Part shown: positions 1-52,903 of the stretch, in pieces
How positions within the stretch are numbered: the first letter of the stretch is position 1
Layout: every line of letters starts with the position of its first letter
Origin: Cellulophaga baltica
GTDB taxonomy: Bacteria; Bacteroidota; Bacteroidia; Flavobacteriales; Flavobacteriaceae
Assembly (NCBI RefSeq): GCF_018861125.1
Contig: NZ_JAHKQN010000026.1
Location: 1 to 52,903 of the forward strand
Direction: 5' to 3'
DNA: 52,903 nucleotides
The notes under the pieces: generated by a model
What the model was told of the DNA's origin: nothing
The model's input: only the letters and a program-made list of their open reading frames with translations
The model's database searches: none
Position numbers and translations under genes: made by a program

Positions 1-846
1 CCAGACGCTCGGATTAGTGTAAAGCCCGGCAAGGCTCGGAAGCTAAATTACTTGAGTCAGTTAAGTGTCGACACGGCTAGTCATGTGATTACCGATATTC
101 AAGCCTATCATGCCGATGGTAAAGACAACCAACAATTACCAGATATAGTAGAACGCTTACACAGGCGTTTATGGCAACAGGGTCTGTTTTGGGAGAATTG
201 TGTAGCAGACACTGGCTACAGTAGTGGCGAGAACTATGCTTATTTAGAGCAAAAAGGACTTAGGAGTTTTATTCCACCACATGGGACCTATAAAGGCGGA
301 CCTGATGGTTTTATATATAACAGGGAAGAAGATTATTATCAGTGTCCACAAGGAAAGATTATCCCTTTTACCAAAGTATTTAATGATTATAGAACAGGAA
401 CAAAGAAGAAAGAATATAGGGCTCGAAAACATGTTTGTGTTGCTTGCCCAATGCGCAATAGCTGTCTAGGGAGAAGTGCCCAAGAAAAGAAGTTTAGTGT
501 TACTTATTATAGAGCAGAATACGAACGTAATAATGCTAGGGTCCACAGTCCACAGGGCAGCTACATGAAAGGCAAACGGCAAAGTACAGTTGAACCCGTA
601 TTTGGTACTTTAACTCAGTTTATGGGATTGCGAAAAATAAATACAATAGGGTTAAAACAAGCCAATAAGGTTATGCACTTAGCCGCCATTGCTTATAATT
701 TGAAGAAATATCTAAAATTCACTCAAAAACGAACAAAAAGTGGAGCAGGAATGTCTGCTTTACATATTCTTCTAAAAAAGAGGTGGTATGACTTTAAAAG
801 ATCTCTTATAAGTACATTGAAAATACACAATTACTTACCGATTTAA
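1..846 (+). CDS. IS1182-family transposase, 5'-truncated by the window edge
   Basis: The reading frame is open from base 1 (PDARISVKPGKARKLNY before the TTG at 52), so the gene begins outside the window and the TTG is not its real start. The visible part carries the C-terminal half of a DDE transposase of the IS1182 type: ADTGYSSGENY (second acidic residue), a Cys cluster (CPQGK, then CVACPMRNSC) and STVEPVFGTLTQFMGLRK with the catalytic Glu. It would cut and rejoin IS ends as a nuclear-type DDE recombinase. The frame is intact to its TAA stop at 846, so this end is not obviously decayed. The left end of the IS is not visible, so terminal inverted repeats cannot be matched and the right boundary of the element is unknown. 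The IS abuts a recombinase-linked accessory region. Confidence 0.88.
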   Translation, partial: PDARISVKPGKARKLNYLSQLSVDTASHVITDIQAYHADGKDNQQLPDIVERLHRRLWQQGLFWENCVADTGYSSGENYAYLEQKGLRSFIPPHGTYKGGPDGFIYNREEDYYQCPQGKIIPFTKVFNDYRTGTKKKEYRARKHVCVACPMRNSCLGRSAQEKKFSVTYYRAEYERNNARVHSPQGSYMKGKRQSTVEPVFGTLTQFMGLRKINTIGLKQANKVMHLAAIAYNLKKYLKFTQKRTKSGAGMSALHILLKKRWYDFKRSLISTLKIHNYLPI

Positions 847-895
847 AAAATGAAACCGCATTATAAGACGGTTATAAAGGTCATTATTTTATAAA

Positions 896-1810
896 TTATT
901 GAGTTGTGCAACGGTTACCATTGTTGTACACCGTTTTCATTTGTTCATAATATTCACTTCTATTCGCATTATCAGGAAGTCCAGCAACTTGTCCATCTCC
1001 TAATTCCATTATTATCCAATCTCCATTTTTCTTCTTTGCTACGTCCATAGTGAAGAAGTTACTTTCAATTTCTTTTGCAATATTTTTGAAGAAATCAATG
1101 TTTGGTTTTTCAGAATCATAATTTCCTTCGTCCCAATAATTATAGATTTTAACTACTTCTTTATTCAAGAATACAATTCTAAATTCTTTTGTTAATGGCA
1201 TTCCACTTTTTGAGTGGTCAGTTAGAAATTCCAATTCTTCGAACTCACGAAAAACAATTCCCTCATTCAGATAATCGCCTCGTAATTCCAAAAATCTGTC
1301 AACTATTTTTTCTACTTTAATTTTATCAGTTGCATTTGGAATAAAACAAGCGTCATTCCAATTGTGCTTTTCAGATTTCACAAAATCTTTCACAATTATC
1401 GGCTTATCTCCAAATTCATTGGTTAGTTCAATTAGATTAGCTATAGATAAATCTTTGGTCCAATTTGATTTTGGTGTTTCTCCATCAATTTTATTATAAG
1501 AATTTGGTAGATAATGGCAATGTTCATATTCAGTTGGATTATTGATTAACTTAATGTTTTTCTTTAAAAGTCCATTGTAGAATTTCTCGTAAACTTTTGG
1601 AGTCATCATCCAACCACGATAAATTCCATAATCTATAGATTCACTGTTTTTGATAAATTTTAACGCATTATTTATATTTCCATCAATTAATTCTTCAAAA
1701 CTAAAAATATTAGTTTCAAATCCATTTTCTTTAGCAGAATTGAATTCTGATTGATAGTCAGGCTCTACTATTTTATTGTCAATTACACTATCGCAAAAAA
1801 TAATTTTCAT
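896..1810 (-). CDS. ATP-grasp domain protein (DUF4343-like), cassette-borne
   Basis: This 304-residue protein reads as a compact ATP-grasp ligase-like fold. KPIIVKDFVKSEKHNW (about 136-151) supplies the nucleotide-binding Lys. EGIVFREFEEL (183-193) supplies the hinge and adenine contacts. FRIVFLNKEVV (210-220) follows, and DVAKKKNGDWIIMELGDGQ (256-274) has the metal-binding Asp/Glu. Proteins of this type are annotated only as ATP-grasp domain-containing and their substrate is unknown. It has its own spacer on each side and the same strand as the recombinase at 3143-4258. The last codons (about VYNNGNRCTTQ) lie inside a repeat site at 903-931, so the natural C-terminus may have been replaced or extended by the recombination site. 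The ATG at 1810 is the only good start; translation initiation here is not Shine-Dalgarno driven. Confidence 0.7.
   Translation of the reverse strand: MKIIFCDSVIDNKIVEPDYQSEFNSAKENGFETNIFSFEELIDGNINNALKFIKNSESIDYGIYRGWMMTPKVYEKFYNGLLKKNIKLINNPTEYEHCHYLPNSYNKIDGETPKSNWTKDLSIANLIELTNEFGDKPIIVKDFVKSEKHNWNDACFIPNATDKIKVEKIVDRFLELRGDYLNEGIVFREFEELEFLTDHSKSGMPLTKEFRIVFLNKEVVKIYNYWDEGNYDSEKPNIDFFKNIAKEIESNFFTMDVAKKKNGDWIIMELGDGQVAGLPDNANRSEYYEQMKTVYNNGNRCTTQ
903..932. repeat. Recombination-site-like repeat overlapping the ATP-grasp gene end
   Basis: GTTGTGCAAC (903-912) is followed by an eleven-base spacer beginning GGTTACCATT and then by TTGTACACC to 932. Each arm is near-palindromic (GTTG-x-CAAC type), giving both direct and inverted symmetry. 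The last codons of the ATP-grasp gene are read through this site. Confidence 0.5.
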
Positions 1811-1825
1811 TGGTTTATTCTAATG

Positions 1826-1963
1826 GTGTACAACGTTGTTGTATATGGTTTGTTGCGTGTTTTAAGCAACTAATTTAGTAAATACAAACCTAATATAAGA
1901 TCCGCGAGGATTTTCGTAAGTAGGCTATAACTAGCAATAAATTATATACGGTGTTGCCACACG
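1826..1963. repeat. Cassette-boundary-like spacer with repeated ends
   Basis: This gene-free spacer starts with GTGTACAACGTTGTTGTATA, related to the 903-932 site. It has two similar direct ends, TATATGGTTTGTTGCGTG (1842-1859) and TATACGGTGTTGCCACACG (1945-1963). Inner short stems are GTTGC/GCAAC (1852-1870) and ATCC-GCGA-GGAT (1900-1911). No ORF of note lies inside. It could be a folded attC-like site or a gene-less mini-cassette. Confidence 0.5.
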
Positions 1964-1966
1964 TTT

Positions 1967-2461
1967 TTAATCGGTTTTTTCATTCCTACTATCAATAGAT
2001 TTTCTGAGTTTATAAATCATATCATCTAATTTTATAATAATTAACTTCCCTTGTTCTTGTTTATTTTTAATTGTATTGTCTGCACAATAACTATCTAAGA
2101 GTTTGCTAATATCATTGTAATATCTATCCGAGTCAACTTCTGAGTTTTCTTTTATTAGTGTTCTATTTTCATTTATTTTAGAAATAAAATCTCTTAAAAG
2201 TCTAGCATCTTCATTGAAATCAGAACCTTTGAGAATAGATTGAGTTTGTGCTGTTGAATATTTGACAAAAACTTTTTGTATTCTTTTAGAATCGTGTAAA
2301 ATTTCAACCAAATCTGTAGTTCTTTTTTTCGATAAAACTTGATTTTTTGCGTCTTCTGCTAGTTCAGCAGATGCACGAGCTTTTTTCTCTGATTTTATTG
2401 CATAAATAGCACCAAAGATTGATGCAATAGAACCAATAACACTTATTATAGTCCAAATCAT
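1967..2461 (-). CDS. Hypothetical small membrane-anchored coiled-coil protein
   Basis: I do not recognise a family. The first 22 residues (MIWTIISVIGSIASIFGAIYA) form one hydrophobic segment. A charged, Lys/Glu-rich helix follows (about residues 24-47), then a predominantly helical domain to residue 164. The expected topology is an N-terminal inner-membrane anchor with a cytoplasmic helical body. It starts 2 bp after the stop of the YfbU-family gene, so the two are probably co-transcribed and translationally linked. Its stop codon lies 4 bp from a 10-bp sequence (1953-1962) that recurs inverted at 2998-3007 beyond the YfbU gene, so the pair looks like one inserted unit. Confidence 0.6.
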   Translation of the reverse strand: MIWTIISVIGSIASIFGAIYAIKSEKKARASAELAEDAKNQVLSKKRTTDLVEILHDSKRIQKVFVKYSTAQTQSILKGSDFNEDARLLRDFISKINENRTLIKENSEVDSDRYYNDISKLLDSYCADNTIKNKQEQGKLIIIKLDDMIYKLRKSIDSRNEKTD

Positions 2462-2463
2462 AA

Positions 2464-2976
2464 TTACCCTATTGTTTTTACTAAATCCAATAGCGTTTCT
2501 TCACTCATCTTGTATTTCACATCTTGCTCCAAGGAATTCCATTTTTGTAACATTGCTCGATATCTGCCTAAAGTATGTGAGTGACTATTAAAGTAGCCTC
2601 CATTTGACTCTTCAATTTCTTTATATCTTCCTAAATCTTGAATAAAGTATTGAGCATAAGTCATTTGTAGCGTTTCATTATTCCCGTCAAACCCAGGGAA
2701 AGCAACATTATCAGCTGTAATTTTCTTTGGTTCTTTTATGGCATTAAAACTGAATATAATTCCACGATACATATCTAAAATATCTAAAACTTCTCTGCAT
2801 TCAGCTTCTGTTAGTCCTTCGTATAAATGTTCAGTTAACCATTCATAATGTAATTCATAACCTTCTTCAATCGCTTTTCTATGAGTTGCATAATAATCTT
2901 GTTCTTCCGGATAAAGTTTTTCAAGAATCTTAAGCATATATGAAAATTTCAGTCTTTCTTTTTTATCTAATTTCAT
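2464..2976 (-). CDS. YfbU family protein
   Basis: The 170-residue product follows the pattern of Escherichia coli YfbU: an N-terminal MLKILEKLYPEE with a following helix (IEEGYELHYEWL), TEAECREVLDILDMYRGI (about 77-94), then FPGFDGNNE and GRYRAMLQKWNSLE near the C-terminus. The family is cytoplasmic and its biochemical role is not established, so no activity is assigned. YfbU-family genes occur repeatedly in accessory DNA. Here it is first in a two-gene unit with the membrane/coiled-coil gene 2 bp downstream. The unit is bracketed by the inverted 10-mers GTTGCCACAC (1953-1962) and GTGTGGCAAC (2998-3007), and the recombinase gene lies upstream on the same strand. Confidence 0.75.
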   Translation of the reverse strand: MKLDKKERLKFSYMLKILEKLYPEEQDYYATHRKAIEEGYELHYEWLTEHLYEGLTEAECREVLDILDMYRGIIFSFNAIKEPKKITADNVAFPGFDGNNETLQMTYAQYFIQDLGRYKEIEESNGGYFNSHSHTLGRYRAMLQKWNSLEQDVKYKMSEETLLDLVKTIG

Positions 2977-2997
2977 TGTATCGTAGTTTTTTTAAAT

Positions 2998-3007
2998 GTG
3001 TGGCAAC
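2998..3007. repeat. Inverted copy of the cassette-end 10-mer
   Basis: GTGTGGCAAC here is the exact reverse complement of GTTGCCACAC at 1953-1962. The two copies bracket the YfbU/membrane-protein gene pair like terminal repeats of one unit of about 1.05 kb. Confidence 0.5.
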
Positions 3008-3014
3008 TTGTTTA

Positions 3015-3070
3015 TATGCGGAAGTTTTATCCTTTTATCTTGCCTTTTTGGAGGGCTATGCGGAAGTTTT
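3015..3070. repeat. 14-bp direct repeats next to the recombinase gene (attI-like candidate)
   Basis: TATGCGGAAGTTTT occurs at 3015-3028 and again at 3057-3070, 42 bp apart start to start. An inverted CTTCCG follows at 3091-3096. They lie in the 166-bp gap between the recombinase stop and the first cargo gene, where a primary attachment site would be expected if the array grows from the recombinase end. Confidence 0.45.
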
Positions 3071-3142
3071 TGGTTTTTTACTTGTTTTAGCTTCCGTTGA
3101 AAAAAAGATGGAAATTCCTACTAAATGCAATTTAGGTATGTT

Positions 3143-4258
3143 TTATAAGTTATCAAATGGATTTTTTATTTTTCTTATACTAGTCTCACTTACATGGGTA
3201 TAGATCATTGTTGTTTTAGGGCTGCTGTGCCCTAAAAGCTCTTGAATATATCTAATATCTGTACCGTTTTCTAATAAATGAGTAGCAAAACTATGTCTCA
3301 AAGAATGTAGTGTGATTTTTTTTCGTATACCTACTTTATCTACTACATTTTTTAATACTTTTTGTGCACTAGAGCTACTGTATTGGCCACCATATTGTCC
3401 TTCAAATAAATAATTAGTTGGTTTGTATTGTTTGTAATAAACTCTTAGTAACTCTAAAAACATTTCTGATAATAATGTGTATCTATCTTTTTTTCCTTTA
3501 GCTCCTTGAATGTGAATTAACATTCTTTTGCTATCAATATCTTTCAATTTTAAATTGGTGGCTTCTCCAATTCTTAATCCGGCAGAATATATTAAGCTTA
3601 ATAATGTTTTGTGCTTCAGGTTATGGATATTATCAAAAATTTGTTTCACTTCATCAATACTTAAAACTACGGGTAATTTTTTCTCTTTTTGTGGTCGTGT
3701 TAATGCCAGTTTTTCAACTTCTATTCCTTTATAATTTAAATATTTTTTTATTCCGTTAATGCATTGATTTTGGTATGAGACTGATTTGTTTGGCTTCACG
3801 ATAAAATCATAATTGAATGACTCTATTAATCGCTTTGAATAATCGGTTGTGTTTTTAAGAGAAGAATATCGTATAAAAAAAGCAGTTACTTCAACATAGG
3901 TGTTTACGGTATTTTCACTTAGCCTTTTTTGTTGTAACCATTTTTTAAACTTTTGTAAATCATTTTTTTGAATTTCGCTAAGTTGAGGAAGTTTTAGAAG
4001 TTTAGTGGTTGTATTTTTTTCAGATGTTTCTTTTTTAATATCACTATAATCAACAAAGCAATTAACTTTTCTTAAATGATTGTATACTTTTTTAATTTCG
4101 TTTGAAGAGTGCTTTATGTAAAAAACCTTTTTTGTGTTACTCCATTTTACACCATCTAATTTTTTTAAATGAACCCTTAAATCATCATCATATTTAAAGT
4201 GAATGGCTATTTGTTTTTCGTTTTTATGTGTAAACGAAACAAGTTTTACTTCTTTCAT
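3143..4258 (-). CDS. Tyrosine recombinase/integrase (XerC/D-like), array-associated
   Basis: A complete 371-residue phage-type integrase. After an unusual N-terminal module (about 1-65, IAIHFKYDDDLRVHLKKL and VKWSNTKKVFYIKH) comes a SAM-like core-binding domain (about 95-185) and the catalytic domain. Visible active-site residues are Arg229 in AGLRIGE, Lys in GAKGKKDR (253-257), His318 and Arg321 in LHSLRHSF, His344 in LLGHSS and the Tyr353 nucleophile in MIYTHV. All are present, so the enzyme should be active. It lacks the extra helix insert typical of integron IntI proteins between the Lys and HxxR motifs. It is transcribed in the same direction as the three small genes downstream, with 166 bp holding two 14-bp direct repeats between them. 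I infer that it mobilises these genes. It could instead be a stand-alone XerD relative. Confidence 0.9.
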   Translation of the reverse strand: MKEVKLVSFTHKNEKQIAIHFKYDDDLRVHLKKLDGVKWSNTKKVFYIKHSSNEIKKVYNHLRKVNCFVDYSDIKKETSEKNTTTKLLKLPQLSEIQKNDLQKFKKWLQQKRLSENTVNTYVEVTAFFIRYSSLKNTTDYSKRLIESFNYDFIVKPNKSVSYQNQCINGIKKYLNYKGIEVEKLALTRPQKEKKLPVVLSIDEVKQIFDNIHNLKHKTLLSLIYSAGLRIGEATNLKLKDIDSKRMLIHIQGAKGKKDRYTLLSEMFLELLRVYYKQYKPTNYLFEGQYGGQYSSSSAQKVLKNVVDKVGIRKKITLHSLRHSFATHLLENGTDIRYIQELLGHSSPKTTMIYTHVSETSIRKIKNPFDNL

Positions 4259-4378
4259 TGGTAGTGTTTAATGCTTTAAAATATTAAATTAATAATGGAA
4301 TGCTACATTTTTCAAATTAAAATGTACTGCCATATTATTATATTAGCATTAAATAAGCCTCAAAATAGGTTAAGTAAT

Positions 4379-5932
4379 TTACAAACCTTCTACAGCAGCT
4401 TCGGCGCAACGTTCACCGTCCATGGCAGCAGAAACAATACCACCAGCATAACCACCGCCTTCACCACAAGGAAATAAACCTTCAATTTCTGGATGTTGTA
4501 AGTTATCTTTTCTTGGGATGTTTACGGGTGATGATGTTCTAGATTCTACACCAACAATATTAGCTTCTTCAGTGTAATACCCTTTCATTTTTTCGCCAAA
4601 GGCTTTAAAACCACCGCGCAATCTGCTACCTATTAATTTAGGTAAAAGTGAGTGCATGGGTACCGATTTTAGACCTGGTTGGTATGATGTTGGGTTTAGG
4701 TCATTAGATAGCTTTCCTTCTACAAAATCCGTCAATCGTTGTGCAGGTGCAGTTTGTGAACGCCCACCAGCAGTAAATGCTAACCGTTCAAAGTCTTTTT
4801 GAAATTCTAATCCTTTTAAAACGCCGTGTTGCTCGTATTTTCTTAAATCTTCATCAGCATTAATCTCAACGACAATACCTGAATTTGCAAATAGGTTATT
4901 ACGTTTTGAAGGCGACATACCGTTTACAACTACCTCACCAGGTGCAGTAGCGGCAGGAACAATAAAACCACCAGGGCACATACAAAATGAATATACGCCA
5001 CGATTTTTTACTTGCTCTACTAAACTGTATGATGCGGCAGGTAAAAGTTCATTTCGCTCATTTTTACAATGGTACTGAATACTATCAATAATTTGTTGCG
5101 GATGCTCGACACGAACGCCCATTGCAAATGATTTTGCTTGAAGTGCGATTTCTTTTTTGTGTAACAGATAATAAATATCTCTAGCCGAATGACCAGTAGC
5201 TAATATTACTCTGTTGGTAGCCATTTCGTTGCCATTATGTAATTGTATGGCTTTTATTTTGTTATTAGTAATGGTAAAATCAACTACGCGAGTGTCAAAA
5301 TGAATTTCACCACCATGCGCTATAATTGTTTCTCTAATATTCTGAACAATTTTTGGTAGTTTGTTAGTTCCAATATGTGGGTGGGCATCAATTAATATTT
5401 GATTGGTTGCACCATGATGTACTAAACTTTCAAAAATACGGCGAACATCACCGCGTTTAATGCTACGCGTATACAATTTACCATCAGAATAGGTACCTGC
5501 ACCACCTTCTCCAAAACAGTAGTTAGAATCTTCACCAACAATATGATCTTGATTTATGGCTTTTAAATCTTTTCGCCTGTCTCTTACATTCTTACCACGT
5601 TCTAAAACAATGGGTTTAAAACCTAACTCTAAACAACGCAAAGCGGCCCACATTCCTGCAGGACCAAAACCAATAATATGGACTTCTTTGGCTTTTGAAA
5701 CATCTTTATAAGTAAACGAATAATCAGGAGTTTCTGATGGTTTTTCGTTAATATAAACTTCTAGCTTATAATTAATGTAAATGCGTGGTTTGCGGGCATC
5801 AATAGATTTACGCAATACTTTTACCACAATGTCGCTCTCTTGCGCACCAACGTGTTTAGCGGCTTTTTTTTGTAAAATGCCTGGTATTGCTTCTTCTTTT
5901 AATGATACTCGGAGTTGAAATGTTCTAACCAT
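4379..5932 (-). CDS. NAD(P)/FAD-dependent oxidoreductase (COG2509-like)
   Basis: A 517-residue flavoprotein. After about 80 residues of an N-terminal alpha/beta domain comes the dinucleotide-binding HIIGFGPAGMWAALRC (85-100, GxGxxG at 88-93). LERGK ends the second strand. EGGAGTYSDGKLYTR follows, then LATGHSARD, and a C-terminal GLFPCGEGGGYAGGIVSAAMDG that closes the FAD site. This matches the widespread uncharacterised FAD-dependent dehydrogenase family of Bacteroidota and Firmicutes, whose substrate is not known. It is monocistronic: its stop is 120 bp from the recombinase start and its upstream region faces the Lrp gene. It appears to be the first core gene beyond the cassette region. ATG at 5932 gives MVRTFQLRVSLKEEA, the expected start. 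Confidence 0.88.
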   Translation of the reverse strand: MVRTFQLRVSLKEEAIPGILQKKAAKHVGAQESDIVVKVLRKSIDARKPRIYINYKLEVYINEKPSETPDYSFTYKDVSKAKEVHIIGFGPAGMWAALRCLELGFKPIVLERGKNVRDRRKDLKAINQDHIVGEDSNYCFGEGGAGTYSDGKLYTRSIKRGDVRRIFESLVHHGATNQILIDAHPHIGTNKLPKIVQNIRETIIAHGGEIHFDTRVVDFTITNNKIKAIQLHNGNEMATNRVILATGHSARDIYYLLHKKEIALQAKSFAMGVRVEHPQQIIDSIQYHCKNERNELLPAASYSLVEQVKNRGVYSFCMCPGGFIVPAATAPGEVVVNGMSPSKRNNLFANSGIVVEINADEDLRKYEQHGVLKGLEFQKDFERLAFTAGGRSQTAPAQRLTDFVEGKLSNDLNPTSYQPGLKSVPMHSLLPKLIGSRLRGGFKAFGEKMKGYYTEEANIVGVESRTSSPVNIPRKDNLQHPEIEGLFPCGEGGGYAGGIVSAAMDGERCAEAAVEGL

Positions 5933-6295
5933 AGTGCAAAATTAATTGTTTTAAATGAACACCACTAATTATTTGGTATGCATGGCGTATTATTTGCGAA
6001 ACAGAAATAAATCGCCTTTTAGTTACAAAAAGACGTTTTTAGAAGACTAAATGGTAAATGAATTATGCAGCTATGCTTTTTTTTAACGCCACACTTATGT
6101 ATCGGTTACCACATTTTGTTAGCTCTTATTTAAGATATTGTTTTTAAAAGATGTATTTTCTTTTCTAACTTATATTGAATAGTTAATGTGTCTTTTACTT
6201 TTACATAAATAAGGGTATTTTACTATATAGTATTATTTTTGAAGAATTAAGTTTTAGTTAGTAATTGAAAAAACACTTACAGAGAAAATTTATCT
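5933..6295. other. Intergenic region between divergent FAD gene and Lrp gene
   Basis: These 363 bases hold no convincing ORF or RNA gene. They should contain the divergent promoters. At 6088-6111 it carries GCCACAC and CGGTTACCA, both words also seen in the cassette-type sites at 1956-1962 and 912-920, so it could include a decayed site of the same kind. Confidence 0.4.
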
Positions 6296-6757
6296 ATGGA
6301 AAATTTAGATGTTACCGATTTACAGTTGTTAAATCATTTACAAGAGAACTCAAATTATACAACTAAAGAGTTAGCGGCACTGGTAAACTTATCACAAACG
6401 CCAGTTTATGAACGGCTGCGTAAATTGGAAAAAGAAGGTTATGTGCAAAAATATGTAGCCATACTTGATGCAGAAAAACTAGGGCGTGAGCTAATCGTTT
6501 TTTGTGATATTACTCTAAAACAACACACTAAAGAAATAGGAAACAGGTTTGTAAAAGATATTTTGTCACTTGTAGAAGTAACGGAATGTTACAATATATC
6601 TGGCGATTATGATTTTAGGTTGAAAGTGTTGGTTAAAAACATGAAAGATTATCAAGACTTTGTGATTAATAGTCTTGGGTCAGTTAAAAATATAGGTAGT
6701 GCACATAGTACGTTTGTAATTGGTACTATTAAGCAGACTTATGCGGTACCATTATAA
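6296..6757 (+). CDS. Lrp/AsnC-family transcriptional regulator
   Basis: The 153-residue protein has the standard Lrp plan. An N-terminal winged helix-turn-helix (about 4-62) carries NYTTKELAALVNLSQTPVYERLRKLEKEG. A C-terminal RAM effector-binding domain (about 68-150) carries VEVTECYNISGDYDFRLKVLV and FVIGTIKQTYAVPL. Such proteins form octamers and respond to amino acids or related small molecules; the ligand here cannot be told. The gene is alone on its strand, preceded by a 363-bp intergenic region shared with the FAD oxidoreductase, a possible divergent target. Its last six bases (TTATAA) are also the last six bases of the opposing receiver gene. Confidence 0.93.
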   Translation: MENLDVTDLQLLNHLQENSNYTTKELAALVNLSQTPVYERLRKLEKEGYVQKYVAILDAEKLGRELIVFCDITLKQHTKEIGNRFVKDILSLVEVTECYNISGDYDFRLKVLVKNMKDYQDFVINSLGSVKNIGSAHSTFVIGTIKQTYAVPL

Positions 6758-7159
6758 TGTTTTTCTAGATTCAAATTGATTGTAGTAATCTACCATTTTT
6801 TGCGTAATTACTTTAAATTCATTTAGCAATTTGCCTTCATCAATAGGTTTAAAAATAACATGTATTGGGTTGGTGTTTTTGGCCCTTTCTAAGGTTGATA
6901 TATCAGAATTACCAGTTAAGTAAACTACTGGAACGCGATATTTTTCGTTTACAATCTCTGTCACTTGTATTCCATCTAAACCTTTACCAATTCCAATATC
7001 CATAAAAATTAGGTCTGGTTTTTCTTCCTCCAGGCGTTTTAGTGCTTCTTTACCGCTACCTGCAGTTCTAACCTTTGTGTTGCCAATGCCTATTAAAATT
7101 TCTTCAATAAACATTTGAATTATAAAATTGTCTTCAACGACTAGTATGTTATATTCCAT
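6752..7159 (-). CDS. Single-domain response regulator (CheY-like receiver)
   Basis: A 135-residue stand-alone receiver. Asp10 (VVEDN) is in the acidic pocket, Asp54 in IFMDIGIG is the phospho-acceptor, Thr82 is in VVYLTGNSD and Lys104 in VIFKPID. There is no output domain, so it acts by protein contact or as a phosphate sink/relay. It lies 2 bp downstream of the HisKA_2 kinase gene and is certainly its partner in one operon. In the HisKA_2 family such pairing with a lone receiver is common. The stop overlaps the Lrp gene stop convergently through the palindrome TTATAA at 6752-6757. Confidence 0.92.
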   Translation of the reverse strand: MEYNILVVEDNFIIQMFIEEILIGIGNTKVRTAGSGKEALKRLEEEKPDLIFMDIGIGKGLDGIQVTEIVNEKYRVPVVYLTGNSDISTLERAKNTNPIHVIFKPIDEGKLLNEFKVITQKMVDYYNQFESRKTL

Positions 7160-7161
7160 AG

Positions 7162-8739
7162 TTAAGAGAGTTCTTGAATTTCTTCAAACATTATTATATA
7201 GTTAGTACCAGTCTTGGTACTATCTTTTTCAATATTACCTTGTAATTGTAACACCAGTTTGTGTACTAGTTTTAAGCCTAGTGTATTGGTAGTTCTAAAA
7301 GAGATACTCTCAGGTATGCCTTTACCGTTGTCACCAATTTTCAAAAGGTAATTTTCATTATTCAATTTTTTTAATTCTATAGAGATTATTCCTTCATCAT
7401 TTGGGAATGCGTATTTTAATGAGTTTGTAATAATTTCATTAATAACTAAACCTAGCGGTATTGATGTGTCTATATTAAAAAACACGTCATCAATATCCAA
7501 TTCTAAGCCTATTTTATTATTACTACCTTTCATAGAAACAATTAAACCGTTTACGAGTTGGCTTAAATAATTAGCGTAATTAATTTTACTTAAATCTTCA
7601 CTCTTGTATAATGTTTCGTGTAATAAGGCCATTGATTGTATGCGATATTGGCTATAGCGAAGCATACTTTTAACATCAGGGTCAATAATGTATCTAGATT
7701 GTAGGTTTAGTAAGCTAGTTACTACTTGTAAGTTGTTTTTAACCCTATGGTGTATTTCTTTTAGCAACGTATCTCGTTCTTCAAGCCTTGCACTTACAGA
7801 TGTGTTTAGTAGTGATATGCGTTTGTTTTTATAATATAAATTTGAAATAATATACAGGAAAAACAAGATTCCGATATTTAAAGATAAAGATATTACTATG
7901 GTATTATTTTTATAGTCACTTATTTTCTTTTTTATTTTTATTGCATCTAGGGTTGAATAAATTGTCCATCTATTGTTACCTTCTAATGAAATAGTTTTTG
8001 ATAAATACATAGGGAAACCATGCTCATCTTTAGTATCTAAATCTTTTTTAGATAAAGTATATAATTCTTCGTTTTTATCTGTACTAAAAAACACCTCATC
8101 TTTAGAGTTTAATATGGTAGTATTTCTATGTGATAATTTTTTAATCCAAGAAGATGCATTTAAGTTTACGCCCAAAACGCCTATTGGGGTATTTTTCTTG
8201 TCAAAAAAAGGAGTAAAAAAACGAATTGTAGGTCTGTAAGGTTTTTCTATTTGTTCGTTTTCTACATTTAAGTCTAAATCAGAAACATAAAATTGCCCTT
8301 TTTTTAGATTTATAGTTTCTTGAAAGTAATACCGATTTTTTTTGTTCTGAAGTTTATCGTCTGTGTAAACAGAAATGTTATTGTTAACGTTTTCAGTTTT
8401 TATAATTTCTAAGCCATTATTGTCAATAATTCTAGCTTGAAAATAGTTAGGGTCGCTTTTTAAAAAATAAAAGAAATTTTCTTTAGTTTTTGATACGGAG
8501 TTGTTTTCATTAAAAACATGCTCAGTTAAATAGTATAAAAACATCACTGTTTTTCTGCTATTTACATATAAATTATTTAATAAAATATCGGCACTTTCTA
8601 AATCGTTATATGATTGTGCAGCTTCTATTTTATAAACATTTTGCTTGAAAGACTCAAGCCTATGAATGTAAACGCACCAAATGGCAACACTCAATATTAA
8701 AAATACGATTACGGAAATAACCACCAACCTCTTACTCAT
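7162..8739 (-). CDS. Membrane sensor histidine kinase, HisKA_2 type with extracytoplasmic sensor
   Basis: In 525 residues I see a first membrane segment (about 5-25) and an extracytoplasmic sensor of about 250 residues with PDC/Cache features ([30 protein letters not shown]). A second membrane segment (about 279-299) follows. Then comes the HisKA_2 dimerisation helix [20 protein letters not shown], with the phospho-His at 330/331. The ATPase has an N-box ([14 protein letters not shown]), a G1 box (IGDNGKGIP) and GLKLVHKL. It autophosphorylates and should pass phosphate to the lone receiver encoded 2 bp downstream. The ligand is unknown. The gene is divergent from the LytS-like kinase at 9063, with 323 bp between. 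Confidence 0.93.
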
Positions 8740-9062
8740 ATAAAATTTTAATTAAATACAATATAACTTGGGGGGTATTGTATTAAAGTAATGTTAATTA
8801 TTCTAATAGTAGTAAAATTACTACAAATAATATAAATAAATAAGATATTTCTTTCATTTTTACAATTGGTCAACGGTTAGTAATTGTTAATTAGGTGGTT
8901 AAACTTTAAAAATTATTTTAATAAATTGTTATTCGTAAAATACAGCTTAGTAATTAAAATTAACAGTTGAGTAGTTTATCCTTTTATGTATTAAGTATTA
9001 ATGCAATTTTTGTTAGTGTAGAATAATTGTATTGTAAATTGGGGTAGCTAATAAAGTAAAGT
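8740..9062. other. Intergenic region between two divergent sensor kinase genes
   Basis: These 323 bases hold the divergent promoters of two sensor systems. No RNA gene or clear regulatory repeat was found. On the minus strand 8857-8798 there is a 19-codon ORF encoding MKEISYLFILFVVILLLLE, a single hydrophobic helix. It could be a tiny membrane peptide but has no further support. Confidence 0.4.
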
Positions 9063-10394
9063 ATGAAGTATTTAGGTAAAATAATAGGAATAGGTTTTTT
9101 AATAGGGGTTGCTGTTGCTTTTATTGATATTGGTTTTCAGTTTTTGGCAGGTAATACAATTAGTGCGCAGACTATTTTGAGTTATAAAATCAGTTATTAT
9201 TTTTTGTATTCAATATTACTAACATTGGTTAATTATTCTTTCTTTAATTATTTAGATAACAAAGTGGTTTGGAAAAACTACGGAAAATTTAGATTGCTAA
9301 TAGGTGCTTTGGGTAGTGTTGTACTCACAATGTTTACAGTATTTTTAATTCGGTTAACTGTTGAAATGTATTTTAACGGAGAAGACTTCAATACATTCAT
9401 AAATGGAGAAAAGCCTATTTTTTATGGAATTTCATTAATTATCACCATTTTCTTTTCAGTACTTTCACATGCTATTTACTTTTATAAGATTTCTCAAAAT
9501 ATAAAAGTAAAAGAGCAAAAAATAATTGCTGGTACAGCATCAGCCAAGTTTGATGCCTTAAAAAACCAGTTAGATCCACATTTTTTATTCAATAGTTTAA
9601 ATGTATTAACAAGTTTAATAGAAGAAGACCCGTACCAAGCACAAAAATTTACAACTTCACTATCAAAAGTGTATCGCTATGTTTTAGAGCAAAAAAATAA
9701 AGATCTAGTTTTGGTAGACGAAGAGTTAAGTTTTGCAAAAACTTATGTACGTCTTTTAAAAATGCGTTTTGAAGATAGTATAGTTTTTGAAATACCTGAG
9801 AAAAGTAGTATTCCAGATGCTAAAATAATTCCCTTGTCATTACAACTGTTATTAGAAAACGCAGTAAAACATAATATAGTTACAACCGCAAAACCTTTGC
9901 GCATTAAGGTTTTTGAAGAGAACGGGTTGCTAATGGTGACCAATAATTTACAAGAAAAGCAAGTAGTTAAAAAGAGTAGTGGTGTAGGTTTAAAAAACAT
10001 TCAAGAACGTTATGCGATACTTTCTGACAAAACGGTAAGTATTGAAAAAAAGGAAAAAGAGTTTGTGGTAGCCTTGCCGATACTTACTAAAAAAATATCA
10101 TTTGATACAGCGCAAAATGATTACGTAGAAAGTAAGAGCTATGAAAAAGCAAAAGAAAAAGTAGAAAAGATTAAAAGTTTTTATAAGCATTTAATAGCCT
10201 ATTGTATTGTTATACCGTTTTTAATTGTCCAAAATTCTAAGACCTCTAATTTTCTTTGGGTATTTTTTCCTGTAATCGGTTGGGGTTTCGGTTTAGCGGC
10301 TCACGGAATGAAAGCTTTTGGTTACAACCCCTTATTTGGTAAAAATTGGGAAGAACGAAAAATGAAAGAATATTTAGAAGATGAAAATTTTTAA
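9063..10394 (+). CDS. LytS-type sensor histidine kinase with C-terminal 2TM domain
   Basis: The 443-residue protein starts with four membrane segments (about 5-27, 42-60, 76-98, 119-141) and a short linker. It then has a His_kinase (PF06580) domain with KNQLDPHFLFNSLNVL (phospho-His173) and a HATPase part (LQLLLENAVKHNI, SGVGLKNIQERY). Unusually, about residues 357-443 form a 2TM domain: the amphipathic lead YEKAKEKVEKIKSFYKHL, two hydrophobic helices, and the signature FGYNPLFGKNWEERKMKEYL. It probably pairs with the LytTR regulator four genes downstream. The 2TM domain is shared with the next three genes, suggesting a membrane complex built from one repeated module. Ligand and target genes are unknown. 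Confidence 0.9.
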   Translation: MKYLGKIIGIGFLIGVAVAFIDIGFQFLAGNTISAQTILSYKISYYFLYSILLTLVNYSFFNYLDNKVVWKNYGKFRLLIGALGSVVLTMFTVFLIRLTVEMYFNGEDFNTFINGEKPIFYGISLIITIFFSVLSHAIYFYKISQNIKVKEQKIIAGTASAKFDALKNQLDPHFLFNSLNVLTSLIEEDPYQAQKFTTSLSKVYRYVLEQKNKDLVLVDEELSFAKTYVRLLKMRFEDSIVFEIPEKSSIPDAKIIPLSLQLLLENAVKHNIVTTAKPLRIKVFEENGLLMVTNNLQEKQVVKKSSGVGLKNIQERYAILSDKTVSIEKKEKEFVVALPILTKKISFDTAQNDYVESKSYEKAKEKVEKIKSFYKHLIAYCIVIPFLIVQNSKTSNFLWVFFPVIGWGFGLAAHGMKAFGYNPLFGKNWEERKMKEYLEDENF

Positions 10395-10493
10395 CATACA
10401 ATTCAGTCGTTAAATTATACAATTCAGAAATCAATATTTAGAAAGTAGCTTCAATTGATAGAAATTTGAATAAACAAATAAAAAACCAACCAA

Positions 10494-10796
10494 ATGGAAA
10501 CAACAGATAGACAAAACAAATATTTTAAAGCAAAAGAACGTGTTGATACAGTGAAGAGTTTTTACATGTCACTTGTTTCAAATGTAGTGACTATAACAAT
10601 CGTAGCGGCAATTAATTATTATGTAAATGAATGGCGACACCCTTGGTTTTTATGGGTTGTGTTTGGTATATCAGTAGGTGTAATTTTTAAAGCTATAAAA
10701 CTGTTTGGTTACAATGCTATGTTTGGAGCTAATTGGGAAGAGCGAAAAATAAAAAAGTACATGCAGGAAGATGAAATTAAAAACCGTTGGGAGTAA
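10494..10796 (+). CDS. 2TM domain-containing small membrane protein (first of three)
   Basis: This 100-residue protein is a bare 2TM domain (PF13239-like). It has a charged helix (FKAKERVDTVKSFYMSL), two membrane segments (about 30-45 and 52-72), and the conserved ending FGYNAMFGANWEERKIKKYM. It closely parallels the C-terminus of the upstream kinase, lies 99 bp after it, and is followed 19 bp later by another copy. The function of the domain is not known. The context suggests modulation of the kinase or hetero-oligomerisation in the inner membrane. Confidence 0.88.
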   Translation: METTDRQNKYFKAKERVDTVKSFYMSLVSNVVTITIVAAINYYVNEWRHPWFLWVVFGISVGVIFKAIKLFGYNAMFGANWEERKIKKYMQEDEIKNRWE

Positions 10797-10815
10797 AATA
10801 TAAAAGATTTTTAAA

Positions 10816-11166
10816 ATGGAAACTAAAATTAAAAGTAAAGAAGAAAGAGCAAAGCAGCGTGTAAGTGAATTAAAAGGCTTTTACGTGCATTTTATAGTTT
10901 ATTTGGCAGTGAATATCACAATATTTTTAATTAAGCTAGTAGCGGGCTTAAATAGAGGCAATTCATTTTTTGATATAATTTTTGATTTTTCAAACTTTTC
11001 TACATGGTTCTTTTGGGGGATAGGATTGTTTTTTCATGCAAAAAAAGTATTTGGGATAAATTTTCTATTTAATAAAAACTGGGAAGATCGCCAGATAGAA
11101 AAATACATGAAAGAAGATAAAGACGATTTTGTAAAATTTAACCAGAGAACAAATGGAAAATATTAG
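10816..11166 (+). CDS. 2TM domain-containing small membrane protein (second of three)
   Basis: The 116-residue protein has the same architecture: KEERAKQRVSELKGFYVHF, two membrane helices separated by a short polar loop (LNRGNSFFDIIFD), and FGINFLFNKNWEDRQIEKYM. The C-terminal tail (about 15 residues, KEDKDDFVKFNQRTNGKY) is longer than in the neighbours. Its last 14 bases overlap the start of the next 2TM gene in a different frame, so translation of the two is likely coupled. Confidence 0.88.
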   Translation: METKIKSKEERAKQRVSELKGFYVHFIVYLAVNITIFLIKLVAGLNRGNSFFDIIFDFSNFSTWFFWGIGLFFHAKKVFGINFLFNKNWEDRQIEKYMKEDKDDFVKFNQRTNGKY

Positions 11167-11476
11167 AGAAGTTAAATATGCACAAGCGGAAAAACGTTTA
11201 GAGAAATTAAAGCAATTTTATGATCATCTTGTGTTTTATGTAATCGTAAATGCAGCTGTATTGATTTTAGGAAAAAAAATAATTTTCACTTTTTTCCATG
11301 GAGATATACTTGGCAATTCTGAAATTGTAAAATATGTAAATTGGAATATTTACGGCATGCCAATTTTATGGGGTTTATTTTTAGGGTTGCATGCAATTTA
11401 TATTTTTGGAAACATCCCTCATTTATATGCAAATTGGGAAGCACGACAAATGAATAAATATTTAAACAAAGATTAA
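11153..11476 (+). CDS. 2TM domain-containing small membrane protein (third of three)
   Basis: A 107-residue 2TM protein: VKYAQAEKRLEKLKQFYDHL, two hydrophobic segments (about 26-45 and 65-85) and a diverged C-terminal signature (FGNIPHLYANWEARQMNKYL). It begins inside the preceding gene (14-bp overlap) and ends 20 bp before the LytTR regulator. The copies have diverged clearly at sequence level, so this is an old duplication rather than a recent tandem repeat. Confidence 0.88.
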   Translation: MENIREVKYAQAEKRLEKLKQFYDHLVFYVIVNAAVLILGKKIIFTFFHGDILGNSEIVKYVNWNIYGMPILWGLFLGLHAIYIFGNIPHLYANWEARQMNKYLNKD

Positions 11477-11496
11477 AAATTACAACCAACCATTTT

Positions 11497-12252
11497 ATGA
11501 AAACGATAATTATTGAAGATGAAAAACCAGCGGCAAGAAGGCTGAATAGATTACTTGAAGAATTAAATGTTGAGGTGTCTGTAATGTTGCATTCGGTTGA
11601 AGAAGCAATTCATTGGTTTGAAACAAATGAACATCCTGATTTAATATTTTTAGACATTCAACTTTCAGATGGTTTGTCTTTCGAAATTTTTGATGTTATT
11701 GATGTAAAAAGTGCTATCATATTTACCACTGCGTATGATGAGTACGCACTTCAGGCTTTTAAGCTAAATAGTATTGATTATTTGTTAAAACCAATCGATG
11801 ATGAAGAGTTGGAAACAGCAGTGAAAAAATACCAAAATTTAAACCATCAAAAAACTAAAATAGCGTTAGATTTTAACGATGTAAAAAAGCTCTTAATTAA
11901 TCCGGTTGATAGAGAGTTTAAAAAACGATTTACAGCTAGAGTAGGGCAACACATAAAAATTATAAATGCTGATGAGGTAGAATGTTTTTATAGCGAAAAT
12001 AAAGGCACCTATGTTGCAACTTCTGATGGTAGAAATTACTTACTTGAAACTACCCTTGAAAATTTAGAAGACGACTTAGATCCTAAAATATTTTTTAGAG
12101 TAAGTCGTAAATTTTATGTGAATGTTAATTTTATAAAAGATATAGTTTCATACACCAATTCTAGACTTCAAATTAAATTATTAAAGTTTAATGAGCAAGA
12201 TATTATAGTGAGTAGAGAGCGTGTAAAAGACTTTAAGTTATGGTTGCAATAA
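11497..12252 (+). CDS. LytTR-family response regulator
   Basis: The 251-residue regulator has an N-terminal receiver (acidic pocket IIEDEKPA, phospho-Asp53 in IFLDIQLSDG, Lys in YLLKPID) and a C-terminal LytTR DNA-binding domain (about 145-250: FTARVGQHIKIINADEVECF, FFRVSRKFYVNVNFI, IIVSRERVKDFKLWL). It is the last gene of the 2TM-kinase operon and ends before a clear terminator, so it is the expected output of the LytS-like kinase. LytTR proteins usually bind paired direct repeats. I did not identify such sites here, so the target genes are unknown; autoregulation upstream of 9063 is possible. Confidence 0.93.
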   Translation: MKTIIIEDEKPAARRLNRLLEELNVEVSVMLHSVEEAIHWFETNEHPDLIFLDIQLSDGLSFEIFDVIDVKSAIIFTTAYDEYALQAFKLNSIDYLLKPIDDEELETAVKKYQNLNHQKTKIALDFNDVKKLLINPVDREFKKRFTARVGQHIKIINADEVECFYSENKGTYVATSDGRNYLLETTLENLEDDLDPKIFFRVSRKFYVNVNFIKDIVSYTNSRLQIKLLKFNEQDIIVSRERVKDFKLWLQ

Positions 12253-12296
12253 AATATTATAAATATCTGATTAATAATTTAATGTAAATTTTTAAA

Positions 12297-12329
12297 ATGC
12301 ACTATAAGATTTCTCTATAGTGCGTTTTT
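12297..12329 (+). terminator. Rho-independent terminator of the 2TM/LytTR operon
   Basis: GCACTATA (12299-12306) and TATAGTGC (12316-12323) form an 8-bp stem with a 9-nt loop followed by GTTTTT. It sits 44 bp after the LytTR stop and just before the end of the convergent LETM1-like gene. Confidence 0.75.
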
Positions 12330-12346
12330 GTATAAAGTAATTTGTT

Positions 12347-13531
12347 TTATTCTACACGATTGTCATCAAAAGCAGAAGGTAGCAATTTAGGAATTAATTT
12401 TATAAAAATAGGCAATAATACAGCACCGCCTGGCAATATAAAAATAGCTAGTGAAGGTATACTTTTAAAAATATCTAGCAATTGATTTTGCACTTTTTTC
12501 TTCTCTTCAGGTGTTAAATCTTTAACGGTAGATTTAGATAAAAGACTCACTAATTCTTTACTTTCAGATAGTTCTTTTTGCAGTCTTTTACTGTTTCTCA
12601 AAATTAATTTATTTACAATTTTAGCCATGCTTGCATAAAATTGAAGAGCCAAATTACTGTCTTTTAGATGAGGAATTTTAGCAGCATTTGTATCAAAAAA
12701 TAATGCAATATCATCAATGGAATTTGAGATGGATTTATAGCTCAGTCCGAGGTCTTTTCCGAGGTCAAATAAGAAGGTGGATTCTTGGTATTCTAATGAC
12801 TGATCTTCCCATACACTTAGGCATGCAATATCAAAAAAATAGTAGTTTTCAAACAGGTCAAAATTGCCAATAAAAAGGTCTCTATAAGTGCCATCAAATT
12901 GCTCAATGGAGTTGTCAACAAATGTCAATGATGATGAAAAAAGTTGTGCTAATTTTCTATCTTTTACGTTTTTTTCTTTCGAATTTAATGCGTGATATGT
13001 TATGTTAATTGCAATATATTCTAAGTTTTTGGCATGCTCTTTTATGTCATTATTGTCTTCAATATAATGCTTAAATGTGAGCACATCTATAAATAAAAGT
13101 GTGTTTGTAATTACACTATTAAAGGTTTTGCTAATTAAATTATCATCAATATATATTCTTGAATCTATCAGCTTTTCTAGCTGAGATGAGGTCTTGTTTC
13201 CTGATAAAATTTTGTTTAAAAATGATATTTTTCCGACTCCTAATTTGGTGTAAAACTTAAAAATATAGTCAAGAAAAGTATTGAAATCTGCGCTTTTTTC
13301 TTTTTGTCTATAGGTAAAATATAGCGCAGTAATAAGGTTAATTTTTGCTTTTTCATCTTCCGTTAATGGATGTTCTGGATGTATAAATTCAGGAATATTA
13401 ATATTTATCCCATAAATAAACCCTGTGCTTTTTAAGTGCTGGTACAGTTCATTAAAGTTATCATAAAGGCCATGATAATCTTTAGCAAGGTGTCCAAACT
13501 TATCAATCCAGCCAGATGAAGAAGGGTTCAT
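12347..13531 (-). CDS. LETM1-like protein
   Basis: The 394-residue protein is largely helical, with no signal peptide. Its C-terminal 80 residues contain a segment that matches the core of LETM1: a charged helix (LTPEEKKKVQNQLLDIFKS), then ILPGGAVLLPIFIKLIPKLLP followed by SAF, which mirrors the membrane helix and LPS-F signature of mitochondrial LETM1. In flavobacteria such proteins are called LETM1-related, with a suggested biofilm association. LETM1 itself is linked to cation/proton exchange, but the function here is unproven. The only membrane-like segment is the one near the C-terminus. The gene is alone on its strand, convergent with the LytTR operon. Confidence 0.7.
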   Translation of the reverse strand: MNPSSSGWIDKFGHLAKDYHGLYDNFNELYQHLKSTGFIYGININIPEFIHPEHPLTEDEKAKINLITALYFTYRQKEKSADFNTFLDYIFKFYTKLGVGKISFLNKILSGNKTSSQLEKLIDSRIYIDDNLISKTFNSVITNTLLFIDVLTFKHYIEDNNDIKEHAKNLEYIAINITYHALNSKEKNVKDRKLAQLFSSSLTFVDNSIEQFDGTYRDLFIGNFDLFENYYFFDIACLSVWEDQSLEYQESTFLFDLGKDLGLSYKSISNSIDDIALFFDTNAAKIPHLKDSNLALQFYASMAKIVNKLILRNSKRLQKELSESKELVSLLSKSTVKDLTPEEKKKVQNQLLDIFKSIPSLAIFILPGGAVLLPIFIKLIPKLLPSAFDDNRVE

Positions 13532-13647
13532 TATATTACTTTTTATAAAGTGCTAATTTATATTAAAAATACATAGAAATTAAATTTATAAACTTTTGAA
13601 ATGTAAACCATTAAGCATGTGTTAACATTACTTTAACATTTAAAACC

Positions 13648-13671
13648 AAACCCTCTTTCAATTATCTCGTA
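13648..13671 (+). promoter_or_regulatory. Possible ECF-type promoter before the DUF4331 operon
   Basis: AAACC (13648-13652), a 15-bp spacer and CGTA (13668-13671, continuing AGTG) resemble the AAC...CGT pattern of ECF sigma promoters. A similar arrangement occurs at 18862-18886 before the small membrane gene. It lies 36 bp before the ATG. This is a by-eye match only. Confidence 0.3.
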
Positions 13672-13707
13672 AGTGTTGCTGAATTAATAATCTAAAAACT
13701 CAATAAC

Positions 13708-14388
13708 ATGAAAAAAACAAAAATTTATTTAGGACTTGCTTTTATGGCAATTACAGGCATTGTTTTAGTAGCAGCCGATCATATTGATGCTCCTTCTACT
13801 GCTGGTACCACCGCTGATATTGCTGACTTTTATGCTTTTGAACCATCAGAAGGTTCTGACAATACTGTTTTAATAGTTGATTTACAATCTAATGTAGACC
13901 CATCATTAGCATATGGTTCTTTTGATGAAGATGTGCTTTTAGAAATTAATATTGACCTTGATGGCGATTTAGTAGAAGATACTGTTATACAGGCAATTCC
14001 AAGAGATGGAATGATGTATTTCTTTGGTCCTGTTGCTCCTTCACAAACTGGTTTAACTAGTGAAGTATTAACAGATTCTCCTTTAGGCAGTGTTGAAATA
14101 TCTGATAGTGATGCAATCGTTGAAACTACTGCTGATGGTGTTAAGCTATTTGCGGGACCAAGACAAGATGCTTTCTATTTTGATTTTAATCAATTCAACC
14201 AAGTAATTGGTGGTACTGCTCCTGAAGGTTTTAAAGATGTTGATGAAGCTGTTGACACTTTTGACGGTAGTAATACAATGGCAATTGCAATTGAAATACC
14301 AAATACAATGTTAGGTACGCCAACGGCTACAAATGCATTAGGCCTTGAAGTTTATAAGGCTTGGGTAACTACAAACAAAAAACAATAA
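13708..14388 (+). CDS. DUF4331 family protein, N-terminal half, secreted
   Basis: The 226-residue product has a signal peptide (KIYLGLAFMAITGIVLVAA), then at once the DUF4331 hallmark DHIDAPSTAGTTADIADFYAF. It continues with beta-rich sequence ending EVYKAWVTT, similar to the middle of longer DUF4331 proteins. It is acidic, as are its neighbours, and should be periplasmic or exported. Family function is unknown. It heads an operon with a lipoprotein (30 bp downstream), a TPR lipoprotein and a TonB receptor. Full-length DUF4331 proteins carry a second conserved region (GRP.N.V) that is absent here but appears in the next gene, so the domain seems split in two. Confidence 0.82.
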   Translation: MKKTKIYLGLAFMAITGIVLVAADHIDAPSTAGTTADIADFYAFEPSEGSDNTVLIVDLQSNVDPSLAYGSFDEDVLLEINIDLDGDLVEDTVIQAIPRDGMMYFFGPVAPSQTGLTSEVLTDSPLGSVEISDSDAIVETTADGVKLFAGPRQDAFYFDFNQFNQVIGGTAPEGFKDVDEAVDTFDGSNTMAIAIEIPNTMLGTPTATNALGLEVYKAWVTTNKKQ

Positions 14389-14418
14389 TAACTCTCTCAA
14401 TATAAAATATATAGAACT

Positions 14419-15108
14419 ATGAAACTATCAAATTTAATATACGCGTTTAGCTATTTTTTAGCAATCACTTTTTTTGCCTCTTGTAATAATGATGATGACT
14501 TTACTGAAGATACTGATATGATGTCTGATACTGAAGTTGAATTTACGGGAACTTATGCACAAGTAGATCACATGGGTCGACCTGGTATAAATACTGTTTT
14601 AAGTGCTGATGATGCTACAAAAGACAGTCAAAACACAACTTTACCAGCAGATATGGGGGCAACTTTTGCTACTTCATTTGAAGATAGATTAGAAGCATAT
14701 CATGACGTTTATGCAAATTTATTAGGTGCAGACCCTGCAGATGTAAATTATGAAACTAACATTTTAGGTTTTGATGCGGCTACAATTACTGGTTATTTGG
14801 CAGCTGATGTTTTAGATATTGCTCCTAATTTACCAACAACTTATTTTAACCCAGGTACTGATAATGATGGTGATGGTAGAATATTGGTTCCAGACGGAGA
14901 CGAAGTTGGCTTAACAGGTAGAACATTACAAGATGATGTAATTGATGTATCATTAATCTTATTATTTGGTGGTGAAGAAGGTGATCGTTTTAGTGGTCAA
15001 GATACTGACGGTGATGGTGTGTCTGATTTACCAAGACTTACCTCTGACGGTGTTGCTTTAACAGCAAGTATCTCAAGTTCTTTCCCGTACTTATCAAGTC
15101 CGGAATAG
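14419..15108 (+). CDS. DUF4331-like lipoprotein (probable C-terminal half)
   Basis: The 229-residue protein has a lipoprotein signal ending FFASC (lipidated Cys22) and an Asp-rich linker (NNDDDFTEDTDMM). The region QVDHMGRPGINTVL (about 49-62) resembles the conserved C-terminal stretch of DUF4331 proteins. The remainder has acidic loops such as GTDNDGDGRILVPDGD and DTDGDGVSDLPR that could bind calcium. It should be lipid-anchored at the outer membrane. Together with the preceding gene it probably makes up the two halves of a DUF4331 system. What the pair binds or stabilises is unknown; a complex with the TonB receptor downstream is plausible. Confidence 0.7.
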   Translation: MKLSNLIYAFSYFLAITFFASCNNDDDFTEDTDMMSDTEVEFTGTYAQVDHMGRPGINTVLSADDATKDSQNTTLPADMGATFATSFEDRLEAYHDVYANLLGADPADVNYETNILGFDAATITGYLAADVLDIAPNLPTTYFNPGTDNDGDGRILVPDGDEVGLTGRTLQDDVIDVSLILLFGGEEGDRFSGQDTDGDGVSDLPRLTSDGVALTASISSSFPYLSSPE

Positions 15109-15132
15109 AAATTAAATTGCTATGAAAAAATT

Positions 15133-15160
15133 ATGGGAGAGTAATTACTAGCTCTCCCAT
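15133..15160 (+). terminator. Hairpin after the DUF4331 gene pair
   Basis: ATGGGAGAG (15133-15141) pairs with CTCTCCCAT (15152-15160). The following sequence (ATTTTAAAAT) is only weakly T-rich, so it may be a partial terminator or an mRNA-processing stem that lowers expression of the downstream TPR and TonB genes relative to the first two. Confidence 0.5.
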
Positions 15161-15202
15161 ATTTTAAAATACAGCCTAAAAACAATTAAAAATATACCAC
15201 AA

Positions 15203-16480
15203 ATGAAATCATTATTCATATTATTACCGCTATTGCTTTTGTTTTCATGTAATACAGAAGAAAAAAATAGGATCACGAACACTGCAGATTATGAACAGTA
15301 TTTAGTGTCAAAAAAACCAGATACCACTTCAAAATACTTTGAACTCTGGAACAATAAAATTAAAGAAGATAGTACACAATTATCAAGTTTTGGTATAGTT
15401 GCTAGTCAATATGATGCTTATTTTAAAGCTACAGGTGACATTGAGTATTTAAAAAAAGCTGAAAAGTCATTACAAAAAGCCGTAGAAATTGCAGCTACAG
15501 GAAGAGCTGGTTTTAGGCGGGAACTTGCACGCAATTACATTTCGCAGCATAGATTTAAAGAAGCTTTATTTCTTGCAGAAGAAGCACAAGAGATAGGATC
15601 TGGCATTACAGAAACTCACAGTTTGTTATTTGATGTTCATATGGAATTAGGAAACTATAACATTGCCAAAGAATATTTAAATAAAATTACTGATCCATCT
15701 AGTTTTGGGTATTTAATACGCGCTGCAAAATGGAATGATTATAAAGGTGAATTGCCAACAACCATTAATTATATGGAGCAAGCAAAGCAATTGGCAGATA
15801 GGTCTACAGCAAGTCATTTAAAAGTTTGGTCATATACCAATTTAGCAGATTATTATGGTCATGCAGGCAGAATCAAAGATTCTTATGAGCATTATTTAAA
15901 GACTTTAGCAATTGATCCTCAAAACTCATATGCTAAAAAAGGTATTGCTTGGATTGTTTTTTCTTATGAGAAAAACCCTGAAGAAGCTTTAAGAATTCTA
16001 GATTCAATCACTAAAAATTATGATGCACCAGATTATTACTTGTTAAAATCTGAAATAGCATCATATCAAAATAATAGAAAACAAGAACTTTTAAATTTAG
16101 ATGAATATTTAATTCGTGTAAAAAATAAAGCTTATGGTGACATGTATAATGCTTACAATGTAGATTTATATACTACTAGTGTTAAGGATTTTGAAAAAGC
16201 ATTAGCACTATCCAAACGAGAAGTTCAAAACAGACCAACTCCTGAGTCTTATAGTCTTTTGGCTTATACACATTTAAAATTAGGCGATAATAAAAAAGCT
16301 TTAGCAATAGTAGAAAACCATATTGAAGGCAAAACTTTTGAGCCTGCAATACTTCTACGAAGTGCAGAAATTTATAAAGTAGCGGGTAATAACAATAAGG
16401 TTAAAGAATTGAAGAACGAGCTTTCAGGAGCAGTGTATGAATTAGGTCCAAATATGTTAATTAATATTGAATCATTATAA
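15203..16480 (+). CDS. TPR-repeat lipoprotein
   Basis: A 425-residue protein with a lipoprotein signal peptide (LFILLPLLLLFSC, Cys16). A run of helical hairpin repeats of TPR type covers most of the rest: KAEKSLQKAVEIA, RFKEALFLAEEAQEIG, NYNIAKEYLNKI, YEHYLKTLAIDPQNSYAKKG, DNKKALAIVENHIEG. It should be a peptidoglycan- or outer-membrane-facing scaffold in the periplasm. It sits between the DUF4331 pair and the TonB receptor and ends 36 bp before the receptor ATG, so an accessory role in assembly or loading of that receptor is likely but unproven. Confidence 0.85.
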   Translation: MKSLFILLPLLLLFSCNTEEKNRITNTADYEQYLVSKKPDTTSKYFELWNNKIKEDSTQLSSFGIVASQYDAYFKATGDIEYLKKAEKSLQKAVEIAATGRAGFRRELARNYISQHRFKEALFLAEEAQEIGSGITETHSLLFDVHMELGNYNIAKEYLNKITDPSSFGYLIRAAKWNDYKGELPTTINYMEQAKQLADRSTASHLKVWSYTNLADYYGHAGRIKDSYEHYLKTLAIDPQNSYAKKGIAWIVFSYEKNPEEALRILDSITKNYDAPDYYLLKSEIASYQNNRKQELLNLDEYLIRVKNKAYGDMYNAYNVDLYTTSVKDFEKALALSKREVQNRPTPESYSLLAYTHLKLGDNKKALAIVENHIEGKTFEPAILLRSAEIYKVAGNNNKVKELKNELSGAVYELGPNMLINIESL

Positions 16481-16516
16481 AAAATCTTAGTTTTGAAAAT
16501 AAAAAACATACAAACA

Positions 16517-18745
16517 ATGGCAAGACTGAGTACACTTCTTTTTGTAATTCTATTCGCTCAAAATATAAGGAGCCAAGATATTAAAGGTAAGCTTATAAAT
16601 GAAAAAAATGTTTCTGTTGAGGGAGCATACATTTATAATATTTCCACAGAAAAACATACACATAGTAATGAGTTGGGTTTCTTTAAAATTGAAGGTAACC
16701 ATGTAGGTGATACTTTAAAAATTGGAGCATTAGGTTTTGGTAAATTAAGTTACATAATAAGTGAAAATGATTTTTCTAAAAGAGTAACGATAACTTTAGA
16801 AGAAGAACAGTTTAAATTAGATGAGGTGGTAATTAGACCAGAATTAAATGGTTTAAACGTAATTTCTGAAATAGATTTAAAAACAACACCAGTAAAATCT
16901 TCACAAGAGTTACTGCGCCAAGTACCTGGTTTAATTATTGGGCAGCATGCAGGTGGTGGTAAAGCAGAACAAATGTTTTTACGTGGTTTTGATATTGATC
17001 ATGGTACTGATATTGCTGTTTCGGTTGATGGTATGCCCGTAAACATGGTGTCACATGCACACGGTCAAGGGTATGCAGATCTTCATTTTGTTATACCAGA
17101 AACACTTGATAATATAGATTTTGGGAAAGGACCTTATTATGCTAATAAAGGTAATTTTTCTACAGCAGCTTATGTAGATTTTAATACAAAAGATAATATT
17201 GATAACAGTTTAGTGCGTTTTGAATACGGAGATTTTAATTGGATTAAAACCTTAGGGATGTTCAATTTAGTAGACTCAGATAATGATAATGCATACATAG
17301 CAACTGAGTTAACTCAGTTTGATGGTGCTTTTGATTCGCCACAAAACTTTTCACGTGTAAATATATTTGGTAAGTATACCACACTTTTAAAAGATGCTAG
17401 TAAATTATCATTAACGGCATCACATTTTACAAGTACTTGGGATGCTTCAGGTCAAGTGCCACAAAGAGCGGTAGATAGTGGACTAATTACACGTTTTGGT
17501 TCTATTGATGATACTGAGGGTGGTACAACATCACGTTCAAATTTAAATGCTAGTTTACTAAAGGTTATTGATGATAATACGTTTGTAAAAACTAACGCAT
17601 ATTATTCAAATTATAAATTTGAATTGTATTCTAATTTCACATTTTTTCTTGACGATCCTGTAAACGGAGATCAAATAAGACAAAAAGAAGAGCGAAATAT
17701 ATTTGGTTTAAATTCTGAATTAAATAAAAAAATTGCTTTTACAGATTCAGAAGGTGTTTTAAAAGTAGGAGCAGGTTTTAGGTTTGATAATATTGATGAT
17801 GTTGAATTATCACATACCGTGAACCGCTATGAGACTTTAGAAAATATTCAGTTGGGTGATATTGATGAAACAAACTCATACTTATATAGTAGTTTTGATT
17901 ATAAGAAAGGCAAATGGACAATAATACCAGGGGTTCGTTTAGACTATTTCAAATTTCAATACGAAGATAAATTACAAGATACCTATACAAATACAGCAGA
18001 AACTAAAGTGTTTGTTTCTCCAAAATTTAATGTGTTATACTCAAGCAGTCAAGACCTACAATTCTTTTTAAAATCAGGAATCGGATTTCATTCTAATGAT
18101 TCTCGTGTAGTAATTGAAGAAAATGATAAAGACATTTTACCTGCAGCTTATGGTGTTGATTTAGGAACTATTATAAAACCAACTTCTAAATTATTCGTAA
18201 ATGCAACGGCTTGGTTCTTGTATTTAGAACAAGAGTTTGTTTATGTAGGTGATGCAGGTATTGTAGAACCAAGCGGACAAACAAGACGTTTAGGGCTTGA
18301 TTTAGGAGTGCGTTATCAAATTAACGATTGGTTATTTTTTAATACTGATGCTACATATACGAAAGCACGTAGCGTAGAAGAAGCTGATGGTCAAGATTAT
18401 ATTCCCCTAGCGCCAGATTTTACAATGACAGGGGGGGTAAGTGTACTTAATTTAAAGCGTTTTTCAGGTGGTGTAAAGTACAGATTTATTGATGACAGAC
18501 CAGCGAATGAAGATAACTCTATAGTTGCTGAAGGGTATTTTGTTACTGATTTAAATGCGAATTATAACATTACTAAGAATCTAACTTTAGGTATGGCTAT
18601 TGAAAACTTGTTTGATACAGAATGGAATGAAACCCAATTCGCAACAGAATCAAGATTACAAGATGAAGATGAGTCAGTTGAAGAAATACATTTTACACCA
18701 GGTACTCCATTTTTTATTAAAGGAAGTATCACATATAATTTTTAA
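16517..18745 (+). CDS. TonB-dependent outer-membrane receptor
   Basis: I choose the ATG at 16517, which gives a clean signal peptide (MARLSTLLFVILFAQNIRSQ). The in-frame TTG at 16493 would add eight polar residues. The mature protein starts with a carboxypeptidase-regulatory-like beta sandwich (about 22-100). A plug follows (SSQELLRQVPGLIIGQHAGG, MFLRGFDIDHGTDIAVSVDG, a His-containing loop MVSHAHGQGYAD), then a 22-strand-type barrel ending in SITYNF. It has no SusD partner, so it is not a standard glycan uptake locus. The substrate is unknown; the His/Asp-rich plug loops would suit a metal or metal complex. It is the last gene of the DUF4331 operon, before a strong terminator. Confidence 0.9.
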   Translation: MARLSTLLFVILFAQNIRSQDIKGKLINEKNVSVEGAYIYNISTEKHTHSNELGFFKIEGNHVGDTLKIGALGFGKLSYIISENDFSKRVTITLEEEQFKLDEVVIRPELNGLNVISEIDLKTTPVKSSQELLRQVPGLIIGQHAGGGKAEQMFLRGFDIDHGTDIAVSVDGMPVNMVSHAHGQGYADLHFVIPETLDNIDFGKGPYYANKGNFSTAAYVDFNTKDNIDNSLVRFEYGDFNWIKTLGMFNLVDSDNDNAYIATELTQFDGAFDSPQNFSRVNIFGKYTTLLKDASKLSLTASHFTSTWDASGQVPQRAVDSGLITRFGSIDDTEGGTTSRSNLNASLLKVIDDNTFVKTNAYYSNYKFELYSNFTFFLDDPVNGDQIRQKEERNIFGLNSELNKKIAFTDSEGVLKVGAGFRFDNIDDVELSHTVNRYETLENIQLGDIDETNSYLYSSFDYKKGKWTIIPGVRLDYFKFQYEDKLQDTYTNTAETKVFVSPKFNVLYSSSQDLQFFLKSGIGFHSNDSRVVIEENDKDILPAAYGVDLGTIIKPTSKLFVNATAWFLYLEQEFVYVGDAGIVEPSGQTRRLGLDLGVRYQINDWLFFNTDATYTKARSVEEADGQDYIPLAPDFTMTGGVSVLNLKRFSGGVKYRFIDDRPANEDNSIVAEGYFVTDLNANYNITKNLTLGMAIENLFDTEWNETQFATESRLQDEDESVEEIHFTPGTPFFIKGSITYNF

Positions 18746-18792
18746 GGTTAACAATTAAAAACAAGTGGTTGTTTTTTTTGTTTTTTAGGTTG

Positions 18793-18827
18793 AAGCACTG
18801 TAGATGGTAAACTACAGTGCTTTTTTT
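18793..18827 (+). terminator. Rho-independent terminator after the TonB receptor
   Basis: GCACTGTAG (18795-18803) and CTACAGTGC (18812-18820) make a 9-bp perfect stem with an 8-nt loop, followed by seven T residues. Flanking AA/TT pairs extend it. Confidence 0.9.
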
Positions 18828-18861
18828 CGTTTAAATGAAGGTAAAATACGTTGAATGGGTA

Positions 18862-18886
18862 AAACCTCTTGATAGTCAGTTCCGTA
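18862..18886 (+). promoter_or_regulatory. Possible ECF-type promoter before the small membrane gene
   Basis: AAACC (18862-18866), 16 bp and CGTA (18883-18886, continuing AGT) match the arrangement before the DUF4331 operon (13648-13671). Both sites continue as CGTAAGT. It lies about 70 bp before the 18959 ATG. Confidence 0.3.
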
Positions 18887-18902
18887 AGTATGGTAATCAC
18901 AT

Positions 18903-18922
18903 AAATGACTCTAGAGTCATTT
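18903..18922. promoter_or_regulatory. Perfect 20-bp palindrome upstream of the small membrane gene
   Basis: The half site AAATGACTCT is followed directly by its reverse complement with no spacer. It lies 36 bp before the ATG at 18959 and just downstream of the promoter-like site, in the position of an operator. The regulator is unknown. Confidence 0.4.
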
Positions 18923-18958
18923 TACGAGAACTAAACTAAAACCAAACACCCACTGAAA

Positions 18959-19084
18959 ATGGAATATTACTTATTAGGCTTCTCTTTTTGTTATATCTTA
19001 TTTGCTGTAATTATAATTGTTAGAGCTCAAAAACAATTGAATAAAGAAATCAATATAGAAAGTGAAGACAAACAAAAAGATTGA
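18959..19084 (+). CDS. Small single-span membrane protein (41 aa)
   Basis: This short ORF encodes MEYYLLGFSFCYILFAVIII, then VRAQKQLNKEINIESEDKQKD. A hydrophobic helix (about 3-21) is followed by a charged cytoplasmic tail, a normal layout for a bacterial small membrane protein. It is preceded by its own promoter-like site and a 20-bp palindrome after the TonB-receptor terminator, which supports a separate transcription unit. It ends 9 bp before the end of the convergent RND gene. No family is recognised. Confidence 0.5.
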   Translation: MEYYLLGFSFCYILFAVIIIVRAQKQLNKEINIESEDKQKD

Positions 19085-19092
19085 TTGTTGAA

Positions 19093-21333
19093 TCACATAA
19101 ACTTTCTAATTAATACAGGTAAGAGTAAAAGATCAAATAATAAGGCTGTTAAAAGTGTAGCGCTTATTAGCAGACCTATTATTAAACTCGGGGTATGAAT
19201 TGAAAATAATAGCACCATAAAACCAAAAAATAAAAGCAGCGTGGTGATAATTAATGCCCTACCAGTTTCTAAAAAAGTGGTTTTTAAAGCTTCTTCTTTT
19301 GTTAAACCCTTAGTAGTTGCTATTTTATATTTTCCTAAAAAATGAATGGTATCATCTACGGCAATACCAAAAACTATAGCAAATACAATTGATGTTGGAG
19401 CGTCTAAGGGTATTTTTAAAAAGCCTAACAAAGCGCCAGCAAATAATAAGGGTAGCATATTTGGTATTAATGATAAAAACACGAGTTTGTAGCTTTTAAA
19501 CAAAAAAGCCATTATAATACCTACAAGTAACAAGCCCATAAATAAACCTTGTAACAAACTACCTTGTATGTATGCCGCATTTTTATCCATTAGCATTCCT
19601 TTCCCTGTAACTCTAAAATTTACTTTAGTTGTATCTATATTCCTTGCTACATAATTATCTATAACAGCATAGGTTTTTACAAGGCTATCGGTGCCAATAT
19701 CAAGTACATTGGCAATTATACGAGCTTTAGTTTTTGTGCTATCAATCAATTTACTTAATTGTTGTTTTGCATATCTATTAGCATCTTTTTTATAGCTATT
19801 AAATTCTCTTTCCGTTTTGGGTAGCGAATAAAATTCACGCTTATTTACATTGTTAGCTTTATGAAAAGTTTTAAAAATTGCATTTACTGATCGTATGTTA
19901 TCAATATTGTCCGTAGCTTGTAGTTGTTGATTTACTTTTTCAATCTCTTTAGCAATCTCATAATCTGTCACTAGATAACCATCTTTAGCTAGTGCGGCAA
20001 TTTCAATAGTTCTAAAGCCAGAATAATTTTTTTGAAAGAATTGAAAATCATCGGCTATTTTACTTTTATTAGGTAAGGTGGTTTTAAAGGTGTAATTCGT
20101 ATTTACTAATGATAAGCCGTAAAAACATAGTATTGTAACTAAAATACTAACCATTATAATTTGTTTTGGTTTTGTTTTAGTGAATGAGTTAATTTTAATT
20201 AAGTTTTTTTGCCAAAATAATGATTCGTTTTTTTTAGGTAATAGCCTCTTATTACTAAAGGTTAAAACTAAAGCACTAGTAAAAAATACAACTGTGATAT
20301 ATGCTATTAAAACACCAATGGCAGAGTTAACTCCAAAATCACGTATACCAACAAGTTTAGAAAACAATAATGATAAAAAACCTATGGCTGTAGTAATTGA
20401 TGTTAGTAAAGTAGATAGGCCAACTTCTTTTAATGATTGTACAATAGCTATTTTTTTCTCAATTCCTGTTTTTAGTTTTTCTAAAAAATTATCAAAAATA
20501 TGTATCACATCTGATGTACCTACAATTAGCATCAAAATAGGGTAGAAGGCGGCTAAAGCACTTAGTTCTTTACCTAATACAGCTAAAGTCCCTAAGAAAA
20601 TTAATAAGGCTATAAAAATAGAAGACAGTGTTATGAATACAATAGCCGTTCTTTTGTAAATTATAAATAAGACTATTAAAACTAAAACTATTGAAATGGC
20701 GGAGGTAACAAGTAATTCTCGTTTTTGCATATCAACCATAGCTTCGTAAAACGAAGTTCTTCCCATTAAATGTGTTTTATCTAATTGGTGTTTTTTAAGA
20801 AGGCTTCGTGTGCTATCTAATAAATGTATGGATTGTTTGTAATCAAGATTGTCTTCAGTTTCTAAAAATATAGCTAACGATTTAGCATCTTTGGCTACAA
20901 ATGATTTTATAAATAAATTGTCTTCTTGTATTTTTTTCCAATCAGCTTCATAACGAGTACTGTCATTTATATGAAGTACTGGTAATTTGGTATAGCCAAA
21001 TGATGTTTTTAGTGGATAAGAAAGATTGGTTATAGCATTTACACCAGTAACAAAAGGTAGCGTTTTAGCATCTTCAGTAAAAGCTTTGCATCGTAATAGA
21101 AAATCTTTTTCAAAAACAGTGGAGTTGTTTTCAATGCCAACTAATAAAAAATTATCGTCTGTAGAAAAATCTTTAATAAACTGTTCATAAAAATATAAAT
21201 CATCATCTCCAGTGGGGAAAAACTGACTAAAATCAAAAGAAAATTTAAGAGAAGGAAGCAAAAAACCTGATCCTACAGCTAAGAAGACAAATATGCCTAA
21301 TATGATTTTTTTGAAGGATAATATTTTAAGCAT
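19093..21333 (-). CDS. RND superfamily / MMPL-type exporter
   Basis: The 746-residue protein has the two-fold RND plan. TM1 (about 9-28) precedes a large periplasmic loop. A block of TM helices follows (about 208-360, including YKRTAIVFITLSSIFIALL and the charged MLIVGTSDVIHIFDNFLEK). A second periplasmic loop and a second TM block come last, with IVFAIVFGIAVDDTIHFLGK carrying the acidic residues used in proton coupling. At this length, without membrane-fusion or outer-membrane partners nearby, it fits the MMPL/hopanoid-type lipid exporters rather than AcrB. The substrate is unknown. It lies downstream of the anti-sigma gene on the same strand but beyond a terminator. Confidence 0.88.
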   Translation of the reverse strand: MLKILSFKKIILGIFVFLAVGSGFLLPSLKFSFDFSQFFPTGDDDLYFYEQFIKDFSTDDNFLLVGIENNSTVFEKDFLLRCKAFTEDAKTLPFVTGVNAITNLSYPLKTSFGYTKLPVLHINDSTRYEADWKKIQEDNLFIKSFVAKDAKSLAIFLETEDNLDYKQSIHLLDSTRSLLKKHQLDKTHLMGRTSFYEAMVDMQKRELLVTSAISIVLVLIVLFIIYKRTAIVFITLSSIFIALLIFLGTLAVLGKELSALAAFYPILMLIVGTSDVIHIFDNFLEKLKTGIEKKIAIVQSLKEVGLSTLLTSITTAIGFLSLLFSKLVGIRDFGVNSAIGVLIAYITVVFFTSALVLTFSNKRLLPKKNESLFWQKNLIKINSFTKTKPKQIIMVSILVTILCFYGLSLVNTNYTFKTTLPNKSKIADDFQFFQKNYSGFRTIEIAALAKDGYLVTDYEIAKEIEKVNQQLQATDNIDNIRSVNAIFKTFHKANNVNKREFYSLPKTEREFNSYKKDANRYAKQQLSKLIDSTKTKARIIANVLDIGTDSLVKTYAVIDNYVARNIDTTKVNFRVTGKGMLMDKNAAYIQGSLLQGLFMGLLLVGIIMAFLFKSYKLVFLSLIPNMLPLLFAGALLGFLKIPLDAPTSIVFAIVFGIAVDDTIHFLGKYKIATTKGLTKEEALKTTFLETGRALIITTLLLFFGFMVLLFSIHTPSLIIGLLISATLLTALLFDLLLLPVLIRKFM

Positions 21334-21352
21334 GAACTTGAAAAATCTATAA

Positions 21353-21423
21353 ATAAAAAACCGTTTAACTCACAATCTAAAACAACTTTTTTAAAGTTAT
21401 GTAGATTAAATGAATTAAACGGT
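21353..21423 (-). terminator. Terminator of the sigma/anti-sigma operon
   Basis: ACCGTTTAA (21360-21368) and TTAAACGGT (21415-21423) form an outer 9-bp stem with smaller inner pairings (AATCTA/TAGATT and AACTTT/AAAGTT). Read on the minus strand, a T run follows the stem. Confidence 0.7.
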
Positions 21424-21443
21424 ATTGAAAAATTATTTTTAGC

Positions 21444-22238
21444 TTAAGAGCTTACAGCTCCTAAAGTATATAATTGTTCTAAATTTGGCGATTCACTACC
21501 GCCTGCAGGCTCTAATGTTATACCAAATGCTTCTGATGCATTAGGGTTAGCTAGAGCAAAAACTTTATTATCATCCGTTATAAAATCTTCTAGAAGTCCC
21601 ATACTTGTTGGAGTAAGTGGATCTAGTTTTAATGACCATACTTGGTAAACCATTCCGTCTGGTGGTTCCGGTAAACCTTGCGCATCAATAAAAACTTTTT
21701 GTTCTCTTTTATTCCAATATGCTTTAGCATAGGATGTTGGAGAAACAGCCTGTCCACCTAAAGCAACTACTTGAATATCTTTATCTCTAATGGTTGTTAG
21801 CAATTCTTGTGATTTGTCTAACGAAGTCTTAGCGTCTTCGATTTGTTTTTCAAGAAGTTCATTGTTTTGTGAAGCTACATTAATTTCAGATTGTAATGTT
21901 GTATTTTGATTGTACATCCAAGCAAAACCAACAGCTAAAACAATGGCAGCAGCCCAACCTAAGTAAGAAGACCAATTAGATTTTTTCTCATTAAGTGGTA
22001 TTACTTTAGTGTTATCTTGTATTCTATTTAGTACATCGTTAAAACCTTTAACGCTAGATCGTTTAGGACTAGCAACTTTTGAAAGTGCTAAAATAGAAGC
22101 TTCAATCTCTTCAATTTCTTTCTTTATTTCAGGGTGTTCGGCGGCAAGAGCAACAACCTCTAGGTTTTCTTGCTCAGAAAGAGTGCCTGCGACGTACAGC
22201 TCTAAAATTCCTGATGTTATGTATTTTTCTATATCCAT
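21444..22238 (-). CDS. Anti-sigma factor, RskA type
   Basis: The 264-residue protein has an N-terminal cytoplasmic helical sigma-binding part (about 1-70, YITSGILELYVAGTLSEQEN, lacking Cys zinc ligands). One membrane span follows at about 90-107 (YLGWAAAIVLAVGFAWMY), then a periplasmic coiled coil and an anti-sigma-K (RskA) domain (VVALGGQAVSPTSYAKAYWN, GLPEPPDGMVYQVWSL, FGITLEPAGGS). It should hold the ECF sigma factor encoded 1 bp upstream at the membrane and release it upon an envelope signal, usually by proteolysis. A terminator follows directly. Confidence 0.9.
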   Translation of the reverse strand: MDIEKYITSGILELYVAGTLSEQENLEVVALAAEHPEIKKEIEEIEASILALSKVASPKRSSVKGFNDVLNRIQDNTKVIPLNEKKSNWSSYLGWAAAIVLAVGFAWMYNQNTTLQSEINVASQNNELLEKQIEDAKTSLDKSQELLTTIRDKDIQVVALGGQAVSPTSYAKAYWNKREQKVFIDAQGLPEPPDGMVYQVWSLKLDPLTPTSMGLLEDFITDDNKVFALANPNASEAFGITLEPAGGSESPNLEQLYTLGAVSS

Positions 22239-22239
22239 T

Positions 22240-22770
22240 TTATATCGATAAATTACCTCTAATTTGAGAAATACAACTTCTGTTTCTAGTTTTTACTGTT
22301 CCAACGGGAATAGCTAGTTCTTCAGCTGCCTCTTTTTGAGTGTACCCTTGAAAATAAAGCAGCTGTATAATTTGAACACATTTGTCTTTTAAATTCGTTA
22401 AAAGATTTTTTATTCCAATTGTATCTACTTGATTATTAAGGTCATTTTTGTCTTCAAGGATATTTACGAAAAAATCTGAAGAAAGGTTTTGTTTGCTGTT
22501 TTTGTGGGACTTAGAGCGCACTTCATCGATTGCAGCGTTTCTAGCAATATTCAACATCCAGGTAAAAAACCTACCTTTTGAAGCATTATAACTTTCTGAG
22601 TTTTTCCATGCTTTGACAAAAACATCTTGGCATATTTCTTGGGCAATATCAGAATTTTTTACGATGCTGTTTATAACGCCACATATATTATCCGAATACA
22701 TTTCGTAAAGCTTCTCAAAAGCTTTACTATCCTTATTTCGGAAATTTTCTACTAATACTTCTAATTCCAT
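22240..22770 (-). CDS. ECF RNA polymerase sigma factor
   Basis: A 176-residue sigma-70 family protein. Region 2 (about 8-80) contains FEKLYEMYSDNICG, AQEICQDVFVKAWKN and GRFFTWMLNIARNAAIDEVRS. Region 4 (about 118-172) contains QIIQLLYFQGYTQKEAAEEL and VGTVKTRNRSCISQIR. It directs transcription of envelope or oxidative stress genes when freed from the RskA-type anti-sigma factor encoded 1 bp downstream. Good regulon candidates by proximity are the SOD, YceI and DUF4331 genes. A CGTA box also lies in its own upstream region (minus strand, near 22780), compatible with autoregulation. Confidence 0.92.
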   Translation of the reverse strand: MELEVLVENFRNKDSKAFEKLYEMYSDNICGVINSIVKNSDIAQEICQDVFVKAWKNSESYNASKGRFFTWMLNIARNAAIDEVRSKSHKNSKQNLSSDFFVNILEDKNDLNNQVDTIGIKNLLTNLKDKCVQIIQLLYFQGYTQKEAAEELAIPVGTVKTRNRSCISQIRGNLSI

Positions 22771-22800
22771 GTATTGTGTTTACGAATGAAAGATAATATA

Positions 22801-22826
22801 AAAAAGCTACATTGCTGTAGCTTTTT
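22801..22826 (-). terminator. Rho-independent terminator after the SOD gene
   Basis: AAAAAGCTACA (22801-22811) and TGTAGCTTTTT (22816-22826) form a perfect 11-bp stem with the loop TTGC. It separates the SOD gene from the sigma factor gene downstream. Confidence 0.85.
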
Positions 22827-22850
22827 AGGTAACTGTAATTATTTTGTAGT

Positions 22851-23447
22851 TTATTGGATAATTCCTGCACAACTCACTCGTGTACCAGCATCACCACTTG
22901 GTTGTGATGTAAAGTCATCTACGCCTTCATGAACAATAACACCTTTGTCAACAATGTTCATTGTGTCATCATCACAATCCAAACACCATTCATCAGTGCT
23001 AAATTCAATTTCTGCATTACCATCAGCATCAGCAGTAAAGTTTCCTATATCTCCTTTGTGATATCCTTCTTCAGCGCCCCATTTACCGTGTGGTTCATCG
23101 GTTGGATTCCAGTGTCCACCCGCAGATTTTCCGTCTTCAGAAGAGCAGTCTGCAGTTTCATGAATATGAATTGCGTGTTTACCTTCTTTTAGGCCAGATA
23201 AATGAGCAAGCATTTTTACTTCATTATCTTTTTGTGTAAACGTGATTTCACCTTTTACGTTACTATCACTTTTTGGTTCTAATGCAATGGTTGTAGTTTT
23301 TTCAGCCATTTCATTATCCATTTCAGTGTCGTTCTCTACTGAAGTTTCCATTTTAGGAGCTCCTTCAGGTTTTTTCTTTTTTTGCTCTTTGCAACTATAT
23401 GTTAGACTTATAAAAGCAATTGATAGCGTTAATATCGTTTTTTTCAT
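22851..23447 (-). CDS. Cu/Zn superoxide dismutase family lipoprotein
   Basis: The 198-residue protein has a lipoprotein signal (LSIAFISLTYSC, Cys19) and an acidic linker. The SOD_Cu fold shows HAIHIHETADC with the first two copper-binding His, GGHWNPTDEPHGKWG with further metal ligands, and DIGNFTADADG. A late segment, IVDKGVIVHEGVDDF, carries the last copper His. GDAGTRVSCAGII at the end supplies the disulphide Cys and the active-site Arg (GTRVSC). All ligand positions appear kept, so it should dismutate superoxide in the periplasm while anchored to a membrane. It is monocistronic, with a terminator after it. Confidence 0.9.
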   Translation of the reverse strand: MKKTILTLSIAFISLTYSCKEQKKKKPEGAPKMETSVENDTEMDNEMAEKTTTIALEPKSDSNVKGEITFTQKDNEVKMLAHLSGLKEGKHAIHIHETADCSSEDGKSAGGHWNPTDEPHGKWGAEEGYHKGDIGNFTADADGNAEIEFSTDEWCLDCDDDTMNIVDKGVIVHEGVDDFTSQPSGDAGTRVSCAGIIQ

Positions 23448-23557
23448 CTTTTTAGGTTTTAATTTTTAGCACAAAATTGTAACTGCACTAAATTAAAAGT
23501 AAAAACCGGTAATGATTAACGTATAAAAATGGAATATTAACGCTATCAATAAACTAC

Positions 23558-24193
23558 TTAATTTTTAGCGAAAAGTACATCTGCCTTTATAGCAACTTCA
23601 TCCCAAGTTTTACTAACGCCGTCAGGGCCTGTGTGTAATGCTTCACAAACTTTATTTAATGAAGCTACAGCATCAGATGCATTCCATTTTTTTAAGTCCA
23701 TAACCCCAGAAAATGTATAAATATTTTCAGAATTTGAAGTTACATCTAATGGAATATTAGCTGTTTCACCGTTTAAAGTAACATCAATTGAAGCATTTTC
23801 ACCATCAACTTTAAAAGTACCTGAGATCAACTCTGTATCTTTCATCGCTCCAAAAAAGAATTCTGTAATTTTTGGATCTCTTGTACCTGTTGCATCGTTC
23901 GTAAATAAGCTACTTACAGGAATGCTAAATTTACTGCCATTTAAAACCTCTAAAGGTGTTTCTCCTTCACTTAATTCTGTAATTTTAATAGATTTAAATT
24001 CACCACCAACTGGTAATTTTTCAGTTGTTTTGTAAGCAACGAAACTAACTTTGGTAGAATCACTTACTAATGAATACATACTTTTATGCTCCATTTTAGC
24101 AGGTTCTTCAGCCTTTTTCTCTTTTTTTTCTTCTTTACAACTGTACGATAATGTAGCTACCGCCAACGATAAAATTAATAATGTCTTTTTCAT
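23558..24193 (-). CDS. YceI-family lipoprotein
   Basis: The 211-residue protein has a lipoprotein signal (LSLAVATLSYSC, Cys19) and a Lys/Glu-rich linker. The YceI lipocalin-like barrel shows STKVSFVAYKTTEKLPVGGE near the start, then FSIPVSSLFTNDATGTRDPKI and VMDLKKWNASDAVASLNKVC. YceI proteins bind isoprenoid or fatty-amide ligands in a closed barrel and are often stress-induced. The signal sequence and linker resemble those of the SOD next door (both start MKKT and have an SC lipobox followed by KEE/KEQ), suggesting a shared envelope role or co-regulation. Confidence 0.85.
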   Translation of the reverse strand: MKKTLLILSLAVATLSYSCKEEKKEKKAEEPAKMEHKSMYSLVSDSTKVSFVAYKTTEKLPVGGEFKSIKITELSEGETPLEVLNGSKFSIPVSSLFTNDATGTRDPKITEFFFGAMKDTELISGTFKVDGENASIDVTLNGETANIPLDVTSNSENIYTFSGVMDLKKWNASDAVASLNKVCEALHTGPDGVSKTWDEVAIKADVLFAKN

Positions 24194-24271
24194 TTTTATT
24201 ATTGTTAATTGTTACTATAAAATTACAATTTATTTGAGGTACAATCTAATTCAACTATGATTCTTTTACGC

Positions 24272-24961
24272 TTATTTTTTCTTTCTTAAATCAGGGTTAT
24301 ATGTAATTCCGAATTGCAAACGGTCATAGTTGGCATTTGTGAAATGATTTTTTAAATACCCGGCTTGTACGCTTAAGTTTTCGGTAACATTTACGCCTAA
24401 TGCAGCGTATAACCTATTTTGCCCAAAAGTTTCACCTTGTAGGTTAACAAATATTTCGTCATAAAAATTTAAAAAGAAAATATCAGTAAGTGGTAACGTA
24501 AGTTGTAACCTGTAACGCGCTCTGTGTTGTGTTTCATTAAAATCATATGCTTCAATAAAACGTTGCTCTAACCTGTAACGGTGCTCAAAATAAAATTGAC
24601 CTACTTTATTTTTTAAAATTAATTGTTCAAAAATTCTATGCTCTGTACTATTTTCTTCACCTACAAATTCTTCAAAAGTACCATCGGTAGAAATATATCC
24701 GTAACCTGCTGTTACAATAGCTTCAGGGTTAATGTTATAATTAAGCCCTGTTCTAAGTAATAATTGATTAAAATTACTAGCAGTTTCGTAATATCTAAAT
24801 TGCGCTTCGGTATGAATACTTAATTTGTTTGAAATTTTATTTGTTCCAAAATACATGTACCAAGCACCTAAATCATCTTCGCCATTGTCTTGTGCCTGAA
24901 CAGATGTTAAAATTGAAATAATTGAAATAATAGTAAAAAATTTTCTCATAGTATGTTGCAT
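24272..24961 (-). CDS. DUF2490 family outer-membrane protein
   Basis: The 229-residue protein has a signal peptide (ISIISILTSVQAQ) and an all-beta, barrel-like pattern. It includes DDLGAWYMYFGTNKISNKLS and EAQFRYYETASNFNQLLLRT, then the alternating strand FYFEHRYRLEQRFIE, RARYRLQLTLPL and a final VQAGYLKNHFTN...RLQFGITYNP. This fits the DUF2490 family, small outer-membrane barrels of unknown role. It is probably integral to the outer membrane. It is separated from the large BNR gene upstream by a hairpin. Confidence 0.85.
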   Translation of the reverse strand: MQHTMRKFFTIISIISILTSVQAQDNGEDDLGAWYMYFGTNKISNKLSIHTEAQFRYYETASNFNQLLLRTGLNYNINPEAIVTAGYGYISTDGTFEEFVGEENSTEHRIFEQLILKNKVGQFYFEHRYRLEQRFIEAYDFNETQHRARYRLQLTLPLTDIFFLNFYDEIFVNLQGETFGQNRLYAALGVNVTENLSVQAGYLKNHFTNANYDRLQFGITYNPDLRKKK

Positions 24962-24964
24962 AAA

Positions 24965-25002
24965 ATTAAATACTACTGAAATTGTCTAATATTTCAGTAG
25001 CA
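24965..25002 (-). terminator. Hairpin terminator after the BNR/VPS10-like gene
   Basis: CTACTGAAAT (24973-24982) and ATTTCAGTAG (24991-25000) form a perfect 10-bp stem with an 8-nt loop. On the minus strand the sequence after it is AT-rich (TATTTAATTTTA). Confidence 0.65.
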
Positions 25003-25017
25003 TTCAAAAAGCTTTAT

Positions 25018-28000
25018 TTAATTAATTGAAATTGTTTTAATTTCTTTAAAAGGACTGCTATCAGCTTTATTTATAGTAGTCTTATAATCTTGCCAATCTT
25101 TAGAGAAAAAGCTGTTTGTTTTTTCTAAAGCACTATTTAATTCATCTTTAGCAAAGTTTATTAAGTCTTTTTCAGTTTGCGTGATGCCTGTTTTTCTTGA
25201 ACGTACATATGAACTGGCATTTCTTAAACGAAGCATAACTGTTATTTCTGGGTTTCTAGTAATCCCTTGTCTTTTGTCTTCTTTGCCTAAATAAAGTGCC
25301 ATTATTTCATCAATTTTTTTAGTAATTTCTTTTGATGCTTTAATTTCACTTTTATACTTTTCTTTATCAAGCTCTTTTAAGTCTTTCTGGTATTTAGAAG
25401 CAATATTTTTACTTTCAACTAACTGCTTAACAGCATCTGCAGCAGTTTGTGTATAGCTTTCTAAAGTTTTTGAATTTGCATACACTTCATTAATAGAGTT
25501 TAAAGAAGTTTCAATTCTAGGGTCAGATTTCACTTCAATTTTCGCTTCATCTAAAATAGTACCAAAACTCATTTTTATGGTATAGGTGCCTGGTTTAACA
25601 TCAGTACCACCTGGTTCACCTTTTCGTTTGCTTATTTTTCGTGAAGGTCTGTCAGCTCCTTTTTCATCCATATTCCAATAAATTCTATGGAAACCTGCTT
25701 TTTCAGGCGTTTTATATTTTAAAGTTCTGATTAAACGAGTCCCGTCATAAATATCAAATTGGATAGAATCTTTTTTCTGAACACCAGTTAGTTTTTCTTT
25801 CTTTCCAGTATCAGTGTCATCTGTTTTTTCATCCTCTTTTGAAGCTGGTTTTTTTTCACTTTTCTTTTTACCTTCTTTAAGGTAATAAGTAATCATGGCT
25901 CCAGGTTTTTTATTCTCACCGTTAAACATAGCATCAGCACCAAATCGGCTGCCTGTTGGTTGTTGGTATGCAGCTTGGTATGCCGTTGGTGGTGTAAAAA
26001 GTTTAGCGTCTTGTTGTAAAAGTGTATAGTCAGCAGCTAAAGCTCTTAATGGGCGAATATCATCTAAAACCCAAGCAGCTCTACCAAAAGTACCAATTAC
26101 CAAATCGTGTTCTCTTGGTTGTATTGCTAAATCTTTTGTTGAAACAGTAGGGAAGCCTTCTGTCCATTTTTGCCATTTTTCACCTGCATTTAATGAAACA
26201 TATAGTCCATCATCAGTACCTAAAAATAGTAGATTAGGGTTTTCAATATCTTCTATAATAGATAAAGTATAGCTTTTTACATCGTTACCATCAACAATGC
26301 GTTCCCATGTTTTACCGTAGTTTTTGGTTCTATATGCATAAGGGGTGTAGTTAAACCTTCTGTAGTCATTAGCAATTAATAAAGCTTCTCCTTTGTTTTT
26401 GTTCGAGGCTTTAATTTGCGGAATCCAACTTCCTGCAGGTAAACCTTTAATATTTTTAGTAACCTCTGTCCAACTGGTACCACCATTTTGTGTAATGTGT
26501 ACACGACCATCATCAGAAGCAACCCACAACATGTCTTTTTCTATTGGTGATGGTTCAATCACTAAAATAGTACAATGGTTTTCTGCTCCAGTAGCATCCA
26601 TGGTTAAACCACCACTTTCGCTTTGTTTTTGTTTTTCAGGATCGTTAGTCGTTAAATCAGGAGAAATAACTTCCCATGTTAAGCCTTTATTTGTGCTTTT
26701 GTGAACAAACTGACTCCCAAAATAAACGGTACTAGTATCAAACGGATCTTGACCTATACCAGAGTTCCAATTGAAACGTAATTTAGTAGCTGCATCTGGT
26801 GGGGTAGGGCGTACTATATAATTGTTACCTGTAATATGATCGTATCTTGATACATTACCTTGTTGGCTCATAGCATAACCAAAACGAGAATCATCTTTAT
26901 CAGGTACAACATCAAAACCATCGCCAAAAGCAATTTCTTGCCAGTAGCTATTACGAATTCCTTGTGCTTTCCAAACGTATGCAGGACCTCTCCACGAGCC
27001 ATTATCTTGCATTCCTCCGTACACATTATACGGGTATTCGTTATCGGTATTAATATGGTAAAACTGTGCTACAGGAATATTACCTACAAAACGCCATGAT
27101 TTTCCACCATCTTTAGTAATGTTCATACCGCCATCATTACCATCCATCATAAATTGCCCATTTTTTGGGTGAATCCACCACGCATGGTGATCCGGGTGCA
27201 CTCCGTTATCTGCACGGTAAGCAGGCATTAACTGTGTAAAGCTTTTACCACCATCTTCAGATACATTTATATAGGTGAAAACTGAATATAAGCGATTTTC
27301 ATTCTGTGGATCTACATATATTTCAGAGTAGTAAAAAGGTCTGTTACCAATATCGTCTTTATCATTTATTTTTTTCCATTTAAAGCCACCATCTTCAGAT
27401 TTGTAAAGAGCATTCTTTTTTGCTTCAATTAACGCATATACCACATTTGGTTTTCCTGGAGCAATAGCAACACCCATACGGCCAAGTTCACCAGCAGGCA
27501 AACCATCTTCTTCGCTAAGTTTCTTCCAGTTTTTACCACCATCATGTGTCATGTATAAACCACTACCTTCACCACCAGATTTAAAAAACCAAGGATCTCT
27601 TTTGTGTTCCCACATTGCAGCAATTAATTTGTTTGGGTTTGTAGGGTCCATAACTAAATCGGCAATACCAGATTTGTTATTGGTAAATAGTATTTTTTTC
27701 CAGGTTACGCCACCATCGGTAGTTTTAAAAACACCACGTTCTGGGTGCTCACCCCAAGGCGAACCAATAGCACCTGCATAAACAATATCAGGGTTTGTAG
27801 GGTCAATAACAATACGGTGTATGTGTCTTGTTTTCTCTAAACCCATAGCTTTCCAGCTTTTACCACCGTCTAACGATTTGTAAATACCGTAACCGCCATT
27901 TAAACTATTCCTAGGGTTACCTTCACCAGTACCAACCCAAATAACAGATGGGTTACTTTGTTGTATGGCAACAGAACCTACTGATGCAGTCACTTCTTTA

Positions 28001-28239
28001 TCAAAAATAGGTTCCCATTTAATACCTCCAGAAGTAGATTTCCAAAGGCCACCAGAAGCTGTACCTACATACATAATTTCTGGGTTTTCATGTACAGCAT
28101 CAATAGCTGTAACACGACCACTCATGCCTCCAGGGCCAATGTTTCGTGGTTTTAGATCTTGAATAAGATCCATAGTAAAATCTTGTGCAGACGAAATTAA
28201 CGACACAAATAGTGTCATTACGAGGAGTAGTTTTTTCAT
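25018..28239 (-). CDS. Large secreted BNR/VPS10-like beta-propeller protein
   Basis: I place the start at the ATG at 28239 because it opens a proper signal peptide (MKKLLLVMTLFVSLISSAQ); the longer frame from 28287 adds 16 unlikely residues. The mature protein has about 14 repeats of the type KSTSGGIKWEP, KSLDGGKSWKAM, KTTDGGVTWKKI, MTHDGGKNWKKL (Asp-box/BNR motifs) through residue 750. These form two sortilin-like propellers. A FlgD-like Ig strand region (RTLKYKTPEKAGFHRIYWNM) and a helical C-terminus follow. Family members are annotated as glycosyl hydrolase or VPS10 domain protein, but no catalytic residue set is evident. It is probably periplasmic or outer-surface. No T9SS C-terminal domain is seen. 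Confidence 0.82.
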   Translation of the reverse strand: MKKLLLVMTLFVSLISSAQDFTMDLIQDLKPRNIGPGGMSGRVTAIDAVHENPEIMYVGTASGGLWKSTSGGIKWEPIFDKEVTASVGSVAIQQSNPSVIWVGTGEGNPRNSLNGGYGIYKSLDGGKSWKAMGLEKTRHIHRIVIDPTNPDIVYAGAIGSPWGEHPERGVFKTTDGGVTWKKILFTNNKSGIADLVMDPTNPNKLIAAMWEHKRDPWFFKSGGEGSGLYMTHDGGKNWKKLSEEDGLPAGELGRMGVAIAPGKPNVVYALIEAKKNALYKSEDGGFKWKKINDKDDIGNRPFYYSEIYVDPQNENRLYSVFTYINVSEDGGKSFTQLMPAYRADNGVHPDHHAWWIHPKNGQFMMDGNDGGMNITKDGGKSWRFVGNIPVAQFYHINTDNEYPYNVYGGMQDNGSWRGPAYVWKAQGIRNSYWQEIAFGDGFDVVPDKDDSRFGYAMSQQGNVSRYDHITGNNYIVRPTPPDAATKLRFNWNSGIGQDPFDTSTVYFGSQFVHKSTNKGLTWEVISPDLTTNDPEKQKQSESGGLTMDATGAENHCTILVIEPSPIEKDMLWVASDDGRVHITQNGGTSWTEVTKNIKGLPAGSWIPQIKASNKNKGEALLIANDYRRFNYTPYAYRTKNYGKTWERIVDGNDVKSYTLSIIEDIENPNLLFLGTDDGLYVSLNAGEKWQKWTEGFPTVSTKDLAIQPREHDLVIGTFGRAAWVLDDIRPLRALAADYTLLQQDAKLFTPPTAYQAAYQQPTGSRFGADAMFNGENKKPGAMITYYLKEGKKKSEKKPASKEDEKTDDTDTGKKEKLTGVQKKDSIQFDIYDGTRLIRTLKYKTPEKAGFHRIYWNMDEKGADRPSRKISKRKGEPGGTDVKPGTYTIKMSFGTILDEAKIEVKSDPRIETSLNSINEVYANSKTLESYTQTAADAVKQLVESKNIASKYQKDLKELDKEKYKSEIKASKEITKKIDEIMALYLGKEDKRQGITRNPEITVMLRLRNASSYVRSRKTGITQTEKDLINFAKDELNSALEKTNSFFSKDWQDYKTTINKADSSPFKEIKTISIN

Positions 28240-28341
28240 TGAATTCAGTTTTGGTATAATTAGTCGCTTTAAAGATACCAAAACCAAAAAATATAAATCT
28301 TAAAAGCATGTTAAGGGGAAAATGCTCCTTTATTTTATTTT

Positions 28342-28938
28342 TTAGCGTTTTGTAAAAATTCCGAACAATTCTTTACCAGCTCTAGGAGGAATAGAATTGT
28401 AACAAGGCTCAAAAGATTTTAGGTTAAAATAAGGCGATAAATAGCTTCTGTATTCTTTTTTGTCACCACCAAAAGGTCTTTTTTTCATTTCACCAGTTAA
28501 CGGGAAATTAAACCAAAGCCCCACCAATTTACCGCCCTCTTTTAATAAGGACGCCATTTGTTTGGCATATGTAGATCGGTTTTCGGGTGTTGGTACAAAA
28601 GAGCAGAAAAAAGTTTGTTCAATGATAAGGTCAAACTCGCCTTTAAATTCAAAAAAATCGGCATTATGGAGGTTCTCTTCTGGGAAATCAGGATTTCTTT
28701 TCTTGAATTCTTTTAGCGGAATTTCAGAAATATCAAGAATATGAACATTGCTAAAGCCTTGTTGGTATAAATATTCGGCTTCATACGCATTGCCAGCTCC
28801 AGGAATAAGAATGTGACTATTTTTATCTTCTAATTGGTTAATATAAGTTTTAATTGGGGTAGAAGGGTAGCCAATATCCCAACCTGTTTGCGCTTCTTGG
28901 TAGCGTGTACTCCAATACTGTTTTAAATTTTCAGCCAT
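28342..28938 (-). CDS. TPMT-family S-adenosylmethionine methyltransferase
   Basis: A 198-residue class I methyltransferase. YWSTRYQEAQTGWDIGYPS (the TPMT-specific N-terminus) is followed by SAM motif I ILIPGAGNAYEAEYL, the acidic loop in VHILDISE, ADFFEF (motif II region) and FDLIIEQTFFCSFVP. In the thiopurine methyltransferase family several bacterial members methylate thiol, selenium or tellurium compounds; the substrate here is not known. It is cytoplasmic. The gene is followed by the BNR gene on the same strand and starts 34 bp after the RDD gene stop. Confidence 0.88.
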   Translation of the reverse strand: MAENLKQYWSTRYQEAQTGWDIGYPSTPIKTYINQLEDKNSHILIPGAGNAYEAEYLYQQGFSNVHILDISEIPLKEFKKRNPDFPEENLHNADFFEFKGEFDLIIEQTFFCSFVPTPENRSTYAKQMASLLKEGGKLVGLWFNFPLTGEMKKRPFGGDKKEYRSYLSPYFNLKSFEPCYNSIPPRAGKELFGIFTKR

Positions 28939-28972
28939 AGTCGTAATTATTTACCTTTTAAAATTACGGAAA

Positions 28973-29560
28973 CTATTCTTCTCTTTTTTCAACTTTTACC
29001 TTTTCTAGCATGGCTAAAATTTTCTTTTTGTCTTTATTCCATATCGTATAGGTTGCTGTGAGTTTATTATGAAAATAAAAAGTATCAAACCAGATGATAG
29101 ATTCAGAGAGCACATAGAACAAAATATTAAACAGTTGTAGCAGATTTTTTAAGTAGGCTCTTAAAAGAGAAGGCGCTTTACAACTGTCATCAATTACTTG
29201 AAAACCAATAAGCAATTTTCCAAGAGTTCTGCCAGTTAGGCTCTCTAAAATAGGGTTTAGCGCAAATAGCAATACAAACGAAACTAGAATTGAGCTTGTA
29301 CTTAAGCCTAAGTATTTTTCAGCTATAAGTGTTACCCAGTAATAGAAAAGAAAATCAATGACTTTACACAGTAGTCTTAAATTAAATTTTTCAACATTTG
29401 GGTTGTATTTAAATTCAAATTGTGTGGGCTCAATACCTCCAAATGTATTGCGCCTGTTTACCGTTTTGTAAGTTTTTAAATCAGAAATTTTTACAGTGCT
29501 ACTGCTCGTATCCTTCTTTAAAATATAGGTGTTCCAGAAGGTTTTAATAGAAGATTTCAT
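28973..29560 (-). CDS. RDD-family membrane protein
   Basis: A 195-residue protein. After about 55 soluble residues it has two to three hydrophobic helices (LLCKVIDFLFYYWVTLIAE, LSTSSILVSFVLLFALNP) and the conserved GRTLGKLLIGFQVID (about 112-126), which is the second half of the RDD signature. A third helix follows (LLQLFNILFYVLSESIIWF). RDD proteins are small inner-membrane proteins of uncertain function, some linked to Na+/H+ exchange. It lies just beyond the ABC-3C system and marks the return to core genes. Confidence 0.72.
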   Translation of the reverse strand: MKSSIKTFWNTYILKKDTSSSTVKISDLKTYKTVNRRNTFGGIEPTQFEFKYNPNVEKFNLRLLCKVIDFLFYYWVTLIAEKYLGLSTSSILVSFVLLFALNPILESLTGRTLGKLLIGFQVIDDSCKAPSLLRAYLKNLLQLFNILFYVLSESIIWFDTFYFHNKLTATYTIWNKDKKKILAMLEKVKVEKREE

Positions 29561-29684
29561 GAGCAGTATTTTAGAAAACTAGTTTTTAAGAATATAGATA
29601 AAAGAAATATTTATATGTCTATAATATTTTCGTAAAGAATTAATACTTTTTAGTATTATACATCTTTGTTAGTAATAAATCTTT

Positions 29685-31496
29685 TTATTTCGTAGGTATG
29701 AAGCCATTTTCTCTTGTGTATTTTATATGATTTATGCTTTCTTTTATATCTGTTGGTGGTACTTCATTTTCAATAACAATTATTTGTTCTAAATCACTCT
29801 GATTACAGATATATCTATAGAAGTCCATTGCTAAATCATCACTAATCCTTTCTGCTCCAATATTTTTTGGCTTCTTATAAGAGACTAATGGAGAATCTAT
29901 TATTGGTACACCTATTGAATATTCTTTTTTTAATATTAGTTCTTGTAATGCTACAATGAAAGCGGAATAAATAATTGCTCTAACCCCTTTCCCAGATAGA
30001 TTTCTGTCTTCACCTGAAATTACAAAATCATTTTGCTCTTCACTATAACTGACATCAGTTAGATTTGGATAATTATAACCTTTAAGAACAGATTTTATCA
30101 CTTTTGAAAGTGGTGTTAATGATGCAGTTGATATATGCTCAAATGTTTCTTTAGAACTAGATTTAGGTATAGAGCTTTCTAGTTTTTCTTTTTCAGCTTT
30201 AAATTTTTCAAGTTGCTCAGATTTATATAAAGCACCAAGAACTATACTTTTCTTTTCATTTTGTTGGTTGATTTGTTCAATTATCAAACTCATTTCCAAG
30301 CCAACTCCTTTATCAATTTCTAGAGTGTATTTATTTATATTTTTCTCTAAATCTGAAACTTCTATAGAGATATCCTTAAATTCTTCTTTTAACATTTTTT
30401 CTGATTCAAGTAATTCTTGAATCAATGATTCTATTTTTTGTATTTCTTTACTGCAAGAATCTATTATTTTATTAATGTCTTCTATTGAACATTTTCCTTC
30501 TATTTCGCCATTACAAAGTGGGCAATTACCATTTTCAGAATGATTTTCTTCATTTAATAAAATGCTTGTTTCAATAGTCGATTTTAAGCGTGATACATCT
30601 GAATAGTAATGAGATTTTAATAAGTCTGTTCTTTTATATAATTCTTCGATTACTCTTTTACGTGATTGTCTTTTATGAAGAATGTCTAAAGTTTTTACTC
30701 TTTCACTTTCTATTTCATTGAATTTATTCTGAAGATTAGAATGGTTTTCTGTTAATTTTTCAATTAAAGAATTAGTCTCATTCAGCATCAATGATGGTTC
30801 AACTTTAAAAGTCTTTAAATCCTTAGTGTTGTCATTTATAAACTCTTTTAATATTTCTAATTTTCCTTTCCTATTTGCTATTTGGTTTTGAGAAAGGGAT
30901 TCAATTATATTACTATCATCATTTCCTGTTACAATTAATTTTAAAACATTTAATTCTTCGGTAGCTTTTGTATAATGACTAACTATTAATGATTCCTCAG
31001 TAGTGATTTTAGATTCATTAACCATTGAGAATTTTACAATATCACGATATGAAATTGGTCTAGTTTTTCCCTTTTGGTTTGTTCTAATTTTTTTACCTGT
31101 AAGATTATTTAGTTTAAGTAAAAAAGCGGAAACAGTTTGTTCATTATAGGGACTATGTTTTCTGTCAAGGATTTCGAATTCATCAGTTTCTTTAATTTTA
31201 TCTATAGATAAATTATAAAGTTTAAAATTGCCACCTTTTAAATCGCTTAATAAAGTATATGTGGTGTTTGTTGAATCAATTAATTCTAAATAGATAAAAT
31301 CATAATTTCTTGATTCTTTAATAGGTTTTGGCGGTTTTGAACCACCAAACATATAATTGAAACATTGGAAAATATATGATTTACCTACGTTTGAAGGTCC
31401 CGTAATGATATTAACGCCTCTTTTAAAAACGACATTTGCATTTTCAACTGATTTACCAATCAGTCTTAATTCTTTTATTATGAATCCCGTTTTCAT
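29685..31496 (-). CDS. ABC-three-component system ATPase, Rad50/SMC-like
   Basis: The 603-residue ATPase has Walker A GPSNVGKS (33-40). Long coiled-coil arms (about 205-300 and 335-440) flank a CPLCNGEIEGKC zinc-hook-like turn (about 328-340). A signature-type LSGKGVRAIIYSAFIVALQE and Walker B VPIIDSPLV complete the site. The Asp-Ser after the Walker B strand, in place of Asp-Glu, is typical of the DUF3732-like ATPases of ABC-3C conflict systems. It is expected to sense invading nucleic acid or a nucleoprotein event and to license the nuclease partner. Its ATG overlaps the stop of the middle component as TAATG. No phage evidence is available; a repair role is the alternative. Confidence 0.8.
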   Translation of the reverse strand: MKTGFIIKELRLIGKSVENANVVFKRGVNIITGPSNVGKSYIFQCFNYMFGGSKPPKPIKESRNYDFIYLELIDSTNTTYTLLSDLKGGNFKLYNLSIDKIKETDEFEILDRKHSPYNEQTVSAFLLKLNNLTGKKIRTNQKGKTRPISYRDIVKFSMVNESKITTEESLIVSHYTKATEELNVLKLIVTGNDDSNIIESLSQNQIANRKGKLEILKEFINDNTKDLKTFKVEPSLMLNETNSLIEKLTENHSNLQNKFNEIESERVKTLDILHKRQSRKRVIEELYKRTDLLKSHYYSDVSRLKSTIETSILLNEENHSENGNCPLCNGEIEGKCSIEDINKIIDSCSKEIQKIESLIQELLESEKMLKEEFKDISIEVSDLEKNINKYTLEIDKGVGLEMSLIIEQINQQNEKKSIVLGALYKSEQLEKFKAEKEKLESSIPKSSSKETFEHISTASLTPLSKVIKSVLKGYNYPNLTDVSYSEEQNDFVISGEDRNLSGKGVRAIIYSAFIVALQELILKKEYSIGVPIIDSPLVSYKKPKNIGAERISDDLAMDFYRYICNQSDLEQIIVIENEVPPTDIKESINHIKYTRENGFIPTK

Positions 31497-31978
31497 TATT
31501 GTAAAATTTCAATATTAAACTCGTTGTCTATCTCTGATAATTTTGGAGTCATAATGTTTTTTAATTCTTGTTTGGTGTGTTTTGAGTATTTATTAATAGC
31601 CCAATTTGCTTTTTCTTGAAGTTTGATTGAGTATAGTTCTTCAAGTGATTCAAGAAATGGCATTGCGTTTTCAGTTGCTTTATATTCTATACCATTAAAA
31701 TTATATTGCTTTTCTATTAAATTCTTTGTGATAAAAAGATTTAATCCTTTATCAATGATAGAACTTCTAACCATTATTTCACCTGATCGATAAGGTACTG
31801 CGGGATGTAGACTTTGCATTGTTTTGTCAATGTCTGCTGAATGTATAGTTAGGTAATCTAGATAAACAAGGTTTTGTAAATCAAAAGATTTAGGGAATGC
31901 TTCATTTAATATAATTAAGATTCGAAGACCAGCTTCAACACTATTATTAAATGGATTTATATTTTTTTTAGTTTCCAT
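31496..31978 (-). CDS. ABC-three-component system middle component (MC2-like)
   Basis: About 160 residues, beginning METKKNINPFNNSVEAGLRI, then ILIILNEAFPKSFDLQNLVYLD and SLHPAVPYRSGEIMVRSSII. This pattern (N-S/P-E-GLR...DLQ...DYL...SLHPA.P.R..E) is that of the middle component of ABC-3C systems, a winged-helix-like adaptor between the ATPase and the effector. I prefer the ATG at 31978 over the in-frame ATG at 31987. It gives a TAATG overlap with the nuclease gene stop, identical to the TAATG junction at the other end of this gene. Confidence 0.75.
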   Translation of the reverse strand: METKKNINPFNNSVEAGLRILIILNEAFPKSFDLQNLVYLDYLTIHSADIDKTMQSLHPAVPYRSGEIMVRSSIIDKGLNLFITKNLIEKQYNFNGIEYKATENAMPFLESLEELYSIKLQEKANWAINKYSKHTKQELKNIMTPKLSEIDNEFNIEILQ

Positions 31979-33027
31979 TATGTCCATTTGATTTTATTAT
32001 CATTAACCAATTGATGACAAATTCCTTTTTTATCATAAATAAGACTAACCTCCTTTAGTGGGTTTGAAGATATTATTGCTTTTCCTGCTTCTCTTTCTAC
32101 TTCTTTTACTTTTATAAAATTATTCGAATGGATTTCTTCCAAAATATCAATAATCCCTTCTAATATTTCATTTTGAAAATCTTCAAAGGTGTCAATAGGT
32201 AGGTTATCTCTAGTGAAATTCCTTAACTGTTCTGCGTGATGAAAACTTATTCTAGCTCTTGTAAAATGGTTTTTATAAAGTTCTTTTGAATCTAAATCTA
32301 TTACATTTTTGTAATCTTCTTTGCTTTCAGAACCGTATGCAGATAAAAGTTGATCAACGTATGTGGTTTCCGAACTTTGGATTGAACTTGGTATAGTATC
32401 GGTGTCTAATTTTTCACGCTCAGGTAGTCCACCACCAAACCTTATTAAGTGATTTGGATGCGAAATATGTTCTTTTAAAATATTCTTAGTATGAATTTTT
32501 GAGAAAATTGAAAAGTCAAAATTATTTACCCATTTTAAAAATTCTCCTTCTAATTTTATTCCACCTACAGTCGTGTCAATTTCACAATGTTTATCCCAAT
32601 TATTTACTATTGCATTTTTTAGTTCGGTTGGATTTTGAAGTAATTTTGAAAGTGAAGTTCCACAACCTTTTGGTGCAACAAAATAATATTTTCTAGGTAT
32701 TGGGTATTCTAATTTAAAAGTATAGTATAATATTTTAATAAATTCTTTATATACTTGAGCAGGCATTAATGCATTTTCATAATGTTTGCATTGAAAACAA
32801 TCCCAAGTATAGTTTGGTTTGTTTTTATCAGTTACATAGCCTACAACATCTCTTCCTTTATCTCCAGCACCTCCGAATCTTTCAGCCTCTATATATTCAG
32901 TCTTTTTTATGTCAACCCACTCTTCGATAAAATCTTCCCAGTCATCAAATGACATATGCTCAATCATCTTAAGAGGTATTATCCTCTTACCAAAATTGAC
33001 TTGATGTGATGTTTTGTAAAATGTCAT
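31978..33027 (-). CDS. ABC-three-component system effector: Mrr-like nuclease with C-terminal helical domain
   Basis: A 349-residue protein. The N-terminal part (about 25-100) shows a restriction-endonuclease-like core: DDWEDFIEEWV, then ERFGGAGDKGRDVVGYV with Asp60, and WDCFQCKHY with Gln79 and Lys81, i.e. the GxGDxGxD...QxK pattern of Mrr-type PD-(D/E)XK enzymes. A helical middle (about 150-230) and a C-terminal domain (about 240-349, FTRARISFHHAEQLRNFTRD, EVEREAGKAI) follow; the latter probably docks on the middle component. It is the first gene of the operon. It should cut DNA when activated. Catalytic residues look intact. Confidence 0.8.
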   Translation of the reverse strand: MTFYKTSHQVNFGKRIIPLKMIEHMSFDDWEDFIEEWVDIKKTEYIEAERFGGAGDKGRDVVGYVTDKNKPNYTWDCFQCKHYENALMPAQVYKEFIKILYYTFKLEYPIPRKYYFVAPKGCGTSLSKLLQNPTELKNAIVNNWDKHCEIDTTVGGIKLEGEFLKWVNNFDFSIFSKIHTKNILKEHISHPNHLIRFGGGLPEREKLDTDTIPSSIQSSETTYVDQLLSAYGSESKEDYKNVIDLDSKELYKNHFTRARISFHHAEQLRNFTRDNLPIDTFEDFQNEILEGIIDILEEIHSNNFIKVKEVEREAGKAIISSNPLKEVSLIYDKKGICHQLVNDNKIKWT

Positions 33028-33416
33028 TCGTTATTTTTTAGCTGACGTACAATGTAGATATATAGTCATCATAATCTACAATCCACATTAAATTATAAAA
33101 GTAAACAGGGGAGGGGAAGTACTTACTTTTTGTGTTTCCGAAAATAAGTGTAAAACTTTAAATTGCTTACGTATTTTGTAAGAATTATAGCTATTGTAGT
33201 CACATTTCTACAAAATGTATTGTTTGTCCGTTAAAATGCTGTTATTTACGTATTTGTCTAATGCAGTAGTGTAGCTTCTCTTTTAAGAATGAAACTAAAA
33301 TTCAAAATTGAGTTTTAATGTACTTGCTTTACACGTCTTTTTTTGTGATACTGCCGTAAATACTAGATATTGCATAAAAATAACTTAGCGCTAACTAAGT
33401 AGATAAACAAAGTAAA
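33028..33416. other. Intergenic region between the divergent ABC-3C operon and the nucleotidyltransferase fusion
   Basis: This 389-bp AT-rich gap must hold both promoters. No ORF or RNA gene is evident. A short purine tract (CAGGGGAGGGGAAG, about 33107) and small hairpins (CTTAC/GTAAG and TGTAG/CTACA between about 33165 and 33215) occur. ACTTAG-N6-CTAAGT at 33383-33400 is a small inverted repeat 17 bp before the plus-strand gene. Confidence 0.4.
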
Positions 33417-34568
33417 ATGAGTAAAAAAGTATTTGTATCTGGTTGTTATGATATGTTGCACAGTGGGCATATTGCATTTTTTAAAGAAGCATCAAGTTAT
33501 GGCGATTTGTATGTGGGTATTGGTTCTGATGCCACGGTTGATGAGCTTAAAGGAAGAAAAACAATAAATTCAGAGCAAGAACGTATTTACATGATTAATG
33601 CAATTAAGTATGTAAAACAGGCTTTTGTAAATTCAGGATCGGGTATTTTAGATTTTGAAGATGATCTTAAACAAATAAAGCCAGACTTTTTTGTTGTAAA
33701 TGAAGATGGGTATTCACCTTCAAAAAAAGAACTTTGTGATGCTTTAGGTATTGAGCTAAAAGTATTAAGCCGCATACCAGATGCAGGACTTCCTGAGCGT
33801 TCTACAACAGCAATACGCTCTGCAGGTAATTGTACGTTACCGTACAGAATTGATTTAGCCGGTACGTGGATTGATCAGCCTTATGTATCAAAATACCACC
33901 CAGGTTGGGCAATTACCTTGTCATTAGAACCGGTGATTGAGTATAATGAGCGTTGTGGTATGTCTACCTCTACACGAAATGCAGCTAAAAAAATATGGCC
34001 GTATTATTTGCCTTTAGAAAAGCCAGAAAAATTAGCCGAGATACTTTTTAAATTTGAAAACACACCAGGTTCTACCTTAATTTCTGGGGCACAAGATGCT
34101 ATTGGTATTTGTATGCCAGGTTTGGTTAGGCATTATTATGACAATGCGTATTGGCCTTTAAAATTTGAGTCTATCCATAAAGAAGAAACCCTTAAATGGT
34201 TAGAGAGTCACCTTTGTATGGCCATGTTATGGCCAAGAGAACCCGGTTTAGATTTGTTAGGTGAAACCTATATAAATACTGAAAATGTAAAGCCATTAAC
34301 CGAAGCGGCCGATGAGGTTTGGGAAGCAATTAAAGAGCGCGATTTAGAAAAGTTTGCTGCAGGATTTTCAAAATCATTTGAAGCGCAAACTAAAATGTTT
34401 CCTGAAATGGTTAACGACAGAATTAATGCTGAAATTGAGAAGTTTAAAGATAAGGCCCTTGCTTGGAAACTTGCTGGTGCAGGTGGCGGTGGTTACCTAA
34501 TTTTGGTTTCTGAAAAACCAATTGAAGGTACTATGCGCATTAATATTAGAAGAAAAGAAGCCTTGTAG
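33417..34568 (+). CDS. Cytidylyltransferase / GHMP-kinase-like fusion protein
   Basis: The 383-residue protein fuses two domains. Residues 1-about 130 are a nucleotidyltransferase of the HldE-C/TagD type: VSGCYDMLHSGHIAFF with the HxGH motif at 15-18 and RSTTAIRS. From about 138 it reads as a GHMP kinase-like fold of the HddA/fucokinase type: CTLPYRIDLAGTWID, SGAQDAIGICMPGLV and the C-terminal LAGAGGGGYLILV (motif 3). The Gly-rich phosphate loop of GHMP kinases (PxGxGLGSS) is not present between them; CGMSTSTRNAA is the closest piece. It may still make an NDP-sugar from a sugar phosphate, or have lost the kinase step. It is a single gene after a long intergenic region. Confidence 0.75.
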   Translation: MSKKVFVSGCYDMLHSGHIAFFKEASSYGDLYVGIGSDATVDELKGRKTINSEQERIYMINAIKYVKQAFVNSGSGILDFEDDLKQIKPDFFVVNEDGYSPSKKELCDALGIELKVLSRIPDAGLPERSTTAIRSAGNCTLPYRIDLAGTWIDQPYVSKYHPGWAITLSLEPVIEYNERCGMSTSTRNAAKKIWPYYLPLEKPEKLAEILFKFENTPGSTLISGAQDAIGICMPGLVRHYYDNAYWPLKFESIHKEETLKWLESHLCMAMLWPREPGLDLLGETYINTENVKPLTEAADEVWEAIKERDLEKFAAGFSKSFEAQTKMFPEMVNDRINAEIEKFKDKALAWKLAGAGGGGYLILVSEKPIEGTMRINIRRKEAL

Positions 34569-34592
34569 TATTTACTAGCAATTCGCTTAAAT

Positions 34593-34644
34593 AAAAAAAT
34601 CATTTCAAAAGCATGTAAAAACTGCTCTTGAAATGATTTTTTTT
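34593..34644. terminator. Bidirectional terminator between fusion gene and M1 peptidase
   Basis: A long stem pairs the AAAAAAATCATTTCAA arm (34593 onward) with TTGAAATGATTTTTTT (to about 34643). One mismatch lies near the loop. A/T runs on both sides let it serve both convergent genes. Confidence 0.85.
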
Positions 34645-34657
34645 GGTTTGTACTTTT

Positions 34658-36301
34658 TTAGTTTACCGCTTTATTTTCAATATAAAAGTTACGATCTACT
34701 TTAAACGTTTTTCCTTTTGTTTTTATCTTTTCTGTCTGCCATTCTGTTGTTGGCGTTAACCAAATTTCTTTATCACCAACCAAAACTTTAACAGGCATTG
34801 CAAAATTTGCCACTACGTTAGCATATTTGTAGCTAATACCTTTTTTCGAAATTTTGTATTCTAAAACAGGAATGTCTGCCGTTCTTAAATACTCTTCAAA
34901 AAATGGCGCTAGATCCATTCCTGATTTCTCACTCAAGTAGTTTTCAATTTGTGCTGTAGTAACGGTTTGGTGGTAAAAATCTTTATTTAAACCTCTTAAG
35001 ATATTTCTCCATTTTTCATCATCATTAATTACTTGACGTAGCGTGTGTAAAATATTTGCACCTTTAGAGTACATGTCTTTACTACCGCCATAATTAACAT
35101 CGTATTCACCAATAATAGGACGATCGTTATGAATGTTTTTACGCAGTCCGATTACATAATCAGCACTAGCTTCTTTTCCGTAGTAATAATCAATAAATAG
35201 ATTTTCAGAATAGGTTGTGAAACTCTCATGAATCCACATATCGGCAATATCTTTATAGGTAATATTGTTGGCAAACCACTCGTGACCAGATTCATGAATA
35301 ATGATATAATCAAACTTTAATCCCCAACCAGAACCTGATAAATCTCTACCTAAATATCCTTTTTTATATTGATTTCCGTAAGTAACAGAACTTTGGTGTT
35401 CCATACCTAAATACGGAGTTTCTACCAACTTATAACCATCTTCATAAAACGGATAAGGGCCAAACCAATGCTCAAAAGCTTTCATCATTTTTGTAGCATC
35501 TTTAAAATGTTCTTTAGCGACAGCTAAGTTGTCTCTTAAAACATAATAATCCATATCAAGTTCCCCTTTTTCACCGGCGTACTTTTCACCAAAGTGAACA
35601 TAATCAGCAATATTCACGTTGACACCATAATTATTTATTGGATTGTCAATAAACCAATTGTACGTAGTGGTAGTTTCATTTTCTTTAACCGAGGTAAGTC
35701 TTCCGTTAGAAACATCCATTAAACCTTTAGGTACTGTTACCCGTATGGCCATACTATCTACCTCGTCATACATATGATCTTTATTAGGCCACCAAACGCT
35801 GGCACCCAAACCTTGGCAAGAAGTTGCGACAAAATCATTGCCATTGTCATCTTTTTTCCATGAGAAACCACCATCCCAAGGTGCTTTAACCGCTTCTTTT
35901 GGTTTTCCCGAATAATACACAGTAACTTGGTTAAAATCACCCTTTTTCTGATGTTTAACCAATTTGATAAAATGTGCGTTTATGTTAGAATCAAATTCTA
36001 ATTCTTGCCCATCTTGCGTTACTTTTTCAATTTTTAGTGGCGGTTGCAAATCTACCTGCAACACTTGGTTTTCTTCTAATACTTCATAACGTATGGTATT
36101 GCTCCCCGAAATAAATTTCTCTTCAGGTTTTACTTCAAGGTTTAAATCGTAATAATTTAAATCCCACCAAGCACGCTCAGGCGTAATGCTTCCTCTTAAA
36201 GAATCTTGTTCGGTAAAAGTTTGTTTTTTGGTTAGTAACGCTTGTGCATTTAAGCCAAAAGTTACTAGTAATGTAATTGTAGTAATAGCTATTCTGATCA
36301 T
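34658..36301 (-). CDS. M1-family metallopeptidase (aminopeptidase)
   Basis: A 547-residue secreted peptidase. It has a signal peptide (ITTITLLVTFGLNAQA) and an N-terminal beta domain with GMEHQSSVTYG, the exopeptidase (GAMEN-like) loop that reads substrate N-termini. HESGHEWFANNITYKDIADM carries the zinc HExxH and is followed by HESFTTYSEN, supplying the third zinc ligand. It lacks the long C-terminal HEAT domain of PepN and matches the shorter M1 enzymes of Bacteroidota. It should release N-terminal amino acids from peptides in the periplasm or outside. It is downstream of the M28 gene by 16 bp, so the two exopeptidases form an operon. Confidence 0.9.
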   Translation of the reverse strand: MIRIAITTITLLVTFGLNAQALLTKKQTFTEQDSLRGSITPERAWWDLNYYDLNLEVKPEEKFISGSNTIRYEVLEENQVLQVDLQPPLKIEKVTQDGQELEFDSNINAHFIKLVKHQKKGDFNQVTVYYSGKPKEAVKAPWDGGFSWKKDDNGNDFVATSCQGLGASVWWPNKDHMYDEVDSMAIRVTVPKGLMDVSNGRLTSVKENETTTTYNWFIDNPINNYGVNVNIADYVHFGEKYAGEKGELDMDYYVLRDNLAVAKEHFKDATKMMKAFEHWFGPYPFYEDGYKLVETPYLGMEHQSSVTYGNQYKKGYLGRDLSGSGWGLKFDYIIIHESGHEWFANNITYKDIADMWIHESFTTYSENLFIDYYYGKEASADYVIGLRKNIHNDRPIIGEYDVNYGGSKDMYSKGANILHTLRQVINDDEKWRNILRGLNKDFYHQTVTTAQIENYLSEKSGMDLAPFFEEYLRTADIPVLEYKISKKGISYKYANVVANFAMPVKVLVGDKEIWLTPTTEWQTEKIKTKGKTFKVDRNFYIENKAVN

Positions 36302-36317
36302 TATAAAAAAAAATTAA

Positions 36318-37652
36318 TTAGCGCATTATAGCGTTAGGAAATACTACAGGACTTTCAAAACCATCTTCTCCAACAGCAGAAACTCCAAAGAAGAAGTTGT
36401 CAATAACAATACCATCAAGAACAAATTCGGTAACGTCACCCACAAATCTACTATTATCCCAAGTTGGTGATGTAGTATCTCTCCAATAAATTTTATAGCC
36501 AATAGCGTTTGGTACTTTACTCCATTTAAATTTAGCAGCAGGTTTAACAATTCCTCCAATTTTAACTTCTGTAGGAGCAGGAGGAGCCCAAGCTAATGAT
36601 GCTAAATTAATAGCATTTACAGCTGTAAGTTTTTTAGTGTATTCAAAATTCACGTGTTCTAAAACATCACCGTAATTAATACCATTTTCAGTTCTTACAT
36701 CTTGGTGTTGTTGGGTATAATTTTCGTGCGCTTCCATAATTCTGATTCCTGCAAAGCCTAAATCATTAAAAGGCCTGTGGTGACCTCCACGACCAAAACG
36801 ATCTAAACGATAAATCATCATCGGGTTCATTTCCGGCATGTATTTTTTTACGTTTTTATGAATGTAACGGGCTAGCTGTCGCGAAATACCATCAACTTCA
36901 CCACCATAAAAACGGCGTGCTTTACGTTGCTTTTCTGTTTCATTAGCCGGTACAGGTTCAGAAAATATTCTGAAATCACGATTGCTCGTAACGCCATCAA
37001 CCCCCGTAATGTTACCAATCATATCATTATTTAAAATACCAATAATATTCCATTTTTTTTCTTGTGCGTATTTGGCCAAACCAGCACCACCAAAAAGGCC
37101 TTGCTCTTCACCAGATAAGCCTACATAAATAATGCTATTTTCAAAAGAATGTTTTGAAAGTACTCTAGCAGCTTCAATAGTACCAGCCATACCAGTAGCA
37201 TTATCATTTGCCCCAGGCGCATCAGTAGTAAAATCCATCGTGTCACTGGCACGAGAATCAATATCACCACTCATAATAATATAATTATTCGGGTATTTTG
37301 TACCTTTTTGTATGGCAACAACATTTACCACCCAAGCATCTTTAGGTATGCGAGAACCCATATCAGTAGTCACAAAATCTTTCTGATAAAAAACATCTAA
37401 GCAATCTTTGCAATCTTTTGAGATAGTTTCAAATTCAGATTTTATCCAACGGCGTGCAGCACCAATTCCTCTAGTTTTTGAAATAGTATCGCTAAATGTG
37501 TTTCTAGTCCCGAAATTAACTAATGTAGTGACATCTTTTTTTATACGTTCAGATGAAATCGCATCAATAATATCATAAATTTTTGCATCTGATTGTTGCG
37601 CTATACAAATGCTAGTCAGCATAAATAAGCAACAAAGTAATAGTATTCTCAT
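36318..37652 (-). CDS. M28-family metallopeptidase with C-terminal Fn3-like domain
   Basis: A 444-residue exported peptidase. It has a signal peptide (ILLLCCLFMLTSICIAQ) and the M28 zinc-site segments MSGDIDSRAS, PGANDNATGMAGTIEAARVL and VGLSGEEQGLFGG. GILNNDMIGN carries a further ligand, and EAHENYTQQHQDV ends the catalytic domain. From about residue 355 there is a fibronectin-type III-like domain (PAPTEVKIGGIVKPAAKFKW, VGDVTEFVLDG). The M28 enzymes of this type are secreted aminopeptidases. The first Zn His normally before Asp is replaced in MSGDID by Gly-Asp, which deserves a structural check. It leads the M28-M1 operon. Confidence 0.87.
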   Translation of the reverse strand: MRILLLCCLFMLTSICIAQQSDAKIYDIIDAISSERIKKDVTTLVNFGTRNTFSDTISKTRGIGAARRWIKSEFETISKDCKDCLDVFYQKDFVTTDMGSRIPKDAWVVNVVAIQKGTKYPNNYIIMSGDIDSRASDTMDFTTDAPGANDNATGMAGTIEAARVLSKHSFENSIIYVGLSGEEQGLFGGAGLAKYAQEKKWNIIGILNNDMIGNITGVDGVTSNRDFRIFSEPVPANETEKQRKARRFYGGEVDGISRQLARYIHKNVKKYMPEMNPMMIYRLDRFGRGGHHRPFNDLGFAGIRIMEAHENYTQQHQDVRTENGINYGDVLEHVNFEYTKKLTAVNAINLASLAWAPPAPTEVKIGGIVKPAAKFKWSKVPNAIGYKIYWRDTTSPTWDNSRFVGDVTEFVLDGIVIDNFFFGVSAVGEDGFESPVVFPNAIMR

Positions 37653-37760
37653 AGTTTAGTTTTTGTTTCCTAAATTACGGTAACTATTATAGTTAATGTC
37701 TTAAAAAAAAGTTAACTAGTATTACCTTTCAAAGTAGCTAAAGAGCTATTTAAAATTAAA

Positions 37761-37810
37761 AAGATAAAAAAGGGAAGAACTTAATAACAAGCTCTTCCCT
37801 TTTTTATCTT
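37761..37810 (-). terminator. Terminator of the trehalose synthesis gene
   Basis: AAGATAAAAAAGGGAAGAAC (37761-37780) and GCTCTTCCCTTTTTTATCTT (37791-37810) form a nearly perfect 20-bp stem with a 10-nt loop. On the minus strand the stem's own T run serves as release signal. Confidence 0.9.
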
Positions 37811-37827
37811 ATAAACTTGATTATTAG

Positions 37828-40035
37828 TTAATCAAGAAACCTTTTCAATAACAAGCGTACATCTTTTGTGCCATCTACATAATATTTAGCAGCTGTTTTT
37901 TGCAAACCAACTTTTACAGTTACTGCAGTTTCTGGTAATTCTTGAAACATAAATTCATCAGTCCAATCATCACCAATTGCAAAAGCAAAATCGTAATCAG
38001 CTTCAGTATATACACGCATTGCGGCTCTACCTTTGTTTACGTTACTACTCTTAATTTCCATTACTTTATTTCCGTTTAATACACTCAAATCATCATTAGC
38101 AATTAAACTAGTAAGTACGGTGTTTAACTCCGTTGCTCTTTTTTGGCCAAAATCAGGATCTGTTTTTCTGTAATGCCAAGCTAGAGAGTAATTTTTCTCT
38201 TCAATAAAACTACCTGGAGTTCTATCAACAAAAGATTCTAAAACAGGATGAATTTTTTCCATCCAGTCTTTCTTAACATTTTCTAGCATTGAAAACGGTT
38301 CTCCATTTTTAGAAATCCATACCCCATGCTCAACAATCATGTTATATTTTTTAGGTAAGAACCATTTTGTAAACGTTTCTTTATCTCTACCACTTATTAA
38401 ATACATATCTGTATTTTCTTGTGAAGATATTTTGTCTAGCAATTCGTAAAGTTCTTCATCCGGACTCGCTTTTTGCGGATCGTTATGGAAGCCTGCTAAA
38501 GTCCCGTCATAATCAATAAATAATAGTCTTTTCTTAGATTTTTTATATTTTTCTTCAACTTCACTTAATAGTTTTTTAGATAATTTTCGTGAAACTTCAG
38601 TGTTATTAGCTTCTTTTTGTTCTAATAATGACGTCATAAAATCGTTCGCCCATCTTTCTACGTTATAGCGCTCTAATCGTTTTTGTAAAACACCATTACG
38701 TTCTTGTTGCTCTTCTACAGGCATTTTTATAGCTTCATCAATAGTGTCAGCAATTTGCTCAAAGTTATTAGGATTAATAAGCAGCGATTCGTTCATTTCA
38801 TTAGCAGAACCAGCCATTTCGCTTAATATTAAAACCCCGCTTTTATCGGTTCTAGTAGCAATATATTCTTTAGCTACTAAATTCATACCGTCGCGTATTG
38901 GTGTTAACCAAGCAATATCAGATGAGGTGTATAAGTCAATTAAATTATCAAAAGGCATTGATCTGTAAAAGTACCAAATAGGTGTCCAGCTCACGGTTGA
39001 AAATTCACCATTAATACGACCTACTAACTCATCAACTTCTTTCTTTAAAAGTTGGTATTGAGGTACATTACTACGTGAAGGAACGGCTAATATTATTAAA
39101 CGAACCTTTTCTTTATAATGCGGGTATTTATTTAAGAAATATTCAAAAGCATTCAAACGTTTTGCTATTCCTTTTGAATAATCTAGTCTATCAATAGAAA
39201 GTAAAAATTTAGCTTTTGGATTTGCTATTTTATGCTTGTTTAATCGTTGTTGTAATTCAGATTGATCTTTTGGTTCTCTTTGTAAATGCTCTTTAGCAGC
39301 ATCACTAAACTTTTTATAATCAATTCCCATCGGGAAAGAATCAACTTTAATAATTCTATCTTCTAAATAAATATCATTAAAACTAACTTCTAAACCAAGT
39401 AAACGCCTTACTGAGCTTAAAAAATGACGCTCATAATCGTACGTGTGGAAACCTATTAAATCAGCACCTAAAAGGCCGCTTAACACTTCTTTACGCCAAG
39501 GCAATGTTCTAAATATTTCAAAGGAAGGGAAAGGTATATGTAAAAAGAAGCCTATTGATACTTCTGGCATTGCTTCTCGTACCATTTGTGGTACTAACAT
39601 CAATTGGTAATCATGAATCCAAATTACATCATCTTCGTTAGCATTTTTAATAATAGCATCAGCAAATTTCTGATTTACTTTTTTGTAGGTATCCCAGCTA
39701 TCTAATTCAAATTCTGAGTATTGTAAAAAATAATGAAATAGAGGCCAAATTGTTCTGTTGCTAAACCCGTAATAAAAACCATCAACCTCTTCTGAAGTTA
39801 ATTTTACTTTTGATGAGCCATGTTTTGCTAAGGCTTCGTCTATATCATCAGCAAGTTCTTCAGGTATTTCTTCATCTGTAAGTCCACTCCAGCCAATCCA
39901 TAAACTATCACCGCCTGAATGAACTGATTTCATTCCTGTAGCTAAGCCACCAACGCTTGGTATTGCTTTTATGCTACCGTTATCAATTTGTAACTGAACT
40001 GGTAATCTATTTGAGATTATGATAGTTTTGCCCAT
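37828..40035 (-). CDS. otsA: Bifunctional trehalose-6-phosphate synthase/phosphatase (OtsA-OtsB fusion)
   Basis: A 735-residue cytoplasmic enzyme. Residues 1-about 465 are a GT20 synthase: NRLPVQLQ and VGGLATGM near the start, VIWIHDYQLMLVPQMVR, LSIDRLDYSKGIAKRL, and DGMNLVAKEYIA in the UDP-glucose site. Residues about 495-735 are a HAD phosphatase: LLFIDYDGTLAGF (DxDGT), YLISGRDKETF, and FAIGDDWTDEFMF. It therefore makes trehalose from UDP-glucose and glucose-6-phosphate in one chain. This gives stress protection or carbon storage. It is divergent from the GH15 gene, 104 bp away, so the two share a control region. Confidence 0.95.
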   Translation of the reverse strand: MGKTIIISNRLPVQLQIDNGSIKAIPSVGGLATGMKSVHSGGDSLWIGWSGLTDEEIPEELADDIDEALAKHGSSKVKLTSEEVDGFYYGFSNRTIWPLFHYFLQYSEFELDSWDTYKKVNQKFADAIIKNANEDDVIWIHDYQLMLVPQMVREAMPEVSIGFFLHIPFPSFEIFRTLPWRKEVLSGLLGADLIGFHTYDYERHFLSSVRRLLGLEVSFNDIYLEDRIIKVDSFPMGIDYKKFSDAAKEHLQREPKDQSELQQRLNKHKIANPKAKFLLSIDRLDYSKGIAKRLNAFEYFLNKYPHYKEKVRLIILAVPSRSNVPQYQLLKKEVDELVGRINGEFSTVSWTPIWYFYRSMPFDNLIDLYTSSDIAWLTPIRDGMNLVAKEYIATRTDKSGVLILSEMAGSANEMNESLLINPNNFEQIADTIDEAIKMPVEEQQERNGVLQKRLERYNVERWANDFMTSLLEQKEANNTEVSRKLSKKLLSEVEEKYKKSKKRLLFIDYDGTLAGFHNDPQKASPDEELYELLDKISSQENTDMYLISGRDKETFTKWFLPKKYNMIVEHGVWISKNGEPFSMLENVKKDWMEKIHPVLESFVDRTPGSFIEEKNYSLAWHYRKTDPDFGQKRATELNTVLTSLIANDDLSVLNGNKVMEIKSSNVNKGRAAMRVYTEADYDFAFAIGDDWTDEFMFQELPETAVTVKVGLQKTAAKYYVDGTKDVRLLLKRFLD

Positions 40036-40139
40036 AATGTGGTTCCTTTTGGAGTTTTTTAGATTTATTTTTTCTAAATTTCGTGAAAAAGAAAAGCAAA
40101 AACAATAATTTAATCTTTTTGAGTTAGCATTTTATTGAT

Positions 40140-41945
40140 ATGGATAATTTAGATTACGGAATAATAGGAAATTGTAGAAGTGCAGCATTAATTTCTAAGA
40201 ATGGCTCAATTGACTGGTGTTGTTTACCAGAGTTTGATTCGTCTTCAGTTTTTGCAAAATTATTAGATGATGAAATTGGAGGTAGCTTCGGTTTTATTGT
40301 TGATGATTCTTATACGATTGAACAGGAATATGATAACGATACAGCAATATTAATTACTAAGTTTACTTCAGGTGAAGATTGTTTTGAAGTACATGATTTT
40401 ATGCCTCGTTATTACAAGAAAGAAGAGCATACGTACTATACACCACCAGAAATAATACGTTATATAAGGTATGTGTCTGGAGAACCAAAATTCAAAATTA
40501 ATTATGACCCTAAACTTGAGTTTGCACAAGGGAAAACAGAATCTTTCATAAAAAAAGATTTTATAGCTAGTTTGACCCACGAGGTGAAATTTGATACTGT
40601 TTTCTTATACAGTTCTTTTGCTAAAGAAAGCATAGTTAATGGAGATGAAATTACGCTCTTGGAAGATGGGTTTTTTCTTTTAGGTTATAATGAAAAAATT
40701 TTAATACCTACTGTTGAAAAAGCATTACTTAACTTAGAAAGAACCAAAATTTATTGGTTAAACTGGTCACAGAAAACTCCAACTTATAGAAAATTTGACA
40801 CTCAAATTAAGCGAAGTGTTTTAACTTTAAAGCTCTTAAGTTATGATAAAACTGGTGCAGTTTTAGCAGCCGCAACCACATCATTACCAGAAACTATTGG
40901 AGAGGTTAGAAACTGGGATTACCGTTTCTGTTGGATACGTGATGCATCAATGGTTATTAAAGTTGTTTCTGAACTTGGCCATAAAAATGTAGCAAAACGC
41001 TACTTGCAATTCATTATTGATTTGATACCTGATAAGGATGAGAAATTACAAATCATGTATGGCATTAATAAAGAGAAAAAACTTACCGAAGAAACACTTG
41101 AGCATTTAAGTGGTTATAAGGGTTCAAAACCAGTTAGAGTGGGTAATGCAGCTTATGAACAAGTTCAGAATGATATTTATGGTATTCTAATGGATGTTAT
41201 TTATGAGCTAATTGCTAAGTTTAGCATTGACATGGAAAACGGTGAGGAACTTTGGGGAATTACAAAGGGTATTGTTTGGATTGTTGAAAAGCACTGGAAA
41301 GAAGCAGATAAGGGTATCTGGGAATTCCGTTCGGAAGACAAACACTTTACTTTTTCTAAGGTATTATGTTGGACTGCAATTGATAGAGCTATAAAAGTTG
41401 CTGAAATGTTGAATAAACAACATAAAATAGACCTTTGGAAGCCTTTAGAAGAAGAAATTAGAAAAGATATTATGGATAATGCTTGGAACGAAGATAAGCA
41501 AGCATTTACACAATCTTATGGTTCACCACATATGGATGCTTCAGTTTTATTAATGGAATCTTATGGTTTTATTGATGCTAAAGATCCAAAATTTGTAAGC
41601 ACAGTTTTAGCGGTTGAAAGAGATTTATGTAATGATGGTTTAATGTATCGTTATAAAAATGTAGATGATTTTGGAGAGCCATCGTCTTCATTCACAATCT
41701 GTACGTTCTGGTTTATCAATAGTTTATTTAAAATTGGTGAAGAGGAAAAAGCTTTAAAGCAATTTGAACAATTATTAAGTTATAGTAATCATTTAGGGTT
41801 GTTTAGTGAAGATATCGACTTTAAAACCAAACGTCTCTTAGGAAACTTTCCGCAAGCATATTCACATTTAGCATTAATTGAATGTGCTATTAACTTTTCT
41901 AAAAAAGATGCAGATGAAGATGTTTTAACTTCGATGCGAGCTTAA
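40140..41945 (+). CDS. Glycoside hydrolase family 15 protein (glucoamylase/trehalase-like)
   Basis: A 601-residue cytoplasmic protein with no signal peptide. The N-terminal beta domain is YGIIGNCRSAALISKNGSID, then WCCLPEFDSSSVFAKLLDDE. The (alpha/alpha)6 barrel shows LPETIGEVRNWDYRFCWIRD, GNAAYEQVQNDIYG, KGIWEFRSEDKHFTFSKVLC (general acid Glu region) and LFSEDIDFKTKRLLGNFPQA (base Glu region). In bacteria these are glucoamylase-like or trehalose-hydrolysing enzymes. Its position back to back with otsAB favours trehalose or a related glucoside as substrate, but the exact specificity is inferred. A bidirectional terminator follows. Confidence 0.9.
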   Translation: MDNLDYGIIGNCRSAALISKNGSIDWCCLPEFDSSSVFAKLLDDEIGGSFGFIVDDSYTIEQEYDNDTAILITKFTSGEDCFEVHDFMPRYYKKEEHTYYTPPEIIRYIRYVSGEPKFKINYDPKLEFAQGKTESFIKKDFIASLTHEVKFDTVFLYSSFAKESIVNGDEITLLEDGFFLLGYNEKILIPTVEKALLNLERTKIYWLNWSQKTPTYRKFDTQIKRSVLTLKLLSYDKTGAVLAAATTSLPETIGEVRNWDYRFCWIRDASMVIKVVSELGHKNVAKRYLQFIIDLIPDKDEKLQIMYGINKEKKLTEETLEHLSGYKGSKPVRVGNAAYEQVQNDIYGILMDVIYELIAKFSIDMENGEELWGITKGIVWIVEKHWKEADKGIWEFRSEDKHFTFSKVLCWTAIDRAIKVAEMLNKQHKIDLWKPLEEEIRKDIMDNAWNEDKQAFTQSYGSPHMDASVLLMESYGFIDAKDPKFVSTVLAVERDLCNDGLMYRYKNVDDFGEPSSSFTICTFWFINSLFKIGEEEKALKQFEQLLSYSNHLGLFSEDIDFKTKRLLGNFPQAYSHLALIECAINFSKKDADEDVLTSMRA

Positions 41946-41970
41946 AAAGAATTTTAAATATAGTATTTAT

Positions 41971-42000
41971 AAAAAAACCGCTCCAATTGGAGCGGTTTTT
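41971..42000. terminator. Bidirectional terminator between GH15 and fadE
   Basis: AAAACCGCTCC (within 41971-41984), the loop AATT and GGAGCGGTTTTT (to 42000) form a perfect stem with A/T runs on both sides, shared by the two convergent operons. Confidence 0.93.
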
Positions 42001-42034
42001 CATTCTTGAATTAAAATATTAATTTTAATTAGAA

Positions 42035-43843
42035 TTAGTCAAAGGTGTACCCGTTATCAGCAGCTACTTTATCAGCAATTTGTGTGCGTAAAGCTACTAC
42101 ATTAGGGTTGTTTGTATATTTTGTAAAGCGTTTAAGCCCCATTAACATCATTCTTTGTTCATCTCCTTCAGCAAAAGAAATAATAGCTTCTTTACCTTTT
42201 CTAATAACGGTTTCAGTAGCATTATATAAATACAATTTAGCCATTGCTATTTGAGTTTCTTGTGTTGCTTCACCAGAACGTTTAGCATTTTTCTCAGTTC
42301 TCAAAATAGTTGACTCTGCCATATATATTTCAATTAAAATATCAGAAGCGGCCATCATTAATTGTTGATGCTTTTCTAATTCAGGTCCGTATTTTTGAAC
42401 TGCAGAACCTGCAACCATTAAAAAGACTTTTTTCAACTTTTTAACTAAATCTTTTTCTTCAGCAAATAACTCAGAAAAATCAGGTGTTTCAAAAGATGGT
42501 ATCCCCATTAATTCTTCACCTACAGCAGTTGCAGGACCTAAAAGATCAACATGCCCTTTCATTGCTTTTTTAACAAGCATGCCAACGGCTAACATACGGT
42601 TAATCTCATTTGTACCTTCGTAAATACGTGCAATTCTTGAATCTCTCCAAGCAGATTCCATTGGAGTATCAGCGCTAAAGCCCATACCACCAAATATTTG
42701 AATACCTTCATCAGTTGTTTGTTGGCAATCTTCAGAAACTGCAACCTTAAGTATAGAACATTCTATTGCATACTCTTCAACACCTTTAAGTTCAGCTTCT
42801 TGGTGTGTATTTCCTGCAGCTTCACGTAGAGCAATTCTATCTTCAATATTTTTAGCAGCTCTATATGCAGCAGATTCATCAGCATAAACATTGGTAGCCA
42901 TATCAGCAATTTTAGCTTTTATAGCACCAAAATTCATAATTGGTGTTTTAAATTGAATGCGCTCATTAGCATAGTTTGTAGCTTCACCAATAACCCTACG
43001 TTGTGCATCTAAACAAGCAGCAGCTAATTTAATACGTCCAACGTTTAAAGCATTCATTGCAATTTTAAATCCGTTGCCACGAGTAGAAAGCATATTTTCT
43101 ACAGGTACTTTAGTTTCATTAAAAAATACTTGTCGAGTAGAAGAGGAGTGGATACCTAATTTCTTTTCTTCGTCACCTAATGTAATTCCGTTGCTTGGGT
43201 CATTTTCTACAATAAAACCTGTAATGTTTTTGTCATCTTCAATACGAGCAAAAACTATAAAAACACTACAGAAACCTGCATTTGAAATCCACATTTTTTG
43301 ACCAGAAATAGTGTAATGTTTCCCGTCATCAGATAAAACAGCTTTAGTTTTACCAGAATTAGCATCTGAACCAGCACCTGGTTCTGTTAAACAATAAGCT
43401 CCAAACCATTCACCAGAAGCTAATTTAGGAACGTATTTTTGTTTTTGTTCCTCAGTACCATAAAGTGTAATTGGCATTGTACCAATACCTGTATGCGCAC
43501 CAAAAGCAGTACTAAAAGAACCTGTGGCTCCAGAAATATAATCACAAACTAGCATTGTGGAAACAAATCCCATTCCCATACCACCGTATGATTCTGGTAC
43601 CGCTACACTTAATAAACCAAGTTCACCAGCTTTACGCATAGTTTCTTCAGTATAAGCGTAATCTTTTTTCTCAAAACGTTCCCAATGTGCCCAAAGTTCG
43701 CGATCAACAAATTCTTTGGTACTTTCACGCATCATTTTCTGCTCTTCAGATAAATCTTCAAGTGTAAATACATCTTCACAGTTTGTTTCTTTAACAAGGA
43801 ACTGTCCTCCTCTTAGTAATTCTTTAGTTTCTGATGTTTCCAT
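42035..43843 (-). CDS. fadE: Acyl-CoA dehydrogenase (FadE type, long form)
   Basis: A 602-residue flavoenzyme: first step of beta-oxidation, acyl-CoA to trans-2-enoyl-CoA. Seen motifs are AYCLTEPGAGSDANSGKTKA (signature 1), ISGQKMWISNAGF, RGNGFKIAMNALNVGRI, QIFGGMGFSADTPMESAWRD and IYEGTNEINRMLAVGM, with the Glu of YEGTNE in the catalytic region. About 190 extra C-terminal residues, as in Bacillus FadE, replace the usual 380-residue length. It is the last gene of the marR-fadN-fadA-fadE operon, 91 bp after fadA, with a stem over its start region. Confidence 0.92.
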   Translation of the reverse strand: METSETKELLRGGQFLVKETNCEDVFTLEDLSEEQKMMRESTKEFVDRELWAHWERFEKKDYAYTEETMRKAGELGLLSVAVPESYGGMGMGFVSTMLVCDYISGATGSFSTAFGAHTGIGTMPITLYGTEEQKQKYVPKLASGEWFGAYCLTEPGAGSDANSGKTKAVLSDDGKHYTISGQKMWISNAGFCSVFIVFARIEDDKNITGFIVENDPSNGITLGDEEKKLGIHSSSTRQVFFNETKVPVENMLSTRGNGFKIAMNALNVGRIKLAAACLDAQRRVIGEATNYANERIQFKTPIMNFGAIKAKIADMATNVYADESAAYRAAKNIEDRIALREAAGNTHQEAELKGVEEYAIECSILKVAVSEDCQQTTDEGIQIFGGMGFSADTPMESAWRDSRIARIYEGTNEINRMLAVGMLVKKAMKGHVDLLGPATAVGEELMGIPSFETPDFSELFAEEKDLVKKLKKVFLMVAGSAVQKYGPELEKHQQLMMAASDILIEIYMAESTILRTEKNAKRSGEATQETQIAMAKLYLYNATETVIRKGKEAIISFAEGDEQRMMLMGLKRFTKYTNNPNVVALRTQIADKVAADNGYTFD

Positions 43844-43852
43844 AATAATTAT

Positions 43853-43875
43853 CCTCTTTAACTCTCCTAAAGAGG
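43853..43875 (-). promoter_or_regulatory. Stem sequestering the purine-rich leader of fadE
   Basis: CCTCTTTA (43853-43860) and TAAAGAGG (43868-43875) pair perfectly with a 7-nt loop (ACTCTCC on plus). On the minus strand TAAAGAGGATAATTATT precedes the fadE ATG by 9 bases. Folding would hide the purine-rich leader. Confidence 0.4.
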
Positions 43876-43934
43876 AGAATTCTACTGAGGCTATGTTTTT
43901 TAGTTATACTTAGTTTTAAATTTTGAAATGAGTT

Positions 43935-45125
43935 TTACTTTAAAAACTCAAAAATTCCAGCGGCACCCTGTCCTGTACCAACGCACATGGTAACCATACC
44001 ATATTTACCTTGCATGTCTCTCTTACGCATCTCATCAAATAATTGAACAGAAAGTTTTGCTCCGGTACAACCCAATGGATGACCAAGTGCTATAGCGCCT
44101 CCATTAACGTTTACGATGTCTTGATTAAAATTCAATTCACGCATTACGGCCAATGATTGCGAAGCAAAAGCTTCATTTAATTCAATTAATTCAATATCTT
44201 CTTGTTTTAAACCAGCTTGTTTTAATGCTTTAGGAATAGCTTTTACTGGGCCAATACCCATTATACGTGGCTCAACACCAGCAGCAGCATAATTTACTAA
44301 ACGAGCGATTGGTTCTATGTTTAATTCCTTAACCATATCTTCACTCATAACCATTACAAAGGCAGCGCCGTCACTCATTTGTGAGGAGTTACCGGCAGTT
44401 ACACTTCCACCAGCGGCAAAAACGGCTCTTAATTTTGCTAAAGCTTCTTTATTAGTACCTTTTCTAGGCCCTTCATCTTTATTTACAGTATACTTTTTAG
44501 ATGCTTTTTTACCGTTTTCATCTACATATACTTGTTCAACATCAATAGGAACAATTTGATCTTGAAAACGGTCTTCCGCTTGCGCTTTTAAGGCTTTCAT
44601 GTGAGAATTGTAAGCAAACTCATCTTGGTCTTCACGAGATACTTTAAATTGCTTTGCCACTGCTTCAGCTGTATTACCCATTCCCCAGTAATAATCTTCA
44701 TGACCAGATTTTACTAAATCATAATTTAATTCAGGTTTGTTACCTGTCATAGGAACTGAGCTCATACTTTCGGCTCCACCAGCAATAATACAATCGGCCA
44801 TACCGGCTTGTATTTTAGCAGTGGCAATACCAATAGTTTCTATTCCTGAAGAACAAAAACGATTTACAGTTACACCAGGTACATCAACAACATCTAAGCC
44901 CATTAATGAAATTAAACGTGCCATGTTTAAACCTTGAGAACCTTCTGGCATTGCATTACCTACAATAACATCATCAATTCTTTTTTTATCAAATTGAGGA
45001 AGCTCTTTCATCATGTGCTGAATGGTTTCAGCGGCTAACTCATCAGTTCTTTTGAATCGGAAAACCCCTTTTGGTGCTTTTCCAACTGCTGTTCTATATG
45101 CTTTTACTATATATGCTGTTTTCAT
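43935..45125 (-). CDS. fadA: Acetyl-CoA C-acyltransferase (3-ketoacyl-CoA thiolase)
   Basis: A 396-residue thiolase. It has the acylation Cys ([12 protein letters not shown], about residue 90), [29 protein letters not shown] (His and Cys region) and [13 protein letters not shown] with the second catalytic Cys. It cleaves 3-ketoacyl-CoA in the last step of beta-oxidation. It starts 4 bp after fadN and is translated with it as the partner of a trifunctional-type complex. No peroxisomal or secretion signal is present; it acts in the cytoplasm. Confidence 0.95.
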
Positions 45126-45129
45126 TTTT

Positions 45130-47544
45130 TTAGTTTCTTAAAGGCTTCCCTGTTTTTAACATGTGTTGAATTCTTTCTAAGGTTTTACGCTCAGTACAAA
45201 GTGATAAAAAGGCTTCACGTTCTAAATCTAATAAGTATTGTTCTGATACTTTGGTTGGCTCAGATAAATCACCACCAGCCATCACATAAGCTAATTTATT
45301 TGCAATTTTCTTATCATGTTCGCTAATGTAATTACTATCTTCCATAGCATCAGTACCTACTAAAAACATACCTAAAGCTTGTTTACCTAAAACTTTAATG
45401 TCTTTACGTTTTACAGGTTGTGTGTAACCTGCTTCGGCCATTAATTTTGCATGTGCTTTAGCAGTTGCAATTTGCCTATCTTTATTTACAACGACAATAT
45501 CTTTTCCTTTTTGTAAAATGCCTAAATCATAAGCTTCATAAGCTGATGTTGATACTTTGGCCATACCAATTGTTAAGAAGTATTCTTGAAGCACATTTAA
45601 CTCCACATCATTTTTATGGAATAAATCTTGAGCTCTTAATGCAAACTCTTTAGAGCCCCCACCGCCAGGAATAACACCAACACCAAATTCTACTAGACCA
45701 ATATATGTTTCTGCTGCGGCAACTACTTTATCGGCATGTAATGAAAGTTCACAACCACCACCTAAAGTCATACCATGCGGAGCAGATACTGTTGGTATTG
45801 CAGAATAACGCATACGCATCATGGTATCTTGAAACATTTTAATAGCCATATTAAGCTCATCGTATTCTTGCTCAACAGCCATCATAAATATCATACCAAT
45901 ATTTGCACCTACTGAGAAATTTGGAGCTTGATTACCAACGACTAAACCTTGAAAATCTTTTTCAGCTAAATCAATAGCTTTGTTTAATCCAGCTAAAACA
46001 TCACCGCCGATAGTGTTCATTTTAGATTGGAATTCTACATTTAAGATTCCATCACCTAAATCTTCAACAACAACACCGCTGTTTTTGAAAACTTCTTTTG
46101 ACTTTCTAATGTTATCTAAAATGATGAATGAATCTTGTCCAGGTATTTTTTCTATTGCTTTTTTAGGAATATCATAAAAATATGTAGCGCCATCTTTTAC
46201 AGCATAAAATGATTTTGTACCACTAGCAATCATTTCATTTACCCATGCTGCAGGTGTTTCTCCTTCAGCTTTCATTATTTCTAAACCTTTTTCTACACCT
46301 ATAGCATCCCAGATTTGAAAAGGACCTTGTTCCCAACCAAAACCAGCTTTCATGGCATCATCAATTTTATAAAGATCATCCGTTATTTCAGGAATACGGT
46401 GTGAAACATAAGCGAATAGTGCAGCAAAACTCTTTCTATAAAATTCTCCTGCTTTGTCTTTACCATTTACTAAAACTTTAAAACGATCAACAACCTTATC
46501 AATCGTTTTGGTTAATTCTAGTGTAGCAAATTTTGCGCTTTTTTTAGAACGATAATCCATCGTATCTAAATCTAAAGTCAAAATTTCAGTTTTGCCTTTA
46601 GCATCTTTTGTTTTTTTATAAAATCCTTGTCCAGTTTTACTACCCAACCATTTGTTTTCCATCATTGTATTGATGAATGCAGGTAGCTTAAACAACTCTA
46701 ATTTTTCATCTTCTTTGCAGTTTTGTTCAATACCGTTTGCAACGTGTACTAAAGTATCTAAGCCAACCACATCAACTGTTCTAAAAGTTGCAGATTTTGG
46801 TCGGCCAATTACAGGACCAGTTAACTTATCAACCTCTTCAACAGTCATTCCTAACTCTTTTACCATATGAAAAAGACTTTGGATGCTGAAAATACCAATT
46901 CTATTACCTATAAATGCAGGAGTATCTTTAGCAACAACAGATGTTTTACCCAAGAATTGTTCTCCGTAGCTATTTAAAAACTCTAATACTTCAGGTGAAG
47001 TTTTAGGACCCGGAATTATCTCAAATAATTTTAAGTAACGTGCAGGGTTAAAAAAGTGTGTTCCACAGAAATGCTTCTGGAAATCTTCACTACGGCCTTC
47101 ACTCATAAAATGGATAGGGATACCAGAAGTGTTTGAAGTGATTAAAGTACCAGGAGTTCTATGCTTTTCAAGATTTTCAAACACCATTTTTTTGATGTTT
47201 AAACGTTCAACAACAACCTCAATAATCCAATCTACTTTTGCTACTTTAGCAATATCATCCTCTAAGTTACCAGTCGTAATGCGATCAGCAAATTCTTGAT
47301 GGTATATAGGTGAGGGTTTAGATTTTAATGAAGCCATAAGTGAATCATTAACCAATCTATTTCGAACAATTTTATCGTTAAGTGTCAAGCCTTTGGCTTT
47401 TTCTTTATCATTAAGTTCTCTAGGAACAATGTCTAATAATAAAACTTCAACTCCAATATTAGCAAAATGACATGCGATGCCACTTCCCATTATCCCTGAG
47501 CCGATAACTGCTACTTTTTTTATGTGCTTATTCATCGATTTCAT
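45130..47544 (-). CDS. fadN: 3-hydroxyacyl-CoA dehydrogenase / enoyl-CoA hydratase (FadN type)
   Basis: About 804 residues. I start it at the ATG at 47544; the ORF runs to a GTG three bases earlier, and a later ATG at 47535 (MNKHIKKVAVIGSG) is also possible. The N-terminus is the NAD-binding dehydrogenase (VAVIGSGIMGSGIACHFANI, RIGIFSIQSLFHMVKELG). The C-terminal half is crotonase (GLVVGNQAPNFSVGANIGMI, APHGMTLGGGCELSLHADKV). This dehydrogenase-first order is that of Bacillus FadN and the reverse of E. coli FadB. It catalyses steps two and three of beta-oxidation. The genes fadN-fadA-fadE run in the same order as in Bacillus. Confidence 0.92.
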   Translation of the reverse strand: MKSMNKHIKKVAVIGSGIMGSGIACHFANIGVEVLLLDIVPRELNDKEKAKGLTLNDKIVRNRLVNDSLMASLKSKPSPIYHQEFADRITTGNLEDDIAKVAKVDWIIEVVVERLNIKKMVFENLEKHRTPGTLITSNTSGIPIHFMSEGRSEDFQKHFCGTHFFNPARYLKLFEIIPGPKTSPEVLEFLNSYGEQFLGKTSVVAKDTPAFIGNRIGIFSIQSLFHMVKELGMTVEEVDKLTGPVIGRPKSATFRTVDVVGLDTLVHVANGIEQNCKEDEKLELFKLPAFINTMMENKWLGSKTGQGFYKKTKDAKGKTEILTLDLDTMDYRSKKSAKFATLELTKTIDKVVDRFKVLVNGKDKAGEFYRKSFAALFAYVSHRIPEITDDLYKIDDAMKAGFGWEQGPFQIWDAIGVEKGLEIMKAEGETPAAWVNEMIASGTKSFYAVKDGATYFYDIPKKAIEKIPGQDSFIILDNIRKSKEVFKNSGVVVEDLGDGILNVEFQSKMNTIGGDVLAGLNKAIDLAEKDFQGLVVGNQAPNFSVGANIGMIFMMAVEQEYDELNMAIKMFQDTMMRMRYSAIPTVSAPHGMTLGGGCELSLHADKVVAAAETYIGLVEFGVGVIPGGGGSKEFALRAQDLFHKNDVELNVLQEYFLTIGMAKVSTSAYEAYDLGILQKGKDIVVVNKDRQIATAKAHAKLMAEAGYTQPVKRKDIKVLGKQALGMFLVGTDAMEDSNYISEHDKKIANKLAYVMAGGDLSEPTKVSEQYLLDLEREAFLSLCTERKTLERIQHMLKTGKPLRN

Positions 47545-47560
47545 CACTATTAATTAGTTT

Positions 47561-48001
47561 TTAATCTTTTGTATATATTTTTTTGTCTGTTACGAGTTTA
47601 TTAATGGTATCCATTACTTCAAAAAAGCCATTTAAATGTTCTTCACTTACATGCTGTTTAATTACATCATTAAAACGAAAAACCACTTTTTTAGAATCGT
47701 TTCTTTTTTCGAGACCGTATTGTGTTAAATATATTAGCACGCCACGACCATCTTTAGGGTTTGGTTTTCTAATAATTAAACCTTTCTCTTCTATACTTTT
47801 AAGTATTCTTGATAGGCTAGTGGCTTCCATACCCATTTTTGGACCAAGAGCAGTTGAAGGTGTACCTGTTTTAGGATCTATACTTAAAAGTGTAAACCCA
47901 ATAGCCATGGTTGTTTCAAAGTTTTTTGCCTCTTCATTATACATTCTGGCAACCGCTTGCCATGTTGCTCTCAACGCATAATCTATTGTAAGTTCCTTCA
48001 T
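47561..48001 (-). CDS. MarR-family transcriptional regulator, head of the fad operon
   Basis: A 146-residue MarR protein: N-terminal dimer helix (WQAVARMYNEEAKNF) and winged helix (about 30-110) with LGPKMGMEATSLSRILKSIE (recognition helix) and KGLIIRKPNPKDGRGVLIYL (wing). It lies 13 bp (or 16 bp) before fadN on the same strand, so it should sense an acyl-CoA or fatty acid and control the beta-oxidation operon. Just upstream is a perfect 26-bp palindrome (48033-48058), a good candidate for its own binding site. The ligand is not determinable. Confidence 0.92.
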   Translation of the reverse strand: MKELTIDYALRATWQAVARMYNEEAKNFETTMAIGFTLLSIDPKTGTPSTALGPKMGMEATSLSRILKSIEEKGLIIRKPNPKDGRGVLIYLTQYGLEKRNDSKKVVFRFNDVIKQHVSEEHLNGFFEVMDTINKLVTDKKIYTKD

Positions 48002-48032
48002 ACTAATATGTATATGAACTCAAATATAATAA

Positions 48033-48058
48033 ATTTTATTATGCATGCATAATAAAAT
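48033..48058. promoter_or_regulatory. 26-bp perfect palindrome upstream of marR (candidate operator)
   Basis: The half site ATTTTATTATGCA (48033-48045) is followed directly by its exact reverse complement to 48058. It is 32 bp before the marR ATG, in promoter position, and suits a MarR dimer. It is too AT-rich to be a terminator by itself. Confidence 0.65.
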
Positions 48059-48063
48059 AATGT

Positions 48064-48139
48064 AAAAAAAGCATTAAATATTTTAAATTTCATAATAATT
48101 AGAGTTCAATTATATAGAAAAGTAATATTTAATGCTTTT
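48064..48139 (-). terminator. Terminator of the acyl-CoA ligase gene
   Basis: AAAAGCATTAAATATT (48067-48082) and AATATTTAATGCTTTT (48124-48139) form a perfect 16-bp stem with a 41-nt loop. On the minus strand a T run follows. It sits between the ligase stop and the marR operator. Confidence 0.65.
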
Positions 48140-48159
48140 GTAAACTTTTTTAATAAGTA

Positions 48160-49932
48160 TTACTGTTGCTTATAAATATCATTATAAAGCTCAATATATT
48201 TTTCTTTAACAATTTTTCGTTTTAATTTCATAGTAGGAGTAAGGTGTCCGTTTTCCGTACTCCAAATATCAGCAGTTAATCTAAATTGTTTCACCTTTTC
48301 CCATTTTGCAAAACTTTCATTAGCTAAATCAACCTCTTCTTGAAATCGATTAATTACTTGTTCATTTTTAATGAGTTCTTCATTAGTTATATTATCGATA
48401 TTTTTACGTTTTGCCCAGTTTTTTAAAAAATCAAAATCTGGTTGTATAAATGCAGCAGGCATTTTTTCACCTTCACCAATTACCATTATTTGTTCAATAA
48501 AACGAGATTGTTTAAATCTATTTTCTAATAATTGAGGAGCTACATATTTTCCGCCAGAAGTTTTGAACATCTCTTTTTTACGGTCAGTTATTTTTAAGAA
48601 ACCTTCACTGTCAATCTCACCAATATCACCCGTATGGAAATAACCATCTTTTATAACTTCGGTTGTTTTTGCTTCATCTTTATAATAGCCTAACATCACC
48701 TGTGGACCTTTGACTAAAATTTCTCCGTCTTCAGCAATTTTAACTTCGGTATTTGCTAATAATTTACCTACAGTGCCAATTTTGAAGCCGTGATTACGCA
48801 TATCATTCACAGAAATTACAGGAGAAGTTTCAGTAAGGCCATAACCTTCCATTACGCCAAACCCTGCAGCGTTAAAAACTCTAGCTAATCTTGGCTGTAA
48901 TGCGGCACTACCAGAAGCCATAACAGAAAGTTTGCCACCTAAAGCATCTTTCCACTTGCTAAATATAAGTTTTCGAGCTAATGCTAATTTTTGTTCATAC
49001 CACCAACCATTTTGACCATATGGTTCATATCCTAAACCAACATCAAGAGCCCAAAAAAATAATTTCTTTTTTATGCCTGTTAATTCAATTCCTTTAGCAA
49101 TAATTTTATCATACACTTTTTCAAGTAAACGAGGTACAGCCGTCATTACATCAGGTGAAACTTCTTGAGCGTATTCACTAATTTTATCTATAGGAGCGTA
49201 ATACACACTTGCGCCACAATATTGATATAAATATATAAGCATGCGTTCGTAAACATGGCATACTGGTAAAAAACTTAAGGCAACCGAGTTTCCAAGTTCA
49301 ATAGGTATTCTGTGAAAACTCTCTAAAGCATTACTAACTAAGTTTTTATGAGATAACATTACACCTTTTGGTCTCCCAGTTGTACCAGATGTATATATTA
49401 AGGTTGCTAAATCATCAGTCTTTACATTGCTTTTTGTTTTTTCAACTTCATCTTGGTTTGAAGTGTCTTCACCAAGAGTTAAAAGTTCAGACCAATTTTT
49501 ACAATCCTCAATTTTATCAAAACAATATACTTCTTTTAAAGTTGGCACCTGGCTTTGTATAGCTCTAACTTTTTCTAAAACTTCTTCGTCAGATACAAAA
49601 CAGTAGATTGACTCAGAATGATTTAATACATATGCATAATCTTCTTCAGATATATTTGGGTAAATAGGAACGTTTTGTGCGCCTAACTGTAGCACACCAA
49701 TATCCATAATATTCCATTCTGTTCTATTGTTCGTAGAGATAATTGCAATTTTATCATTTGGTTTTACACCCAAACGTAACAAAGCTCTACTAATAGCATT
49801 AGCGTGGTCTATATATTCTTGAGTAGAAGTTTCTACCCAAGTGTCATTATATTTTGTAGCAAATGACTTCTTTAGATTGTATTTTTCTAATTGATAATAA
49901 GGGAAATCAAAAAGACGTGTAATATTCGGCAT
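48160..49932 (-). CDS. Long-chain acyl-CoA ligase (AMP-forming)
   Basis: A 590-residue adenylate-forming enzyme. The P-loop is LIYTSGTTGRPKGVMLSHKN (about 179-198). AEDGEILVKGPQVMLGYYKD and YFHTGDIGEIDSEGFLKITD (core/hinge Asp) follow, then RKKEMFKTSGGKYVAPQ with the C-terminal catalytic region. It activates free long-chain fatty acids to acyl-CoA at the inner membrane face, feeding the fad operon that follows. It resembles the FAA1/long-chain type with a C-terminal extension. It is a separate transcription unit, ended by a terminator before marR, but is probably co-regulated with it. Confidence 0.92.
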   Translation of the reverse strand: MPNITRLFDFPYYQLEKYNLKKSFATKYNDTWVETSTQEYIDHANAISRALLRLGVKPNDKIAIISTNNRTEWNIMDIGVLQLGAQNVPIYPNISEEDYAYVLNHSESIYCFVSDEEVLEKVRAIQSQVPTLKEVYCFDKIEDCKNWSELLTLGEDTSNQDEVEKTKSNVKTDDLATLIYTSGTTGRPKGVMLSHKNLVSNALESFHRIPIELGNSVALSFLPVCHVYERMLIYLYQYCGASVYYAPIDKISEYAQEVSPDVMTAVPRLLEKVYDKIIAKGIELTGIKKKLFFWALDVGLGYEPYGQNGWWYEQKLALARKLIFSKWKDALGGKLSVMASGSAALQPRLARVFNAAGFGVMEGYGLTETSPVISVNDMRNHGFKIGTVGKLLANTEVKIAEDGEILVKGPQVMLGYYKDEAKTTEVIKDGYFHTGDIGEIDSEGFLKITDRKKEMFKTSGGKYVAPQLLENRFKQSRFIEQIMVIGEGEKMPAAFIQPDFDFLKNWAKRKNIDNITNEELIKNEQVINRFQEEVDLANESFAKWEKVKQFRLTADIWSTENGHLTPTMKLKRKIVKEKYIELYNDIYKQQ

Positions 49933-50139
49933 ATGTAATTATGTATTATTATGCAAATTAACAAAAAAACTGAATTAAATAATTATATTGATAAAAATAT
50001 TAACTGTTTTTTGAGAATTTTATTTTATGTTGTAAAAATAGTTTTTTTGCTTTTTTTCATTCATCGACAATAAACTGCAAACTAACGAGTTATAATTGTT
50101 ATTGAACTATATTGTAAGAAAAACCTTGTTATTTTAACT

Positions 50140-50147
50140 TAAATTTG
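50140..50147 (+). promoter_or_regulatory. Bacteroidota -7 element (TAAATTTG) before the T9SS gene
   Basis: TAAATTTG matches the Bacteroidota -7 consensus TAnnTTTG exactly and lies 30 bp before the ATG at 50178. A well-spaced TTTG -33 box is not evident, so this is a partial match. Confidence 0.4.
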
Positions 50148-50177
50148 TTTTGTAATTAATTATCAATTCCCAAATCG

Positions 50178-52802
50178 ATGAAAAAACAGTACACCTTTAA
50201 AAAAATGCAATCAGCATTATTTAAATCCTTTTTGACTACAACTTTTATTTTAAATCTAACTGCTATTCAAGCGCAGTCTGAACCTTTTGAGTGTGACTAT
50301 AATGCCTATTTATTTCAATACAATGATATTTATGCATTGGATTTGGCGTCAGGTGGTTCATATTTAGTTGCTGAGGATGTCACTCCAGGTAGTATCAATG
50401 CTGCGGCGTATAATTCAGCAGATGGTTATATATGGGGTTATTTATCAACTCCATCAAGATCAATTGTTAGAATAGGTAAAGATTTTACACCAGATATTTA
50501 TAATATTCCAGATTTACCAGATGGCGGTAATAAGTATGTTGGTGATATTAATACAGATGGTATTTATTATTTTAGATCAGGTGGTACTAAGTACTACTCA
50601 GTAGATTTAAATCCGGAATCTAATTCTCATTTAGAATATACTGGAACAAAAACACTTACGAAAAGTATAAATATACATGATTGGGCTTTTAATGCTGTAG
50701 ATGGTAAATTATATACAGTTGAAAAGACGACTAATATTTTATATCGTATTACGGCTGAAACAGGTGTTGTAGAGAGTTTAGGAATAGTACCGATTTTAGC
50801 GGGATTAAATTATACATACGGTGCAGTTTATTTTGACGTTGATGGTAACTTTTACGTATCAGCAAACCAAACGGGTTCTGTTTATAAAATAAATAGTGTT
50901 CAAACTATTGATATAAGTGGTATCGTATCAAACATTTTTGCTTTCGGACCATCAAGTGCAAGTAACGACGGTGCCCGTTGTCCGACTGCTCCAGTACCAC
51001 AGGAAGATTGTATTAACGGTGTTGATGATGATGGTGACGGATTAATTGATTGTGATGATCCTGCTTGTTCAGGTATCGCATTATGCCCAGTAATTACTGA
51101 AACTTCAGGTGGTAATGATGGTGGTTTAGAGAGTAATGATCGTTTATCATCATTAATAAATAAGCGTAATTTTAATAGAGCTAGTACTAACTATAAGTTT
51201 GATAAATTAACAGCAAAAGCAGTTAAGAAAGGTTCTACTTATATGCGTAAAGGTGCTTATACAAGTAAAAATGTTCCTTTAAGTACTTTAGTCCCTTTAG
51301 GTATTATAGGTGAAACATCAACAATAGAATCTTCTCCTGCAGATTTATTAGCATTAACAAATGCATCAGATATTTATTCTGTAGATTATTTAGATGATAC
51401 AGAAACTATTAGTGCATTAATGGTGATTAAAACCGATGATAATGTTTATGAGCACAGTAAATTTATTTGTGACCGTTTTTTAGGGGCAGAATTATTATCA
51501 GTTTCAACTATCCAAATTAGAGAAAAAGATTTTATAAAATCGATTATAAAACAGGCAGACGGAAGCAAAGAATTTGCATTAACATTTTCTGCCCGTGTAA
51601 ATGATGGTGATGAGTTTGTTGTAGAATCACACTGGAATATTGATGCTTACCAAACAAATACAGGATATTACAACTTTCAAATCTGGTCTAATTCTATTGA
51701 CGATTTATTAAGTCTTGGTGAAGAAATTTTAAATTTATTAGAAGCAAACGCTGCAATATCTAACTATATTTCATCAACACCGCCACCAGTATTTGTGCGT
51801 AGTGCTAGTTACGAAAGTGGAAAAATAAACTTGAATATTGTTAACAATAATTATAGTACTTCAGTTTCTATGGAAGGTGGAATGAAGTCTACAGAAACAA
51901 GTGGAACAAATCAACTTAGCTTAACCACTGGTTTAGAAGGCAAAATAGAATCATTGTCTGTTGATACGGGAGCAATATTTGATTTTGGATTCAGAATACA
52001 GAATGAAAGAGGAGATACTCCAGATGATTTATTTGTTGCTGATGCACCTTGGGGATTAGATGATGCGGCTGGTAATACGACAGTAGAAACATATGAAGTA
52101 TTACAAAATGATGATAACTATGAGTATAGCGGTTATAGAGTTGAGCGTAATGTTCATATAAAAGCAACAACTTCAGACTATGTTGGAGCTTACAGAGCAA
52201 TGACGCCACGTTTTCAAGCAGTTGATTTATCAGCTTACGAAAACTTAAGCTTCAAAGCAGAAGGTACAGGTGATTTAGAAGTTAAGTTACTTAAAGGTGA
52301 TGGTTCTTTCTATTCAACTACAGTAACATTAACTGAAACAGAAGAAGAATATACCTTAAAAGCTTCTGATTTTGTAGACGATAGTTCAGTTGCCACTGAC
52401 TTTACAAGTTTGAAAGTAGTTCTATTTAACATGCATGCTACAAATGGAGCTGAAGAAGAAAAAGAAATGACAATTGCAGATATTGATTTTAATAATAGAG
52501 AAGAAGCAATAGTTGATGAAGAAATAATTGTTGAAGAGAAAGTAAAAACAAAAGCTTTGGTATCTCCAAACCCTTTAACTACTGAAACTGTATTGTATTT
52601 TACAGCGACAGAAGCAAGTAGTTATACTTTTGATATATTTAGTTTAAACGGCACTGTACAAGGTGCTCATAGAATTACAGGTGAATGTGTTGAAGGTGAT
52701 AATGAAATCACAATTCAGAGACAGAGTCTTAATTCAGGAATTTATTTTTACAAATTAGCAAGTAGTAATCAAACATGGAGTGGAAAAATTATAGTGAAGT
52801 AG
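50178..52802 (+). CDS. T9SS-secreted surface protein with calcium-type motif and C-terminal sorting domain
   Basis: An 874-residue exoprotein. It starts with a signal peptide (about 1-32, SFLTTTFILNLTAIQAQ) and a DUF6923-like beta-propeller region (about 38-268: GYIWGYLSTPSRSIVRIGKD, LYRITAETGVVESLG). A CxNGxDDDGDGLxDCxDPxC motif follows (about 277-296), a calcium-type linker common in surface proteins. The middle part (about 300-620) matches no family I know. Then comes a carbohydrate-binding-like sandwich (about 645-770, SAYENLSFKAEGTGDLEVKL). A type A sorting domain ends it (about 789-874: ALVSPNPLTTETVLYF, GIYFYKLASSNQTWSGKIIVK). It should cross the outer membrane by T9SS and be anchored or released. 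Its cargo activity is unknown. Confidence 0.88.
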   Translation: MKKQYTFKKMQSALFKSFLTTTFILNLTAIQAQSEPFECDYNAYLFQYNDIYALDLASGGSYLVAEDVTPGSINAAAYNSADGYIWGYLSTPSRSIVRIGKDFTPDIYNIPDLPDGGNKYVGDINTDGIYYFRSGGTKYYSVDLNPESNSHLEYTGTKTLTKSINIHDWAFNAVDGKLYTVEKTTNILYRITAETGVVESLGIVPILAGLNYTYGAVYFDVDGNFYVSANQTGSVYKINSVQTIDISGIVSNIFAFGPSSASNDGARCPTAPVPQEDCINGVDDDGDGLIDCDDPACSGIALCPVITETSGGNDGGLESNDRLSSLINKRNFNRASTNYKFDKLTAKAVKKGSTYMRKGAYTSKNVPLSTLVPLGIIGETSTIESSPADLLALTNASDIYSVDYLDDTETISALMVIKTDDNVYEHSKFICDRFLGAELLSVSTIQIREKDFIKSIIKQADGSKEFALTFSARVNDGDEFVVESHWNIDAYQTNTGYYNFQIWSNSIDDLLSLGEEILNLLEANAAISNYISSTPPPVFVRSASYESGKINLNIVNNNYSTSVSMEGGMKSTETSGTNQLSLTTGLEGKIESLSVDTGAIFDFGFRIQNERGDTPDDLFVADAPWGLDDAAGNTTVETYEVLQNDDNYEYSGYRVERNVHIKATTSDYVGAYRAMTPRFQAVDLSAYENLSFKAEGTGDLEVKLLKGDGSFYSTTVTLTETEEEYTLKASDFVDDSSVATDFTSLKVVLFNMHATNGAEEEKEMTIADIDFNNREEAIVDEEIIVEEKVKTKALVSPNPLTTETVLYFTATEASSYTFDIFSLNGTVQGAHRITGECVEGDNEITIQRQSLNSGIYFYKLASSNQTWSGKIIVK

Positions 52803-52827
52803 ATTGATTTATTAATTGTTAGATTAG

Positions 52828-52870
52828 GGAAGGTCATTTGGGGAGATACTTATGGCCTTTACCTTTTTTG
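52828..52870 (+). terminator. Probable terminator after the T9SS gene
   Basis: AAGGTCAT (52830-52837) and ATGGCCTT (52852-52859) form a stem with one mismatch, followed by a T-rich stretch (TACCTTTTTT). Confidence 0.55.
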
Positions 52871-52903
52871 AGTAATTGAACTTAATTATAAAAAAGCAAA
52901 CAG

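Follow-up and report, generated by a model that had tools for sequence, protein, structure and literature searches.

A candidate integron-like cassette platform in Cellulophaga baltica with a recombinase outside the IntI group

The stretch of DNA analysed here (52,903 nucleotides of Cellulophaga baltica, contig NZ_JAHKQN010000026.1, referred to below as the window) probably contains the attI-proximal end of an integron-like chromosomal cassette platform, which belongs to a separate lineage standing beside the IntI integrons. We place the probability of this reading at about 0.87. An earlier note, made from the letters of the window, had suggested a separate lineage of cassette capture in Bacteroidota, and the sequence comparisons described here support that suggestion. 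If it is true, bacteria have a second way to collect and shuffle genes.

The features of the window are listed in Table 1. The recombinase and three genes had been described as sharing one orientation, and all are on the minus strand, with the YfbU and R2K ATP-grasp assignments confirmed by Pfam. The label of the coiled-coil gene is that of the earlier note; searches of this ORF against families, including Pfam, gave no family match. In the attI-like region a 28-bp repeat with TATGCGGAAGTTTT occurs twice, in imperfect form (3015-3042 and 3057-3084). The start of cassette 1, 135 bp past the recombinase stop codon, was predicted from 7/7 complementarity to the R'' of the complete site, and the last base of this cassette, 1835, lies directly before the next GTT. 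Its ends are complementary (GTTGCCACAC and GTGTGGCAAC), and those of cassette 2 are complementary in 10/10 bases.

Repeat sites had also been described between the genes. One complete site is present, but there is none between the YfbU and coiled-coil genes, which are 2 bp apart; a cassette boundary at this point was considered and rejected, and the two genes form a single cassette. The proposed repeat site at 903-932 turned out to be something else, namely an R'' half followed by four bases and then, from 918, the end of an IS1182-family element. The element interrupts the site of cassette 2 after 919, and the final codons of the ATP-grasp ORF extend across what is left of the site and across the end of the IS. 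Other copies of the element show the same junction. Its transposase ORF (1-846) is truncated by the window start and scores 189.5 bits with NF033551, below the curated 270. A lack of variation in gene content had been named as a point against cassette capture; genomes of the same genus differ in content at this place.

Table 1. Features of the analysed window (strand and supporting evidence as available).
Feature	Position	Strand	Evidence or details
Tyrosine recombinase, 371 aa	3143..4258	-	Pfam PF00589, 6.1e-41
attI-like region, recombinase stop to cassette 1	3008..3142	-	ends ..TATAAACAA directly before GTT
Cassette 1: YfbU gene, coiled-coil gene and own site	1835..3007	-	starts GTTGCCACAC (3007)
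YfbU-family gene, 170 aa, first in cassette 1	2464..2976	-	Pfam PF03887, 3.5e-39
Coiled-coil membrane-type gene, 164 aa, second in cassette 1	1967..2461	-	ORF
attC-like site, ~140 bp	1827..1967	-	R'' 1962-1953; R' GTT 1834-1832; 143.7 bits, model R1 (not independent, see text)
Cassette 2, with R2K ATP-grasp gene	919..1834	-	starts GTTGTACACC at 1834; own R'' GGTGTACAAC at 932-923
R2K-clade ATP-grasp ORF, 304 aa	896..1810	-	Pfam, 8.1e-30
Part of IS1182-family element, inserted in second site	1..918	+	NF033551, 1.1e-55

The recombinase has a XerA-like core (residues ~98-364) preceded by an N-terminal module of ~70 residues, in agreement with the description of a module of its own. R229, K254, H318, R321, H344 and Y353 are kept, as had been noticed, and are conserved in the recombinase alignment; we take these residues to be the catalytic set of tyrosine recombinases. 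The absence of the IntI-specific insert was confirmed: the alignment to IntI4 is interrupted (query 296/297, IntI4 204/246), which leaves 41 IntI4 residues (205-245) without counterpart, and this I2 gap is common to the nine array recombinases that were aligned. The protein scores 209.9 bits with XerA (NF040815, curated 220), and 164.9 and 174.2 bits with XerC and XerD (curated 335 and 330), and is thus below the curated value in each case. Separate XerC/D-like genes (31% identity) are present in the same genome, and the sole other close homologue there has an in-frame stop.

It is very improbable that this is an ordinary IntI integron missed by annotation, even though the recombinase does match the IntI model TIGR02249 and NCBI calls the plasmid relatives 'site-specific tyrosine recombinase/integron integrase'. 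The TIGR02249 score is 196.4 bits, below the curated 265, a value exceeded in 0/120 genomes of the family. The model matches at loose scores in 119/120 family genomes and in 14/14 controls, and therefore only the cut-off and the place of the gap were used; among the matches listed, those in family genomes stop no later than model position 201 or begin from 236 onwards. Across the phylum the cut-off was exceeded in 84/296 genomes, true IntI being frequent in other classes. In the tree, 20 IntI rows lie on one side of a branch (97) and 92 others group together (98). This is a quick tree with SH-aLRT support only, rooted with three Xer rows, one of them with a very long branch, and it omits six recombinase rows for stops or length (98 to 92). 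The sites also argue against a missed IntI integron, since the pattern GTTRRRY fits 28/416 R' boxes and 20 IntI loci gave no match to the site model. The system appears to work like an integron, yet its enzyme has no I2, scores below the cut-off and falls outside the IntI rows.

The complete spacer of the window (1827-1967) matches 20 other places in its own genome, with 74-91% identity and E values of 3e-13 or better. A covariance model (R1) was built from 86 sites, the window site among them, and the score of that site in Table 1 is thus not independent. With R1, 42 matches (E up to 0.1) were found in the genome, across 16 stretches including the window. Similar scans gave matches in 107/120 sampled genera of the one family, and in 55/296 genomes drawn from the phylum; these scored no more than 27 and 11 candidates in each genome respectively, so that copy numbers are lower bounds. 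There are also cases on plasmids and in a lytic phage. The outcome is the one anticipated when a covariance-model search was proposed: many copies between small ORFs, and arrays headed by homologues of the recombinase.

Arrays were studied in at least 119 stretches, picked by a 21-base piece of the site, 117 of which hold the 472 sites listed. Among the matches listed, neighbouring sites are co-oriented in 355/355 pairs, with a median gap of 781 bp. The 330 gaps of usable size in this set have their longest ORF on the strand of the site in 288 cases and on the opposite strand in 7, and in 35 it is shorter than 60 aa; where this ORF reaches 60 aa, it is thus on the strand of the site in 288/295. 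The ends of these cassettes were compared in the 260/355 neighbouring pairs whose cores fit a fixed pattern. Positions 4-8 after GTT are fully complementary to the R'' of the next site, that is, the other end of the same cassette, in 216/260, compared to 16/323 within one site, 7/190 for two sites on and 8/234 for the previous site. Positions 1-3 match by construction, because the cores had to fit the pattern. Position 11 is a fixed mismatch (1% match), while positions 12-14 match in 70-87%, against 42-60% in shuffles, again among the matches listed; this pattern is no more than a hint at extrahelical bases and the use of a single strand. Complementarity between cassette ends, and not between site ends, would be expected if cassettes move as circles.

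Several of the stretches carry a lone site, as might dispersed REP- or MITE-like repeats that lie between genes by chance. This explanation is scarcely credible: it is contradicted by the one-way arrays, the complementary cassette ends, the junctions, and the recombinase at the array head.

The sites had been called foldable. For a lone copy this was not borne out, as the predicted fold of the single spacer is no more stable than those of shuffled sequences (z -1.00 and -1.56) and the region 880-960 gave a z of -0.49, which is not significant. The fold does emerge from the 86 copies and from joined cassette ends: comparison of copies revealed AAC/GTT boxes, complementary R''/R' and paired L arms. 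Two-sided changes are seen in 14/21 pairs, with 123 such cells against 39.7 in shuffles, and paired positions amount to 89.3%, compared with 82.6% for shuffles and 34-45% after sliding, all for a structure hand-drawn on the very alignment used for scoring, which favours that structure. RNAalifold on the raw alignment returned no pair. The R arms pair in the circle form in 113/150 sampled cassettes and in the linear form in 25. The compensatory changes support a folded hairpin.

It is nonetheless conceivable, if unlikely, that the recombinase uses double-stranded sites (dif-like, with C/GTT and flanking arms), and that the hairpin serves, for example, transcription termination or mRNA protection. 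Several attI regions contain palindromes, and double-strand sites of this recombinase class carry palindromes. The recombinase is also without the I2 helix, which passages of two papers hold to be necessary for single-strand attC recombination (PMC7790495, PMC4792948). On the other hand, paired arms ~100 bp apart change together, with two-sided changes in five of the six L pairs. The outer R arms find their match only inside the same cassette, a restriction for which a double-stranded core site would have no need.

Sites are present in 57/98 neighbourhoods of homologous recombinases. In the other 41/98 no site was found in reach, 16 of these being flanked on each side by 1.5 kb or more of sequence. 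Near the 98 recombinases 191/192 sites point away from the gene; one site (L405) sits on its wrong side. At 36/98 homologues a complete site is present no more than 1.5 kb from the gene, against 0/20 true-IntI loci and 0/24 loci of XerC/D-like or other tyrosine recombinases; the controls have flanks of ~1.5 kb and the recombinase loci 8 kb, which makes 36/98 the matched figure. In 52/57 loci a start of cassette 1 could be placed by complementarity in 6 or 7 of 7 bases, and 41 of the 52 are within 160 bp of the gene, where 11.3 were expected. The recombinase points towards the array at most loci, the family also has divergent members, and gene direction follows recombinase clade in the tree. 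The arrangement in the window had been described as the reverse of class 1; genes and recombinase do run in the same direction, but this is not unique, given the Treponema integrons discussed below.

The earlier note had named repeats without such a recombinase as evidence against its reading, and here the result is mixed. No site was found within ~1.5 kb at the loci of other recombinases, as the matched counts above indicate, but sites are not confined to genomes with the enzyme: within the 120 family genomes, they occur in 83/85 with the recombinase and still in 24/35 without a close one. One complete genome (G071) has at least 23 same-strand sites, from 1459076 to 1492681, while the recombinase finds there a best match of 31% identity. 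Together with the XerC/D-like genes of the window's genome, this would suit real cassette ends on which host XerC/XerD or some other recombinase acts in trans, the neighbouring gene being a frequent passenger. We regard this as improbable in view of the near-uniform direction of the sites, a first cassette that mostly begins right beside the recombinase, the XerC/D-like and other loci empty of sites within ~1.5 kb, and a gene direction that tracks the clade. In addition, genome G102 retains a 57%-identical recombinase fragment on the same strand, 3.4 kb upstream of its array. A recombinase fragment in another genome (G019) was considered as a decayed array head and rejected, as it sits at the wrong end of its sites. 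Where no close recombinase is present, the sites may be relics, but use by another enzyme would fit them too.

Mobilisation had been proposed by the earlier note, and sequence comparison now adds footprints to it. In 9/9 chosen pairs of related cassettes, identity changes at C/GTT: 20/20 bases agree inside the left junction and 19-20/20 inside the right, and after the right GTT only 3-15/20 agree. The nine were hand-picked from 69, each within one genome (seven genomes), and some are not near-identical. Outer-part identities near 0-10% were artefacts of free end gaps, and therefore bases were counted in register for these pairs. Twenty pairs were inspected, of which three gave no GTT. For the 69 pairs, neighbours differ in 34, are shared in 13 and are not comparable in 22; several identical pairs among them represent one piece of DNA counted twice. 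In other pairs the gene is shared and the site is not (L171/L324, L226/L245 and L232/L313), and the L374 pair is a two-cassette tandem copy. These footprints would fit excision and insertion of cassettes by the recombinase.

In the preferred reading, that of an integron-like platform, the recombinase gene would adjoin an attI-like site with its junction at 3008/3007. A cassette would consist of one short gene, or a pair of them, and at its 3' end a single imperfect hairpin of ~140 nt, the attC-like site, and cassettes would have been inserted at the attI-like site one after another in a single orientation. The free cassette is presumably a circle. The recombinase would cut both attI and attC at their GTT, with attC as a folded single strand, and new cassettes would enter at attI, bringing genes that may provide accessory functions. 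Somewhat less firmly, though we still lean towards it, this may be a second, widespread kind of integron, in which a Xer-like recombinase acts on folded single-stranded cassettes and never acquired I2. It would be either a sister lineage from before I2 or an independent invention, with the role of I2 taken over by different regions of the enzyme or by the longer R arms. Should the sites prove functional, they would point to a large reservoir of mobile genes that has so far gone uncounted.

Compared to IntI integrons (TIGR02249), the recombinase described here is without I2, groups outside the IntI rows and mostly points towards the array. Its sites are ~140 nt long and conserved in sequence, their R' box is mostly not GTTRRRY, and complementarity extends to position 14, with position 11 a fixed mismatch. 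XerA, XerH and XerCD are Xer enzymes, which act at a dif site to resolve chromosome dimers; here, in contrast, there are many hairpin sites in arrays and most members have the extra N-terminal module. The 'inverted' integrons of Treponema are alike in that the integrase is transcribed towards attI, along the cassettes, and differ in that their integrase is IntI by the naming in passages of PMC3607928; the same passages give attC lengths of 63-68 bp for two species, T. denticola and T. vincentii, and 115-132 in others. A broad survey, in the part concerned, gives one complete integron in Bacteroidetes proper (PMC9024848). For the Polaribacter phage P12002L, a section of PMC9892861 describes an attC cluster, of which attC2, one of two tested sites, was recombined by IntI1; this phage has ten R1 matches (E up to 0.09), which may include sites named in the paper. 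The lack of intermediates is described, in passages of PMC7790495, as an obstacle to testing the origin of integrons. A platform that joins integron architecture to an enzyme without I2 would provide a comparison case for that origin.

The locus occupies the opening 4.3 kb of the window, and the coordinates are collected in the table. The spacer recurs at twenty further places in the same genome, with 74-91% identity and E 3e-13 or better; these are concentrated on a few contigs, frequently at the contig ends. A 21-base piece of the site, used as a probe, matched at least 119 stretches. Among the matches listed, a profile made from the own-genome copies gave 472 copies in 117 of the 119 stretches, with adjacent copies in the same orientation in all 355 pairs, at a median spacing of 781 bp; of the 330 gaps that had a usable size, 288 have their longest ORF on the site strand and 7 on the opposite strand, and in 35 it is shorter than 60 aa. 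Judged by their record titles, the named relatives carrying the site are flavobacteria in nearly all cases. Of 120 genomes, each standing for one genus of the family, 107 have sites. The own genome also holds sites of a second size class, about 205 nt long (stretches L484 5583-5787, L490 10198-10403, L421 5655-5860 and 6684-6888, and L497 3141-3343).

Features of the locus and of the related IS junctions
Feature	Position	Strand	Remark
Gene labelled FAD (our assumption)	5932-4379		upstream of recombinase
Tyrosine recombinase	4258-3143	minus	371 aa
YfbU gene	2976-2464	minus	
Coiled-coil ORF	2461-1967	minus	
Spacer, attC-like site	1967-1827	minus	~140 bp
R2K ATP-grasp ORF	1810-896	minus	
IS1182-family element	1-918		runs off window start, which is the contig start
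IS1182-family element/site junctions	window 903-932 and 1-918		also stretches L538, L539, L540, L541, L532

The repeat sites had been described as foldable. A stem drawn by hand on 86 aligned sites (AAC/GTT, GTATAT/ATATAC, TTGC/GCAA and a terminal hairpin) has 89.3% standard pairs, compared with 82.6% when shuffled and 34-45% with one side slid. Two-sided changes occur in 123 cells against 39.7 shuffled, and in the L arm at five of the six pairs. RNAalifold alone found no pairs in the 86-site alignment, and the fold of single copies is not significant; the case for the fold therefore rests on the comparison between sites.

Along an array, the bases that follow the closing GTT of a site read as the reverse complement of those preceding the opening AAC of the site after it. 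Positions 4-8 are fully complementary in 216 of 260 cassettes, compared with 16/323 within one site, 8/234 to the previous site and 7/190 two sites on. Complementarity per base is about 0.9 (0.30-0.59 shuffled) and extends to position 14 (0.70-0.87 at positions 12-14, against 0.42-0.60), with a fixed mismatch between cassette ends at position 11. In the window, GTTGCCACAC at 3007 is complementary to GTGTGGCAAC at 1962-1953 (cassette 1), and GTTGTACACC at 1834 to GGTGTACAAC at 932-923 (cassette 2). When a sample of 150 out of 238 cassettes was folded, the R arms were paired in the minimum-energy fold of the circle form in 113, but in the array form of the site in only 25. We propose that the two complementary halves belong to one circle, which insertion would open at GTT, the substrate presumably being single-stranded.

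A comparison of 545 cassettes gave 69 pairs that resemble each other along most of their length. Nine were chosen, each pair inside one genome (seven genomes); five of them have bodies with 99.8-100% identity, three with 88-96%, and in one pair the bodies differ in length. In-register agreement just within the left GTT is 20/20 bases in every one of the nine pairs, and just before the right GTT it is 19-20/20, while beyond the junctions it is 5-18/20 (left) and 3-15/20 (right). It continues past the junction for at least one base (C) to the left and at least three (GTT) to the right, so the break falls within C-G-T-T. The downstream site is also 99-100% identical in the five near-identical pairs, and the site therefore travels with its cassette. 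Such pairs sit on two contigs in Polaribacter Hel1_85, within a single array in Lacinutrix mariniflava and about 488 kb apart in P. filamentus; a cross-species case is a Winogradskyella cassette of 1.19 kb, with 86% identity and different neighbours. The mobilisation inferred in the earlier note gains sequence footprints, namely nine chosen pairs that switch at C-G-T-T. Some cassette pairs (L171/L324, L226/L245 and L232/L313) have a gene in common but a different site, which simple cassette transfer does not explain.

Seventeen same-genus genomes have the neighbouring gene, and eight of them were compared over 11-19 kb each. One (G428) has an array in one direction and a recombinase that is 47% identical; G412, G420 and G419 have sites and no recombinase in the compared stretches; G421 has a single weak match there; and the stretches of G427, G413 and G417 contain none. 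The earlier note would have been refuted by unvarying gene content in syntenic strains; among these same-genus genomes the place differs, as would suit a platform that is gained and lost.

A homologue of the recombinase (E 1e-40 or better) is present in 85 of the 120 family genomes; sites occur in 83 of these, compared with 24 of the 35 genomes lacking it. In 98 recombinase neighbourhoods (97 matches and the window, at most 8 kb per side), 192 sites were found near 57 recombinases, all but one directed away from the gene. Among the 41 neighbourhoods without a site, 25 reach a contig end within 1.5 kb on one side. The array lies downstream in the direction of the gene at 48 loci, and upstream and divergent at 9; in the tree, eight divergent-locus rows form two groups. 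At 36 of the 98 loci the gene has a complete site no more than 1.5 kb away; in comparable flanks of about 1.5 kb, the site model found none at 20 true IntI loci (73 kb) and none at 24 loci with another tyrosine recombinase (87 kb). The suggestion that arrays adjoin such recombinases is thus borne out at 57 loci, but not in the 24 genomes that have sites and no close homologue.

Using R'' of the first site, a cassette-1 start could be predicted with 6 or more of 7 bases complementary at 52 of the 57 loci; at 41 of these it is within 160 bp of the recombinase (11.3 expected). The junction is usually preceded by ATATAACCA or by a palindrome, for example ATAAACACACTAGTGTGTTTAT, forming an attI-like site where cassettes would enter, presumably by action of the recombinase. 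Palindromes of about 20 bp such as this, right before the junction at loci L345, L352, L359, L367, L369 and L394, may be bound by the recombinase or act as an operator. The own genome has a second recombinase of the family (G000:C2:8657-9649, in L271 and L421), with 40% identity, an in-frame stop and three downstream sites. Plasmid matches H9-H25, mostly from Acinetobacter, encode a recombinase that shares 54.8% identity with the window enzyme over residues 145-371 of the latter; one record calls it TnpF.

Two attC sites are reported in the Polaribacter phage P12002L, with attC2 recombined by IntI1 (PMC9892861). This lytic phage has ten site-model matches (E up to 0.09), at 30898-40221 and 14498-14636, among which the published sites may lie. 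Almost all genes at 30898-40221 run on the other strand from the nine matches located there, one of which (39504-39714) encloses an annotated small gene. The mobilizable Flagellimonas plasmid NZ_CP092416.1 (10811-13724) carries a divergent short recombinase of the window's family and one cassette-like unit, consisting of a dihydrofolate-reductase-family protein and a site, with erm(F) between the recombinase and the unit and a Tn3 transposase adjacent. Plasmid pPP2 of Persicobacter psychrovividus has 13 site-model matches across 24 kb, where every gene is on one strand and is a 'hypothetical protein'; two protein accessions are each present twice, a sign of duplicated cassettes outside Flavobacteriales.

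The stretch 903-932 had been taken as a repeat site. It is the R'' half of one (932-923), followed by four bases (922-919) and cut short by the IS end GTAACCGTTGCACAAC. In all five own-genome matches found by similarity (copies or relics, window included), and once in G419, this end meets the site half at an identical point, four bases past AAC. More junction contexts occur in L156, L398 and L402, where the pattern used presupposes the junction. The uniform junction suggests that the IS1182-family element seeks these sites, and it looks like a site-seeking insertion sequence. It would in this resemble IS1111-type elements, which target attC.

The additional domain or I2 helix is taken by the field as defining IntI (PMC9668308, PMC7790495, PMC4792948). 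From the window enzyme, 41 residues of IntI4 are absent at that place, which confirms the lack of an IntI-specific insert noted earlier, and the same gap is seen in an alignment of nine chosen array recombinases. None of the 120 family genomes has a TIGR02249 match above cut-off, and those listed below it either stop by model position 201 or begin no earlier than 236; in the phylum, 84 of 296 genomes exceed the cut-off, all but one in other classes. A quick tree, with only three Xer rows and an unsure root, separates 20 IntI rows (97) from 92 others (98). By its sub-cut-off scores, missing insert and place in the tree, the platform is no member of the IntI integrons. Some genomes from other classes of the phylum (G145, G157 and G211) have a true IntI above cut-off, a window-like recombinase and site-model matches, which shows that both systems can coexist in one cell. 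For Bacteroidetes proper, a broad survey lists a single complete integron, that of Salinibacter (PMC9024848). GTTRRRY fits 28 of 416 R' boxes, so that the sites would probably escape tools built on it. Among the papers listed by our literature search, none presents these sites or this recombinase as a cassette system; the search covered a minority of the subscription papers and no bioRxiv preprints, and an earlier account may exist. The cassettes may benefit their host. Their ends have the same pattern as those of integron cassettes, and by its architecture the platform works like an integron.
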